A stretch of 50,344 nucleotides of DNA from Bacillus sp. ISL-55. Its GTDB lineage: Bacteria > Bacillota > Bacilli > Bacillales > Cytobacillaceae. The translations under genes were made by a program, and so were the position numbers. The stretch lies in assembly GCF_018613155.1 (NCBI RefSeq), contig NZ_JAGGQU010000010.1:1-50344 (forward strand), written 5' to 3'. The notes beneath the pieces were generated by a model that did no database searches, was not told the DNA's origin, and worked only from the letters and a program-made list of their open reading frames with translations. Of this stretch, positions 1 to 50,344 are shown one piece after another (position 1 is the first letter of the stretch; every line of letters begins with the position of its first letter).

Positions 1-6
1 TGTTTT

Positions 7-35
7 TTGCAAGACTCAAGTTATTTACATATTTT
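7..35 (+). promoter_or_regulatory. Candidate sigma-A promoter of the subtilisin-like gene
   Basis: A TTGCAA -35 (7-12) and a TATTTT -10 (30-35) are separated by exactly 17 bases, about 50 bases before the TTG start at 87. Both hexamers depart from consensus, so this is only a plausible assignment. A GGGGGT ribosome binding site lies at 75-80. Confidence 0.35.
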
Positions 36-86
36 CGTAATAAGATAGGATTATTGATTTATATTTTAAAAAATGGGGGTTAAGTT

Positions 87-2282
87 TTGAGGAAAAAGTT
101 CCTTCTGTTAACTGCTGCTTGTATGTGTGTATTCGGTTCATTTAGTTCACAGTCTCTTGCTGAATCACAATCCACTAAAAAAATCATTGTTAAAAAACAA
201 GAAAATCAATTTTCAAACAAAAAGAATTCTGAAAAACCAGCTGACACATATACACTTGATGTCCCAACAAGTGAAGTGAAAAATGTGTTAAAAGAACTCA
301 ATTCGGACCCAAATGTTGAGTATGCTGAAGAGGAAATTATGTATGAATACTTCGGTACTGTAAATGATTCACACTACAATTCCTACCAGTTTAAAGACTT
401 TTCCTTAATTGGAGCTCCTGATGCTTGGGATCTATTTTCACCGAAGAAGGCTCCGATAGTCGCCGTTTTGGACTCTGGGATAGACAGTTCTAGTGCGGAT
501 CTTAAAAATATGATCTATAAGCCTCTCAATACGATGGATAACTCGACGAATGTCAATGATGAACTAGGGCATGGAACTCATGTTGCCGGGATTGTTGGCG
601 CACAGACAAACAACAGCACAGGAATAGCTTCCCTATCAAAGGGTGCTAAAATTATGCCTGTTAAGGTAGGCAGCACAAATGGCATTAGCAGCATTGATAT
701 TGCAGAAGGAATTTATTATGCAGTGAATCAGGGCGCCAATATCATCAACTTAAGCATTGGCGGCCGTTATAGTGAATATGTCGAGGATGCAGTTGACTAC
801 GCGTATGAAAAAGGTGTATTAGTAATTGCTGCTGCCGGGAACAGCGGTATGCCATTCCAACAATACCCTGCAGCTTTTAATAGTGTTATTGGGGTAGCTG
901 CAGTGGATGCATATACCGATAGTCTAGCGGATTTCTCCAATTATGGTGACTGGGTCTCCATTGCCGCACCTGGTGTAGATATTTTTAGCACCTACCCTTC
1001 TGTACTAGATAAAACCACTCCATCGGGTTATGAATATATGGATGGCACAAGCATGGCTTCCCCAATGGTTGCCTCATTAGCAGCTTTGCTCAAAAATCAT
1101 GCACCTGCTTTAACACACAATCAGATTAGGTGGCTCATGGAGGTTTCAAGTGAGGATTATTACGGAGCAGAGTACCATACTAACGGGCGAATCAATGCTG
1201 ATAACGCATTAAAATATTACAATGAATACCCTCGTTTGTTCGGGAAAACATCTGTAGATACTTCTAACGAAATTGCCGCTGCAGGCTGGAGTGAACAATT
1301 ACCTCCATATACTTATTTAGAAACATATGAGCCAGAATTAAACGAAGATGCTTTATCCGAGGAAGGTACCTTCGCGATTCTAGCAAGCAGCAAGAGTTTT
1401 CCGGACAGTCTAGCAGCAAACGCGCTGGCAAATAAACTTGATGCGCCGATATTGTTGAGCAGTCCTAATCAGCTTAGCACATCAACAGTTGATACTTTGA
1501 ACCAATTAAATGTACAGAATGTATTGGTCCTAGGTGGAAAAGGGGCTATATCTGATTCAGTTATCTCCTCTTTAAATAAAAGCGGATTTAATGCCGAGCG
1601 TATTAAAGGTACTAATCGTTTCTCAACAGCTACGGAGATAAATGATTATATTGCGAAGCAAGGTGGAGAAGTGATTATCGCTAATGGACTTAATTTCCCA
1701 GATGCATTATCAGTTTCAGCCTTTGCAGCAAGCAACCAAATACCGATTGTTTTTGCAGAAAAGGATCGGATTCCACAAGAAACCAGGGACTTTATTGACA
1801 AGTATGGATTCTCAAAGTCCATTATTATTGGAGGTACTGGAGTCATTTCGGACTCCGTGATGAAAAAATTCCCGAACCCAATCAGGCTGTCTGGAAAAAA
1901 TAGATTTGAAACCAATATCAAGGTAATAAACCATTTCAATGCCGAAACAACACCTGTTGGATTAATGTTTGCTACGGGATACAACTTTCCGGATGCACTT
2001 GCTGGAGGGGTACTAGCAGCGAAAAATAATTATCCACTTGTTCTTACAGATTCGAACACAATTCCTGCGCCAACACAGGCCTATATCCAGCAACAGGTTA
2101 ATAACAGCAGGCCAGAATATCTTGATATGTTGGTTCTTGGGGGGAAAGCCGCAGTCTCTCCAGAAACAGTATTTAAAATCGATCATATTCTCTTTAGAGA
2201 TTGGTATAATCAATCATATTCTTCAACCAGTTCATTCCAATTCTCTAAAAAAGCAATGAACTTACAATTCTCAAAGAAATAG
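87..2282 (+). CDS. Secreted subtilisin-family (S8) serine protease with three C-terminal CWB2 repeats
   Basis: This is a secreted endopeptidase anchored to the cell wall. The TTG start follows a GGGGGT ribosome binding site. Residues 1-25 form a signal peptide, and about 50-90 resemble the I9 inhibitor propeptide. The S8 domain follows with Asp129 (AVLDSGID), His162 (GHGTHVAG), oxyanion Asn252 (AAAGNSG) and Ser322 (GTSMASP), so the triad is complete. From about residue 425 to 715 there are three CWB2 repeats with the typical FPDAL and VLGGKGAIS-type motifs. CWB2 domains are known to hold surface proteins non-covalently on secondary wall polymers. The gene converges on the nucleotidase gene and shares a bidirectional terminator with it. 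A likely role is processing or turnover of neighbouring surface proteins (inference). The family assignment is sure; the substrate is unknown. Confidence 0.95.
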   Translation: MRKKFLLLTAACMCVFGSFSSQSLAESQSTKKIIVKKQENQFSNKKNSEKPADTYTLDVPTSEVKNVLKELNSDPNVEYAEEEIMYEYFGTVNDSHYNSYQFKDFSLIGAPDAWDLFSPKKAPIVAVLDSGIDSSSADLKNMIYKPLNTMDNSTNVNDELGHGTHVAGIVGAQTNNSTGIASLSKGAKIMPVKVGSTNGISSIDIAEGIYYAVNQGANIINLSIGGRYSEYVEDAVDYAYEKGVLVIAAAGNSGMPFQQYPAAFNSVIGVAAVDAYTDSLADFSNYGDWVSIAAPGVDIFSTYPSVLDKTTPSGYEYMDGTSMASPMVASLAALLKNHAPALTHNQIRWLMEVSSEDYYGAEYHTNGRINADNALKYYNEYPRLFGKTSVDTSNEIAAAGWSEQLPPYTYLETYEPELNEDALSEEGTFAILASSKSFPDSLAANALANKLDAPILLSSPNQLSTSTVDTLNQLNVQNVLVLGGKGAISDSVISSLNKSGFNAERIKGTNRFSTATEINDYIAKQGGEVIIANGLNFPDALSVSAFAASNQIPIVFAEKDRIPQETRDFIDKYGFSKSIIIGGTGVISDSVMKKFPNPIRLSGKNRFETNIKVINHFNAETTPVGLMFATGYNFPDALAGGVLAAKNNYPLVLTDSNTIPAPTQAYIQQQVNNSRPEYLDMLVLGGKAAVSPETVFKIDHILFRDWYNQSYSSTSSFQFSKKAMNLQFSKK

Positions 2283-2290
2283 AAATAACA

Positions 2291-2320
2291 AAACCCCCTC
2301 CAATACTGGAAGGGGGTTTT
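2291..2320. terminator. Bidirectional terminator between converging genes
   Basis: AAACCCCCTCCA pairs with TGGAAGGGGGTTT, with one bulged base, and A and T tracts flank both sides. It lies between the stop codons of the converging protease and nucleotidase genes and can serve both. Confidence 0.85.
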
Positions 2321-2332
2321 GATTTGATATTA

Positions 2333-5300
2333 TTATTCTGTTACTTCATTCAATCTAGTAATACGGCCTTCAATTTCAGGGTCAACCGTTTCATACTTTT
2401 CGATGTAACTGACTAATGCATCAAGATCCACTACATCAACAACACGATTTGTGCCTTCTTTGAGAACGGCCAATTCATCGCCTCCATCAGCCATGAAGTT
2501 GTTGACTGTAACAGAATACACTTGAGTGTTTACAAGGTCATTTCCATCGGCTGTCTTGATAGAGACCATGCGTTGTCCAACAGGCTTACTTGAATCGAAA
2601 GTCACCTTTAATCCAGAGATTTTCAGGATTCTTTCTTTTGAACCCCACTGCTGTTCAAACAATGTCTTAATCTGAGCACCTGTCAGATCCATTGTTACCA
2701 AGTCGTTACCGAAAGGCTGTACAGTAAATGCCTCTTTCCAAGTGATTTCTCCTGCATCGATTTCAGCACGGATTCCACCAGGATTCATAAACGCAAAGTC
2801 TGTACCTGTCTGTTCTCTCATAGAATCAGCAATCAGGTTGCCCATTGCAGATTCTCCATCAGCATTCTCTTCACGGCTGATACCATTCGTTGTCTTTCCG
2901 ATTACTTCATTCAAAATCGGGGCAACATCTTCAAGATATGTGTCAAGAATTTCTTTGACTCCAGCATCAGGAGTGATGCCATCACGATAAGCAGTGACAA
3001 TTTCAGCTTCTTTCTTAACAATATCCATAGTTACTGGGTCAATTTCAAAGTCTACATCGGAATAGGCAGTTCCGTAAGAAAATGATTGAGCCAATAATTT
3101 ACCGTCAACAATCGCATTTGCATATGCGTGATTGTGGCCGCCGAACATGATATCAACTTCATCATCAACAGCTGCGGCAATCTCAGCTAATTCGAGTTCA
3201 GCACCTGTTCCATCAGTGTTTGACTTGACTGGATTATGGGAAACAACAACAATCGCTTTGATTCCCTGCTCTTTCAATTCAGCAGCATACTTGTTAATTG
3301 CTTCTGCTTCATCGGTGAATTCTACACCTGCAACTCCGCTTGGAGTTACGATAGACGGTGTATCAGAGTAAGCCACACCAATAAATCCTACAGGAACTCC
3401 TCCTACTTCCTTAATGACATAAGGGTCAAGGATTGGTTCTTTAGTTACTTCATCAACTACGTTTGCTGCGATGTATGGGAATGAAGCACCTTCGAATTCA
3501 CCGTACTTTTCAGCAGTTTTTTCATGAGAACCACCATTGATAAGACGCAGCATTTCTTCAACGCCTTCATCAAATTCGTGGTTACCAACAGTACCAAGAT
3601 CAAATCCAAGCTCATTCAAAATTTTAATAGTTGGCTCATCCTGCAGCAATGCAGAAACCGGTGAACTCGCACCGACAGCATCACCAGCGTGAAGCATTAG
3701 CGTGTTATCAGGATTTTCACTTTCTGCTTTTTTTAGATAAGCAGCTAAATACTCTGCTCCCCCAGCATTGATTTTCGCATTGAATGTATCAAGCTGGCCA
3801 TGGAGATCGTTAATCCCTAATAGCTGACCCTTGATATTGCCAAACTTATAAGCGAACTTATGGAAATCATCTCCACTTGCACCAATGTAATCTACTGTAG
3901 CAGAGTCAGCAGCATAATCCTTACCACCTGCTGCAGATTCAAATGTAACCTTTACATCTCCGGCAATAGGTGTGATTCTCCAGTTATTATCAGCAGACGG
4001 ATTGATTGTCTTGTTCTTGATGATATAGTTCATCACAACTTGACGATTTTCATCAGCTGAGGTATAGACTACCTTGTCTCCACCTGGATTAGCAATTTTG
4101 GATCCAGCGCGGTAGTTATTTGTTGCAACGATGAATTCTTGATCAGCTGTAACTGGCTGACCATTGAACATCAGGTTCTTGATACGGCTTGCATTTGCAT
4201 CAAGAGTATTTCCATCAGAATCGTACTTTGCTGGTTGAGTAACATCTATTTCATACGTTACACCATCAAGAGTATCGAAGTTATAAGCAGGGAAATCTGG
4301 ATTGATCAATTCTTGTTCTTCTGTTGAATCTGGATTAATCTGATTGAAGTTTCCAGTTGTCCACTCTAAATATTCCTTGACTTCCTCACCATTCAGCTTC
4401 AAAGCTGTTACAGTGTTTGGATATTTATAAAGGTCCGCAACGTTTTTGATTGTAACTGTTCCTGTCGGAATTTCTGTGAAATCAGAAGCACCATTACGAC
4501 CTGCTTTGAATGGAGCAGCAGACGATAGTACCGGAATACCTTCGTACTCTGTACCAGCTAATGCATTTTCAACATATTCCTTTTGAGCATTGCTTACAAT
4601 TTGCACAGATGGATCATCCTGAACCCTTGCGAAATAGCTGTGGATTGGAGATGTTGTTTCCCCAACAGGGCTGTTGATATATTCGACAGTTTCCTCATGA
4701 ACATTCTTAAGAGTCTTAACCATTTCTGCATCTGGAGTTACTCCGCCAGTTTTAAGAACTTCAGACTGAGAATCTTTCACTGTCCACTTTCCATCGACTT
4801 TTTCAAGTGTCAGGTCAATAACTCCCAGGTTGCTTCCGTCTACGTTCGCCTGGACAGCAGCTACGCCATTGATCGTACCCTTCTCATTATTTACTCCCTC
4901 GATATTATTGTAAGATGAATCACTAGGGAACGACTTATGAGTGTGGCCAAACAGAATAGCGTCGATTCCAGGCACTTCACTTAACGCAAACACAGTGTTT
5001 TCTTTATTGGTCTTATCTTTGTCGAATCCGGAGTGTGAAAGCGCAACAACGATTTCTGCTCCATCTTCCTTCATCTTAGGAACCCATTTTTCTGCAGACG
5101 CGACAACATCTTCAGTTACAACCTTGCCTTCTAGGTTCACTTTATCCCATGTCATGATTTGTGGAGCAACAAATCCAATAACCCCAACTTTTACAGTTTG
5201 TTCATTGCCATTTTCGTCTTTTACTTTCTTTTCGACAATTTTATACGGCTTAACAAGGTTCTTGTCATTTGATGGGTCATTATCATGGTCATCCTTGTAT

Positions 5301-6655
5301 ACGTTAGCAGATACATAAGGGAATTCTGCGCCTTTGATGCTGTTTGTTAGGAAGTCCAGACCATAGTTGAACTCATGGTTACCTAGAGTTGCCGCATCGT
5401 AGTCAAGAAGATTCATAGCTTCATAGATAGGATGAGTTTCATTTTTGACTACGTCTTCAGAAACTGCATTCTTTCCACCAAGAACAGAAACGTACTTACC
5501 GTCAACAAGCTCTTCCGTTCCTGCTGGCAATGCATCCTGCTGTACAAGTAATACTGGAGCGTCGTTCTTAGCTGCTAAAACAGATCCAGTTAAAGCATCA
5601 GCAAAGCCATATCCAGTTGAAACAAAGACTTTGTCTTTTACTTCATCAAGCTCTGTAGCAATCTTTAATGATGTTTCAAAACGATTCTTACCTGAAATTC
5701 TTGTTGGATTTTTCAAATTCTTTTCTACTTCAGCGCTAACTACGCCTGTTCCACCGGCAATGATTGTGTTCGCCTTGTTTGCTAGGGCGGCGCTTGTAGC
5801 TGCCGGTATAGAATCCTTCTGAGTTAACAGGATAGGAATCCCATTTTTTGCTGCATAAGGTGCAATCGCAATAGCATCCGGATAGTTAAATCCATATGTA
5901 ATAATAGCTGTATCTGAATTTCCGCCTAGTTCAGAAGCAACTTGGGAAGCGGTTTCAAAACGATTCTGGCCAGAAATCCTTTTTACCCATACTTTAAGAT
6001 CCTTCGATAATTCCTTCTGTACTGTGTCAGATACTGCTCCAGTACCACCAAGGATGATGACTCTTGAAGCACCAAGTCTCTTGATCTCTTCTTTTGTAGC
6101 AGCCGTTAACTTCTTTGTTTCAGTTAACAGAATCGGAGCATCGTATTTATAGGCTAAAGGTGCAGCTGCTAAAGCATCAGCGAAATCATCGCCACGTGCG
6201 ATCAATACGGTATCAGCTTTGTCCCAACCTTTTTGGGATACTTCTACAGCTGTTTCATAACGATTTTTTCCTGATAAACGGTCAACAAATGTTAACGGGT
6301 TGACATTTGCGATATAATCAGTGAATGGATTTCCTTGCAGCATATCTCCGTTATCAAATAGTAGGTTGTTAGGATTTTCAGCGCGCTCTTCTTTGATTAA
6401 TGTCGCTACTCTTACTAATCCTTTTTCTTTTCCTTCTGCATATTTAGTACCTGTGTAATAATCGTAATCCATTAAACTACCATGTACATCAGTAGTTTCC
6501 ATGATTTTAAGCTTTACATACGCCTCGTTCGACAAAACATTCTTAGGCGTTGTCTCTGCAGAGGCATAATTAACACCTAACGAAGAGGTTAGCATTCCTA
6601 AGGCTAAACCTGAGACAGCGATCTTGCTAATCTTCCTTTTCAGACCTTTTTTCAC
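2333..6655 (-). CDS. yfkN: Wall-bound two-module nucleotidase (2',3'-cyclic-nucleotide phosphodiesterase plus 5'-nucleotidase), YfkN-like, with inserted CWB2 triplet
   Basis: This is an extracellular nucleotide-scavenging enzyme of 1440 residues, about the size of B. subtilis YfkN. I chose the GTG at 6655 because AAGGTGG stands just before it and a clean signal peptide ending ASA follows; an in-frame ATG at 6694 is less likely. Module 1 has the metallophosphatase motifs DVHG (about 56-59), GDMLQGN (103-109) and GNHEF (425-429), then a 5'-nucleotidase C-terminal domain. Module 2 repeats this with NDLHG, HAGD, GNHEF and GGHNHAY. Oddly, three CWB2 repeats (about residues 124-405) sit between motifs two and three of module 1, nested inside the catalytic domain. 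I see no sortase signal at the C-terminus, so the inserted CWB2 block is the apparent wall anchor. The symbol reflects architecture, not proven orthology. Confidence 0.93.
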   Translation of the reverse strand: MKKGLKRKISKIAVSGLALGMLTSSLGVNYASAETTPKNVLSNEAYVKLKIMETTDVHGSLMDYDYYTGTKYAEGKEKGLVRVATLIKEERAENPNNLLFDNGDMLQGNPFTDYIANVNPLTFVDRLSGKNRYETAVEVSQKGWDKADTVLIARGDDFADALAAAPLAYKYDAPILLTETKKLTAATKEEIKRLGASRVIILGGTGAVSDTVQKELSKDLKVWVKRISGQNRFETASQVASELGGNSDTAIITYGFNYPDAIAIAPYAAKNGIPILLTQKDSIPAATSAALANKANTIIAGGTGVVSAEVEKNLKNPTRISGKNRFETSLKIATELDEVKDKVFVSTGYGFADALTGSVLAAKNDAPVLLVQQDALPAGTEELVDGKYVSVLGGKNAVSEDVVKNETHPIYEAMNLLDYDAATLGNHEFNYGLDFLTNSIKGAEFPYVSANVYKDDHDNDPSNDKNLVKPYKIVEKKVKDENGNEQTVKVGVIGFVAPQIMTWDKVNLEGKVVTEDVVASAEKWVPKMKEDGAEIVVALSHSGFDKDKTNKENTVFALSEVPGIDAILFGHTHKSFPSDSSYNNIEGVNNEKGTINGVAAVQANVDGSNLGVIDLTLEKVDGKWTVKDSQSEVLKTGGVTPDAEMVKTLKNVHEETVEYINSPVGETTSPIHSYFARVQDDPSVQIVSNAQKEYVENALAGTEYEGIPVLSSAAPFKAGRNGASDFTEIPTGTVTIKNVADLYKYPNTVTALKLNGEEVKEYLEWTTGNFNQINPDSTEEQELINPDFPAYNFDTLDGVTYEIDVTQPAKYDSDGNTLDANASRIKNLMFNGQPVTADQEFIVATNNYRAGSKIANPGGDKVVYTSADENRQVVMNYIIKNKTINPSADNNWRITPIAGDVKVTFESAAGGKDYAADSATVDYIGASGDDFHKFAYKFGNIKGQLLGINDLHGQLDTFNAKINAGGAEYLAAYLKKAESENPDNTLMLHAGDAVGASSPVSALLQDEPTIKILNELGFDLGTVGNHEFDEGVEEMLRLINGGSHEKTAEKYGEFEGASFPYIAANVVDEVTKEPILDPYVIKEVGGVPVGFIGVAYSDTPSIVTPSGVAGVEFTDEAEAINKYAAELKEQGIKAIVVVSHNPVKSNTDGTGAELELAEIAAAVDDEVDIMFGGHNHAYANAIVDGKLLAQSFSYGTAYSDVDFEIDPVTMDIVKKEAEIVTAYRDGITPDAGVKEILDTYLEDVAPILNEVIGKTTNGISREENADGESAMGNLIADSMREQTGTDFAFMNPGGIRAEIDAGEITWKEAFTVQPFGNDLVTMDLTGAQIKTLFEQQWGSKERILKISGLKVTFDSSKPVGQRMVSIKTADGNDLVNTQVYSVTVNNFMADGGDELAVLKEGTNRVVDVVDLDALVSYIEKYETVDPEIEGRITRLNEVTE

Positions 6656-6898
6656 ATAATTTCCACCTTTCGATAAATTTTGCAGCAAATTCATTATAAA
6701 CCTATTTACCTAGTAAGAGTATTCTTTTTTCGCAAAATATTTGTAAATTTCTTTACAAAACTAACTTAAGCACTTCTTTAAAACTGGTGAAGGAAGAAAT
6801 ACTTAATTTTACAAAAACAGGGATATCCAAAAAGAGATTTTTTTGGTATTCTATTTGTCAGATGTTTAATTATTTTGTCATGTTATGGAGGGCAACAA

Positions 6899-7834
6899 AT
6901 GAGATCCGATCAACATAAAGGTAAGAAGAAAAGAACGTGGCTCCGGGTTGTAGGAGTTATTTTTCTTTTGCTGGTCATTGGGGTAGGCGCCTACGTGTAC
7001 AATGTCTATTCTTCCCTAACCAAGGCTGTAGATACAATGCACCAACCGATCGAAAGAGATAAATCAGACAAACGTCCTAGTGAGGTAACCTTCGAAAAGA
7101 AAGACCCCTTTTCTGTTCTTATGCTGGGTGTAGATGCAAGACCAGGAGATAGAGGACGATCAGACACAATGATCGTATTGACTGTTAATCCAGAATTAAA
7201 CTCTATTAAAATGCTAAGTATCCCACGAGATACGCGAACACAAATCGTTGGTAGAGGGTTTGACGATAAAATCAACCATGCATATGCCTTCGGTGGAGTT
7301 GAAATGTCAATGGATACTGTAGAAAACTTCCTCGATATCCCGATTGATTATTACATGCAGGTTAATATGGAAGGTTTTGAAGATATTGTCAATGCTGTAG
7401 GCGGAGTTACTGTGAATAACAATTTCGCCTTTAAAGAAGGAGCACATAACTTCCCTGAAGGAGAACTTGTCCTTAATGGAAAAGAAGCTCTATCTTATGT
7501 AAGAATGAGAAAACAAGACCCGAATGGCGATTTTGGACGCCAGCAAAGACAAAGACAGGTCATCCAAGGGGTCATCAGAAAAGGAGCAAGCTTTAGCTCA
7601 CTTACAAAATTCGATGATATTTTTGCTGCTTTAGGCAAAAATGTAAAAACTAATATTACCTTTGATGAAATGGTGGACATCCAAAAGCATTACAAGAGTG
7701 CCGGTAAAGACGTACAGCAACTCCAGCTTCAAGGTGCTGGAACGACCATCAACAAAATCTATTATCAAATCGTTCCAGAAGAAGAAAAGCAAAGAGTGCA
7801 GAATGAACTAAAAGAGCATTTGAATATGAAATAA
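6899..7834 (+). CDS. LCP (LytR-CpsA-Psr) family wall-polymer ligase
   Basis: LCP proteins transfer lipid-linked anionic polymers onto peptidoglycan outside the membrane. The ATG at 6899 is preceded by GGAGGG at 6887-6892; an upstream in-frame ATG at 6875 lacks this. The 311-residue protein has a basic N-terminus, one transmembrane helix (about 18-40), then an LCP domain with the typical LMLGVDARPGDRGRSDTM block, SIPRDTR, and a late region with Arg and Asp/Gln residues (SYVRMRKQDPNGDFGRQQRQ). It is divergent from the nucleotidase gene and surrounded by CWB2 proteins. CWB2 modules bind anionic wall polymers, so this ligase may attach the polymer that anchors them (inference). It resembles TagU/LytR but I cannot choose among paralogues. 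Confidence 0.93.
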   Translation: MRSDQHKGKKKRTWLRVVGVIFLLLVIGVGAYVYNVYSSLTKAVDTMHQPIERDKSDKRPSEVTFEKKDPFSVLMLGVDARPGDRGRSDTMIVLTVNPELNSIKMLSIPRDTRTQIVGRGFDDKINHAYAFGGVEMSMDTVENFLDIPIDYYMQVNMEGFEDIVNAVGGVTVNNNFAFKEGAHNFPEGELVLNGKEALSYVRMRKQDPNGDFGRQQRQRQVIQGVIRKGASFSSLTKFDDIFAALGKNVKTNITFDEMVDIQKHYKSAGKDVQQLQLQGAGTTINKIYYQIVPEEEKQRVQNELKEHLNMK

Positions 7835-7842
7835 ACGAGAAG

Positions 7843-7875
7843 TGACCCAAGCAGACTGCTTGGGTCATTCTATAT
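7843..7875 (+). terminator. Rho-independent terminator of the LCP gene
   Basis: TGACCCAAGCAG (7843-7854) pairs perfectly with CTGCTTGGGTCA (7856-7867), followed by a modest T-rich tail. It begins 9 bases after the stop codon. Confidence 0.8.
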
Positions 7876-8318
7876 TAAAGAGCAATGTTATTACGGTTAA
7901 ATTTGAAGTTGATTTTCGTTCCAAGCGCTAAGCCTGCATGGGTCTACACGTATCCCACTGCAAACAATAGGATGTTAAAAATCAACATTAAGCTTTAACT
8001 AAGGCTAAAATTAAAGAAGCTATTAATTAACACCGGTCTTTCCTCTCCAAAGGTATCTCTCTCATTAGGCGCAGCCCTATTTTTTCTGTATAGACAATTA
8101 AATTGGAAATAAATTCAGCTTCTATTTCAACAATATTACACGTTAAGATTATGATTGTACTATTATGATTCTTTTTATATAGAAATCTTTCTAGGATTCT
8201 CCTAGCTTGCACAATTTGATATATGGTAATGAATTTTAAGCTCTTAAATGAGTACATGTTTCTTGAAAGACTGCATAGTTATAGTACATACAAAGCATAA
8301 AGAGAAAGCAGGAGGATT
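7876..8318. other. Intergenic region upstream of the Ig-like surface protein
   Basis: About 440 AT-rich bases without a convincing gene. A 76-codon minus-strand frame (8027-8257) has no good ribosome binding site and no recognisable domain. The region probably holds the promoter and leader of the large gene at 8319, whose ribosome binding site is AGGAGG. I could not fix the promoter hexamers. Confidence 0.5.
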
Positions 8319-11300
8319 ATGAAGAAACTTAATTCAATGGTTATAACTTTTATTTTATTGATCAATGTCTTGCTGCCTGGTATAGCTCTGGCAGATGCTG
8401 ATGTAACCAAGCCGGTTTTTGAAAGCATCAGTGTGGACAAAACAGAGGCTACCGCAGGTGATACTATAAAAGTTATTATCAAAGCTTCGGATGATGGTGG
8501 AATCAAAAGAATTTATTTAGCTTATACCACACCAATTACAAACAAAACCGAGTCCGTTTCAATAAGCTACAATCATGAAATCAAAGCTTACGTAGGAAAT
8601 ATTCCAGTACTAGATAGTACAGAATCGGGACTACATCAGGTTCGCTGGGTTGATATATATGATACATCTGACAACAGAGTTACTATATATGGGTCGGATG
8701 ATCCACAGAGGGTTTCAGGGGGAAATTTCACCGTATCGGGAACCAACGGGGCAGATGTTACAAAACCGTCCTTTGAAAGCATTAGTATAGACAAGGCTGA
8801 TGTAACCGTTGGTGACACCTTAAAAGTTTCGGTAAAGGTATCAGATGATGTGGCTATTAAAAAAGTGTATTTGGCCTATACTACGCCTACTACCAACAAA
8901 ACCCAGTCTATCACTATGAATTACAACAGTACATCCGATAGTTATGAGGGTTATTTTCAAATTCAAAACACTACTGAGTCAGGACTATATAATGTCCGAT
9001 GGGTTGATATATATGATACATCTGACAATAGGGTTACTATATATGGGTCGGATGATCCACAGAAATTATCCGGAGGACAGTTTACCGTTACGGGAACTAC
9101 TGGAGCGGATATAACTAAACCAACCTTCGAGAAGATTACTGTGGATAAGCAAATCGCAACCTTTGGTGACAATGTCAAAGTCTCCATAAAAGCTTCAGAT
9201 GATGTGGCTATAAAGAAAATATATTTAGCTTATACAACCCCTATCACAAACAAAACTCAGACTGTTACCATCAACTACAATAATTTTACAGATACTTATG
9301 AAGGGGTAATATCTATCTCGAACAGTACTGAGCCAGGACTGTTTAAGGTGCGATGGGTCGATATTTATGATACTGCTGATAATAGAACGACAATTTACAG
9401 CTCTTATGATTCCCTGAAACTTGCTGGAGGAAACTTTAGTGTTATCACAGAAAGTAACCCACCCCTTTTCAACAGTATAAACGTCAGCAAAAAGGTAGCT
9501 GAAGCGAGCGATAACTTGAATTTCCGTGTAGAAGCAAGCGACGATACAAACTTGCAGGCAAGCACAGTCAATCTATTGTCCCCTTCCGGTTCTACCAAGA
9601 AGGTACCTTTGTCTTTTAATAGTAGTGAGAATGTGCTGACTGGAAATCTGCTCATTACTATTGATGATGAGGTCGGAAATTGGATTGTCGACTCAATTGA
9701 AATAAAAGATACAAACGAAAATACATTGATTGTAAAAGGCAGCAAAACGGATCTCAGTTCCGGTGGATTTGAAATTATCCAGTCTGTTCAACCGTTGAAA
9801 AATTATATTGTCAGCTCTCATGAGAATTGGTCAAATAAAACGGTTAATTCAGATGTTTATATTGAGCAAGGTGCAGTCTTAACCATCAATGGAAATGTCA
9901 CAATTAACGGAAATATTTACGTTCTTGGAGGACTTAGAAGCTACGGCGGCTTAACAGTGGCAGGCAAACTGACTGCAAACAGAATTTATTGGGGTTATTA
10001 TACTCCATCAAATGGCCAGGCTGTTCTCTCAGGATCAAACTCTGTTTCGAACCTGACCGCTACTAACCGGATTTTGTCAGAGGTTCCATTCGTTCTATAC
10101 GATACTCCACTCATAAGCAAGGATGGCACGATCAACATGACTGGAGCTACACTGCCATTTGTCAGCTTGAGGATTAATGATCAATCAGTCAGTCTTAAGA
10201 GTAACGGGACATTCAGAATGGATGGTTTCAGTGTAACTGGAACGGAAACATTGGATGTGAAAATTACTGACCCCTATGGTCTGATACACTCCTACAACTT
10301 TCCAATTTCTGAAATCCATATTGATGATTTCACAAAGATTTCGTCAAGCATTACCGGAAAAACTCATCCAGACAGCATTGTAAAAATCGAAGACGCAGAT
10401 TCCGAGATAGGTTCTGCAAGGGCAGATGAATACGGTCATTTCAATCTATCTGTTACTGGAATTGAAGAACACACATTATATACCTTTAGTGTGTATTCAA
10501 AAGAAAACACACTGATAACAACCAGCAAGAAAATGGCAACAGATATCACACCTCCTGCCCAGCCAACTGTAACTCCCGTATCAGACAAGGATACATTCAT
10601 TACTGGTTTTGCTGAAGCTGGAGCAACTGTTTATGTTAAAAATGAAGATCAAATTATAGGCCAGACATTAGCTGGTGATGACGGTAAATTCAACATTGAC
10701 ATCCCCACTCAGACTGCAGGGAATAAATTAACTGTCTATGCAGTTGATAATGTTGGGAACACTGGTCAGAATACAGAGGTTACAGTTATCGATAAAACTG
10801 CACCTGCCAGTCCCAATGTAAATGAGCTAACGGATCAGACAGCAGAGATAACAGGTAGCTCTGAAGCTGGGGCAACAATAATGGTAATAAAAGGTAATAG
10901 TCTTTTAGGCCAGGGCGAAGTCTCTCCCGACAGCCAATTCAGCATTCTAATCAATACCCAGACTGCAGGAACACAAATAAAAGTCTATGCTATAGATGGG
11001 GCTGGCAATGAGAGTGAACCAGCAGAACTGACAGTATTGGACAGGACAGCTCCTATTAAACCTGTTATCAATGAGGTTACCGAGTATGAAAGTAAACTGT
11101 CAGGATCAGCTGAAAAAGGTTCAACAGTTATTGCGAAGATAAACGGAAATGAGATCGGTTCTTCGGTTGTTCAGGACGACGAGAAATTTACTATCACAAT
11201 TACACCTCAGCCTGCGGGCAGCATAATCGAGGTTTTTAGCGTGGACCAACACGGAAACATTGGTGAAACTGCACAAACGACGGTGACCGAAAAGTTAATC

Positions 11301-12218
11301 AAATTAATTGGACGCAACAGGTATTCTACAGCAGTGGAAATATCCAAAGAAGGATGGAAAAAGTCAGAAACCGCTCTTATCGCGAACGGTGCCGCGATTG
11401 TTGATGGTCTTGCGGCTACCCCATTCGCTTCAGCTAAAAACGCGCCACTTCTACTCACTACGAAGGATTCATTACCAAAGGAAACCCTAGAGGAGTTGAA
11501 ACGCCTTGAAGTAAAAGAAATATATTTGATAGGCGGAACAGGTGTAATTTCAGGGGAAGTGAAAAGACAGTTAATGGTTGCCGGTTATAATGTAGAAAGG
11601 ATCGGAGGCAAAAACAGGTATGATACTTCACTGTTAATAGCCGCGAAGCTTGATGAAATTGTCGATGTTCATACTGTTTTCATGGCGTATGGAAGAGGAG
11701 AACCAGATGCACTGTCGATTGCGGCACAAGCCGGCCAACAAAAGCAGCCAATCATCCTGTCCGACAAAACTGGAGTACCTACAGAGACGTATAGCTGGCT
11801 TAAAAATGAGAGCTTAACGAATGCCTATTTTATTGGGGGCTCTAAGGTACTAGGTGACAATGTAATAGAGCAATTAGATGAAATTACAAGCCATAATGTT
11901 GCTAACAATCGGATCAGTGGTGTTAACCGACATGACACAAACGCACAGATTATTCAATACTTCTATAAACAAAGAGAATTAGCCACAGTGATGATCGCAA
12001 AATCAGCAACAGATGCACTTGTGGACGCTTTAACCGCTGGACCACTTGCAGCGAAACTTCAAGTCCCAGTCGTCCTAGCTTCCCAGTCAGGACTTAATCA
12101 GCAACAGAAAGTCGTAGTAGGCCAAAAAGAAGCAAAGCATGTTCATCAGATTGGTGGAGGAATAAACTCTACTATTTTATTAGACGTTGTGCAACTGGTT
12201 AGTAGACAAATCTATTAA
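8319..12218 (+). CDS. Large secreted Ig-like/beta-structured surface protein with C-terminal CWB2 triplet
   Basis: A 1299-residue secreted protein, probably a wall-attached adhesin or stalk. ATG follows GCAGGAGGATT. The signal peptide ends at about residue 26 (ALADA). Next come three tandem copies of a 118-residue beta-sandwich-like repeat, each starting AD(V/I)TKP.FE and ending GG.F.V, and a fourth diverged copy. After a beta-helix-like stretch (about 490-590) with repeated NGNV/NGNI turns come about four bacterial Ig-like repeats with TPPAQP/TAPASP linkers. Three CWB2 repeats form about the last 310 residues. Repeats 1 and 2 share a nearly identical DNA block (8646-8707 against 9000-9061), pointing to recent duplication or gene conversion. 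No catalytic motif is visible. Adhesion is inferred from architecture only. Confidence 0.88.
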   Translation: MKKLNSMVITFILLINVLLPGIALADADVTKPVFESISVDKTEATAGDTIKVIIKASDDGGIKRIYLAYTTPITNKTESVSISYNHEIKAYVGNIPVLDSTESGLHQVRWVDIYDTSDNRVTIYGSDDPQRVSGGNFTVSGTNGADVTKPSFESISIDKADVTVGDTLKVSVKVSDDVAIKKVYLAYTTPTTNKTQSITMNYNSTSDSYEGYFQIQNTTESGLYNVRWVDIYDTSDNRVTIYGSDDPQKLSGGQFTVTGTTGADITKPTFEKITVDKQIATFGDNVKVSIKASDDVAIKKIYLAYTTPITNKTQTVTINYNNFTDTYEGVISISNSTEPGLFKVRWVDIYDTADNRTTIYSSYDSLKLAGGNFSVITESNPPLFNSINVSKKVAEASDNLNFRVEASDDTNLQASTVNLLSPSGSTKKVPLSFNSSENVLTGNLLITIDDEVGNWIVDSIEIKDTNENTLIVKGSKTDLSSGGFEIIQSVQPLKNYIVSSHENWSNKTVNSDVYIEQGAVLTINGNVTINGNIYVLGGLRSYGGLTVAGKLTANRIYWGYYTPSNGQAVLSGSNSVSNLTATNRILSEVPFVLYDTPLISKDGTINMTGATLPFVSLRINDQSVSLKSNGTFRMDGFSVTGTETLDVKITDPYGLIHSYNFPISEIHIDDFTKISSSITGKTHPDSIVKIEDADSEIGSARADEYGHFNLSVTGIEEHTLYTFSVYSKENTLITTSKKMATDITPPAQPTVTPVSDKDTFITGFAEAGATVYVKNEDQIIGQTLAGDDGKFNIDIPTQTAGNKLTVYAVDNVGNTGQNTEVTVIDKTAPASPNVNELTDQTAEITGSSEAGATIMVIKGNSLLGQGEVSPDSQFSILINTQTAGTQIKVYAIDGAGNESEPAELTVLDRTAPIKPVINEVTEYESKLSGSAEKGSTVIAKINGNEIGSSVVQDDEKFTITITPQPAGSIIEVFSVDQHGNIGETAQTTVTEKLIKLIGRNRYSTAVEISKEGWKKSETALIANGAAIVDGLAATPFASAKNAPLLLTTKDSLPKETLEELKRLEVKEIYLIGGTGVISGEVKRQLMVAGYNVERIGGKNRYDTSLLIAAKLDEIVDVHTVFMAYGRGEPDALSIAAQAGQQKQPIILSDKTGVPTETYSWLKNESLTNAYFIGGSKVLGDNVIEQLDEITSHNVANNRISGVNRHDTNAQIIQYFYKQRELATVMIAKSATDALVDALTAGPLAAKLQVPVVLASQSGLNQQQKVVVGQKEAKHVHQIGGGINSTILLDVVQLVSRQIY
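8396..9450 (+). repeat. Three tandem 354-base coding repeats in the Ig-like protein
   Basis: The period is 354 bases (118 codons). The segment encoding WVDIYDTSDNRVTIYGSDDP is almost unchanged between copies 1 and 2, with only two base differences over about 60 bases. Copy 3 is more diverged. Confidence 0.8.
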
Positions 12219-12233
12219 AAATAGACACAATAC

Positions 12234-12268
12234 AAAAAGCTGCTAACATCTCGTTAGCAGCTTTTTGC
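12234..12268 (+). terminator. Terminator of the Ig-like surface protein gene
   Basis: AAAAAGCTGCTAAC (12234-12247) pairs perfectly with GTTAGCAGCTTTTT (12253-12266). It closely matches the hairpin at 12509-12540. Confidence 0.9.
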
Positions 12269-12282
12269 TTGTTACCTACTCT

Positions 12283-12495
12283 TAAGTTCCTCAAACACAT
12301 TTCATAATTACTATGTTGGGCCAAGTCCCTTTGCAATTACTTGGCACAACCGGTCACGACGGTTGGATTACCAATCAAAAAGATACAACAGTTAATTTAC
12401 CAAAAGGAAGATACTATGTAATTGTGCAACCTAATGAGCCAAGCAGAATGAATTACAATGAGCAACTTCCTTATACAATCAAGCTATTTCAGTAA
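12283..12495 (+). pseudogene. Remnant of a PPC-domain secreted protein gene
   Basis: About 65 codons remain, open from just after an in-frame TAA at 12283 to the stop at 12495. An ATG at 12313 lacks a ribosome binding site. The C-terminal part (LPKGRYYVIVQPN, then LPYTIKLFQ) matches the end of bacterial pre-peptidase C-terminal (PPC) domains and resembles the LPAGEFFIKLTD and YTFTIKI blocks of the PPC protein at 16.5-18.9 kb. It is followed by its own terminator. I read it as the 3' stump of a deleted surface-protein gene. A short functional gene cannot be fully excluded. Confidence 0.6.
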
Positions 12496-12508
12496 CCTTC
12501 TCCAAGTT

Positions 12509-12540
12509 AAAAGCTGCTAACCATCTGGTCAGCAGCTTTT
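12509..12540. terminator. Terminator of the PPC remnant and of the converging LRR gene
   Basis: AAAAGCTGCTAACC (12509-12522) faces GGTCAGCAGCTTTT (12527-12540), with T and A tracts on both sides. The single mismatch on the plus strand becomes a G-U pair on the minus strand, so it should serve the minus-strand LRR gene that stops at 12554. It is nearly the same as the hairpin at 12234. Confidence 0.85.
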
Positions 12541-12553
12541 AAAACTTCGCCTA

Positions 12554-14632
12554 TTATTGTAGTTGTTCAGCAACCGACTTCGCTACAACTCCTTCTCCTC
12601 CTAAAATGACTAAATCCGAAGATGGTTGGTCTTTTAGCAACTGACTGACTTCAGGATCAATTTTTGTTTTCTCCACTAACAACAACTGAGCTTGTTCTTT
12701 TGCGGCAACAACTGAACCAGCCAGTGCATCTGCAAAACCTCTTCCATTAGCAATATAGAATATGTTGTGGGATTGTCCCAGCTGCTGAGATATTTTTAAA
12801 GCAGTTGCAAAGCGATTCGGTCCGCTGATTCTTTTAGCATTAGGCAGTTTGGAGAACACTGATTTACTGATTACGCCTTCTCCGCCTACCACTATTGTTT
12901 CTTGAATGGAAGAAAGACTGGACATCGTCTCCGTAGGGATAACAGCCTTTTCCGTAAGAAGGATTGGATATCCATTCTGGGCGGCTGCTGACGCCACAGA
13001 TAATGCATCAGGAAAGTCTCTTCCATAAGCAATGACAGCCGTCTTTGGAGAGCCGTTCAATGCTTTAAGCTTCTCAAAAATAAGCTTAGCTGTACCATAC
13101 CTATTTTTGCCGCCTAGCCGTTCAACTTCCGATATACCCAATGCCTTCAATTGATTCTCCACCTCACGAGAGATTACTCCGACACCACCCAAGATGACGG
13201 CCTTTCGCGGTGTTAGTTCACTGATTACCTGCATAATTGGTCTTGGGAGGGTTTCCTTAGTAGTCAATAAGATCGGAGCGTCCATACGATAAGCAAGTGG
13301 CGCTCCCGCCAGTGCATCGGGAAAGTCAGACCCAGGGGCAATGAATACTGTCTCAGCCGTTTCCCAACCTCTTCGGACAATCTCAGCTGCAGTATCATAC
13401 CGGTTAGCTCCTCCGAAACGCTCTGTACTGCCTTCGAATTTAACTTCTACGCCTTTTTGCCGCAGTATGTCTACTATTTTCATAGACTCTCTCGATAATG
13501 GATTTCCTTTTAAATTCACATAACCAGAAGTAAGATTCTTTAGGGCACTAATATCAGAAATCTTATTATCACTCAAATCTAAACTTCCTGCTGAAATAGG
13601 GGTTAATGCTCTTATATCGGCGAGCTCATTCCCTGTAAAATCAAGTGTATAAAGGGTATTACTTTTTAAGTTTAAACCCGATAAGTTTTTTAATTGATTG
13701 TTACTTAAGTCTAACGATGTTAAGTTCTGAAGGTTACTTAGATGTTCAACAGTATTGATTTGGTTATTGCTTGCATTCAAACCAGTCAGGCCTGTAAGTC
13801 CTTTCAATGGCTCTAAGCTGATGACTTGATTGTTGCTAACATCCAACTGCAGACTGTTACTCACTTCTATATGTCTCAATGGATCTAAATCTGTTATCTT
13901 GTTTGATGAAAGATTTACTTCCCCTTTTTCTAACGAAAGACTTGAAAGCGGAGATAAATCTGCTATTTGATTGTTAGAGGCGTATATATAGGAAAGTTTC
14001 TCTAAATCCCCTAATGAATCTAGGCTAGTCAGTTCATTCCCGCTAACTAACAAAGTCGTCAATTCATTCAAGTTGCTGAGAGCTGAAAGGTCATTGATTT
14101 TATTTCCTTCTAAATCAAGGTATTTTAGAGTAGTTAATCCCTGCAATGAATTTATGTCGGAAATTTTATTGTTATACAGTGACAATGATTCCAGGGTTGA
14201 TAGATTTCTAAAAGCTGTCAAATCTGCAATACGATTATCACCAAGGTCGACCCACTTTAATTTAAACATATTAATGAGCGCAGCTACAGATTCTATTTCA
14301 TTTCCATTCGCTATCATGGTTTCAAGTGAACTGCTATTTTTTAAATAACTTAAATCCGTTACTTCATTATCAGATATGTTTAACTCAGTAAGTCTCGAAG
14401 CGTACTCTAATCCTTTAAGGTTAGAGATATGATTTCCCTGTGCAGCCAATGAACCCATTGCTGAAACATTTTCGATCGTTAATCCTTTGGTTTCGGAAAT
14501 TCCGAGCTGATTCTTTATTGCTTTTTCCAGATTGGAATCAGTCATGAAGGTCTCCGCTTCTGCGAGCGGGAGCTTCAAAGCGAAAGTGAATATAAGAATG
14601 AAGGCAAGCACAATGTACAGATATTTCGGCAT
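12554..14632 (-). CDS. Secreted leucine-rich-repeat (internalin-like) protein with CWB2 triplet
   Basis: A 692-residue surface protein. I start it at the ATG at 14632, which has AAGGAGGAGG directly upstream. A longer frame from 14683 overlaps the frameshifted end of the upstream C39 gene and is probably not used. A signal peptide ends near AEAE. About 14 LRRs of 21-22 residues follow (L..L..L.LS.NKI.DIS.L type, the bacterial SDS22-like class found in internalins), then a short cap. About the last 285 residues are three CWB2 repeats with FPDALAGAPLAY, FPDALSVASAAA and FADALAGSVVAA blocks. It lies 22 bases after the true-frame end of the C39-like peptidase gene, so the two likely form an operon. 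LRRs suggest protein binding; the ligand is unknown. Confidence 0.93.
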   Translation of the reverse strand: MPKYLYIVLAFILIFTFALKLPLAEAETFMTDSNLEKAIKNQLGISETKGLTIENVSAMGSLAAQGNHISNLKGLEYASRLTELNISDNEVTDLSYLKNSSSLETMIANGNEIESVAALINMFKLKWVDLGDNRIADLTAFRNLSTLESLSLYNNKISDINSLQGLTTLKYLDLEGNKINDLSALSNLNELTTLLVSGNELTSLDSLGDLEKLSYIYASNNQIADLSPLSSLSLEKGEVNLSSNKITDLDPLRHIEVSNSLQLDVSNNQVISLEPLKGLTGLTGLNASNNQINTVEHLSNLQNLTSLDLSNNQLKNLSGLNLKSNTLYTLDFTGNELADIRALTPISAGSLDLSDNKISDISALKNLTSGYVNLKGNPLSRESMKIVDILRQKGVEVKFEGSTERFGGANRYDTAAEIVRRGWETAETVFIAPGSDFPDALAGAPLAYRMDAPILLTTKETLPRPIMQVISELTPRKAVILGGVGVISREVENQLKALGISEVERLGGKNRYGTAKLIFEKLKALNGSPKTAVIAYGRDFPDALSVASAAAQNGYPILLTEKAVIPTETMSSLSSIQETIVVGGEGVISKSVFSKLPNAKRISGPNRFATALKISQQLGQSHNIFYIANGRGFADALAGSVVAAKEQAQLLLVEKTKIDPEVSQLLKDQPSSDLVILGGEGVVAKSVAEQLQ

Positions 14633-14654
14633 TTTCCTCCTCCTTAAGTATGAC

Positions 14655-16323
14655 TTAGTAATAGCTGATGGCTTGTGATCCATATTGCTTCCACCCTTCT
14701 ATGAATTCCTTCATAGGCTTTGCTTTATTTTTTTTTGCCGTCAAGAGGGTCATTGAAATAGACATACTTGGAATCATACCCTGTAATCAAGACGGAGTGT
14801 TCCTTCATGGTTATACTAATCGTACCTTGAGGAGTATGCCATGTCTGCCAATATTGACTTGGAACATGTTTAAACCAGCTTGTCGTTATCACCCAAACAG
14901 GATGGCCAGCAGAAACATAGTTAAGTATCGAATCAAAAGATTGTCCGCTAAGATTTTCTATTCTGCCTGGAAGATACTGAGTTGCGAGTTCTTCAATAGG
15001 CCCATTGAAAACACCAAAACCAGGATTGCTAAAAGAATAAATATCTCCTACGAAACCATAATTTGGATTCCCAAAATATATTTTGCCACCTACTCTTCTG
15101 TAAGGTGTAGAATCCTTCTTCACTTGTAGAGCCAATGTCATTTTATTCGAGCTTATTCCTGCTGATCCCAAGAGCATGCTTAAGCTGGTAACTTCACATC
15201 CACGATTCAGCTCAGGCATCTGGCTTACAATCGGCGCAAACAGTAGCTTGGAGCTTGTCCTGGTCTGCGAAGAGACAACCACTCTGCTTACCGGGCTCTT
15301 GTTTTTATTTTGGTCATATGTGTATACATCAAAATAGGTACCACTGCTTTGCAATGGGATCGGCAAAGAAAAATGCCCATAAGAATTGGCTTTAATAGTT
15401 TTATAATGTACTGCATTTTTGTTGATATATAGAGTCGTCCCTGGTTCTGAATTTCCGCTAAGCGAAAAAGATTTATCTGTTACTGAATTCAATTTAGGAG
15501 CAGGAGGCGGAATTTTATCAATTACAGTAAGAGTTGTTGACTCACTGCGCCTTCCCACTCCATTTTCAGCATATGCAGTAACTTTTGTTCCCTCTGCTAG
15601 TGCTTTGCCCCCATCCAGGGAGATTCTAAATGAGTTTGAATCATTTACAGCAAAAGTATAGGTTTTCTGATTGCTAACTTTAATATAAACGGTTGTGCCC
15701 TTTTCAGCTTGTCCAGTAATAACTGTATCAAGATTAGAAATCTGATTTAATTTCGGTTTAACCGGAGGCAAACCTTTGTACACTTTTACTTCCTTATAAC
15801 TTTTTACTCCATTTATTTCAGAAGTAACAGTTATTAGCATTCCAGCCTTCAAGTAACTGCTCAGATTAAATTCAAAAGCTCCCGTATGCGAATCGGACTT
15901 ACTCAAAGCGAAAGCCTGGCCGTTCCCATAGGCAGAAACTTTTGATCCTGGATGGGCATGCCCCTTTATAACTCTCTCACTATCACTGATTGGATCAATT
16001 TTTAAAACAGGCTGATAGTTTACATCCAGATTTTCATATGTACTTTCTCCGAAAAACTTTATGTTCAACTCGGAAGGCTTTAATTTTTTAGAGAATTTGA
16101 TGTGAAAGGTTTGGTTAATTGCTGTCCCTTTTCCCACACGATTACCGTTCTGAAAAATCACGAGCTGACCATCTTCTGTGGCTGTTCCCTTTATGTAGCT
16201 TTCAGCAATATCAGTAACTTTAATCGATGAAACCTCCGATGCACTAAAATGCTCCATAGGATAAATAAGAAAGATTAAAAATAAAATAAAGATTAAGTAA
16301 GAACCAGTTTGGTGTCGGAACAT
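14655..16323 (-). pseudogene. Secreted Ig-like/C39-like peptidase, frameshifted near its 3' end
   Basis: ATG at 16323 follows AGGAGGATCGT. As read, the frame stops at 14725 after 532 residues. It has a signal peptide (1-29), three or four bacterial Ig-like domains (about 35-350), and a YvpB-like peptidase C39_2 domain with Cys376 (RGCEVTS), His509 (MKEHSVLITGYD) and Asn524/Asp525 (FNDPL). The stop arises right after a run of nine A (minus strand, 14728-14736). With eight A the frame continues as NKAKPMKEFIEGWKQYGSQA and then ISYY to a stop at 14655, which matches the usual C39_2 ending (W..MGSQAI). The full product would be 555 residues. Causes could be a real mutation, slippage in the homopolymer, or a sequencing error. 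All visible catalytic residues lie before the shift, so the short form might keep some activity. Confidence 0.85.
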
Positions 16324-16397
16324 ACGATCCTCCTATTACTTTTATTTTAGGTATATAGGAAACTTATACAAGAGTGATATTTAGTATTCTAGGTTAG

Positions 16398-16447
16398 AAA
16401 AAACTGTAACCCCGACCGTTCATTGCGCTTGGCAGTCAGGGCTACAG
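16398..16447 (-). terminator. Terminator of the PPC/CWB2 gene
   Basis: CTGTAACCCCGAC (16404-16416) faces GTCAGGGCTACAG (16435-16447). On the minus strand the hairpin is followed by a run of six U. It lies just after the stop at 16469. Confidence 0.8.
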
Positions 16448-16468
16448 TTATGAATACAGTCAAATAGA

Positions 16469-18874
16469 TTAATTGGTTATTTTAAAGGTATATTTCTTGA
16501 ATATATCATTATAAAGTCCATCACTAATCGCAATGTAATATACACCTGCTGTTAAACTAAAATCTTTTTTGTATGTGGATAATCCAAATTTCACCCTATC
16601 ACTATCTAAAGCATTTAAGTTTTCATCTAAAATAACATATTGCCAGTCAGAATTCTCTTCTTCCTTCATTTCAAATGAGATTACATCGTCTTGGGAAAGA
16701 GAAAATTTATAATAGTCTACGTCACCAGTTGATTTTCTTCCTTGAATAATTCCGGTATAAGTAGAATTAAAGTCTATTAAGGTACTATTAACATGCTTAT
16801 CATTATATTCTTTTTCAAATTGATTGCCAGTCTCTATTGCTAAGGTAAACGAATATTCTTCAAAGAACTCCTTGTTGTCTGGGTATCCAAGATACTCGGT
16901 AACCTTAATATAGTATGTTCCTACTTGAAGTCCGAAAGTTAATACAGCCGTATCCGTTCCTGGTCTAACAAGGGTGTATCCCAATTCAATTCCATTACTG
17001 TCGTAGACTCTAACATTCCAGTCATCATGTTCACCTTTAGGCATTGAAAAAGTAACCATTCCTGGTGTAGTTACATCAAATTTATAAAAGTCCACATCAT
17101 CGGTTGTCCTTGGCTTTCCTTGCATTATACCGTAATTGGCGTTGCCATCTAATTTTACTAATGTGGCAGTTTCAATACTCTCATTAAATTCTTGTTCATA
17201 ACGGTCGCTTACCGTAAGATTTACCTGGAAAGAATAGTTTTCATCGTAATCATAATAATTTCCGTATCCTGTCTCATCTGCGACCTTAATATAGTATTTT
17301 CCAATTGGCAATCCAAAGCTTAAATTAACGGTTCCTGCACCACTATTGACCGTATCAGATCCTAATAAATCACCATTTTCACCGTAAACATAGACATTCC
17401 AATCAGATTCTGCAGCTTCTTGGAACTTAAATTCTACTTTTCCTGGTTGTTGTACATTAAAGCTGTAATAATCAACATCAGTACCTGAACTGTTACGTTG
17501 AATAGCTCCCTCTGCCTTTGTATTTAGTTCTATAGCAGTTGCGCTAGCAATCGTATTATTAAGTTCCTGTTCATAAGAATGTTCAGTATCAATCTTTATA
17601 GTAAATGTATAGCGCTCATTGTCGTCGTAATGATGTCCATATCCAGTAAGATCTGTAAGCTTGATAAAGAATTCCCCTGCTGGCAATCCATATTGAACCG
17701 AGAACGTACCAATCCCTGTTTCAATTTTAGAATAGCCAATTTCTTTTCCTTCTTTATTGTAAAGTGTTAGGTGCCAATCATCTTCGCTTTTTCTGTCCAT
17801 ACTAAAAGTTAGCTGGCCAGGCTGTTCCATTTTGATTTTGTAGTAATCCTTATCCTTTGAGGAAATTAGATGCGAAGTATATGTTCCTTCTTTAATAGGG
17901 ATTGCTTTTTCTGCAGTATCATTTACTGCTAAATCGGTCATTTGCTGAATTACTTGATCAGAAACAACAGCCTTACCGCCTAAAGGTATCGTTTCAGAAA
18001 ATTTCTTCTCATTCAGCACATAGTGAATTGGCTGAGGCAGCGCAGTTGGATTTACTAATAAAAGAGCCGCATTTTCTTTTGCTGCCAGAATAGAACCGGT
18101 CAAGGCATCTGCAAAGTTATATCCAGTTGATACATATGCATTAAATGCATCCATTTGTAGGTTTTGAATGATTTTTGCGTTAGTTTGGAATCGGTCTTTG
18201 CCTGAAATTCTTGTTGGATCTGGTAATTGGGACTCAACATCTGCACTGATAATACCAGTACCACCAATGACAATCGTCTTTTTTATATTTTTTAAATATT
18301 CTTTTGTAGCTGCTGGTATTGAATCTTTTTGAACTAGTAAGATTGGATATCCATTCTTTGCTGCATACGGCGCAATTGCCAATGCATCAGGAAAGTTATA
18401 TCCATATGTAATAATAGCTGTATCTGTTGCATCCAATTTATTCGCAATTAACTTCGCGGTTTCAAAACGGTTGACTCCGCCAACCCTTTCTACTGTTACA
18501 CCAATATATTTAAGCTCTTCCTCAACTTATTGAGAAATAACTCCTTTGCTGCCTAGTATGATTGCTTTTTTGGCTTTAAGACGCAGTATCTCACTTTTTG
18601 TTGCTTCTCCCAGAGTATCCTTTGAGGTTAACAAAATAGGAGCATCATACTTATAAGCAAGCGGACCTCCAGCAAGGGCATCCGGGAAATTATACGCCGT
18701 AGAAAGTATAACTGTTTCTGATTTATCGAAGCCTGTCTGTGAGATTTGAACTGCGGTGTCAAATCGATTCTTACCTGAAATCCTTAATTCATTTGTTTCC
18801 GCAGACGTGTTGCTCGCCATAAATAAAAACAATAGTGAAAAAATAGTAGCAAAAGAGTAGAACTTAATCCTCAT
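16469..18874 (-). pseudogene. CWB2 and PPC-repeat surface protein gene split by an in-frame TAA
   Basis: One continuous frame of 802 codons, with ATG at 18874 after AGGAGGGATTAG, is interrupted only by TAA at 18527-18529. The upstream 115 residues hold a signal peptide and most of the first CWB2 repeat, ending VISQ. The rest resumes in the same frame with VEEELKYIGVTVERVGGVNR, two more CWB2 repeats, and four PPC domains of about 115 residues (each with D.DYYKF, W.VYVYDENG and LPAGTYYIKV-type strands). Related genes here have VISREVE or VISGEVK at that point, so the stop most simply comes from GAA to TAA. Unlike the other CWB2 proteins the anchor is N-terminal. The product is probably inactive unless readthrough occurs; an internal start would lack a signal peptide. 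Confidence 0.85.
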
Positions 18875-19007
18875 CTAATCCCTCCTAAGTAATGTAGAGC
18901 GTTATTCCCCAAATAATCAAAATACTACTATGGGTATAGTGTAAAACGTAGAATTCCCGAGTAAAAGGTATGTAGTCAAGTATCAAGATATCTTTTGATA
19001 CTTCTAA

Positions 19008-19367
19008 TTAATCCTTGTCTACGAAAAAGTATCCTTCTTTTTCCTGATTAAACTTTAGCTTCCACTCTTTTGTTTCGCCTTCTTCTTCCCATGTTACAAG
19101 AATAACTTTAGGATCATCGGTCTCTGCAAATGTAAAATCACCAAGACTTTTCCCTACTAAGTTCCTGTCATTTGCAATATCGATCATATGAAATGGGGGA
19201 TAACTTAACAAGTCAGAATGGTTCACTTCTGTGTTAAGTTCTAGATCTCCCTCAACAAGGCTCTTCATGAATGTCTTAGCAGCTTCCATTGGGGTATCAT
19301 TATTCGCACCACAAGCGCTCAGAAATACAATTAAACTAGTAAGTAGCAGTATTTTTATACCTTTCAT
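19008..19367 (-). CDS. Small lipoprotein of unknown function
   Basis: A 119-residue protein with a lipobox (VFLSAC, Cys at about 19), so it is an extracytoplasmic membrane-anchored lipoprotein. The ATG at 19367 follows GGGAGGT with a 10-base gap; an in-frame GTG at 19379 lies too close to that site. The mature part (TPMEAAKTFMKSLVEGD, then a beta-rich stretch ending WKLKFNQEKEGYFFVDKD) resembles small NTF2-like/DUF4878-type lipoproteins, which I offer only as a guess. It is followed by AT-rich DNA before the split PPC gene and has no clear operon partner. Confidence 0.75.
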   Translation of the reverse strand: MKGIKILLLTSLIVFLSACGANNDTPMEAAKTFMKSLVEGDLELNTEVNHSDLLSYPPFHMIDIANDRNLVGKSLGDFTFAETDDPKVILVTWEEEGETKEWKLKFNQEKEGYFFVDKD

Positions 19368-19379
19368 TCTTTGCTGCAC

Positions 19380-19725
19380 CTCCCTTCCATGATGTTTTTC
19401 CTACTCCAATTTACACAATAAAGTAGAATAACAGTTTCTATTATATACAAATGAGGGAATAATTTGGGGGATTTTGAAGAATTAGTTGGAATTTTGTAAT
19501 ATATTCTAGGTAAAAAGAAATAGCATTGAACACTTTCTCCCTTTTCTCAGCGCTCAAAATATTTATTTAAATCAAAAATGCAAATAGGGGCGATGAGCTA
19601 ACTAAAATAGTCATCGTCCCCTTTTTGCTTGAATTAGCAAATTGATTAGTACTCCTTGTCAGCTCTTTAATTTTTCCCATCCCACTTCGTCTCTCAACTG
19701 ACAAATAGATCCACTTTGGTAATAT
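19380..19725. other. Intergenic region with an isolated hairpin
   Basis: AT-rich, no gene seen. It holds the terminator-like hairpin at 19587-19626 and presumably the promoter of the small lipoprotein at its left side. Confidence 0.5.
19587..19626. terminator. Terminator-like hairpin downstream of the 341-residue lipoprotein gene
   Basis: GGGGCGATGA (19587-19596) pairs with TCATCGTCCCC (19611-19621), with one bulge. The best U-run (five T) is on the plus strand, although the only adjacent gene ends on the minus strand at 19726. It may act in both directions. Confidence 0.6.
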
Positions 19726-20751
19726 TTATTGAGAAAGAGCTATTTCTTTACCATTAACGTTGACAATAATTCCGTCTGGCTGCAAGGTAAGAGTAAAATC
19801 ACCACTATTCCCCCACCCGTCATCTTCATAGTGATGAGATACCGTATTGTTTGAAAAGGTAAGTGTAACCGGTCCAACCGATTTGATTTGTACACAATTA
19901 TTCGAACAGATGTCGAATGATATGTCAGCTGAATTTCCTGATATATTTTTAACATTTAAATAATAAATCCCTTTAGAGTCTTGCCACTTTCCTTCATAAT
20001 CTTTTAAATTAGAATAGTTAGTCTTCATAGGGGTGGTACTGCTTACTGAGTCTTCATCAGGACTAACATCAGTGGCAGGAGTTTCTTCGTCGCTTTCGTT
20101 TTCCTCAGGAATTTTGACAAAGCTAACTAAACCATTTTCTCTATTTATTTGAAGAATGCTGTCTTTTACATACATCTGATTATCATTTATAACAGTGAAT
20201 TGAAAGAATTGAGGATCTTGCTGATGCTCAGATTTGAGGATTTCCAAACCTTTAAGCGATGCAAATTTTTCAACTTCTTTCCAAGTTAAAAGGAAAGGCT
20301 TATCAGATGCTTTTAATATTTCTATATCTTCCAGTATCCATTTCTCAAGTTTCTGGTCATAAATAGCCTTTAAGATTAATGTGCGTCCTGTTTTATATGA
20401 TTCATTCGCAAACTCCAGGACTTCTACTTTCTTCCCAAACATTGCATTATCAACCACTTTTAATCTTACTTCAGGAAGCAACTCATTCGGAGGACCTTCT
20501 TCTCCAAGTGTTTCTTGCGAACGTTTGAGAAGTTGTTTGATTTCTTCTCGTGTCTCATCTGCTACATTCTCACTTTCAGGGTTTTCTAGAGCTTCATAAT
20601 AAAGATTCAATACTTCATCAGGTGCTATTTTCTTTATCTTGACTTCTTTTCCGCTTTCCAAAGAATCGTTGGTTGTATCTGTTTCTTTTGAGGTGCAACC
20701 AACGAGAGACATCATTAATAAGAATAATAGTAATACAACAATCTTTTTCAT
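19726..20751 (-). CDS. Lipoprotein of unknown function
   Basis: A 341-residue protein with a signal peptide and lipobox (SLVGC, Cys19), started at ATG after AAGGGAGAAAAA. The first part (about 40-220) reads like an NTF2/TcaA-like alpha-beta domain (DEVLNLYYEALENPESE). After an acidic, Ser/Thr-rich linker (about 225-255) comes a beta domain of about 85 residues (YEGKWQDSKGIYYLNVKNI and on), with two cysteines in CSNNC that could form a disulfide. I do not recognise a named family. It starts 16 bases after the phosphoribosyltransferase-like gene ends, so they may be co-transcribed. Confidence 0.8.
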   Translation of the reverse strand: MKKIVVLLLFLLMMSLVGCTSKETDTTNDSLESGKEVKIKKIAPDEVLNLYYEALENPESENVADETREEIKQLLKRSQETLGEEGPPNELLPEVRLKVVDNAMFGKKVEVLEFANESYKTGRTLILKAIYDQKLEKWILEDIEILKASDKPFLLTWKEVEKFASLKGLEILKSEHQQDPQFFQFTVINDNQMYVKDSILQINRENGLVSFVKIPEENESDEETPATDVSPDEDSVSSTTPMKTNYSNLKDYEGKWQDSKGIYYLNVKNISGNSADISFDICSNNCVQIKSVGPVTLTFSNNTVSHHYEDDGWGNSGDFTLTLQPDGIIVNVNGKEIALSQ

Positions 20752-20767
20752 TTTTTCTCCCTTATAA

Positions 20768-21577
20768 TTAAATATTTTCTTTTAAGACTTTTTCGGAATT
20801 TTTCATAGTGGATTGTATATGGTGTCTAGCTCCGCCATCCCACCAAATTACCCTGAGCTCAGGAAATAATTCTGCGATATATATCGCTTCCTTTACATCT
20901 TCTAAAAAGATATGTGTATACCCTAAATGGATCGCCGTTTTTCCTTTTATGCGTGCTCTTTCTTCACGTTTCTCCAAATTACCCACTTCATTAATGTATA
21001 ATATTTCAGTTTTTTTATTGTATACGCATAAAAAGTTATTGGAGAATTCTATGTAGGCGTCATCTTCATTCTGCAACAGCTTATCAATGCTAAAATCATA
21101 AATTGAACGTTCAAACTCATGATCTTTTTTGCTTATGCCTGAACTCTGCTTGTTAATTCGATATCTTTCCCACGGTAAAATAAACCTCGTATCCCTTTCC
21201 ATCGTATTAAAACAATGAAAATCTGGAATAGAAGCTGATTTTAAGTCTTTGCAAATGACGAAAGTCTTGACATCAAACCCTGTGTTCAACAAGAAATTCC
21301 TACAGTCAATCAGCGTCCTGCCAAGCCCTGCAAAGTCTTCAACTAATAAGACCTTTCCTTTGGCAGGTATCGAACCATGCCAATCGACTCTATTATTTTT
21401 ACGGTCATATGTTAAAAAAAAGCATGGCAAACCCGTAAGAAAAGATAAGTGCATACCCGCGAAACTTCCCCCGCGCAGCACAATTACAATTGAATTGAAA
21501 TTATGTTGTTTAAGACCCTCTGCCATTCCCTCAATCCTTAATGCAATTGAGTTATAGTCTAAATAAATGTTCTTCAT
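20768..21577 (-). CDS. Phosphoribosyltransferase-like protein with an additional C-terminal domain
   Basis: A 269-residue cytoplasmic protein. The start has GTGGAGC 7 bases upstream. Residues about 25-125 fit a type I PRTase fold: a loop IVIVLRGGSFAG followed by the PRPP-binding signature VLLVEDFAGLGRT (76-88), in which the acidic pair ED precedes the GLGRT loop. About 160-269 form a second alpha/beta segment (NFLCVYNKKTEILYI, TAIHLGYTHIFLEDVKEAI, ELRVIWWDGG) that I cannot assign; a degenerate HAD-like domain is possible. The substrate base is unknown. No purine or pyrimidine gene is nearby, so a role outside classic salvage is possible. Confidence 0.7.
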   Translation of the reverse strand: MKNIYLDYNSIALRIEGMAEGLKQHNFNSIVIVLRGGSFAGMHLSFLTGLPCFFLTYDRKNNRVDWHGSIPAKGKVLLVEDFAGLGRTLIDCRNFLLNTGFDVKTFVICKDLKSASIPDFHCFNTMERDTRFILPWERYRINKQSSGISKKDHEFERSIYDFSIDKLLQNEDDAYIEFSNNFLCVYNKKTEILYINEVGNLEKREERARIKGKTAIHLGYTHIFLEDVKEAIYIAELFPELRVIWWDGGARHHIQSTMKNSEKVLKENI

Positions 21578-21613
21578 CTTAACGCTCCACTCTACTGAAA
21601 AAACTAAAAGATT

Positions 21614-21647
21614 AAGGAAGCACCAGTACGGTACTTCCTTTTTTTAT
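21614..21647. terminator. Terminator after the TM2-domain gene
   Basis: AAGGAAGCAC (21614-21623) faces GTACTTCCTT (21631-21640). A seven-T tract lies on the plus side and a weaker T-rich tail on the minus side. The mismatch is a G-U pair in the minus-strand RNA, so it likely serves the gene ending at 21700. Confidence 0.7.
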
Positions 21648-21699
21648 TCCAAAATATTTGCAGTACCCATAGGAGATACCTTATGTCCTCATAGCGAAC

Positions 21700-21963
21700 T
21701 TAGACAGTTGGGTGCTGGATTCCCTGATTTCCATACCTCGCCATAAATTCTTCGTTCAATCTACTCGCTGTTTTATTAGCGTCAATCATACCCCATATCC
21801 AAACGATCGGATACGTAATGAATCCAATGATGACAAACATTAAAAGGACGTTTATGACTTGAAGAGCTATCATCCCTAAACCTTTACCAATTTGCCCATT
21901 GTAAATCTGCCCAACACCAGTCCAAAAGAATGATAATACCGTTGCTAAACCTGTACTTTTCAT
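21700..21963 (-). CDS. TM2 domain-containing small membrane protein
   Basis: An 87-residue protein with AGGGGGT before its ATG. It shows the TM2 pattern: a first helix with LSFFWTGVGQIYNGQIGKG, then a second hydrophobic segment (MIALQVINVLLMFVIIGFI) ending in YPIVWIWGMIDANKTA. TM2 proteins are small two-helix membrane proteins of largely unknown function. It stands alone between two terminators. Confidence 0.88.
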   Translation of the reverse strand: MKSTGLATVLSFFWTGVGQIYNGQIGKGLGMIALQVINVLLMFVIIGFITYPIVWIWGMIDANKTASRLNEEFMARYGNQGIQHPTV

Positions 21964-22218
21964 AGTAACCCCCTAAAAAATAGTATATAATACCTACTTT
22001 CTTATCGTCATTAAATTGGAAATGTTTATATTTTTTTACACATTCTTCATTATTCTCTTTTATTATCGCTAACCAAAACTGGCATATTGTAGTAAAGGTA
22101 ATCTCTGGTGCCCAAAATAAAGGCACCAGGGAAAATCTAACTGTCCTTAGTCTATTTTAGACTTGTAATTTTAGGAAACCCCTTTTGGTGTATCCAATAA
22201 TTAAGAGATTTATTATCA

Positions 22219-22263
22219 TAAAAAAAGCTTGCGGAAACAGTCAAAAGACTGGCATCCACAAGC
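22219..22263 (-). terminator. Terminator of the beta-galactosidase gene
   Basis: On the minus strand GCTTGTGGATGCCAGTC pairs with GACTGTTTCCGCAAGC (some mismatches) around a TTTT loop, and is followed by at least seven U. It is about 75 bases after the stop. Confidence 0.85.
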
Positions 22264-22308
22264 CAAATGCGGGAGACCTACTTCACTCCCTATATTTAAT
22301 TCTTGAAC

Positions 22309-22327
22309 GGGACAGGAGAACCGTCCC
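22309..22327 (-). repeat. REP-like palindrome
   Basis: The minus strand reads GGGACGGTTCTCCTGTCCC, with GGGAC/GTCCC arms and a GGTTCTC core. Palindromes of this GGGACGGTTCT type are familiar companions of RAYT transposases in Firmicutes, and a RAYT gene lies at 49.0-49.8 kb. With a single clear copy in this window the assignment is tentative. Confidence 0.45.
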
Positions 22328-22335
22328 AATACACG

Positions 22336-25300
22336 TTAAATCCTCTCAACCCGGAACTCAAACTCCAGATCCTGATCAGCTGGAATTAGATATTCATCGT
22401 GTACAGGAGCACCCCAGCTGTCATCTCCGCCAACACCCATTTGCTTACCTGCCACTGTAATTACACTATAGTGAACAGGCGGAAGCTCATAAACATGCTG
22501 GGCATTTTCCAGCTCGAAGGCTGTGTACGGTGATACATTGCACTCGAGAGGCTCGCTTACAGAAGAAATCCTGATTCCCTGACCCTTCTTATTCAAGACG
22601 CTCAGTCTGCGAACTCCAGTCCGGTTACCTGACTCCTGAGGCATGACATAGCCTGAAAGATTATCAATTACCTGGTTTTTGAAGATTCCAAGCCTAGCAC
22701 CCTTTGACCGGTCGGAATAGTTCTCTCCAGGACCCATTGCATACCATTCTAACTGGTCATAGTCAGCAGATGTCTTGAATGACAGCGCAAAAATCGGCAT
22801 TTGCGGAAGGTTTTGCGCACCGTGGTACGCAGATTTAACATGGACACTTCCATCACCTAAAACAGTGTATGTCACCTTTACCTCGACCTCTGAACTGATC
22901 GAAAACTTATAAGTAAAGCCTATGCTAACCTGATATCTCTCTTCCTTAACGTCAATTCCCACACATTTACGAGCTAGGCTTGCGGCAAACCAGAGTCCCG
23001 ACTCAAAGCCTTGAGAAAAGCCCCGGTCATTATCTGTCGTGGCCCTCCAAAATAACGGAGCTGGCGGCTGGGCAATCATTTCTCTGCCAGCAAAGTTCAA
23101 TGATACCAGGCTTCCAACTTGCTTAGAGAAAATCGCGGAGAAATCACGGCCGTGAACGCCAATATTGACATCTCCATGTACGACACGAAGTTCACCTTCA
23201 ACAGCCGGCCTTTCCTCAGCTTTTACCTCAAAAACATATTGCCCGAAAGCAACCTCATGGCCTGCATCCGCCCAAACTGTCTTCTCTTTCAATTTGAAAG
23301 CAGTTTGAATGGAATACTCTCCAGGAGAAGCCACAATATCAGCAGGAAAATTGAACTCTGCTCTTCCCTCGCTTTGCGGTTTTACATTCACCTCAAGCTG
23401 ATTAAGGTAAATCTCTATCCCTTCAAGCAGCAAACTATATTCAAGTACATAATCCGTAGTATCAACAAAAAGATTTTCATTGATTATACTTACACCGTCA
23501 AAGTCCGGTACAAGCTTGATATTCTGATACAGGAATTTAACTTCCTGCATTTTAGGTGAAAGCTCACGATTGGCATACACAATCCCATTTGTACAGAATC
23601 CATAATCTGTTGGCCTGTCCTCAAAGTCACCGCCGTAAGCTAAAAACTCTTTCCCATAGCGGTCCTTTTTGATCAGCGACTGGTCAATATAATCCCAAAT
23701 AAAGCCGCCCTGATACATCGGGTATTTCTGTTCCAGCTCCGTGTATTTATGCATGCCGCCAAGCGAGTTGCCCATCGCATGCATATACTCACAGCTGATA
23801 TATGGCTTATCAGGATTTTCATCCAGGTATTTTTCAATATCTGCCGGCTTCGCGTACATTCGGCTTTCCATATCACTCGTTTCACGGTAATCAGGAGTCC
23901 AGAATACCCCTTCATAATGAACGAGGCGTCCTGGATCTACCTTTTTAAAATAACGGGAAACATTCAGAATCACTTCGCCGCCATAAGACTCGTTTCCACA
24001 CGACCAAATCAGGATGGATGGGTGGTTCTTATCACGTTCGTACATCGATATCGCTCGGTCCATGACAATGTCTTCCCACTCCGGTTTGTTGCCCGGAATG
24101 TTCCACAAAGGCTCTACCTGGCCCATTTTCTGCCATGAACCATGTGTTTCAAGATTCATTTCATCAATGACATAGACGCCATACTCATCGCATAACTGAT
24201 ACCAATAGCTCTGATTCGGGTAATGAGAAGTCCTTACCGCATTGATATTGTTCTGCTTGAGCGTCTTGATATCCCAGAGCATATCTTCCCGGGAAATCGT
24301 CCTTCCTGTGTAGCAATTGAATTCATGGCGGTTAACACCTTTAAAAACAATTCGCTCCCCGTTCAGATGCATGATTTTATCGATCATTTCAAAACGCCTG
24401 AAGCCAACCTGTTGCGGGATGACCTCTACTAAGCTTCCACTTTCGTTATAAACGCGAATCAATAATTGATAAAGATATGGGTTTTCAGCACTCCAGAGTT
24501 GTGGTTGATCGACAACGAAAGAGATTGACGAAGCACCTTCATTTATTTCTCCATCCTGTGAAGCTACCAGATTTCCCTTTGCATCAAAAAGCTCGGCCGT
24601 TACTTTTCCAGGAGTAGGCTGACCTGATAAAAACGTGAGGTCAGCGAGTAGAGTCCCTTTTTTATAGGTTTCATCTAGCTCACCACGGATATTAGCATCA
24701 AAAACATGGATTTCAGGTACCATGTAAAGATACACATCCCGGAAGATTCCAGAGAATCGCCAGAAATCCTGGTCCTCAAGCCAACTGCCTGTACTGCGCT
24801 GATACACCTCAACGGCCAGCTTGTTTTCCCCTTCGGTAATATACGGGGTTAGGTCAAAATCCGCTGGAGTGAAGGAATCCTCGCTATATCCAACAAACTC
24901 GCCATTTAGCCAAACGTAGAATGCGGATTCCACACCCTGGAAAGAAACATAAACAGGTTGGTTCTGCATATTAGCAGGAAGAGTAAACGTTTTCACATAA
25001 CTGCCGACTGGGTTGTGATCTCCTGGTATTTCCGGCGGGCGGATATCGGCGATCCCATCCCAGGGATACATCGTGTTCACATACTGTGGTTGCCCATGGC
25101 CTTGAAGCTGGATATGCCCAGGAACCGTGATGTCTCCCCACACAGAACTATCGAAGTCGGTTTTATAAAAATGCTCTGGACGGTGAGCCGGATTAATTGA
25201 ATAATGGAATTTCCAATCACCATTCAGCATATGCCTCATTGACATTGGTGCCCCACTTTTCGCCTCCTCGATCGTTGCATAGTACTCATGATCTGAATGG

Positions 25301-25368
25301 GCAGGAACCCGATTAACAGCAAAAACTTGAATATCTGAAAGCCATTCTACTTTAGGAATCATTACCAT
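22336..25368 (-). CDS. lacZ: Beta-galactosidase, glycoside hydrolase family 2
   Basis: A cytoplasmic exo-beta-galactosidase of 1010 residues, close to E. coli LacZ in length. ATG at 25368 has AAGGAAG 7 bases upstream. Domains in order: sugar-binding jelly roll (about 45-215), Ig-like (about 220-325), TIM barrel (about 326-620), then the second Ig-like and the small-chain beta-sandwich ending near 1010. The acid/base Glu460 (WSCGNES) and nucleophile Glu527 (ISCEYMHAMGNS) are present, as is NRHEF. There is no signal peptide, so substrates must be imported. It lies just downstream of the ABC sugar importer and sulfoquinovose genes on the same strand, but behind a terminator and with its own leader carrying a cre-like site. 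Galactosyl-glycerol from plant galactolipids is a plausible substrate (inference). Confidence 0.95.
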   Translation of the reverse strand: MVMIPKVEWLSDIQVFAVNRVPAHSDHEYYATIEEAKSGAPMSMRHMLNGDWKFHYSINPAHRPEHFYKTDFDSSVWGDITVPGHIQLQGHGQPQYVNTMYPWDGIADIRPPEIPGDHNPVGSYVKTFTLPANMQNQPVYVSFQGVESAFYVWLNGEFVGYSEDSFTPADFDLTPYITEGENKLAVEVYQRSTGSWLEDQDFWRFSGIFRDVYLYMVPEIHVFDANIRGELDETYKKGTLLADLTFLSGQPTPGKVTAELFDAKGNLVASQDGEINEGASSISFVVDQPQLWSAENPYLYQLLIRVYNESGSLVEVIPQQVGFRRFEMIDKIMHLNGERIVFKGVNRHEFNCYTGRTISREDMLWDIKTLKQNNINAVRTSHYPNQSYWYQLCDEYGVYVIDEMNLETHGSWQKMGQVEPLWNIPGNKPEWEDIVMDRAISMYERDKNHPSILIWSCGNESYGGEVILNVSRYFKKVDPGRLVHYEGVFWTPDYRETSDMESRMYAKPADIEKYLDENPDKPYISCEYMHAMGNSLGGMHKYTELEQKYPMYQGGFIWDYIDQSLIKKDRYGKEFLAYGGDFEDRPTDYGFCTNGIVYANRELSPKMQEVKFLYQNIKLVPDFDGVSIINENLFVDTTDYVLEYSLLLEGIEIYLNQLEVNVKPQSEGRAEFNFPADIVASPGEYSIQTAFKLKEKTVWADAGHEVAFGQYVFEVKAEERPAVEGELRVVHGDVNIGVHGRDFSAIFSKQVGSLVSLNFAGREMIAQPPAPLFWRATTDNDRGFSQGFESGLWFAASLARKCVGIDVKEERYQVSIGFTYKFSISSEVEVKVTYTVLGDGSVHVKSAYHGAQNLPQMPIFALSFKTSADYDQLEWYAMGPGENYSDRSKGARLGIFKNQVIDNLSGYVMPQESGNRTGVRRLSVLNKKGQGIRISSVSEPLECNVSPYTAFELENAQHVYELPPVHYSVITVAGKQMGVGGDDSWGAPVHDEYLIPADQDLEFEFRVERI

Positions 25369-25797
25369 TACAATCTTCCTTTCTATCCTTTTCTGTTTAA
25401 ACTAAGACTCTACTTCTTCATTAATCATGAACGCAGTGCTACTCCGAACAAGAAGAAAAACACTCTAGCATTATCGAAATCGTAATAAGTGTTCTGATTC
25501 CTCTATTACAGGCGAATAACTAGATACATTTTTTATGATTAGCGGTGGGATCGCCCTTTTAGGGTAAGACTCGCTGTTAAAAGCAAATAAGTACCTCTAA
25601 AAGCTGTTGTTTTGTATACGCTTCTATGTATTTGCGACATACTTCTTTAATGATTATTTTACTATAACGAATGAAACAAGTCATACTGATATAATTCCCA
25701 CTGAGAATTCCGACTTGAAAAGCATCCTTCTAAATGAGTTTACCAGTTTTTTATTTCTACACTGGAATGAGACACGAGCGATTCATCTTTTACAGTA
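25369..25797 (-). promoter_or_regulatory. Leader and promoter region of lacZ
   Basis: About 430 AT-rich bases without a gene between the ABC operon terminator and lacZ. It should hold the lacZ promoter. The one clear signal is the cre-like site at 25613-25627; I could not fix the -35 and -10 hexamers. Confidence 0.5.
25613..25627 (-). promoter_or_regulatory. cre-like CcpA site upstream of lacZ
   Basis: The minus strand reads ATAGAAGCGTATACA, one mismatch from WTGNAANCGNWNNCW. It shares GCGTATACA with the transaldolase cre region (ACGTATACA). It lies about 245 bases before the lacZ start. Confidence 0.45.
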
Positions 25798-25826
25798 AAA
25801 AAAGAAGCCAACAGGCCTCTTTTTTC
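25797..25826. terminator. Terminator of the ABC transporter operon
   Basis: AAAAAAGAAGCC pairs with GGCCTCTTTTTT around a four-base loop, with one mismatch that is G-U on the minus strand. It starts a few bases after the stop of the second permease. Confidence 0.88.
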
Positions 25827-25831
25827 ATTAT

Positions 25832-26641
25832 CTATCCTTTTACCGATCCTGCCGTCATACCGGCAATGAAATAGCGCTGCAGGAAAATATAGGCGATGAC
25901 CATTGGAGCTGATGCAATCATTACTCCAGTAAACAGCATCGGATAATTGGTCATATATTCTCCCTGGAACTCAAGGAGCGCAAGCGGCAATGTTTTATAA
26001 TCCTTATTGGTGATGAATAACAATGGGTACAGCAAGTCATTCCACACCATTACGAACAGGAATATTGCCGTTGCTGACAGGGATGGCAAGGATAGTGGCA
26101 TTGCAATCCTCGTGTACATCTGCCAGTTGGAAGCACCATCTATAGTACTCGCCTCGAACAGGGACTTTGGCAGAGATTTCATGAAGCCTGTCAATATAAA
26201 TACCGCAACCGGCAAGGTAACTGAGGTATTGACAACAATAAGACCTGTCAGGCTATTTGTCAGACCCAGGTCAAAGACAAGCTGATACAATGGAATCATG
26301 TTTACCTGCGCTGGAACCATCATCCCTAAGGTAAACAGACCAAATAGAGAATTACCGATCCAGCCTGACATACGGGTGATGGCAAATGCAATTAGGCTGG
26401 CAAAAAACAGAGTCATGCTGACTGAGATTAACGTGACAATTACGCTGTTAATGAAATACGTATTCATCGACTCTTCAATGAAGAGTGAAACATAGTTCTC
26501 AAAATCAAAGCTTTCAGGAAGTCCCAGTACGTCCTGGTACATTTCAGCAGAAGACTTAAATGTAGTAAAGAAGATTGATACTATTGGTATTGCAATTAGC
26601 AATGCATAGATGGTAATAAGCCCGCCTTTAGTAATCTTCAA
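25832..26641 (-). CDS. Carbohydrate ABC transporter permease, MalG/CUT1 type
   Basis: The second membrane subunit of a sugar importer, 269 residues. The start is TTG at 26641 behind AAGGAGGGGG. Six hydrophobic segments are visible, and the permease signature (EASTIDGASNWQMYTRIAMPLSLP) marks the cytoplasmic loop contacting the ATPase. It is 54 bases from the partner permease. No ATPase gene lies in this cluster; CUT1 importers commonly share a general MsmX-type ATPase encoded elsewhere, which I infer here. Confidence 0.93.
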   Translation of the reverse strand: MKITKGGLITIYALLIAIPIVSIFFTTFKSSAEMYQDVLGLPESFDFENYVSLFIEESMNTYFINSVIVTLISVSMTLFFASLIAFAITRMSGWIGNSLFGLFTLGMMVPAQVNMIPLYQLVFDLGLTNSLTGLIVVNTSVTLPVAVFILTGFMKSLPKSLFEASTIDGASNWQMYTRIAMPLSLPSLSATAIFLFVMVWNDLLYPLLFITNKDYKTLPLALLEFQGEYMTNYPMLFTGVMIASAPMVIAYIFLQRYFIAGMTAGSVKG

Positions 26642-26695
26642 GGCCTTCCCCCTCCTTCTTGGTTAATTCATATATCCCTCTAACTTAGGGAAGTT

Positions 26696-27577
26696 CTAGT
26701 TATTCACTCTGTCTGAGCGCAAAACTTTGAATTGAATGATGGTGATGATGGCAATCACGATCATAAAAATGACTGATGCAGCAGAAGCGTAGCCAAACTT
26801 AAAGCTTCTGAATGCTGTTGAGTATATAAATGTTGCGAGAATTTCTGTTGAATAGTTAGGGCCACCACGAGTCATCGCATAAATCAGGTCAAAGGCTTTG
26901 AAGGATTGAATGGTTGTATAAGCCACTACGATCGTAGCAGCAGGAGCAACCATAGGCCATGTAACAAACCGGAAACTCTGCCATCTGGAAGCACCTTCAA
27001 TTTTAGCTACTTCATATAAATCTTCCGGAATGTTTTGCAGGCCGGCTACGAAAATGATTAACATTTGACCTGTATGCATCCACACTTGTACGACAGCGAT
27101 TGAGAAGATGGCAATGTCCTGATCTCCCAGCCAGTTTTGCGAAAGAACTTCCAGGTTCAGCTTCCCTAAGATGGTGTTCAGAATTCCCAGATTTGGGTCA
27201 TAAATGAATGACCAGATGAATGCTACCGATACAGATGACAAGATGGTCGGGAAGAAATATAGGGCTCTCAAGAAGACATTTGTCTTTGTGTTTTTCACTA
27301 AATAAATAGCGAACAGTAAAGAAAATGCTGTCTGGAAAATAACAACGAATAACATGAACTTTATGTTATTGGAAAAAGCTTTTACAAAGATCGAGTCATT
27401 GGTAAAGATATTTATGTAGTTTTCAACACCGACAAAGTTATAGTCCGCTGTTAAACCATCCCAATCCGTGAGGGAATAGAAGATTGCACTCAAAGTTGGA
27501 TAAATAAAAAATATTGAATATAGAATCAGGCCTGGTAGCACAAAGAAGTATAACGCCTTATTTTGCTTGAGATTCAT
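26696..27577 (-). CDS. Carbohydrate ABC transporter permease, MalF/CUT1 type
   Basis: The first membrane subunit, 293 residues, with ATG after GAGGAGGGGG. Six transmembrane segments run from YFFVLPGLILYSIFFIYP to the C-terminal IFMIVIAIITII. The ATPase-contact loop reads EVAKIEGASRWQSFRFVTWPM. It lies between the binding protein and the MalG-type permease in one operon. Confidence 0.93.
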   Translation of the reverse strand: MNLKQNKALYFFVLPGLILYSIFFIYPTLSAIFYSLTDWDGLTADYNFVGVENYINIFTNDSIFVKAFSNNIKFMLFVVIFQTAFSLLFAIYLVKNTKTNVFLRALYFFPTILSSVSVAFIWSFIYDPNLGILNTILGKLNLEVLSQNWLGDQDIAIFSIAVVQVWMHTGQMLIIFVAGLQNIPEDLYEVAKIEGASRWQSFRFVTWPMVAPAATIVVAYTTIQSFKAFDLIYAMTRGGPNYSTEILATFIYSTAFRSFKFGYASAASVIFMIVIAIITIIQFKVLRSDRVNN

Positions 27578-27717
27578 AGAACCCCCTCCTCATGAATTGG
27601 AGTTAAGTATTTTAATAGAAAGAGGTTATCTCTTTACATAAGTAACACCCTGAGATATCAACCTGCTTTTAAAAAAAGAGAGAAGGAGAATGTCTCCCTC
27701 TCTCCCGTCTTGATGAT

Positions 27718-28968
27718 TTACTTGATGTTTTGATCGACGATTTTCTGCGCTGCTTCTGCAGCCTTCTTAGGATCTTCTCCGCCAAGTACAGATTGAATAG
27801 AAGCAATTACCGCTTTCTCTACGTCTGCATTAGGAATCAGGTAACGCGGCTGGAAGCGAGTCTTCTTTTCGCTCCACTCAGCAGCTGCTTTCAATGCTTC
27901 AGACTCATAGTTTACACCCGGTATGGTCAGGAATTGGCCTGTCTTGTTTGCATAGTATTCTGCATTTTCAGGCTGAGTAAGGAAGTTGATGAATTTCTTT
28001 GCTTCTTCTTTGTTTTTAGATTTGCTGTTTACCCCAAACATGAATGTTGTGGTATGGATCCCTTCATACTCCGCCTCGTCTGCAGACACTGTGATTGGAG
28101 CCAACAGTCCTAGTTCGATGTCAGGATTTAATTCTTGAATATTTGCCATCGCATAGGATCCAGTCGCAAGCATCGCTGCTTTTCCTTGAGCAACTTGTGC
28201 GATTGCCCCCTCATGCTTTGTACCAAGTGCATCAGCACCAAAGTAGCCTTTGTCCATTAGCTCTTGGAACTGAGTAAGGGTCTTGACCCACCATTCATCC
28301 GTAAGTTTTGCTTCACCATTCATCAGTTTCGCAAAAATTTCTTCATCCGGTGCATTGTTCATCATCATGGAGTTCATGAATTGTCCCGGACCAATATCAG
28401 CACCTGGGAAAGCGATTGGTGTATATCCGTTTTCCTTTAATTTCTCGTTCATTGCCAGGAAACCTTCCCAGTCATCTGGCGGCTCAATGCCAAGCTCTTT
28501 AAAAAGAGTCTTGTTATAGACCGGTTGGTTATATACAAGCTGGAATGGAAGTGCGAGCTGCTTGCCATCAGCTTCTCCGGCTGCGATCAGGTTCTCGTTG
28601 AAATTGCCAACAATATCATCACCTGTCAAATCTTCAAAAAGGCCAGCCTTTTTAATAATTTCAAACTGAGATCCAGGGAATGCTGTGAATACATCTCCAG
28701 TAGAACCATCACGGAGTAATGTTTGTGCCGTTGATTGATACTGCTCTGATGGATAAGCGGTCATTTCAACTTTAATACCAGGATTCTCTTTCTCAAATCG
28801 GCTAATCAATTCCTTGAAAACCTCAGAGTCTTCTCCACGCCAATGGATGAAGCTGATTTTCTTATCTCCCCCGTCGCCTTCTCCGCTGCTTTCTTTTGAA
28901 GAGCAGCCTGCCATGAAACTGGATACTAATAGAACCAACATTAGTAGTACCGAAAGCTTCTTTTTCAT
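27718..28968 (-). CDS. Extracellular sugar-binding lipoprotein of the ABC importer
   Basis: Family 1 solute-binding lipoprotein of about 416 residues; the lipobox is SSFMAGC. Two in-frame ATGs (28977 and 28968) sit close to AAGGGGG. I prefer 28968 because 28977 leaves only 2 bases of spacing. Mature sequence begins SSKESSGEGDGGDKKISFIHW and keeps the SBP1 pattern (MTAYPSEQYQSTAQTLLRDG, ALPFQLVYNQPVYNKTLF). It heads the ABC operon, which has its own promoter with a cre site. Location beside sulfoquinovose genes suggests import of sulfoquinovose, sulfoquinovosyl-glycerol or galactosyl-glycerol (inference). Confidence 0.92.
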   Translation of the reverse strand: MKKKLSVLLMLVLLVSSFMAGCSSKESSGEGDGGDKKISFIHWRGEDSEVFKELISRFEKENPGIKVEMTAYPSEQYQSTAQTLLRDGSTGDVFTAFPGSQFEIIKKAGLFEDLTGDDIVGNFNENLIAAGEADGKQLALPFQLVYNQPVYNKTLFKELGIEPPDDWEGFLAMNEKLKENGYTPIAFPGADIGPGQFMNSMMMNNAPDEEIFAKLMNGEAKLTDEWWVKTLTQFQELMDKGYFGADALGTKHEGAIAQVAQGKAAMLATGSYAMANIQELNPDIELGLLAPITVSADEAEYEGIHTTTFMFGVNSKSKNKEEAKKFINFLTQPENAEYYANKTGQFLTIPGVNYESEALKAAAEWSEKKTRFQPRYLIPNADVEKAVIASIQSVLGGEDPKKAAEAAQKIVDQNIK

Positions 28969-28999
28969 TTGGTACATTTCCCCCTTATTTTAAATAAAT

Positions 29000-29040
29000 A
29001 GGTCACAACATCACTATCTTATATACATATGTCGTGACCT
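29000..29040 (-). promoter_or_regulatory. Inverted repeat in the ABC operon leader
   Basis: AGGTCACAACAT (29000-29011) and ATGTCGTGACCT (29029-29040) form 12-base arms with one mismatch around a 17-base centre. It lies downstream of the predicted promoter and cre site and has no U-run, so it is more likely an operator or RNA structure than a terminator. Its left arm overlaps the shared motif at 29004-29020. Confidence 0.5.
29004..29020 (-). promoter_or_regulatory. 17-base motif shared with the transaldolase leader, copy 1
   Basis: The minus strand reads AAGATAGTGATGTTGTG. The transaldolase leader has the same sequence with one change at 37217-37233. It is a candidate operator of the GntR/UTRA regulator encoded in the cluster (inference). 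Confidence 0.45.
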
Positions 29041-29061
29041 TTAATCCCATTACTAAGGTGA

Positions 29062-29075
29062 TGACAGCGTTTTCA
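29062..29075 (-). promoter_or_regulatory. cre site for CcpA at the ABC operon
   Basis: TGACAGCGTTTTCA matches TGWNANCGNTNWCA at every position. It lies just downstream of the predicted transcription start, a usual roadblock position for carbon catabolite repression. Confidence 0.7.
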
Positions 29076-29088
29076 CTAAACTACTTAA

Positions 29089-29142
29089 AATATACACATG
29101 ATTGTATGCTAATTCAACTATTTTTTAAATATTTTAAAAAAT
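29089..29142 (-). promoter_or_regulatory. Promoter of the ABC sugar importer operon, with UP-like element
   Basis: On the minus strand TTGAAT (29112-29117) and TATATT (29089-29094) are 17 bases apart. Directly upstream of the -35 lies a 23-base all-A/T near-palindrome (29120-29142) in the position and composition of an UP element. The promoter starts just after the stop of the AEC permease gene. Confidence 0.6.
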
Positions 29143-29146
29143 TAAT

Positions 29147-30049
29147 CTATAGAATAATATTTAAAATAACCGGCAGTGTAATAATGCTGCTGAGTGTACT
29201 GATCAGCGTGCAAGTGGATACAAAAACCGGCCTAGTATTGAACTGAAGTGCATACATTGTTGTATTCGTTGCCGATGGCATTGCCGCCAGGAGAATCATA
29301 ATATCTTTTACCTCTTCTGAAACTGGCAAAATAGACGCAAAAATAAGAGCGAGTATTGGTGCCACCATGAGTTTAATGATCAAAGAATAAGAGAGTTTCT
29401 CCACTTCAAGTTTTTTCAAGGAAATCTTTGCGAGCTGCATTCCGAGAATGACCATGATGGTCGGGATTGCTGCATCTGCCACTAAGTTAATTGACTTGTA
29501 AAACATGGAATCAATTGTTATTTCTAACAATTGAAAAACAATACCGAGCAGAGACCCATATACAATTGGCATTTTTGCCACTGCTTTAAAAGCTGTGTAT
29601 ATACCATCTTGTTGGTCGCTTCCTTTTGCGGCATAATATACGCCGATTGTACTCATGATCAGCTGCTGGATTACAAGCAAGATGACGGCAATGTCAAAGC
29701 CCGATTCTCCAAAGACAAATAGCACCACCGGTGTTCCGTAATTACCGTTGTTCATAAAAGCGGAAGATAAAATCAAGGAACTCGTTTCAGTGCGGGAGTA
29801 TTTTTTTATAAAAGATACTGCATACACGATGGAAATCAGGCCGAAGCATAATCCTAGCGCATAGATTGTCAAATAGAGATAATTCAGGTTGATTTCATTC
29901 TCATAGAAAGTCCTGAAGGCTAAAAAGGGAGACAGCAGATAGATAGCCATCTTCGATAAACTTCTGGGATCAAACCCTATTACCTTCTGTCCGACAAAAC
30001 CTATCGCGAATATACTAAACACCGGAAGCAGCACCAGCACAAACTCCAC
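29147..30049 (-). CDS. AEC-family permease, candidate sulfolactate exporter
   Basis: A 300-residue membrane protein of the auxin efflux carrier/malonate permease family, with about ten transmembrane segments in two halves. The GTG start at 30049 follows AAGGTGG. The family pattern is seen in SSAFMNNGNYGTPVVLF, which bears the conserved Asn/Gly crossover, and in ILLAAMPSATNTTMYA near the end. It follows the aldehyde dehydrogenase gene by 70 bases. Sulfo-TAL bacteria secrete sulfolactate, so an anion exporter is expected here; this position makes it the best candidate, but that role is inferred. Confidence 0.88.
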   Translation of the reverse strand: MEFVLVLLPVFSIFAIGFVGQKVIGFDPRSLSKMAIYLLSPFLAFRTFYENEINLNYLYLTIYALGLCFGLISIVYAVSFIKKYSRTETSSLILSSAFMNNGNYGTPVVLFVFGESGFDIAVILLVIQQLIMSTIGVYYAAKGSDQQDGIYTAFKAVAKMPIVYGSLLGIVFQLLEITIDSMFYKSINLVADAAIPTIMVILGMQLAKISLKKLEVEKLSYSLIIKLMVAPILALIFASILPVSEEVKDIMILLAAMPSATNTTMYALQFNTRPVFVSTCTLISTLSSIITLPVILNIIL

Positions 30050-30119
30050 AACTTTCCCACCTTTTCCTATCTACACTGCATCATTGTCCCCCGGGAGTAA
30101 CCCCTATCTCGTCAGAGGA

Positions 30120-31544
30120 CTACAGATTTAGGACTATGATGCGCTCTTCTGTCATTTCTTCTATGGCGTACTTAGGACCCTCTTTTCCAGTTCCGCTCCT
30201 TTTTACACCACCATATGGCATATGGTCAACACGGTAAGCCGAAGCATCATTCACGATTAGTCCGCCGACTTCAATCTGTTTTGCAGCTTTCATTGCAAAT
30301 CCAAGATTTGTAGTGAACAAACCTGCTTGCAAGCCATAATCCGAATCGTTGACCTTCTCGATCACTTCTTCTTCACTGGAGTATTTTTCAATGGAAATAA
30401 CCGGACCGAATACTTCCTGGCGGCATATTTTCATATCAGAATGAGTGTTTGTAAGAATAGTAGGTGAGTAGAAAGCACCGTCACGCTTTCCGCCAACAAG
30501 GATCTCAGCCCCCATTTCAACTGCTTCATTCACCCATGCTTCCACACGTTCCGCTTCTTCAAGGCGAATCATCGGCCCGACATTTGTTTCTGGATCAAAC
30601 GGATCTCCCACCTTCAATCCTTCTGTTTTCTCCTTTAAGCTTGATAGGAATTCATCATATACATTCTCATGGACATACACCCGCTGGACCGAAATGCAGA
30701 CCTGTCCCGCATTATTAAAGCTCTTTTGCGAAATCAATGTCGCAGCCTTTTCCAGCTCGGCATCATAATGGACAACCGTAGCGGAGTTATTTCCAAGCTC
30801 GAGGGCCACTTTTCGCAAGCCTGCTTTCTGACGGATCAATTCTCCCACACGCGGGCTTCCTGTAAAGGTAAACATATTGACATTTTTATTCGCCAATAAG
30901 GCATCACCGATTTGCGGGCCGTCACCGGTCAGCAAATTCAAACGACCTTTAGGCAAGCCGACTTCTTCGAATAATTTTGTTAAAAGAACGGCAGATACAG
31001 GCGTCACTTCAGCAGGCTTCAATACAACTGCATTACCGGCAGCCAAAGCAGGACCTACTTTATGGCAGACAAGATTCAACGGCACATTGAACGGAGTGAT
31101 GGCTGCAACAACCCCAACTGGCACGCGGACTGTAAAAGCCATGCGGTTCTCTGAACCCTGCGCACTTTCCACAGGAACTCCTTCTCCATGAATACGTTTA
31201 GCTTCTTCTGCCGAAATTTCCAATGTAAGAGCAGACCTCTCCACTTCACCGCGGCACTCACCCAGTGGCTTTCCTACTTCAGTGGCTAAAGCATTCGCAA
31301 ATTCTTCTTTTCTTTCAACTAATGTTTCTGCAGCCTTTTTCAAGACAAGATAACGATCATAAGGAGCCCAGTCTTGTTTGTAAGCTGTTTTTGCTGCTTC
31401 TACTGCCTGGTTCACATGTTCTTCACTAGCCACACTTATGGAGGCGAATGGCTCCCTAGTATATTTGTTAAGGACAGGCATTTTTTCTTCCGTTGCAATC
31501 CATTCACCATTTATGAACAATTCATAGTTTTTGCTTTCTCCCAT
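30120..31544 (-). CDS. sftD: NAD(P)-dependent aldehyde dehydrogenase, likely sulfolactaldehyde dehydrogenase
   Basis: A 474-residue ALDH superfamily enzyme with ATG behind GAGGAGAG. Catalytic Cys283 (NNAGQVCIS), general-base Glu249 (ALELGNN), Asn153 (PFNVPLN) and Lys176 (VLKPAE) are all in place. The family oxidises aldehydes to acids. In the sulfo-TAL pathway an ALDH turns 3-sulfolactaldehyde into sulfolactate, and this gene lies between the regulator and the candidate exporter in the SQ operon, which supports that role. The ALDH assignment is sure; substrate and symbol rest on context. Confidence 0.85.
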   Translation of the reverse strand: MGESKNYELFINGEWIATEEKMPVLNKYTREPFASISVASEEHVNQAVEAAKTAYKQDWAPYDRYLVLKKAAETLVERKEEFANALATEVGKPLGECRGEVERSALTLEISAEEAKRIHGEGVPVESAQGSENRMAFTVRVPVGVVAAITPFNVPLNLVCHKVGPALAAGNAVVLKPAEVTPVSAVLLTKLFEEVGLPKGRLNLLTGDGPQIGDALLANKNVNMFTFTGSPRVGELIRQKAGLRKVALELGNNSATVVHYDAELEKAATLISQKSFNNAGQVCISVQRVYVHENVYDEFLSSLKEKTEGLKVGDPFDPETNVGPMIRLEEAERVEAWVNEAVEMGAEILVGGKRDGAFYSPTILTNTHSDMKICRQEVFGPVISIEKYSSEEEVIEKVNDSDYGLQAGLFTTNLGFAMKAAKQIEVGGLIVNDASAYRVDHMPYGGVKRSGTGKEGPKYAIEEMTEERIIVLNL

Positions 31545-31560
31545 TCATCTCACTCTCCTC

Positions 31561-32298
31561 TTATCGTTTTAATTCAATGTCATAATGGTATTGATCACTT
31601 CGATATTTCGTCCGGGTGTATTCAATTGGTTTATCATCAATCCCGAAGCTTAGGCGGGACATTTCGAGCAAAGCCTCTCCTCCTCGAATGCCAAGTAGAT
31701 CGGCTTCATATATTGTGGCGTTCATAGCCGAAATTTTCTCCTTCGCCCGCTTCAGAATGATATTGTTATGTTCAAGAATTTCGTAAAATTTAGCAGAGTT
31801 TAAGTCATGTTTAATTAGGATCTCCCCGATATGTTCAGGCCAGCATGAACGCTCCAGCGCAATCGGCATACCATCAGCAAATCGTACACGGTCGACGATC
31901 AGTATTCTAGAATCTTCAGGAACCCCTAAGTTCAGTTTTTCTTCATATAAGGCTTCTGTGAACTCCACCCGCATCAATTTGGAATGGGGTGTCAGACCTT
32001 TTTCCATGACTTCTTCTGCAAATCCCTTCAGCCTGCCGAGACTTCCGACAAGCTGTTGTGGTTTGACAATGGTACCCTTTCCCTGGCGCTTCTCTAAAAG
32101 CCCATCCTGTACAAGCATGGAAATGGCTTGCCTAATTGTAGTTCGGCTGACATCGAATTCTTTCATTAAATCCTGCTCAGTAGGAATGAGAGTATTCGGC
32201 TCCCATATCCGATTTTGTATTCTTCTGATGAGGATATCCTTCACCTGTTGATAAAGAGCAATATTCTTATTGGTATCGATTCCGTTTTCAACCATCAT
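31561..32298 (-). CDS. GntR-family (HutC/UTRA) transcriptional regulator
   Basis: A 245-residue DNA-binding regulator. Residues about 10-75 are a winged helix-turn-helix (SIPTEQ-like IPTEQDLMKEFDVSRTTIRQA, then GLLEKRQGKGT), and about 90-240 a UTRA ligand domain (LGVPEDSRILIVDRVRFADG, ERSCWPEH, LEMSRLSFG). UTRA regulators usually bind sugar phosphates or related acids and repress their own locus. It is the fifth gene of the SQ operon, 20 bases from the isomerase, so sensing an SQ pathway intermediate is likely (inference). Candidate operators are the shared 17-base motif or the GTATAC cores in the leaders. Confidence 0.9.
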   Translation of the reverse strand: MMVENGIDTNKNIALYQQVKDILIRRIQNRIWEPNTLIPTEQDLMKEFDVSRTTIRQAISMLVQDGLLEKRQGKGTIVKPQQLVGSLGRLKGFAEEVMEKGLTPHSKLMRVEFTEALYEEKLNLGVPEDSRILIVDRVRFADGMPIALERSCWPEHIGEILIKHDLNSAKFYEILEHNNIILKRAKEKISAMNATIYEADLLGIRGGEALLEMSRLSFGIDDKPIEYTRTKYRSDQYHYDIELKR

Positions 32299-32318
32299 AC
32301 CTTTTGGTTCCCTTCTTT

Positions 32319-33662
32319 TTAAGCACCATAATATTCAGTGCGTAGTCCAAGGCGCTTACCTAGTGAAAGCAATTCCTCGGTAACATCAGCATAGACAATG
32401 GCGTAATGTGGCTCATATCCACTTTCCATCAAGGAATATAACGTCTCCTGCACATCGCCTTGAAGTGCAACTTCAACTGAAGTACCTGAAAACGGCTGTT
32501 CCACATCAAGAGCCTCACCTTTCATGACGAGCAGCCGGTATCCGTCGGCATCTTCGCTCAGCCTGAATATTGTTACCCCTCCTGCTTTCAAGCCAAACTC
32601 CATCGTCAATCCCATCTTGCGGTTCGGATGGACCCCGGCCTGTGCACCAGTAGACGGACGTGCCAGTGAATAGGCTCCTGCACCACAATGCCAAAATACG
32701 ACCGAGTTGTTCTCTTCATTGACATGGACAAGGTCTCCCAGATAGGGTGCACTGCCATTGCTCAGCTCTTGTAAAATGTACATGGAGATTGAACCGTTGA
32801 TGTCTGACTCACAGGCAGAAACGACACCATATTCAGTGAACTGGGAAAGCGTGGAACAAGCAGCAGCACCAAGTTCATTGAAAAAGTCCGGCCAGCAGCG
32901 AATGGCAAGTGCCTTGATTTCTTCTGACTCAATATATTTTTCCACATACGTGTAGAACTGGGCAAACCTCTGTACTGTCTGATCTGTTTTGTTTAGGCCC
33001 ATCACATGTTTTTCTGCGAGTTCGAGGGCCGACGAATACTCTTCTTCCGTCAGCTTTTTGCATTCCTCAAAGGCTTTAAGCAGCTCTATCTTCTTTAAGC
33101 TGACTCCAATTTCCTCTTTGAGTTTCTCTTCGTTCGTATCGGAGAAGAAAAATCCTGGAGGGTGTTCACCGATGACTCCCACTTTTAACTGCTTCAGGCT
33201 GTTCACCATATAGTTCACTTTCAACTCAACCAGCATTTTTTGCTGAAGAGTTTCTTCCGAAGGATTCCCGAAAACAAAAGAGTATGGGTGTCTATGAACT
33301 TTCAAGAGGTTGCTTGTTGCATTCCCTCCGGTTAGCGAGTTCAGGCGCAGACGTCCGCCAACACTCGGCTCCCTTACCGACCAGACAACGATTGGCTCTT
33401 TTCTTTTTTGGATGACAGCGTATGGGAACTCCCCGTCAGCAAATGTAGTGCTTTGATAAATGATGCTGTCAAATTGCTTATCCTTGAACTGATCCAATAA
33501 AGCGTTCAGTTCTTCCGGAGATGTGATGATGTTCTCCGATGTATATATATCTTTAACCATTCCCTCGAGCATATGGACAGTATCTTTTCTATATTGTTCA
33601 GCTGTTTCTAAATCGAATGTCTTCCTCCCGATCGGTAAGTAAAGTATCGATGTATTAAGCAT
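32319..33662 (-). CDS. sftI: Sulfoquinovose isomerase (fucose/arabinose isomerase-like)
   Basis: A 447-residue protein started at ATG after AAGGAGAG. It looks like the L-fucose/L-arabinose isomerase fold. Glu285 (ACESD), Asp310 (LGDLV) and His325 (WHCG) fit the usual Glu/Asp/His metal-ligand order of that superfamily. In sulfo-TAL bacteria a member of this family converts sulfoquinovose to 6-deoxy-6-sulfofructose. It lies 20 bases downstream of the sulfoquinovosidase gene and upstream of the regulator. The fold is inferred from motifs and the substrate from its partners. Confidence 0.82.
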   Translation of the reverse strand: MLNTSILYLPIGRKTFDLETAEQYRKDTVHMLEGMVKDIYTSENIITSPEELNALLDQFKDKQFDSIIYQSTTFADGEFPYAVIQKRKEPIVVWSVREPSVGGRLRLNSLTGGNATSNLLKVHRHPYSFVFGNPSEETLQQKMLVELKVNYMVNSLKQLKVGVIGEHPPGFFFSDTNEEKLKEEIGVSLKKIELLKAFEECKKLTEEEYSSALELAEKHVMGLNKTDQTVQRFAQFYTYVEKYIESEEIKALAIRCWPDFFNELGAAACSTLSQFTEYGVVSACESDINGSISMYILQELSNGSAPYLGDLVHVNEENNSVVFWHCGAGAYSLARPSTGAQAGVHPNRKMGLTMEFGLKAGGVTIFRLSEDADGYRLLVMKGEALDVEQPFSGTSVEVALQGDVQETLYSLMESGYEPHYAIVYADVTEELLSLGKRLGLRTEYYGA

Positions 33663-33681
33663 GAAAGACTCTCCTTCTAAT

Positions 33682-35727
33682 CTATAAGTTTCTTAAATTC
33701 CTGAATAGCTCCGACCATTGGGAATCTTTACGATAGAAAACGGGTGTATTTCCAAGAGGTGCAGCCACTGTATGGGTCCCGCCGGAAAATTCCTCACCTG
33801 ACCAGAGATGGATCCAATTATCTTCTGGCAAGTAGACATCCCAGGTGCTTCTGCCTTCTGCATAGACAGGCGCAACGAGCATATCCCTTCCATATAAGTA
33901 CTGATATTTAATGTCATAGGCGGTTTTGTCATCCTCGTAGTGCATAAATAACGGACGCTGCACCGGCAGTCCCTTTTCAGCATTTTCTTTTACCAGGCTC
34001 TTAGTATATGGAGCAAGCGCGCAATAGACATCAGTCATCCTCTTGAAGTGATCCATCGTTTCATCGTCTGCATCATACTGAACACAGTCATATGGACGGT
34101 TTCCTTCATGAGAGCGAAGTACAGGCGTGAAGGCAGCCATGTCCATCCACCTTAATAGAAGTTCTTTATCACGCTTGATCCCATGCAAACTTGTGTAGCC
34201 GCCGATATCACTGTGGTGAAGTCCCATTCCAGACATACCTGCGGAAAGTGCAGCCGGGATGACAGATGCCAGGCCGTCATCAAGCGACCAGTCCACCGAC
34301 TGGTCTCCTGCCCAAAGAAGTGTGCAGTATTTTTGGAATCCTGCATAGCCGGCTCTCATAAAGTAAACGACTTCTCCCAGTTTTCCTGCTTCCTTGACAG
34401 CTTCATAATTTGCTTTTGCCCAAAGTACAGGCCATTCATTATGCTTCATCATGGCTGGCTCGCCGCTGCTTAAGTAAAGGTCAGTCGGCAGGTATTCACC
34501 AAAGTCTGCCATCCAGCCATCAAGTCCGAAATCAATGAGATTTTTCTTTATGACACCTTTATACCATTTGAAGGCTTCTTCGTTTGTAAAATCGATGACA
34601 CCGCAGTCAAACTCGCCAAAATCAATAATATATGTTTTCCCCTCGGCATCTAGCGCGAAGTAACCATGCTCTTCCGCTTCCTTGAAAAGGTTTCCCTCCA
34701 CTGCTAAATAAGGATTGATATATCCAAGGAACTTAATGCCTTTTTCCTTCCACTCTTTAAGCTTCTGGTCGAGACCCGGATACTCCTCCGGATTCCATTG
34801 CCAGTTCCACATCAATCGTTTCCCGAAAGAGGTGATCCTTTTTCCTTGCCAATCCTGGCACCATACCCCCGAAACCTTGATTCCTTTGTCTAATGCCTTA
34901 TTGATTTTTTCATCTACGAGATCGGTACCGCCCTGCATCCCAAGAATGATTCCGTCATAGATCCATTCCGGCAGTTCCGGCTGGCGGCCGAACTTCGCCG
35001 TGATTTTTTCAGTCAGACCTACATAACTTTCTGCCCCTTCGAGGACAATCTGCTTTGGAAGTTCCCATACATGAAGCTCGTGGAAGCCTTCCCTGCGGAA
35101 GTTAAAGTCAGCATAAGCCGTCGTCTCCACATGGCAGTAGTATTTTTCACTTGAAACGAAAGTAGTCTGCGGATAGTTTGTATGATAGTAGTCACCGCCG
35201 GCTTTGCCTGTCACATCCGCCATCCAGGTTACATAGGTGGATTTGTTCCTGCCAACCCCTGGTTCTGAGGTCCATAATGGAAAGTTCTTGCCACGAAGGT
35301 TGAAGTACGACATCTGTTCACCGCAGCCATAGATTTTCTCTTCCTTTTCGGCATTGAGGCGGAACCAAAAACGGTTGATTCGAGGATCACGCCGGTGAAA
35401 ATCCATAGTGATTTTATTATCTTCATGAGTCAATGTCAGATCAAACAAAGGTGGTGAGAAATCATTCATTGTAAAGAATGTCAGCTCGAGTTGGTTTTCC
35501 GATTTCTTTTTTATTTCCGCATATCGCAGTGGCACTCTTGCTTCAAGATAATCCTGCAGATTGAAGTTTCCGCGGTACATTTCAACAATCTCTTCTCCAT
35601 TCCCAACATAAAAGCAAGGGTGGTTTAGTGAATGCTGAATCAGCGGTTCATCATTCCACTTTACGACTAACTCATTTTCACTTCTTTCATAAGAGAATCC
35701 TGCCCCAAGTTTCACATAGGCTGTCAT
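33682..35727 (-). CDS. sftG: Sulfoquinovosidase, glycoside hydrolase family 31
   Basis: A cytoplasmic alpha-glycosidase of 681 residues that releases sulfoquinovose from sulfoquinovosyl-glycerol. ATG follows GAGGGG. The nucleophile is Asp408 (GWMADFGE) and the acid/base Asp475 (LLWAGDQS). The residues that read the sulfonate in E. coli YihQ (Gln262, Gln288, Arg301, Trp304, Tyr508) are all matched at a constant +3 offset: Gln265, Gln291 (WCQDWQG), Arg304 and Trp307 (GKRLMWNWQW), and Tyr511 (HHSDIGGY). YihQ catalytic Asp405 and Asp472 show the same offset. This is the strongest single piece of evidence for the pathway. There is no signal peptide, so the glycoside must be imported. Confidence 0.95.
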   Translation of the reverse strand: MTAYVKLGAGFSYERSENELVVKWNDEPLIQHSLNHPCFYVGNGEEIVEMYRGNFNLQDYLEARVPLRYAEIKKKSENQLELTFFTMNDFSPPLFDLTLTHEDNKITMDFHRRDPRINRFWFRLNAEKEEKIYGCGEQMSYFNLRGKNFPLWTSEPGVGRNKSTYVTWMADVTGKAGGDYYHTNYPQTTFVSSEKYYCHVETTAYADFNFRREGFHELHVWELPKQIVLEGAESYVGLTEKITAKFGRQPELPEWIYDGIILGMQGGTDLVDEKINKALDKGIKVSGVWCQDWQGKRITSFGKRLMWNWQWNPEEYPGLDQKLKEWKEKGIKFLGYINPYLAVEGNLFKEAEEHGYFALDAEGKTYIIDFGEFDCGVIDFTNEEAFKWYKGVIKKNLIDFGLDGWMADFGEYLPTDLYLSSGEPAMMKHNEWPVLWAKANYEAVKEAGKLGEVVYFMRAGYAGFQKYCTLLWAGDQSVDWSLDDGLASVIPAALSAGMSGMGLHHSDIGGYTSLHGIKRDKELLLRWMDMAAFTPVLRSHEGNRPYDCVQYDADDETMDHFKRMTDVYCALAPYTKSLVKENAEKGLPVQRPLFMHYEDDKTAYDIKYQYLYGRDMLVAPVYAEGRSTWDVYLPEDNWIHLWSGEEFSGGTHTVAAPLGNTPVFYRKDSQWSELFRNLRNL

Positions 35728-35758
35728 CGATACCCCTCATTTCATTCACTCTTATAAT

Positions 35759-36430
35759 CTATCTGTAGTAGATCTCCAGGTTTTCCCCTCGAATCCCTGG
35801 ATGTGCTCCTCTGTCTATCATTCGTTTGTTATCCGGATGTGCCAACACCCACTTATTCTTCATTAAAAGAAGTGGGTCCTTTGGACTTCCTTCTTCTAGT
35901 TCAGTATTCGTACCTTGTGGTAAAACAACAATGCACTTAAAACCATTGTCTGAAGTTTTACATGGAGCCAAATGGAGAGTGGTGCCGTACATCTCGATCA
36001 CTGTTCCCTCTGGCAGGTAAAATGCACTTAAATTATTGCTAACATAGGTTCTATCTTCTGTTATATCCTGCACACTGCCGAGAAGAAGGATCATATCAGT
36101 CACCGCGACATTGATTTCACTGCCTTTATGGAATTCTAGCCCATTCAGATTCGAGTTCCTTCCATTGCAATAACCAACCTGAACAGGGAACTCTCCGTAT
36201 ACGTCGTTTTGGAAATCCTTTTTGACGGGATCGCTTTCCATTTCCGGGACACTGGCGATATATACATTTCCTTCTTCCGGGATTCCTGTTTTTTCTTTAA
36301 CGTAGTCCATCAGCGAGGAAACATCATAACCTTTCAAGACCTTTCCAAAGGGACGAAACGCCTCACCTTCAATATGGTGAAATTTCAAATGTGTATTCAG
36401 ACTTTTCAGCTCATCAAACCGAGAGGTCAT
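35759..36430 (-). CDS. DUF4867-like cupin protein of the sulfoquinovose operon
   Basis: A 223-residue protein. I start at ATG 36430, with AAAGGAG upstream; a longer frame from a TTG at 36463 is less likely. The core looks like a cupin: a first motif with His101 and Glu105 (LEFHKGSEIN) and a second with His153 (YGTTLHLAPC), which could bind a metal. It sits second in the operon between the transaldolase and sulfoquinovosidase genes. Proteins of this kind recur in sulfo-TAL clusters as I recall, but no biochemical role is established that I know of. A mutarotase or sugar-phosphate isomerase role would fit a cupin (inference). Confidence 0.72.
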   Translation of the reverse strand: MTSRFDELKSLNTHLKFHHIEGEAFRPFGKVLKGYDVSSLMDYVKEKTGIPEEGNVYIASVPEMESDPVKKDFQNDVYGEFPVQVGYCNGRNSNLNGLEFHKGSEINVAVTDMILLLGSVQDITEDRTYVSNNLSAFYLPEGTVIEMYGTTLHLAPCKTSDNGFKCIVVLPQGTNTELEEGSPKDPLLLMKNKWVLAHPDNKRMIDRGAHPGIRGENLEIYYR

Positions 36431-36508
36431 AAAAAAACTGTCTCCTTTACCACTCCAAGGCAATGTGCAGTTATGCCATCGCCTTAAAGTTCAATTAAAG
36501 TGAAGAGG

Positions 36509-37174
36509 TCATTCTGTTTCCGTGTTGTCCCATGCATCGCGAAATACAGTTAATCCGTAGTCTGTGAATGCGTGGTGGAAGCTTGCTTTGTACACATCAA
36601 ATCCGCAAGTGACAATATCCGCTCCTGCCTTAGCAGCATCAGCAATCTGTTTTCCGTTTCGCAAGGCAGCTACGATTATTTCAGTTTCATAACCATATGT
36701 ACGGTAAATGTTCACGATATCTTGAATATATGGTCCTGTATCTTCTCCGCTTTGCTCTTTCCAGCCAACGAACGGAGAAACAAAAGCAGCTCCGACACGT
36801 GCCGGCTGCAGTGCCTGGGAAGGTGAGAATACAAGCGTTACATTTGTACGGATTCCTTCTTCTTCAAGCATTTTCGCTGCGATTAATCCTTGTTCTGTAC
36901 ACGGAATCTTGATAATGAAGTTGTCTGAAAGGCTCGCAAACTTCCTGCCTTCGGATACCATTTCATTAAAATCATCAAGATGCGGATTGATCTCTATTGA
37001 AATCGGAAAATTATCCACCCCTTTAAACTCATCCGCCAACTCTTGTAAAATAGCAACCAACGGTTTTCCGCTATTCATGATATGTTTCGGGTTTGTAGTA
37101 ACCCCATCAATCCCCCAATGTTTGTATGCATAACGGATTTCATCAATCTTCGCGCTGTCCAAGAAATACTTCAT
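36509..37174 (-). CDS. sftT: Sulfofructose transaldolase (TalC/MipB-type)
   Basis: A 221-residue transaldolase of the small decameric TalC/fructose-6-phosphate aldolase class. ATG at 37174 has GGAGG 7 bases upstream; the frame opens earlier but only this start has a ribosome binding site. The Schiff-base lysine is Lys89 (FIIKIPCT). Other class features are the N-terminal FLDSAKIDEIR, GVTTNP, and NVTLVFSPSQAL. In sulfo-TAL the enzyme moves a dihydroxyacetone unit from 6-deoxy-6-sulfofructose to glyceraldehyde-3-phosphate, giving fructose-6-phosphate and sulfolactaldehyde. It is the first gene of the operon, behind a promoter overlapped by a cre site. Context, not sequence alone, sets the substrate. 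Confidence 0.87.
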   Translation of the reverse strand: MKYFLDSAKIDEIRYAYKHWGIDGVTTNPKHIMNSGKPLVAILQELADEFKGVDNFPISIEINPHLDDFNEMVSEGRKFASLSDNFIIKIPCTEQGLIAAKMLEEEGIRTNVTLVFSPSQALQPARVGAAFVSPFVGWKEQSGEDTGPYIQDIVNIYRTYGYETEIIVAALRNGKQIADAAKAGADIVTCGFDVYKASFHHAFTDYGLTVFRDAWDNTETE

Positions 37175-37216
37175 CACTATTACCTCCAATATTTGTAGTA
37201 ACATAATTACCTTTAA

Positions 37217-37233
37217 CAAAACATCACTATCTT
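37217..37233 (-). promoter_or_regulatory. 17-base motif shared with the ABC leader, copy 2
   Basis: The minus strand reads AAGATAGTGATGTTTTG, one base different from 29004-29020. It lies just downstream of the predicted transcription start of the SQ operon, a position suited to a repressor. Confidence 0.45.
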
Positions 37234-37240
37234 TAAAACC

Positions 37241-37269
37241 ATTTTATGAAAACGTATACAAAATATCAA
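37241..37269 (-). promoter_or_regulatory. Sigma-A promoter of the sulfoquinovose operon
   Basis: On the minus strand TTGATA (37264-37269) and TAAAAT (37241-37246) are separated by exactly 17 bases. It lies about 70 bases upstream of the transaldolase start. Confidence 0.75.
37246..37260 (+). promoter_or_regulatory. cre site for CcpA overlapping the sulfoquinovose promoter
   Basis: ATGAAAACGTATACA matches WTGNAANCGNWNNCW at every position. It fills most of the spacer and touches the -10, so bound CcpA should block RNA polymerase. Confidence 0.75.
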
Positions 37270-37438
37270 GTGAATATTCAAAAAATATTCAAAAGTTTGA
37301 TATCAATCTTCAGTAGTTGCGGAAAATCATACGAAACAGCGTATTGTTTTCCTAATCAGCAATGCCGGGTCTGTTCCTACTGTTTCACTGGCCGATTAAC
37401 TAAAAGGAATTAGTAATAGCTTGGAATTCAAGAAAACA

Positions 37439-37482
37439 AAAGACACATCAGAGAGAAGAAAATCTCTCGATGTGCCTTTTTT
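37439..37482. terminator. Terminator of the zinc-ribbon operon
   Basis: AGACACATCAGAGAGA (37441-37456) pairs with TCTCTCGATGTGCCT (37463-37477), with small mismatches. A six-T tract follows on the plus strand and a T-rich tail on the minus strand. It separates the zinc-ribbon operon from the SQ promoter. Confidence 0.8.
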
Positions 37483-37532
37483 CTTGCAATATTCCCGATT
37501 GGGTCCTATTAAGAATATTCCCTATGTCCCAA

Positions 37533-38993
37533 CTAGTTCCCCAATACCACCGGGTCGTTAAATGTAATACTGTCCTGTTCGACATTATCTATGACAATCC
37601 AGGAATTTTCTGCTGGATTGTACTGGACGATATATTTATAATAGTAAGTTTTTGCGCTTAAATCTGGCTCTTCCAGTGCATCTCTTTGCTTCCAGCCGCT
37701 CAGGTATTCTTCAGCGACATTCACAGTGGCAATATATTTGTTTCCGTTTTTGTCCAGTTCCAATGATGCAGCATCAAAGGTCATGTTGTTCAGTTCGCCC
37801 GCATACGAAACATTTCGGGACTTAAGGTCAGTTATGGTATCTAGGATCTTTTCAAGCTTCTTACCGCTTACATTCACAAGGTAAGTCGGATCTACGTAGA
37901 CAATTGAATCGATATAGGAACGATTATAATTATAGATGCTGTTGAACACAGAGTAGGAGATTTCATCTGTTGCATTCTCCATTTCCAGCGAGATGCTTTC
38001 TCCCGCATTCGCAACATATTCTTCTGTGGCTGCTTCTCCCCATGGGTAATCGACACGGGCCTGGATGGTCACAGCTCTACCCGCAGGAATCGGTCCGGCC
38101 TTAATGACTGATTCGCTTGAAGACACATGTAATTTCCCATCCAAGTATAATTCGACTTCACCGAAAGGGTTCTTTACTGTCACGTAATTCTCTTCAAATA
38201 GGAGGCTGACAGGCTGGGTTATATCACTCCATAGTTGCAGGGTAGTTTTCTTTTCTAAGGCACCGAATTCTCCATCTTTGACAGCCAGAAGGTCGTAACT
38301 TCCAGGCAAGACTCCTTTTACCTTAGGCGTTTTGGAACTATTCTTAATCTCTTTCTCATTGATAAACAACTGGGCATCTGGATCTACCTCAACTGAAAAG
38401 GAAACCGGATGGACCAGCACTTCATATTGATCAATCAATAAATACTTTTTATCTTTCTTTCTGGAAATCTCAAAAATAACAGGATTTACTTTTTCCCCCT
38501 TACCGCTTTCCAGGTAAGTCTCCTGCTCTTTGATGCTCTTTTCCGTTTGCATCAGCGCTTCTTCGCTATCTTCAAACAAGGCATTTAATTGTTCAAGCTC
38601 ACTTCTGTTCAAAGCCTTTTCATTATCACTGCGGATAATCAAACCTGACATTTCCTCAAGGTGACCTTTCTTCATGCTTTCAGTTAATAGATTAGCTGTT
38701 TGACCAGGAGAGGATTCTGCTTTTGCATAAAAAAACGCACCCATACCGGCTGCAATCAGCAATACTGCCGCAACAGCTCCAATGATGGCCTTACTCTTGC
38801 CCCTTGATTTCTTTTGAGGTTTGACCACTTCAAGACAATGATGAGGAGCATCTCCGATTGCCTCCCCACAGGTATTGCAATAGTCATTAGCAGGAAGATT
38901 AACTGCTTTTGGCGGCACGTATTTATGGCCGCAATTCGTACAAAAAGTGGAACCAGGCTGGAGTTTGGATCCACATTCATTACAAAAATTCAT
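37533..38993 (-). CDS. Zinc-ribbon, single-pass membrane protein of the TcaA/YvbJ type
   Basis: A 486-residue protein, last of a four-gene operon. ATG follows GAGGTG. The N-terminus has a zinc ribbon (CNECG and CTNCG), a second partial one (CNTCGEA with HHC), and one transmembrane helix at about 70-90. The large outer part has repeated TcaA-like beta domains (for example LFINEKEIKNSSKTPKVKGVLPGSYDL) and a C-terminal NTF2-like region (YIVQYNPAENSWIVIDNVEQ). TcaA-type proteins are linked to the cell envelope and glycopeptide response in S. aureus; the function here is unknown. Confidence 0.85.
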   Translation of the reverse strand: MNFCNECGSKLQPGSTFCTNCGHKYVPPKAVNLPANDYCNTCGEAIGDAPHHCLEVVKPQKKSRGKSKAIIGAVAAVLLIAAGMGAFFYAKAESSPGQTANLLTESMKKGHLEEMSGLIIRSDNEKALNRSELEQLNALFEDSEEALMQTEKSIKEQETYLESGKGEKVNPVIFEISRKKDKKYLLIDQYEVLVHPVSFSVEVDPDAQLFINEKEIKNSSKTPKVKGVLPGSYDLLAVKDGEFGALEKKTTLQLWSDITQPVSLLFEENYVTVKNPFGEVELYLDGKLHVSSSESVIKAGPIPAGRAVTIQARVDYPWGEAATEEYVANAGESISLEMENATDEISYSVFNSIYNYNRSYIDSIVYVDPTYLVNVSGKKLEKILDTITDLKSRNVSYAGELNNMTFDAASLELDKNGNKYIATVNVAEEYLSGWKQRDALEEPDLSAKTYYYKYIVQYNPAENSWIVIDNVEQDSITFNDPVVLGN

Positions 38994-39055
38994 CTTTTCA
39001 CCTCATGATTTTAACTTAAGAGAAGACGAGGCCCACAATCGCAGGCCCCATTTTC

Positions 39056-40480
39056 TTATATATCAGTAGAAGACAACTCATTAGTAGACAACAAGGAAAA
39101 CACTTTTAGTTCCGAATCGCGATACCACTTTAGCAAATATTGTGTTTGGAAAACTTTATGCTTGGTCGATCCGTCTTTATAAGTAATATAGTATTCTTCC
39201 TCCATAAGGACTGAATAACCATCACTCATTTCCTCCGAATCCACCAATTTAGTAGAAATAACTTTTTCCGTGATTCCCTTCGATTCCAGATACTTGATAT
39301 AATCCTTTGATTCCGCATATGTACTTCCATCAGGATGGTGGTAATCAGCGATATAGGAAAAATCTCGCGCATTGATTGCATCGATACCAGAGGATACATA
39401 CTCATTCATGAACGTCCATAGTTCGTCTTCAGAATAGCTTTTTTCTGTATAATCCTCCGAGTCCGAGACAACCTCTTCTGGTTCGTATTCATCTTCTTTG
39501 AACCATAGTTTCGCTTCATCATATTCGACGCTGACGACATTGCTCTTAACCTTACCAGAGGACCCATCAATAACAGCATAAATCTTCATCGACCCATCGG
39601 CCGTTACGGGACCAAATCCATCCATTTCTTCGATTGTTTTCCCCGTGCTTTTGCCATTGATATAGACAATCGCATCTTCGCGGTTAGTTCGCAAAGAAAG
39701 ATGGATACCCTCCAGGGCCACATATGCCTCAATGATATTATCGGAACCCTCAGTAGGATAGACAGATTGTAATGATTCTAATTCAGCATAATCACCTTTA
39801 TATGTTCCGGAAATTTCATATTCTCCTGGTAAAAACAACCCCACCTTGGTGAAGTCCTCTGCCTTTCCCAGCTTCTTTGCCTTATTTCCGTCTACCTGGA
39901 CTGATACGCCTTCATAATTAGAGGCAGCCATGATTTTAAGTGGCACCGCCTGAATTCCATACTGCTTATAGAATAAGAATTTCTTTCCGTTTTCGACAAC
40001 TTGCAAAATACGGTGACCATTAGAATCTTGAACAGGGTCGGTCTTCCGGCCGCTCTTCGCTTTCCTCAAATCGTCCGTAAGCTCTTTCATGATCCCATCG
40101 AAATCATTTTCCTCTGTCAGATAGGAAGCGAATTCCTGTACATCTTTAGTGTCAAAATCTACATCGGTGTCACTTTCCCGAAGAATTTCTGCTATAGTGG
40201 CCGAATCTTTTGTTTCAACCGCTTTTTCAAATTCCCAAAGAATCTTCTCAGGCTTATAGATATTAGAAAGCACTAAATGTGCAGCCACTAGAAAGACTAA
40301 AACGGCAATGGCTCCTGTAAAAAGGAGAATAGTAGGTTTTGACAACTTTATGCCTGATGATTTCATCTCACGAGTAACAGCGTGATTAGCCTGTTCTGTG
40401 TTTGTCAGTTTACCGCCGCAATTGGGACAAAAGGTCTTGCCTTTTGGAACAGAAGTGCCGCAATGATTACAATAAAACAT
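39056..40480 (-). CDS. Zinc-ribbon, single-pass membrane protein of the TcaA type
   Basis: A 474-residue paralogue of its downstream neighbour. ATG follows GGAGC. Residues 1-25 form a zinc ribbon (CNHCG, CPNCG), about 50-72 a transmembrane helix, then TcaA-like domains (EKAVETKDSATIAEIL, HRILQVVENGKKFLFYKQYG, GLFLPGEYEISGTYKGDYA). The C-terminal NTF2-like stretch ends with YLLKWYRDSELKVFSL. The cytosolic ribbon with a large outer domain suggests envelope sensing or scaffolding (inference). Confidence 0.87.
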   Translation of the reverse strand: MFYCNHCGTSVPKGKTFCPNCGGKLTNTEQANHAVTREMKSSGIKLSKPTILLFTGAIAVLVFLVAAHLVLSNIYKPEKILWEFEKAVETKDSATIAEILRESDTDVDFDTKDVQEFASYLTEENDFDGIMKELTDDLRKAKSGRKTDPVQDSNGHRILQVVENGKKFLFYKQYGIQAVPLKIMAASNYEGVSVQVDGNKAKKLGKAEDFTKVGLFLPGEYEISGTYKGDYAELESLQSVYPTEGSDNIIEAYVALEGIHLSLRTNREDAIVYINGKSTGKTIEEMDGFGPVTADGSMKIYAVIDGSSGKVKSNVVSVEYDEAKLWFKEDEYEPEEVVSDSEDYTEKSYSEDELWTFMNEYVSSGIDAINARDFSYIADYHHPDGSTYAESKDYIKYLESKGITEKVISTKLVDSEEMSDGYSVLMEEEYYITYKDGSTKHKVFQTQYLLKWYRDSELKVFSLLSTNELSSTDI

Positions 40481-40495
40481 TGTCCTGTGCTCCTT

Positions 40496-42112
40496 TTATG
40501 ATTGTCGAAGTCTGGTAAGCCATGATCCAGCATAAGAGAACAAGAAAGCAAACAGGAAACTACGTATGAACATCCCGAAACCGGAGAATCCCCATTCCAT
40601 TTCCATCTTTCCAGAATCAAAACCAGAGAGTTCTGCAGTGAAGCCCATGTCTGTAATAGCCGCAATTCCGGCAAGAAGAATCGCATAAACGAAACTGAAT
40701 ACAGCAAGTTCGACGATTCCGTTCCCTTTGCTGGCTATCCTGTATCCTGCCCAGACAAACAAGAGGATTGGTATGATGAACGCAAGCTTCAGGTATAGGG
40801 GAATATCCAACATTTCCAGACCTTTTTCAAGGAAAAATAGCTCTTGTTCCCCTTCACCATTAGCACTTAAACCTGACCAGACGGAATAGGAGATGGAACC
40901 AACATCCCCATTTTCATTGCCACTAAAAGTGAATTTCCCAAAGTGAATCAAGTTCCACACGTACAAACTTAGCTGGGCTGCTATAGTGACGACAAATAAG
41001 TAAATTTTATCGACTAAACCTTGTAGTCCCAGTTCATAAGCAGCCCAGTCTTTTGCCATATCCAACTTGCTTGAAATGAAAATGACGAAAAAGACAAATA
41101 GCAGGATGACACCTCTTACCATTGTGGAGAAAGCCTGATGTATAGCCTCACCATATGGAATCATTTCCGATAGGTTGCCAGTGAACTTACGGAAGTTCTG
41201 CGCAAAAAGCATTCCCAGTCCGGCAAACACAAATGCCATAATAAAGCCAGTGAAGAGAGAACCAAAAAAGGAATAGTCAATGCCCAGTTTGATATCAAGA
41301 TTCAGAGCATCTTCACGAATCTTCTCGCTGAAGGACAGGCCTGCAAAAAGCGAGATGACAGATAAAGTCAATCCATAGAGAACAGAAATTGCCAGATTCG
41401 ATTCCAATAACCCTTTATCCGTATTCCGGTTACGATAGCCAGCAACCACCCCTCCAATGAATAGTGCAATGAAAGGAACCAGAAGATAGATAATTAAACC
41501 GCTCCACATATCGACGGAAGTCTCTACTTCCCCTTCCTCGCCATACATTTCTCCATCGAAAGAGGCATATAACTCTGGATTCACAAAGTGTGAGACCATG
41601 ATAATATCGGTTAGACCAAAGATTTTATCTAAAGCTGGTATATCTGCTCCTGTCTGATCAGCAATTTCTTCTATCATGTAGGAAAGATCGGCCTCATCTG
41701 CCACATCAGCCATCAAAGTGTCGAAAGCTTCCTTAGAAAATGTGAGTAAGCTAAAAGATATAATAATAAGTGCTAATAGAGAAACAATAACAGGCATAAT
41801 GGCTTGCTTAAAACTGTCCATACTTGGGAGCTTTACAGTACTTAGCAGCTTGTCTGCCTGAAGACTTTCCTTATTGATTGGGGGAATGCTAACTTGTGCA
41901 CCGCTTCTCCCTTTTGAAAACTGGGTCATTGAGCTTCCGCAGGACTGGCAGTAGTTTTGATCACCTTTTCCCGGTGTTCCGCAATCAGGGCAAAAATGCT
42001 TTGTTGCTGCAGCATTGAATTTTGCAGCTGTTAGCGGGAGCAGCAATGTACCATCATTAGGACAATAATTCGCTGCATCTATGCTTTTTTCTCCACATGC
42101 TTTACAGTACAT
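40496..42112 (-). CDS. Zinc-ribbon multi-pass membrane protein
   Basis: A 538-residue protein. The ATG lies one base after the previous gene's stop, with AGGAGGGG inside that gene, so translation is probably coupled. Two zinc ribbons (CKAC/CPND and CPDC/CQSC) precede about nine hydrophobic segments (from MPVIVSLLALIIISFSLLTF on). I do not recognise a named family. It is likely the membrane core of the zinc-ribbon operon. Confidence 0.82.
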   Translation of the reverse strand: MYCKACGEKSIDAANYCPNDGTLLLPLTAAKFNAAATKHFCPDCGTPGKGDQNYCQSCGSSMTQFSKGRSGAQVSIPPINKESLQADKLLSTVKLPSMDSFKQAIMPVIVSLLALIIISFSLLTFSKEAFDTLMADVADEADLSYMIEEIADQTGADIPALDKIFGLTDIIMVSHFVNPELYASFDGEMYGEEGEVETSVDMWSGLIIYLLVPFIALFIGGVVAGYRNRNTDKGLLESNLAISVLYGLTLSVISLFAGLSFSEKIREDALNLDIKLGIDYSFFGSLFTGFIMAFVFAGLGMLFAQNFRKFTGNLSEMIPYGEAIHQAFSTMVRGVILLFVFFVIFISSKLDMAKDWAAYELGLQGLVDKIYLFVVTIAAQLSLYVWNLIHFGKFTFSGNENGDVGSISYSVWSGLSANGEGEQELFFLEKGLEMLDIPLYLKLAFIIPILLFVWAGYRIASKGNGIVELAVFSFVYAILLAGIAAITDMGFTAELSGFDSGKMEMEWGFSGFGMFIRSFLFAFLFSYAGSWLTRLRQS

Positions 42113-42113
42113 T

Positions 42114-42614
42114 CTATAGCTCCCCTCCTACCTTCTGGTTTCCGCAGCATATGCAGAAGGCAGCTTGAGCTGGAACTTCGGCTTCGCAAACTGGGCAGGC
42201 TGCTGTTTCCACACTTGCCACCGCCTGAGCTTGCTCCACCTTCTGGCCACATGAACCACAGAATTTATCATCTGCTGTAATTGGACCGCCACAGCCGTTA
42301 CAATTTTTCCCTTGCTGTGAACTCAAGTTCAATTGGACAAGCGTTTGCTGTGATTGATAAATTCTCTGATCGAACTGGATAATTTCTTTGGCCAGTACAT
42401 CAAGCTGTTGATCTGAAAGCTCTGCAGTCCTAATTTTCTTGTAAACCAACTCTCCCATTTTAAGTAACAACTCAGCCTTTTTCTCTGCATTTTCGTTGAT
42501 CAGCTTCTTCTGCTGGCTGATTTCCTGTGCAACCTGAAGCTTCTGTTTCCCTTGTTGGAGAGAACCTTGAAGCATATTCAATCCTCCACCAAGCTTTGTC
42601 TGTAGTTCACTCAT
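42114..42614 (-). CDS. Coiled-coil protein with C-terminal zinc ribbons
   Basis: A 166-residue soluble protein, first gene of the operon, with ATG behind AAAGGGGGAC. Residues 5-100 are predicted helical and Gln/Lys-rich (coiled coil). Two zinc ribbons follow: CNGCG with CGSCG, and CPVC with CICC. It probably acts with the three membrane proteins downstream; the function is unknown. Confidence 0.85.
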   Translation of the reverse strand: MSELQTKLGGGLNMLQGSLQQGKQKLQVAQEISQQKKLINENAEKKAELLLKMGELVYKKIRTAELSDQQLDVLAKEIIQFDQRIYQSQQTLVQLNLSSQQGKNCNGCGGPITADDKFCGSCGQKVEQAQAVASVETAACPVCEAEVPAQAAFCICCGNQKVGGEL

Positions 42615-43224
42615 TTGTTTGTCCCCCTTTTTATTGTCAAAGGCCTTCTATTTGTCTATCAGCCTCACAACTGGATATATCGGTAGAGATTTGTATATAA
42701 ACAGTGAATGAATAGGATAATATAATTAGTTCAAAAGCCTTGCTAATCACTGAAAAAGATATCCAACTCAACCATTGATAACCAGTAATTCATTTATATT
42801 ACCATAATTTAAGTGAAATTCTGACCATTTTTTTAACAAAAAACGACGACATCCGCAATTTCTTTTACATAGAATGCTTTTTTCTAGTTTTATAGTATTA
42901 TTAAATACTATAATTTTAGTTCTTTTTCCCCTAACGTCCGCCTACCATCTATCAATAAAGTCCATATTTTTTTTAAACAGGCTTAAAATAGTACTTTTGT
43001 TCCTAAAACATATAATTTTTATGTTAATTCGAATTATCATACCGCCAGTTCCTATGCCGTAGTATTACGAGTGTTGCGTTTGTTCATAGGCAGGCACATT
43101 ACTTATATTTAATAAAGAACGAAAATATATTATATAAAGAACGAAATAGTGAGAATAAACGAGTATAAACTAGTATATTGGCGAAAAACAATTAAAAAAG
43201 AACAATAACGAACAAATTAGCTGT
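42615..43224. other. AT-rich intergenic region with repeats
   Basis: No gene seen in about 600 bases. It holds an inverted repeat of TATAGTATT and AATACTATA (42891-42912) and two copies of ATAAAGAACGAAA at 43112-43124 and 43134-43146, 22 bases apart. AAAGAAC recurs at 43197 and 43240. Confidence 0.6.
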
Positions 43225-43246
43225 TTGTTTGTTCTTTTTAAAGAAC
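43112..43246 (+). repeat. Cluster of AAAGAAC direct repeats
   Basis: AAAGAAC occurs at 43115, 43137, 43197 and 43240, the first two within the 13-base repeat ATAAAGAACGAAA. The last is one arm of the promoter-spacer palindrome. The set looks like an array of binding half-sites for a regulator. Confidence 0.5.
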
Positions 43247-43253
43247 ATATAAT
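43225..43253 (+). promoter_or_regulatory. Promoter with a palindromic operator in the spacer
   Basis: TTGTTT (43225-43230) and a consensus TATAAT (43248-43253) are 17 bases apart. The palindrome GTTCTTTTTAAAGAAC (43231-43246, 7-base arms) fills the spacer almost exactly, a classic repressor layout. The gene at 43309 follows with GAGGAGG before its ATG. Confidence 0.65.
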
Positions 43254-43308
43254 CGAAATTGTAAGAGATTTACATACTCTTAAAAAATTGATTTGAGGAG
43301 GAAATGAA

Positions 43309-43962
43309 ATGGGTTTTATTTCAGGTAAAGTATTAGCAGTTGTTGCAGCAGGAACAATTACAGTGTCAGGTGTGGCGTATTCTGGGGGTCAATATCTTGA
43401 CGGTATTAAAGCAAATATTGACGCGGTGAAAGAAAAAGCAGCATTAATGCACGATGAGGCATATACGAAAGCACAAATTGCCAACGAGTTTGTTGATCAA
43501 AAGAATAAGGAAATCAATCGTTTAGAAGCTGGATATGATACCCTTGCCGCTGAGTTCGAAAAAGCAAATGCAGAAGTTGCAAAAGGACAAACTGAATTGA
43601 ATAAAAAAGACGCTGAACTAGAAAAAGCAAATGCTGATATGGGTGCTCTAAATACGTATAGTGCAAATGCAGTCGCAACCGTCAATTCTTTACCTGACCT
43701 TCGAGGAATTACAGATGGTGATTCGATTGTGAAAGGAAACGAACTAGTGATTTCTCTAGTAAGCAGTCAGACTACAGTGAAAAAGTACAAAGTTGTTAAT
43801 AAAAATGGAGTCGCCATTACAGGTACTCATAACGGCGAAAGCTTTACTGTTCCAGCAGGAGACGTGATTTATGTCTCTAACAAATCCGGGGCCGATACTT
43901 TTATTTATGATTTAGAAACAGAAAATGGAATGGTAACCATCACAAAAAAGAAAACTGACTGA
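43309..43962 (+). CDS. Unknown membrane-anchored coiled-coil protein, paralogue 1
   Basis: A 217-residue protein. ATG lies 7 bases after GAGGAGG. The N-terminus (MGFISGKVLAVVAAGTITVS) is a short hydrophobic anchor, then GGQYLDGIKANIDAVKEKA, a long charged coiled coil (about 45-115), and a beta-rich C-terminal domain (about 125-215) with VPAGDVIYVSNKSG. I know no named family. The first 70 residues are shared with the protein at 44036 but the C-terminal domain is not. The regulated promoter and accessory setting suggest an inducible function. Confidence 0.82.
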   Translation: MGFISGKVLAVVAAGTITVSGVAYSGGQYLDGIKANIDAVKEKAALMHDEAYTKAQIANEFVDQKNKEINRLEAGYDTLAAEFEKANAEVAKGQTELNKKDAELEKANADMGALNTYSANAVATVNSLPDLRGITDGDSIVKGNELVISLVSSQTTVKKYKVVNKNGVAITGTHNGESFTVPAGDVIYVSNKSGADTFIYDLETENGMVTITKKKTD

Positions 43963-43978
43963 TTGTCATATACCGAAT

Positions 43979-44007
43979 AAAGGGGAGAACCTGCTCCCCT
44001 TTATTTT
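43979..44007 (+). terminator. Terminator between the paralogue genes
   Basis: AAAGGGGAG (43979-43987) pairs perfectly with CTCCCCTTT (43994-44002), followed by ATTTT. The second paralogue starts 29 bases later, so it is expressed by readthrough or its own promoter. Confidence 0.85.
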
Positions 44008-44035
44008 CTATTTCTATTATGGGGGGGCAAGCCAG

Positions 44036-44542
44036 ATGGGCACTATCTCAGGAAAAATCTTATCTTCTATGTTATCTGCCTCTATTATCACAACTGCAGT
44101 TGGGTACACAGGCGGACAATACATAGATACTATTAAATCGAACATCGACTCAGTCACACTCAAAGCCATTTTATTGAATGACGAAGCCGCTACTAAGATA
44201 GAAATGGCGAACGATCTGCTAATACAAAAGAACCTGGAAATAACTATTTTAAATGAAGAACTAGACAACTTGACCAAACAACTAGTTGAAGCTAATGACA
44301 AAATAGCCCGCCTCGAACTAGAGAAAACTGAAAATAATATAATAGAAGAAAAACCTGTTGCAGGTATTGATTCTTCTGTAAAAGATGATAGCCAAGAAAT
44401 ATCAGAATCAATAGATGAGAATGAATACATAGACTTGCCAGATACACATGAGGAGCCTGTTAATGTAGAGAGTATGGATGAACAACAGGAGAATAAAGAA
44501 CAAAGCGGTGAATCTAATAAAACTGATGATGGCAACGAGTAG
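44036..44542 (+). CDS. Unknown membrane-anchored coiled-coil protein, paralogue 2
   Basis: A 168-residue protein with GGGGGGG 8 bases before its ATG. The N-terminus (MGTISGKILSSMLSASIITT, then GYTGGQYIDTIKSNIDSVTLKA) clearly matches paralogue 1, followed by a coiled coil (about 50-102). Instead of the beta domain it ends in a highly acidic, Glu/Asp/Ser-rich tail that is probably disordered. The function is unknown. Confidence 0.8.
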   Translation: MGTISGKILSSMLSASIITTAVGYTGGQYIDTIKSNIDSVTLKAILLNDEAATKIEMANDLLIQKNLEITILNEELDNLTKQLVEANDKIARLELEKTENNIIEEKPVAGIDSSVKDDSQEISESIDENEYIDLPDTHEEPVNVESMDEQQENKEQSGESNKTDDGNE

Positions 44543-44783
44543 AAGCAGAGATATTCAGCTTAAGCAGAATCTGACTACGCTTACGTGCATACTTCGCTAC
44601 CTGCCAATCATTCTTGAAAGAAAAATTTAAACCTATTATATTGCTAATTCGTTGGAATTCGGAACGTTTCGACTGATTCAAAAACCATGAGGAATTTTCT
44701 CTAATTAGAATACTACCATTCGCCAAGATATTTATTTTTTATATGTTATAACGAATATAAAACTAGATAGAGGAGCCAATTCC

Positions 44784-44954
44784 ATGAGGTTTGAGAGTTT
44801 ATTGGATTTATTGTTAGGTGATAGAGAGATAATAGACGAGATAGAATGCCTTTCCTGTAATCATAACGAAACTTATTACATGCATCCAATTACCAAAAAG
44901 ACCATTGGACGTGCTTGTAAAACCTGTGAATTTATTCAAAAGATTGAAGGATAG
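44784..44954 (+). CDS. Small zinc-finger-like protein (56 residues)
   Basis: A short frame with GAGGAG 8 bases before the ATG. The sequence starts MRFESLLDLLLGDREIIDEI and has two CxxC pairs (CLSC at about 22-25 and CKTC at about 45-48) that could bind one zinc ion. It ends FIQKIEG. It lies just before the AAA+ remnant on the same strand and may have been its partner. No family recognised. Confidence 0.65.
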   Translation: MRFESLLDLLLGDREIIDEIECLSCNHNETYYMHPITKKTIGRACKTCEFIQKIEG

Positions 44955-44982
44955 CGATTTTTAAAAAAAGGAATGGCTGGAA

Positions 44983-45420
44983 CAAAAAGCTCTTATTTAC
45001 AAAAAGATTGATAAAGCAATTAAGTTCGAGGTTGATATACCTAAGGACACTTTAATTGTCGGCATCCCAGGCTGCGGTAGAGCCTAACAGCTAAAGCAAC
45101 CCCGAGATTATTTGAAGTTCAGCTCCTTTGGCTAGATGAGGTAAACTGTTGGGGAAATATATCGGTAAGAGTGAAGCCAATATGCGACGAGCTCTAAAGA
45201 TATCCGAGGCAGTCAGCCCATGTGTTTTATCGATTGATGAAGTTGAAGAAGCATTTGCCGGTATTGGCGAAGGGGGCTTGAAGGAACTTCGCGACTATTT
45301 GGCTATTTCCTGACTTTGCTTCAAGTGAAAGACAGTATTGAATACGAAGCCCCTATCACAATTATTAAAGGATTGAATAGAAGAAATGAAGGCATAGGCA
45401 CCCTATGTTTCTTTATTTAA
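44983..45420 (+). pseudogene. Remnant of a YCF46-like AAA+ ATPase gene
   Basis: Fragments in shifting frames. The first reads ALIYKKIDKAIKFEVDIPKD and then TLIVGIPGCGRA followed by TAA, a P-loop with the Lys replaced by Arg. After frame changes, LFEVQLLWLDE and LGKYIGKSEANMRRALKISE appear, then AVSPCVLSIDEVEEAFAGIGEGG, which is Walker B and the typical YCF46-type AAA+ text. A further piece ends near 45420. There are several frameshifts and stops, and no start, so it is dead. Confidence 0.82.
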
Positions 45421-45439
45421 AAAATCACCGCCGACATTC

Positions 45440-46591
45440 CTACTCCCCCTCTTTTACACCAATACTAATAAGCAGATTAGTAAAAAATGCCGCTCGTTCT
45501 GGGATTGAGCTGATGATGATGTGTTCGTTCCTTGCATGGATTCCGTCTCCAATGGTACCGAGGCCATCCAAGGTTGGGATTCCCATATTAGCTGTGAGGT
45601 TTCCATCACTTCCTCCACCAACTGAAGCTTCTTTTAACTTGAAGCCTTCTTCTTTTGCTGCTTCTTTGGCGGTCTGGAATAGTTCTTTTGTATCTTGATT
45701 TCGTTCCATCGGCGGACGGGAGATGCCCCCTCTAACGTCGATACTTGTTCCATCTGTGAAAGGTGTCAGCCCACAAATTACTTCATCAATGTTTTCTTGT
45801 TCCTCACTGGTTATCGCGCGGACATCTATGCCAATCTCTGCATGGTCAGCCACGACATTGAGCTTGCCTCCACCTTTAACAAATCCAACATTGACGGTGG
45901 TTCCAACCTCATAATCTGTTAAAGATTCTAAAAAGTCGATGACCTTGGCAGCCTCTTGAATGGCACTAGCTCCTTCATGATGGTTGTTGCCAGCGTGGGC
46001 CGCCTTGCCTGTAATATCAATATAATAACGCGCCGACCCTTTTCTTGCCGTTTTTAATGCTCCGGTCCGTACAACGGGTGGTTCCGTAACTAATGCATAA
46101 TCACAATCCTTCGCTAACTCTTCAATGACATAGCGTGATGTCGGACTGCTAACCTCTTCATCACTGGTAAAAAGGAACACAATTTTCTTAGACAACGGAA
46201 TCTTCAAATCCTTAATACCTTTTATTGCCCAAATCGCCTGTACAAGACCGCCCTTCATATCCAGGATGCCAGGCCCGTATGCACGATCGCCTTCGATTTT
46301 AAACTCTAAATCTCCAGGCTCCCATACTGTATCAAAATGGGAAAGGATTAAAATTGTTTCGTCTCCTGCCCCGTATTCAAATTTCAGATGATTTCCGTAG
46401 TTCTCTTCTTCCATCACTTCTGCCCGTTTACCAAAGTAGCGATATAAAAGCTCCTGGACCCTCCCTCCACACTGATCGACGAGTTTTTTATTCAATGATG
46501 GAGAATCACATTCGACCAGAAATTTGATATCATCTAAAATCTCTTGCAAATGGCCCTCCATAAACTGCCTTATGGAATCCATTACTATCAC
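45440..46591 (-). CDS. M20 family metallopeptidase (glutamate carboxypeptidase-like)
   Basis: A 383-residue cytoplasmic zinc exopeptidase of the carboxypeptidase G2/ArgE-DapE group. Metal and catalytic motifs are complete: HFDTVW, ILDMKGG, TSDEEVSSP, TEPP and the C-terminal GDGIHARNEH. The dimerisation domain has GKAAHAGNNHHEGASAI. The start is GTG at 46591 or ATG at 46582; neither has a strong ribosome binding site. It likely removes C-terminal glutamate or hydrolyses N-acyl amino acids; the substrate is unknown. It is flanked by the AAA+ remnant and a long palindrome. Confidence 0.9.
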   Translation of the reverse strand: MIVMDSIRQFMEGHLQEILDDIKFLVECDSPSLNKKLVDQCGGRVQELLYRYFGKRAEVMEEENYGNHLKFEYGAGDETILILSHFDTVWEPGDLEFKIEGDRAYGPGILDMKGGLVQAIWAIKGIKDLKIPLSKKIVFLFTSDEEVSSPTSRYVIEELAKDCDYALVTEPPVVRTGALKTARKGSARYYIDITGKAAHAGNNHHEGASAIQEAAKVIDFLESLTDYEVGTTVNVGFVKGGGKLNVVADHAEIGIDVRAITSEEQENIDEVICGLTPFTDGTSIDVRGGISRPPMERNQDTKELFQTAKEAAKEEGFKLKEASVGGGSDGNLTANMGIPTLDGLGTIGDGIHARNEHIIISSIPERAAFFTNLLISIGVKEGE

Positions 46592-46614
46592 GCTGCTTTC
46601 TTATTTATTTGATA

Positions 46615-46641
46615 AGGGCTGCATAATATTTATGCAGCCCT
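46615..46641. repeat. 27-base near-perfect palindrome upstream of the M20 gene
   Basis: AGGGCTGCATAA and TTATGCAGCCCT flank a few bases in a near-perfect palindrome. There is no clear T-tract on either side. It may be an operator for the M20 gene or a terminator left from the decayed small gene upstream. Confidence 0.55.
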
Positions 46642-46684
46642 AGAATATAACTATTGGATTATTATATCATTGACATTATTAGTT

Positions 46685-46777
46685 TTAACCTGTGATTATA
46701 ACGATTCCAAACATAATCGCACCAATGGCACCCAAAATCAATGTATTTGAGTTTCTCTTTTATAATTGATATGGCAT
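46685..46777 (-). pseudogene. Possible small membrane-protein gene with in-frame TAA
   Basis: GGAGG precedes an ATG at 46777. The frame reads MPYQL, TAA (46760-46762), then KRNSNTLILGAIGAIMFGIV and IITG to a second stop. The second part is a single hydrophobic segment. A small membrane protein broken by one nonsense codon is plausible, but the frame is short. Confidence 0.3.
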
Positions 46778-46857
46778 AATCCACCCTCCCATGACAACAT
46801 TTAAATCGGATGGTAAAATTGGGCTATCAATCCAAGGAAGAAAACAGGAGCATACTT

Positions 46858-48588
46858 ATGGAAATTCTAAAAAAGACTCGTGATTTCAAAAATATAACTC
46901 TTCTTAAGGCAAGAGATCGTAGTTACCACCAGGCCAGAAAACTGACGTGGCTGGTTATAATGCTGGCTATTATTCCTATTTTTTATTCGATCATATCAAA
47001 TATAACGGGCTTCAGACTTACAACATACTTGCATTTGGATGATTTTCTTAACGAGAGGATTATGGGCACGATTCTCTCAGGACTTGTTTATTCAACTACT
47101 CTCTTTTTATCAGAAAAGGTACGATTGTATAAATTAATCTCGAATGATTTCAGGGAAATGTATGATTGCCGTGTCTTTTCTCTTCCTTTTAATAATTACA
47201 TTGCCTATGAACGGCAGGAGCAAGAAATTGCTCACCACGCGAGAAATTGGAGGGAGTCGGAGTTGTACCAGGTTTGGTACGGGGAGAGATTTTCCAGCAA
47301 CCATAACCGGAATGTTCTCGTTTGTCAGGCAGATAATATTTCCTATGCCGCTTTTCTTTATAGAAAATTAAATAATTTGCTGATCGGCATTAGTTCGGCC
47401 TTGTTAATGGTTCTTTTCGCTTTATTTATTTTTATGGTAAATATAGAACAAATTTTCTTTGATGTCATCATTCCTTCATTTACTATTTTCACCTTAATTT
47501 TTAAAGTAACCTACAAATCTTCCGTGATTCAAAAGGATTATTTGAAAATCCTTGGACAGCTGCGAGAGGATGTGAACAAAGAAGACTTCGATCTAATCTA
47601 CTTAAGGATGCTTCAAGATAAGATTTTTTCTATTCGTTCAAATGATATTATTACTCCCAGGTTTATCAGGGATAAATTACTTGGTGAAAACAATGAATAT
47701 AAATCTTTTCTTTACAAGTTCAAGGATGACATTTTTGGGGAAGATATAAAATCGCCGATACATGCAAATGAGATTCCACTCTATGCAATTGATCAGCAAA
47801 GAGATTATAAAATTGGAGATCTTCAGACAAAGCTTCTGCATATGATGAAAGATGTTGATACTATTTGCAATAAACACGGAATGAAGTATGTCCTTGATGG
47901 CGGATCATTGTTAGGTGCTGTCAGACACAAAGGATTTATACCGTGGGATGATGACATTGATATTGCTATAAAATATGAAGATTTAAACGACTTTTATTCT
48001 GTGATGAAAGAAAACCTGTCGCCAAATTATTCTATTCAAAGCTTTATCGATGACCCTTATTACTCCCCCGTAATGCCGAAGTTCCGAATTCGCATGGAAG
48101 GCACAGAAGTACTCGAGAAACTCTATAACGCCAGTACTAATTTCAAGAAAAAAGGAATTTTCATTGATGTGTATACATTAGACTATAGCCTTAAATATAC
48201 AGCCGTAGATAAACTTTTCCGGCTCGCAGTGATGCTGCCCGTATACAAGATCCTTACCAGAATGGATGTTACGTTTAAAGGCAAGCTAAAGTTAATGGCT
48301 TTAAAAAAATTCTACCTTCTCTTAGAAACTTTTTATAGCAAGCTTCCTAAGAACAAGCAGCTAATTTCATATTCTCCTAGTTATCTTTATAAGCCATTAA
48401 AACCAGGACCTTATTATGAATTGGATAAAACATTCAGCCGAATCATAAAGTTGCCGTTTGAAACAATCATGCTGCCAGCCCCAAGTGATCCTGACCACGT
48501 GTTAAAAAGTTGTTACGGAAACAATTATATGATTCCAAACAAAACTTACATGACCGTTCTACAGCATTTAAAGGCGGTAAACCTTTAG
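46858..48588 (+). CDS. Fusion of an S-4TM-type pore-forming domain with a LicD-family domain
   Basis: A 576-residue membrane protein. I start at ATG 46858, with AGGAG 8 bases upstream; an earlier ATG at 46810 has none. Residues 1-290 resemble the S-4TM putative pore-forming effector family: four transmembrane helices in two pairs (about 30-50, 69-86, 173-195, 199-218), with YDCRVFSLPFN between the pairs. About 309-576 is a LicD domain with the nucleotidyltransferase-fold motif GGSLLGAVRH.. PWDDDIDIA (348-370). LicD proteins usually attach phosphocholine or similar groups to polymers. S-4TM proteins are predicted effectors in nucleotide-signal defence systems. Joining the two is unusual, and no defence gene stands beside it. 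The domain calls are from pattern memory and need a profile search. Confidence 0.8.
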   Translation: MEILKKTRDFKNITLLKARDRSYHQARKLTWLVIMLAIIPIFYSIISNITGFRLTTYLHLDDFLNERIMGTILSGLVYSTTLFLSEKVRLYKLISNDFREMYDCRVFSLPFNNYIAYERQEQEIAHHARNWRESELYQVWYGERFSSNHNRNVLVCQADNISYAAFLYRKLNNLLIGISSALLMVLFALFIFMVNIEQIFFDVIIPSFTIFTLIFKVTYKSSVIQKDYLKILGQLREDVNKEDFDLIYLRMLQDKIFSIRSNDIITPRFIRDKLLGENNEYKSFLYKFKDDIFGEDIKSPIHANEIPLYAIDQQRDYKIGDLQTKLLHMMKDVDTICNKHGMKYVLDGGSLLGAVRHKGFIPWDDDIDIAIKYEDLNDFYSVMKENLSPNYSIQSFIDDPYYSPVMPKFRIRMEGTEVLEKLYNASTNFKKKGIFIDVYTLDYSLKYTAVDKLFRLAVMLPVYKILTRMDVTFKGKLKLMALKKFYLLLETFYSKLPKNKQLISYSPSYLYKPLKPGPYYELDKTFSRIIKLPFETIMLPAPSDPDHVLKSCYGNNYMIPNKTYMTVLQHLKAVNL

Positions 48589-48702
48589 CGAGCGGCGATG
48601 TTCCAAAAATCCAAGAAATCCCTTCGTGTTCATTAAAGTTTTCTATATAAGGGTCAGGGGTTCTATGGGGTATAATCCCATCAAAGAAAAGGGGTTGAAA
48701 GA

Positions 48703-49020
48703 ATGAGCCAGGTTGCGTAAACAAAAGAAAAGGTTTGGAATGATATAGTTGAAATGATTCATAAAAATAAGACCGTATCAACAACAAGAGGCAGGGCTAA
48801 AGCGACTCTACATAAAATTAAGGGAGAAACCATATACTTAGAGTTTCAACATCAAGAGCAGACAAGAATTGCAAAAATAAGAAAAGAAGATTTTAACCAG
48901 GCATATGAATTCCTGTCAAAAAAAGGAAAGGTTAGACAGACTGATTTATCCACCACTGATAAAAGGTATGTATTAGGAGCTATGAAGGAATTGGTTCTCG
49001 TCGTCCAAATATTAAGGTAG
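48703..49020 (+). pseudogene. Unknown ORF with an in-frame TAA near its start
   Basis: AAGGGG precedes an ATG at 48703. The frame reads MSQVA, TAA (48718-48720), then TKEKVWNDIVEMIHKNKTVS and on for 100 codons to 49020. Restart at the ATG at 48754 would give 88 residues but lacks a ribosome binding site. The sequence (VSTTRGRAKATLHKIKGETI, EDFNQAYEFLSKKGKVRQTD) hints at a small beta domain followed by a helical segment. No family recognised. It may be a broken gene or one expressed through restart. Confidence 0.6.
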
Positions 49021-49049
49021 TTTTTACTTTACAGTTAAAACGAGAACCA
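48992..49049. repeat. 10-base inverted repeat at the RAYT gene end
   Basis: TGGTTCTCGT (48992-49001) and ACGAGAACCA (49040-49049) are perfect arms 38 bases apart, between two converging genes. The GGTTCTC core matches the REP-like palindrome at 22309-22327. It may be a REP-related end or a weak terminator. Confidence 0.45.
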
Positions 49050-49052
49050 TCC

Positions 49053-49838
49053 CTATACTCCACCTGCCCTATGCACTAGATCCTTGGATACGCCCAAGAT
49101 CCTTGCTGCCTGTCGGAGGGTGATGCCTTCAATCGTTTTGACTTGCATGAGATAGTGATCTCTCTGACATCCGGGCAGGCTTTTTACCTGGGCAATGCCC
49201 ATCACGCCGAGCAGTTGTTTGATTTCTTCCCGCGCCTGTTCATCTGTCAATTTTCGTCTAAAATAAATGTCTTCAAGGCACTTATCTTGATTGGACCGCT
49301 CATTGAATTCTTTGAATCGCTCTACTGCCATTGGACGATCTTCTCCAAACATATTCAGAACCGCATGCCGATCCAACAACCCTCCTGGAAAATACTTTTC
49401 GCCATAATATCCGGCACAGCTGCTCCATTCCCAGTCTTCCACCCGTGAACAGATACCTGCCTTGACGGGATTCTGGTGGATATACCGAACAACAGTGAGA
49501 AAGTATTCCTCCGTTTCGACGTTTTCACTTTTGAACCGGTCCTGGAATAGATGCCCTGTCGTGGCGTATTTCCAATTGTAAAAAGTTGCGTAACTCACCC
49601 CAATTCGCTTCATTGTTATGGCCAGTTCCTCTTGCCCTTCCCTTAAAAGCAAATGCACATGGTTGCCCATCAGGCACCAGGCATACATAGTGAACTCAGC
49701 TATCCTTTTGTACTTTTTCAAGATATCAAGGAACTTCATCCGGTCTTCGTCATCATGGAAAATTTCCTGCCGGTTCGCTCCCCGCAGCATCACATGGTAA
49801 ACGCCGCTTTCACTTTTCCTTCGCGCTTCCCGAGGCAT
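49053..49838 (-). CDS. REP-associated (RAYT)/IS200-like tyrosine transposase
   Basis: A 261-residue Y1 transposase-like protein. The ATG at 49838 follows GAGGTGG; a longer frame overlaps the ComM-like gene. Typical text is seen: GVYHVMLRGANRQEIF, the metal-binding MGNHVHLLL (His-x-His), and the HQNPVKAG block of RAYT proteins. The catalytic Tyr is probably in SYATFYNWKY or YFLTVVRYIHQN. RAYTs act on REP palindromes, and two possible ones are in this window. It starts 11 bases after the ComM-like gene stops. Confidence 0.9.
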   Translation of the reverse strand: MPREARRKSESGVYHVMLRGANRQEIFHDDEDRMKFLDILKKYKRIAEFTMYAWCLMGNHVHLLLREGQEELAITMKRIGVSYATFYNWKYATTGHLFQDRFKSENVETEEYFLTVVRYIHQNPVKAGICSRVEDWEWSSCAGYYGEKYFPGGLLDRHAVLNMFGEDRPMAVERFKEFNERSNQDKCLEDIYFRRKLTDEQAREEIKQLLGVMGIAQVKSLPGCQRDHYLMQVKTIEGITLRQAARILGVSKDLVHRAGGV

Positions 49839-49848
49839 CCCTGCCACC

Positions 49849-50344
49849 TCACTTTCCAATCCTGCGCAATTTCAATGCTTCTTCAATCGCAACATCAGAA
49901 ATAAATTGGTCGCCTCTCATGTCGGAAATCGTCCGGGCCAGGCGAATGAGCTTGATTTGGACCCTGTTGCTGAGACCATGCTTCATGGATAAGTCCTGCA
50001 GCTGGCTTTGCTGGCACTCCGTCAGCGGCCGATTTCCTATAAGCTGCTCAAACGGGACACTGCTATTGCAGATCTCCATCCCGTAACGGTCGTATTGTCT
50101 TTCCCTGGCTTCTGTAACTCTTCTTCTGAAAACTTCGGAGGACTCATTTTTGATAAAATCATAACCCTTAAGATTGACAGGTTTTAAGGAAAGAAGGATA
50201 TCAATCCTGTCTAAAACAGGGCCTGACACCCTGTTCTTATAAGCCTTTATCTGTTTTTCCGAACAAGTGCAATAGTGGGTGTCAGAACCCAGGTATCCAC
50301 AGGGACATGGGTTCATGGCGGCAACACTAGCGTTGCGTAAAAGT
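49849..50344 (-). CDS. comM: ComM/YifB-type Mg-chelatase-like AAA+ ATPase, 3' part
   Basis: The C-terminal 165 or so residues of a protein that is normally about 500; the frame stays open to the window edge (VAAMNPCPCGYLG). The Cys-rich MNPCPCG...CTCS segment, the arginine-containing GPVLDRIDI motif (sensor/arginine finger region) and the C-terminal helical Mg_chelatase_C domain (ALKLRRIGK) are all present. ComM is a helicase helping branch migration during natural transformation. The few residues upstream of MNPCPCG (LLRNAS) differ from what I expect of the family, but the window ends there. Confidence 0.88.
   Translation of the reverse strand, partial: LLRNASVAAMNPCPCGYLGSDTHYCTCSEKQIKAYKNRVSGPVLDRIDILLSLKPVNLKGYDFIKNESSEVFRRRVTEARERQYDRYGMEICNSSVPFEQLIGNRPLTECQQSQLQDLSMKHGLSNRVQIKLIRLARTISDMRGDQFISDVAIEEALKLRRIGK

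Follow-up and report, generated by a model that had tools for sequence, protein, structure and literature searches.

Sulfoquinovose (SQ), a plant sulfosugar, is the sulfur-carrying sugar of leaf lipids. The closest described systems for its breakdown are the sulfo-TAL pathways of Priestia (Bacillus) megaterium DSM 1804 and P. aryabhattai SOS1. According to excerpts of the published descriptions, both comprise isomerase, transaldolase, cupin, sulfoquinovosidase and aldehyde dehydrogenase, and have an oxidative end to sulfolactate. Sulfolactate as the product in aerobic Bacilli is stated in the available parts of PMC12890257 and PMC9594981.

We analyzed a window from Bacillus sp. ISL-55, meaning the whole stretch of 50,344 nucleotides. 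The window has these five genes in common with both systems, and the same oxidative end is proposed here. The locus is very probably a sulfo-TAL cluster of the aerobic-Bacillus type, with steps and regulation as set out below. A first-pass annotation of this DNA had named a pathway known in Firmicutes, and the locus indeed fits the known sulfo-TAL system of aerobic Bacilli. Relatives in Bacillus are already known to have this gene set, of which the locus is a well-preserved and largely ordinary copy. Its most useful new detail is a DNA control site that is probably shared. The locus also adds a well-preserved sft carrier in a genus with one carrier among the 21 genomes examined.

The seven-gene operon and its products

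The sft operon consists of seven tightly packed genes on the minus strand (29147-37174), encoding transaldolase, DUF4867 cupin, GH31 enzyme, SQ isomerase, GntR/UTRA regulator, aldehyde dehydrogenase and AEC permease, in this order. All seven open reading frames were found where seven consecutive minus-strand genes had been annotated. With the frames as listed, the intergenic gaps from sftT to the AEC permease gene are 45, 31, 19, 20, 16 and 70 bp. The locus is extended by a three-gene ABC sugar importer (25832-28977, minus strand). G+C content is 0.39-0.46 in the sft genes and 0.35-0.45 in the neighbours, and no island stands out clearly by base composition. Between 25.8 and 37.2 kb, no open reading frame for an SF kinase or an SFP aldolase, the marks of sulfo-EMP2, was detected.

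The first gene, sftT/sqvA (36509..37174, minus strand), encodes a 6-deoxy-6-sulfofructose (SF) transaldolase, which belongs to the FSA/TalC-like family by profile search. The protein is identical at 171 of 221 positions (77%) to BmSF-TAL (8bc3), the assayed B. megaterium SF transaldolase of solved structure. It keeps Lys89, named as the Schiff-base lysine in the accessible part of PMC12890257. The reading frame opens at TTG 37219, and the ATG at 37174 gives exact collinearity with the characterized enzyme. The metal-binding DUF4867 cupin, sftX/sqvB (35759..36430, minus strand; PF16161, 260 bits), matches the B. megaterium SqvB structure 9gyy with 264.9 bits and all four metal ligands aligned. 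Its frame is listed from TTG 36463; the ATG 11 codons in, at 36430, has a better ribosome site and was taken as the putative start. Ring opening or mutarotation of SQ or SF is the proposed role. In cupin relatives, activity was looked for and none was found, as far as the excerpt of PMC11968277 goes.

The GH31 sulfoquinovosidase gene, sftG/yihQ, lies at 33682..35727 on the minus strand. The top PDB matches of its product are sulfoquinovosidase entries of the same family (8r56, the best, with 1096.9 bits; 6pnr, 963.9 bits; 5aed, 903.2 bits). The YihQ sulfonate-recognition residues reported in the first-pass annotation are present. Gln265, Gln291, Arg304 and Trp307 align with residues that we take to be Gln262, Gln288, Arg301 and Trp304 in EcYihQ numbering, and both sets of letters were verified in the alignment. 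The two catalytic Asp and Tyr511, annotated at the same +3 offset, were likewise recovered: Asp408, Asp475 and Tyr511 are the expected letters in aligned identical motifs. For EcYihQ, Asp405 is named in the excerpt of PMC11968277. The isomerase, sftI/sqvD (32319..33662, minus strand), passes the NCBI curated equivalog model NF048012 with 791.6 bits at a cut-off of 700. The Pfam domain Fucose_iso_C scored 27.1 bits, under its 29.3 cut-off. For SftI, a PDB search up to E = 1 gave no match; solved close homologues exist for the transaldolase, the sulfoquinovosidase and the cupin. With the SftI score, the identity of SftT to BmSF-TAL, the sulfoquinovosidase residues and the cupin match, the earlier assignment to the sulfo-TAL route stands.

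The gene sftD/slaB (30120..31544, minus strand; PF00171, 536 bits) encodes a putative 3-sulfolactaldehyde dehydrogenase. Phe152-Asn153-Val154, His161 and Asn277 match, at a -3 offset, the Bacillus-type positions given in the available part of PMC10599462. Among NCBIfam models, lactaldehyde dehydrogenase scores best (538.8 bits, below its cut-off of 650), and no curated model identifies the protein as a sulfolactaldehyde enzyme. In the PDB, too, a lactaldehyde dehydrogenase, 3pqa, is the best match. Sulfo-TAL pathways use a sulfolactaldehyde dehydrogenase in aerobes or a reductase in anaerobes, and sulfolactate or DHPS is given off during growth on SQ. A dehydrogenase instead of a reductase at this locus is consistent with sulfolactate as the end product in aerobic Bacilli. 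Judged by its place alone, the AEC-family permease (29147..30049, minus strand; PF03547, Mem_trans/AEC, 107 bits) is likely the sulfolactate exporter.

The ABC importer and a shared 14-bp site

The comparison set was built from 70 named loci. L158, L165 and L167 were dropped because they had no open reading frame labelled SftI at ≥50% identity. This left 67 clusters, or 34 after dereplication at 85%; 40 further 20-kb regions overlap the named set and were kept out of the counts.

The importer comprises a solute-binding lipoprotein (27718..28977; PF01547, 137 bits), a MalF/UgpA-type permease (26696..27577; PF00528) and a MalG-type permease (25832..26641; PF00528), all on the minus strand. It recurs as partner in 26 of the 67 named sft clusters. 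The importer region carries no ATPase gene, and two MalK-type OB-domain loci are found on other contigs of the genome. SmoEFGH, the SQ-glycerol importer of Agrobacterium, is likewise a CUT1-type sugar importer beside a sulfoquinovosidase. In contrast to SmoEFGH, the locus here has no ATPase gene, and its binding protein is only distantly similar to SmoF (7nbz, 39.7 bits), other sugar-binding proteins being closer (107 bits). The ligand is likely SQ or SQ-glycerol. Between the binding-protein and permease genes lies a hairpin with a T-run (27676..27706, minus strand), found by consensus terminator scan and folding. Its folded segment reached -22.6 kcal/mol (z -3.50, 0/200 shuffles as good), and it is a probable partial terminator. 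A second hairpin with a T-run follows the importer (25797..25825, minus strand; -19.2 kcal/mol, z -2.79, 5/200 shuffles as good). Folding revealed it, it is absent from the list of the consensus terminator scan, and it is likely a terminator. Terminator counts by consensus were near chance; positions and folds were used instead.

The regulator is of the GntR/HutC type with a UTRA domain (31561..32298, minus strand; PF00392 and PF07702). It hit no NCBIfam equivalog at its cut-off, and a GntR homologue is labelled in most named clusters. The protein is likely the repressor of the locus. The same operator-like 14-bp site, AAGATAGTGATGTT, precedes both sftT (37220..37233) and the binding-protein gene (29007..29020, inside a long inverted repeat). 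Both copies are on the minus strand and identical, and the site probably ties the importer to the operon. A weaker copy (37200-37213, minus strand) lies 20 bp on from the one before sftT. A third exact match in the genome, on contig C30, falls within a coding sequence and was set aside.

Recurrence of the site suggests that it is probably the GntR operator. With up to two mismatches it was found in 25 of 110 cluster upstream regions vs 2 of 192 neighbouring control regions (p 2.7e-10). The reversed seed was rare (0/110 and 1/192), and copies 20 or 21 bp apart formed 14 pairs. It is unlikely, though a reading to be taken seriously, that the repeat is the site of another regulator or arose by chance. 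This would agree with a degenerate genome search at ≤1 mismatch that stayed near control (32 matches vs 26 for the reversed pattern), and with the dereplicated clusters, where 18 of 34 have the site at ≤2 mismatches and about half have no recognizable copy. The enrichment, the rarity of the reversed seed and the paired spacing argue against it. Exact copies alone were not enriched (3/110 vs 1/192, p 0.14).

Consensus scans also placed a possible sigma-A promoter of sftT, TTGATA-17-TAAAAT, at 37241..37269 (minus strand), and an overlapping cre-like site at 37246-37260 (plus strand). The scans were near chance (46 promoters vs 42.1 expected, 1 cre vs 1.05), so position alone speaks for the two elements.

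Borders of the locus and the proposed pathway

A beta-galactosidase gene adjoins the importer on the same strand and had been annotated as part of a possibly new pathway version. Galactolipids accompany the sulfolipid in leaf membranes, and a functional beta-galactosidase could, for example, use galactosyl-glycerol derived from them. For the sulfoquinovose genes of E. coli, the accessible part of PMC5816610 reports a link to lactose. We consider such a version very improbable. A 463-bp gap with the terminator hairpin separates the gene from the importer, and the 14-bp site does not occur there at <3 mismatches. The sister genome G085, which lacks the sft genes, keeps the beta-galactosidase and its right-hand neighbours (92.5% DNA identity over 13,364 aligned positions). 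The G082 orthologue has melibiase and gal genes as neighbours. None of the 67 named clusters has a beta-galactosidase (flanks ≤10 kb, some shorter). The gene was therefore rejected as a pathway member; it lies beyond a break, on the side with conserved synteny, as a gene of its own, and should not be read into the SQ pathway. Next to the beta-galactosidase of G085, all of window 25.9-50.3 kb is missing (the rest of L178 and L211), and the left border was therefore placed near 25.86 kb. A recent insertion could not be derived from an empty site, as G085 fixes this border only and the other was not placed.

In the proposed pathway, SQ or SQ-glycerol would enter by the ABC importer, with an ATPase encoded at another place in the genome. 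SftG would release SQ, the cupin may open the SQ ring, and SftI would convert SQ to sulfofructose. SftT would transfer the C3 unit that bears no sulfonate to glyceraldehyde 3-phosphate, so that fructose 6-phosphate and sulfolactaldehyde are formed. The latter would be oxidized by SftD to sulfolactate, which would be exported through the AEC permease. The GntR/UTRA protein would repress the promoters of sftT and of the binding-protein gene via the shared site, and SQ or a derivative would probably release this repression. The sequences of the dehydrogenase and the binding protein do not point to a specific substrate, but it is very improbable that a paralogous transaldolase and GH31 enzyme serve an unsulfonated or different sugar such as sulfofucose, given the complete sulfonate-recognition residues, the passed SftI model and the 77% identity to the assayed SF enzyme.

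Comparison with other sft clusters

We see an even chance that the control site has a wider meaning. One GntR/UTRA repressor would then run Bacillota sulfoglycolysis, in transaldolase as well as EMP2-type clusters, via the imperfect dyad AARRTARTGATGTT, which frequently occurs as two copies 20-21 bp apart. The site would recruit interchangeable importers (ABC or symporter-like), and the ABC importer would be a second SQ/SQ-glycerol uptake family. If this holds, the SQ uptake module is defined by its regulon rather than by the family of the transporter. For similar clusters, the locus supplies a candidate operator and an importer assignment that are testable.

Sulfo-EMP2 clusters (e.g. L101 of Fictibacillus) share the SftI, sulfoquinovosidase, cupin, GntR, dehydrogenase and AEC genes. 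Where the transaldolase would stand, they have the genes X390 and X296, taken by length and neighbourhood to be SqiK kinase and SqiA aldolase. Sutcliffiella horikoshii KcN35-3 (L106) has the same seven genes followed by an ABC importer. It differs by a second GntR and by an extra transporter of 593-597 aa between cupin and sulfoquinovosidase, presumably a sodium-solute symporter. In Metabacillus litoralis SW-211 (L099), the importer is followed not by a beta-galactosidase but by a gene in the opposite orientation. The first-pass annotation had suggested a new version by gene order and importer; the importer is a frequent partner, and L099 matches the locus gene for gene over all ten, with an unchanged order and 59-88% protein identity. 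Thus, the gene order here is not new.

The sulfoquinovose genes and their enzymes

The seven consecutive minus-strand genes described in the first-pass annotation are present at 29147-37174, separated by 16-70 bp, and their families agree with its list: sulfofructose (SF) transaldolase (sftT), DUF4867 cupin, GH31 sulfoquinovosidase (sftG), isomerase (sftI), GntR/UTRA regulator, aldehyde dehydrogenase and AEC permease. The transaldolase starts with the ATG at 37174, resulting in a 221-residue protein that is collinear with the SF transaldolase of B. megaterium (8bc3), identical to it at 171 of 221 positions and retains Lys89. Sulfoquinovosidase entries matched the GH31 protein best: 8r56 with 1096.9 bits, 6pnr with 963.9 bits (accession 6PNR in PMC11968277) and E. 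coli YihQ (5aed) with 903.2 bits. The remaining GH31 enzymes reached at most 163.2 bits, far under these matches. All seven residues named for this enzyme (Gln265, Gln291, Arg304, Trp307, Asp408, Asp475 and Tyr511) are kept. The isomerase scored 791.6 bits against the curated NCBIfam sulfoquinovose isomerase model, above the cut-off of 700.

The cupin matched B. megaterium SqvB (9gyy) with 264.9 bits. The SqvB metal ligands Glu97, His99, Glu103 and His150, as given in PMC11968277, align to Glu110, His112, Glu116 and His164 of the cupin ORF as listed (positions counted by hand). The signature of B. megaterium SlaB, a Phe-Asn-Val tripeptide and a His/Asn pair according to PMC10599462, is present in the dehydrogenase, all at an offset of -3. 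However, the best curated model for the dehydrogenase was lactaldehyde dehydrogenase, with a score under the cut-off, which counts against a SlaB-type assignment.

Importer, beta-galactosidase and other genes

Downstream of the operon lie a binding lipoprotein gene (27718-28977) and two importer permease genes (26696-27577 and, last of the three, 25832-26641). No ATPase gene was found among the Pfam-typed genes of this stretch; the MalK-type OB domain occurs at two loci, both on other contigs of the genome. A scan of named genomes, possibly excluding records of the window's own genome, gave 70 loci, and the 67 holding an SftI ORF at ≥50% identity were used for counts. All three importer genes (≥50% identity) occur in 26 of these clusters and a 593-597-aa transporter in 39; seven have both and nine neither. 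Since the binding protein resembles SmoF weakly, we infer its ligand from the association with sft clusters.

The beta-galactosidase gene, previously suggested as part of a possible new pathway version, lies 463 bp past the last permease gene. The intervening segment contains a hairpin with a T-run (fold -19.2 kcal/mol, z -2.79; 5 of 200 shuffles fold as well), which is absent from the consensus terminator scan listing. A close orthologue was found in 4 of 21 genus genomes (the window's own and three with 93, 90 and 88% identity); a fifth gave weak matches only. In the genus genome G085, which carries the gene, window positions 12123-25431 align to one stretch at 92.5% and the first 8 kb align, with gaps, to the same contig; sft genes are absent from G085. 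In another, G082, the orthologue lies beside melibiase, ROK regulator and gal genes. None of the 67 clusters showed a beta-galactosidase nearby, although flanks of ≤10 kb might miss some. Based on the gap, the hairpin, both genomic contexts and the named clusters, the beta-galactosidase is a neighbour of separate origin and its proposed part in the pathway was dropped.

Further genes were observed in the window. Several large surface-type proteins at 2333-18874 (5'-nucleotidase-like, subtilase-like, leucine-rich and others) have a common repeated module, which by eye resembles cell-wall-binding repeat 2. Four adjoining zinc-ribbon proteins, three of 474-538 aa, are encoded at 37533-42614 (minus strand); in a protein search, 1 of the 21 genomes of the genus had the first (37533-38993). 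A 592-aa protein (46810-48588, plus strand) joins S_4TM (PF18159, 80.5 bits), the SMODS-associating 4TM effector, to LicD (PF04991, 104.6 bits), an unusual pairing for a defence-linked membrane domain. Close to the contig end, an IS200-like Y1 transposase domain protein (PF01797) is encoded at 49053-49859 (minus strand).

A probable shared control site

Two exact copies of the 14-mer AAGATAGTGATGTT occur, one ahead of sftT (37220-37233) and the other ahead of the binding-protein gene (29007-29020). With ≤3 mismatches the window holds 15 matches against 8.0 expected, which leaves these two exact copies as the informative ones. Across the whole genome, a degenerate form, AARRTARTGATGTT, matches exactly at three places, these two sites and one inside coding sequence; with one mismatch allowed, 32 matches were near the 26 of the reversed control.

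As an out-of-sample test, the 14-mer was searched with ≤2 mismatches between the genes of the named loci after their dereplication. Of the intergenic regions inside clusters, 25 of 110 held it, and of those in the neighbourhood 2 of 192 (p 2.7e-10); without dereplication it was found in 37 of 234 versus 8 of 384. With the reversed seed, the counts were 0 of 110 and 1 of 192. The excess of exact copies was not significant (3 of 110 versus 1 of 192), and no copy at ≤2 mismatches was present in 16 of the 34 dereplicated loci. Sites were often paired at a spacing of 20 or 21 bp (14 cases), and perfectly dyadic variants, for example AACATCATGATGTT, occur. We take the 14-mer as the probable operator bound by the GntR/UTRA protein, which is the regulator conserved in the clusters. 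Judged by titles and the openings of abstracts (abstract and outline for PMC5816610), none of the three papers matched by a literature search on sulfoquinovose, GntR and operator concerns this regulator, on which published work may still exist.

A long inverted repeat, GGTCACGACAT...ATGTTGTGACC, surrounds the second site at 28975-29075 (minus strand). This segment folds with -23.7 kcal/mol (z -3.0; none of 200 shuffles folded as well) and is perhaps an added control element.

Distribution and gene order

An SftI above the cut-off was found in 4 of the 193 family genomes and, at the level of the order, in 48 of a sample of 397, both counts including the window's genome; within the genus the count was 1 of 21. 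No close sulfoquinovosidase was found in the other genus genomes, the other matches listed being ~27-33% identical. This patchy distribution of SftI fits horizontal gain or repeated loss.

A second GntR gene lies between the sulfoquinovosidase and isomerase genes in six named loci (L112, L113, L116, L117, L120 and L161).

The gene order had been proposed as new. The closest named relative by SftI (82%), Metabacillus litoralis L099, has exactly the window's order from the transaldolase through the seven genes to the binding protein and both permeases (MalF, MalG). Counted by eye, the seven core genes also follow this order in L115 and L164, where nothing is inserted, and in L104, L105, L106, L107, L108 and L110, which have an extra transporter. 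The order is therefore shared. The reading as an SF transaldolase (sulfo-TAL) pathway held and that as a new version did not: the evidence supports well a complete sulfo-TAL cluster with an ABC importer, of known kind.
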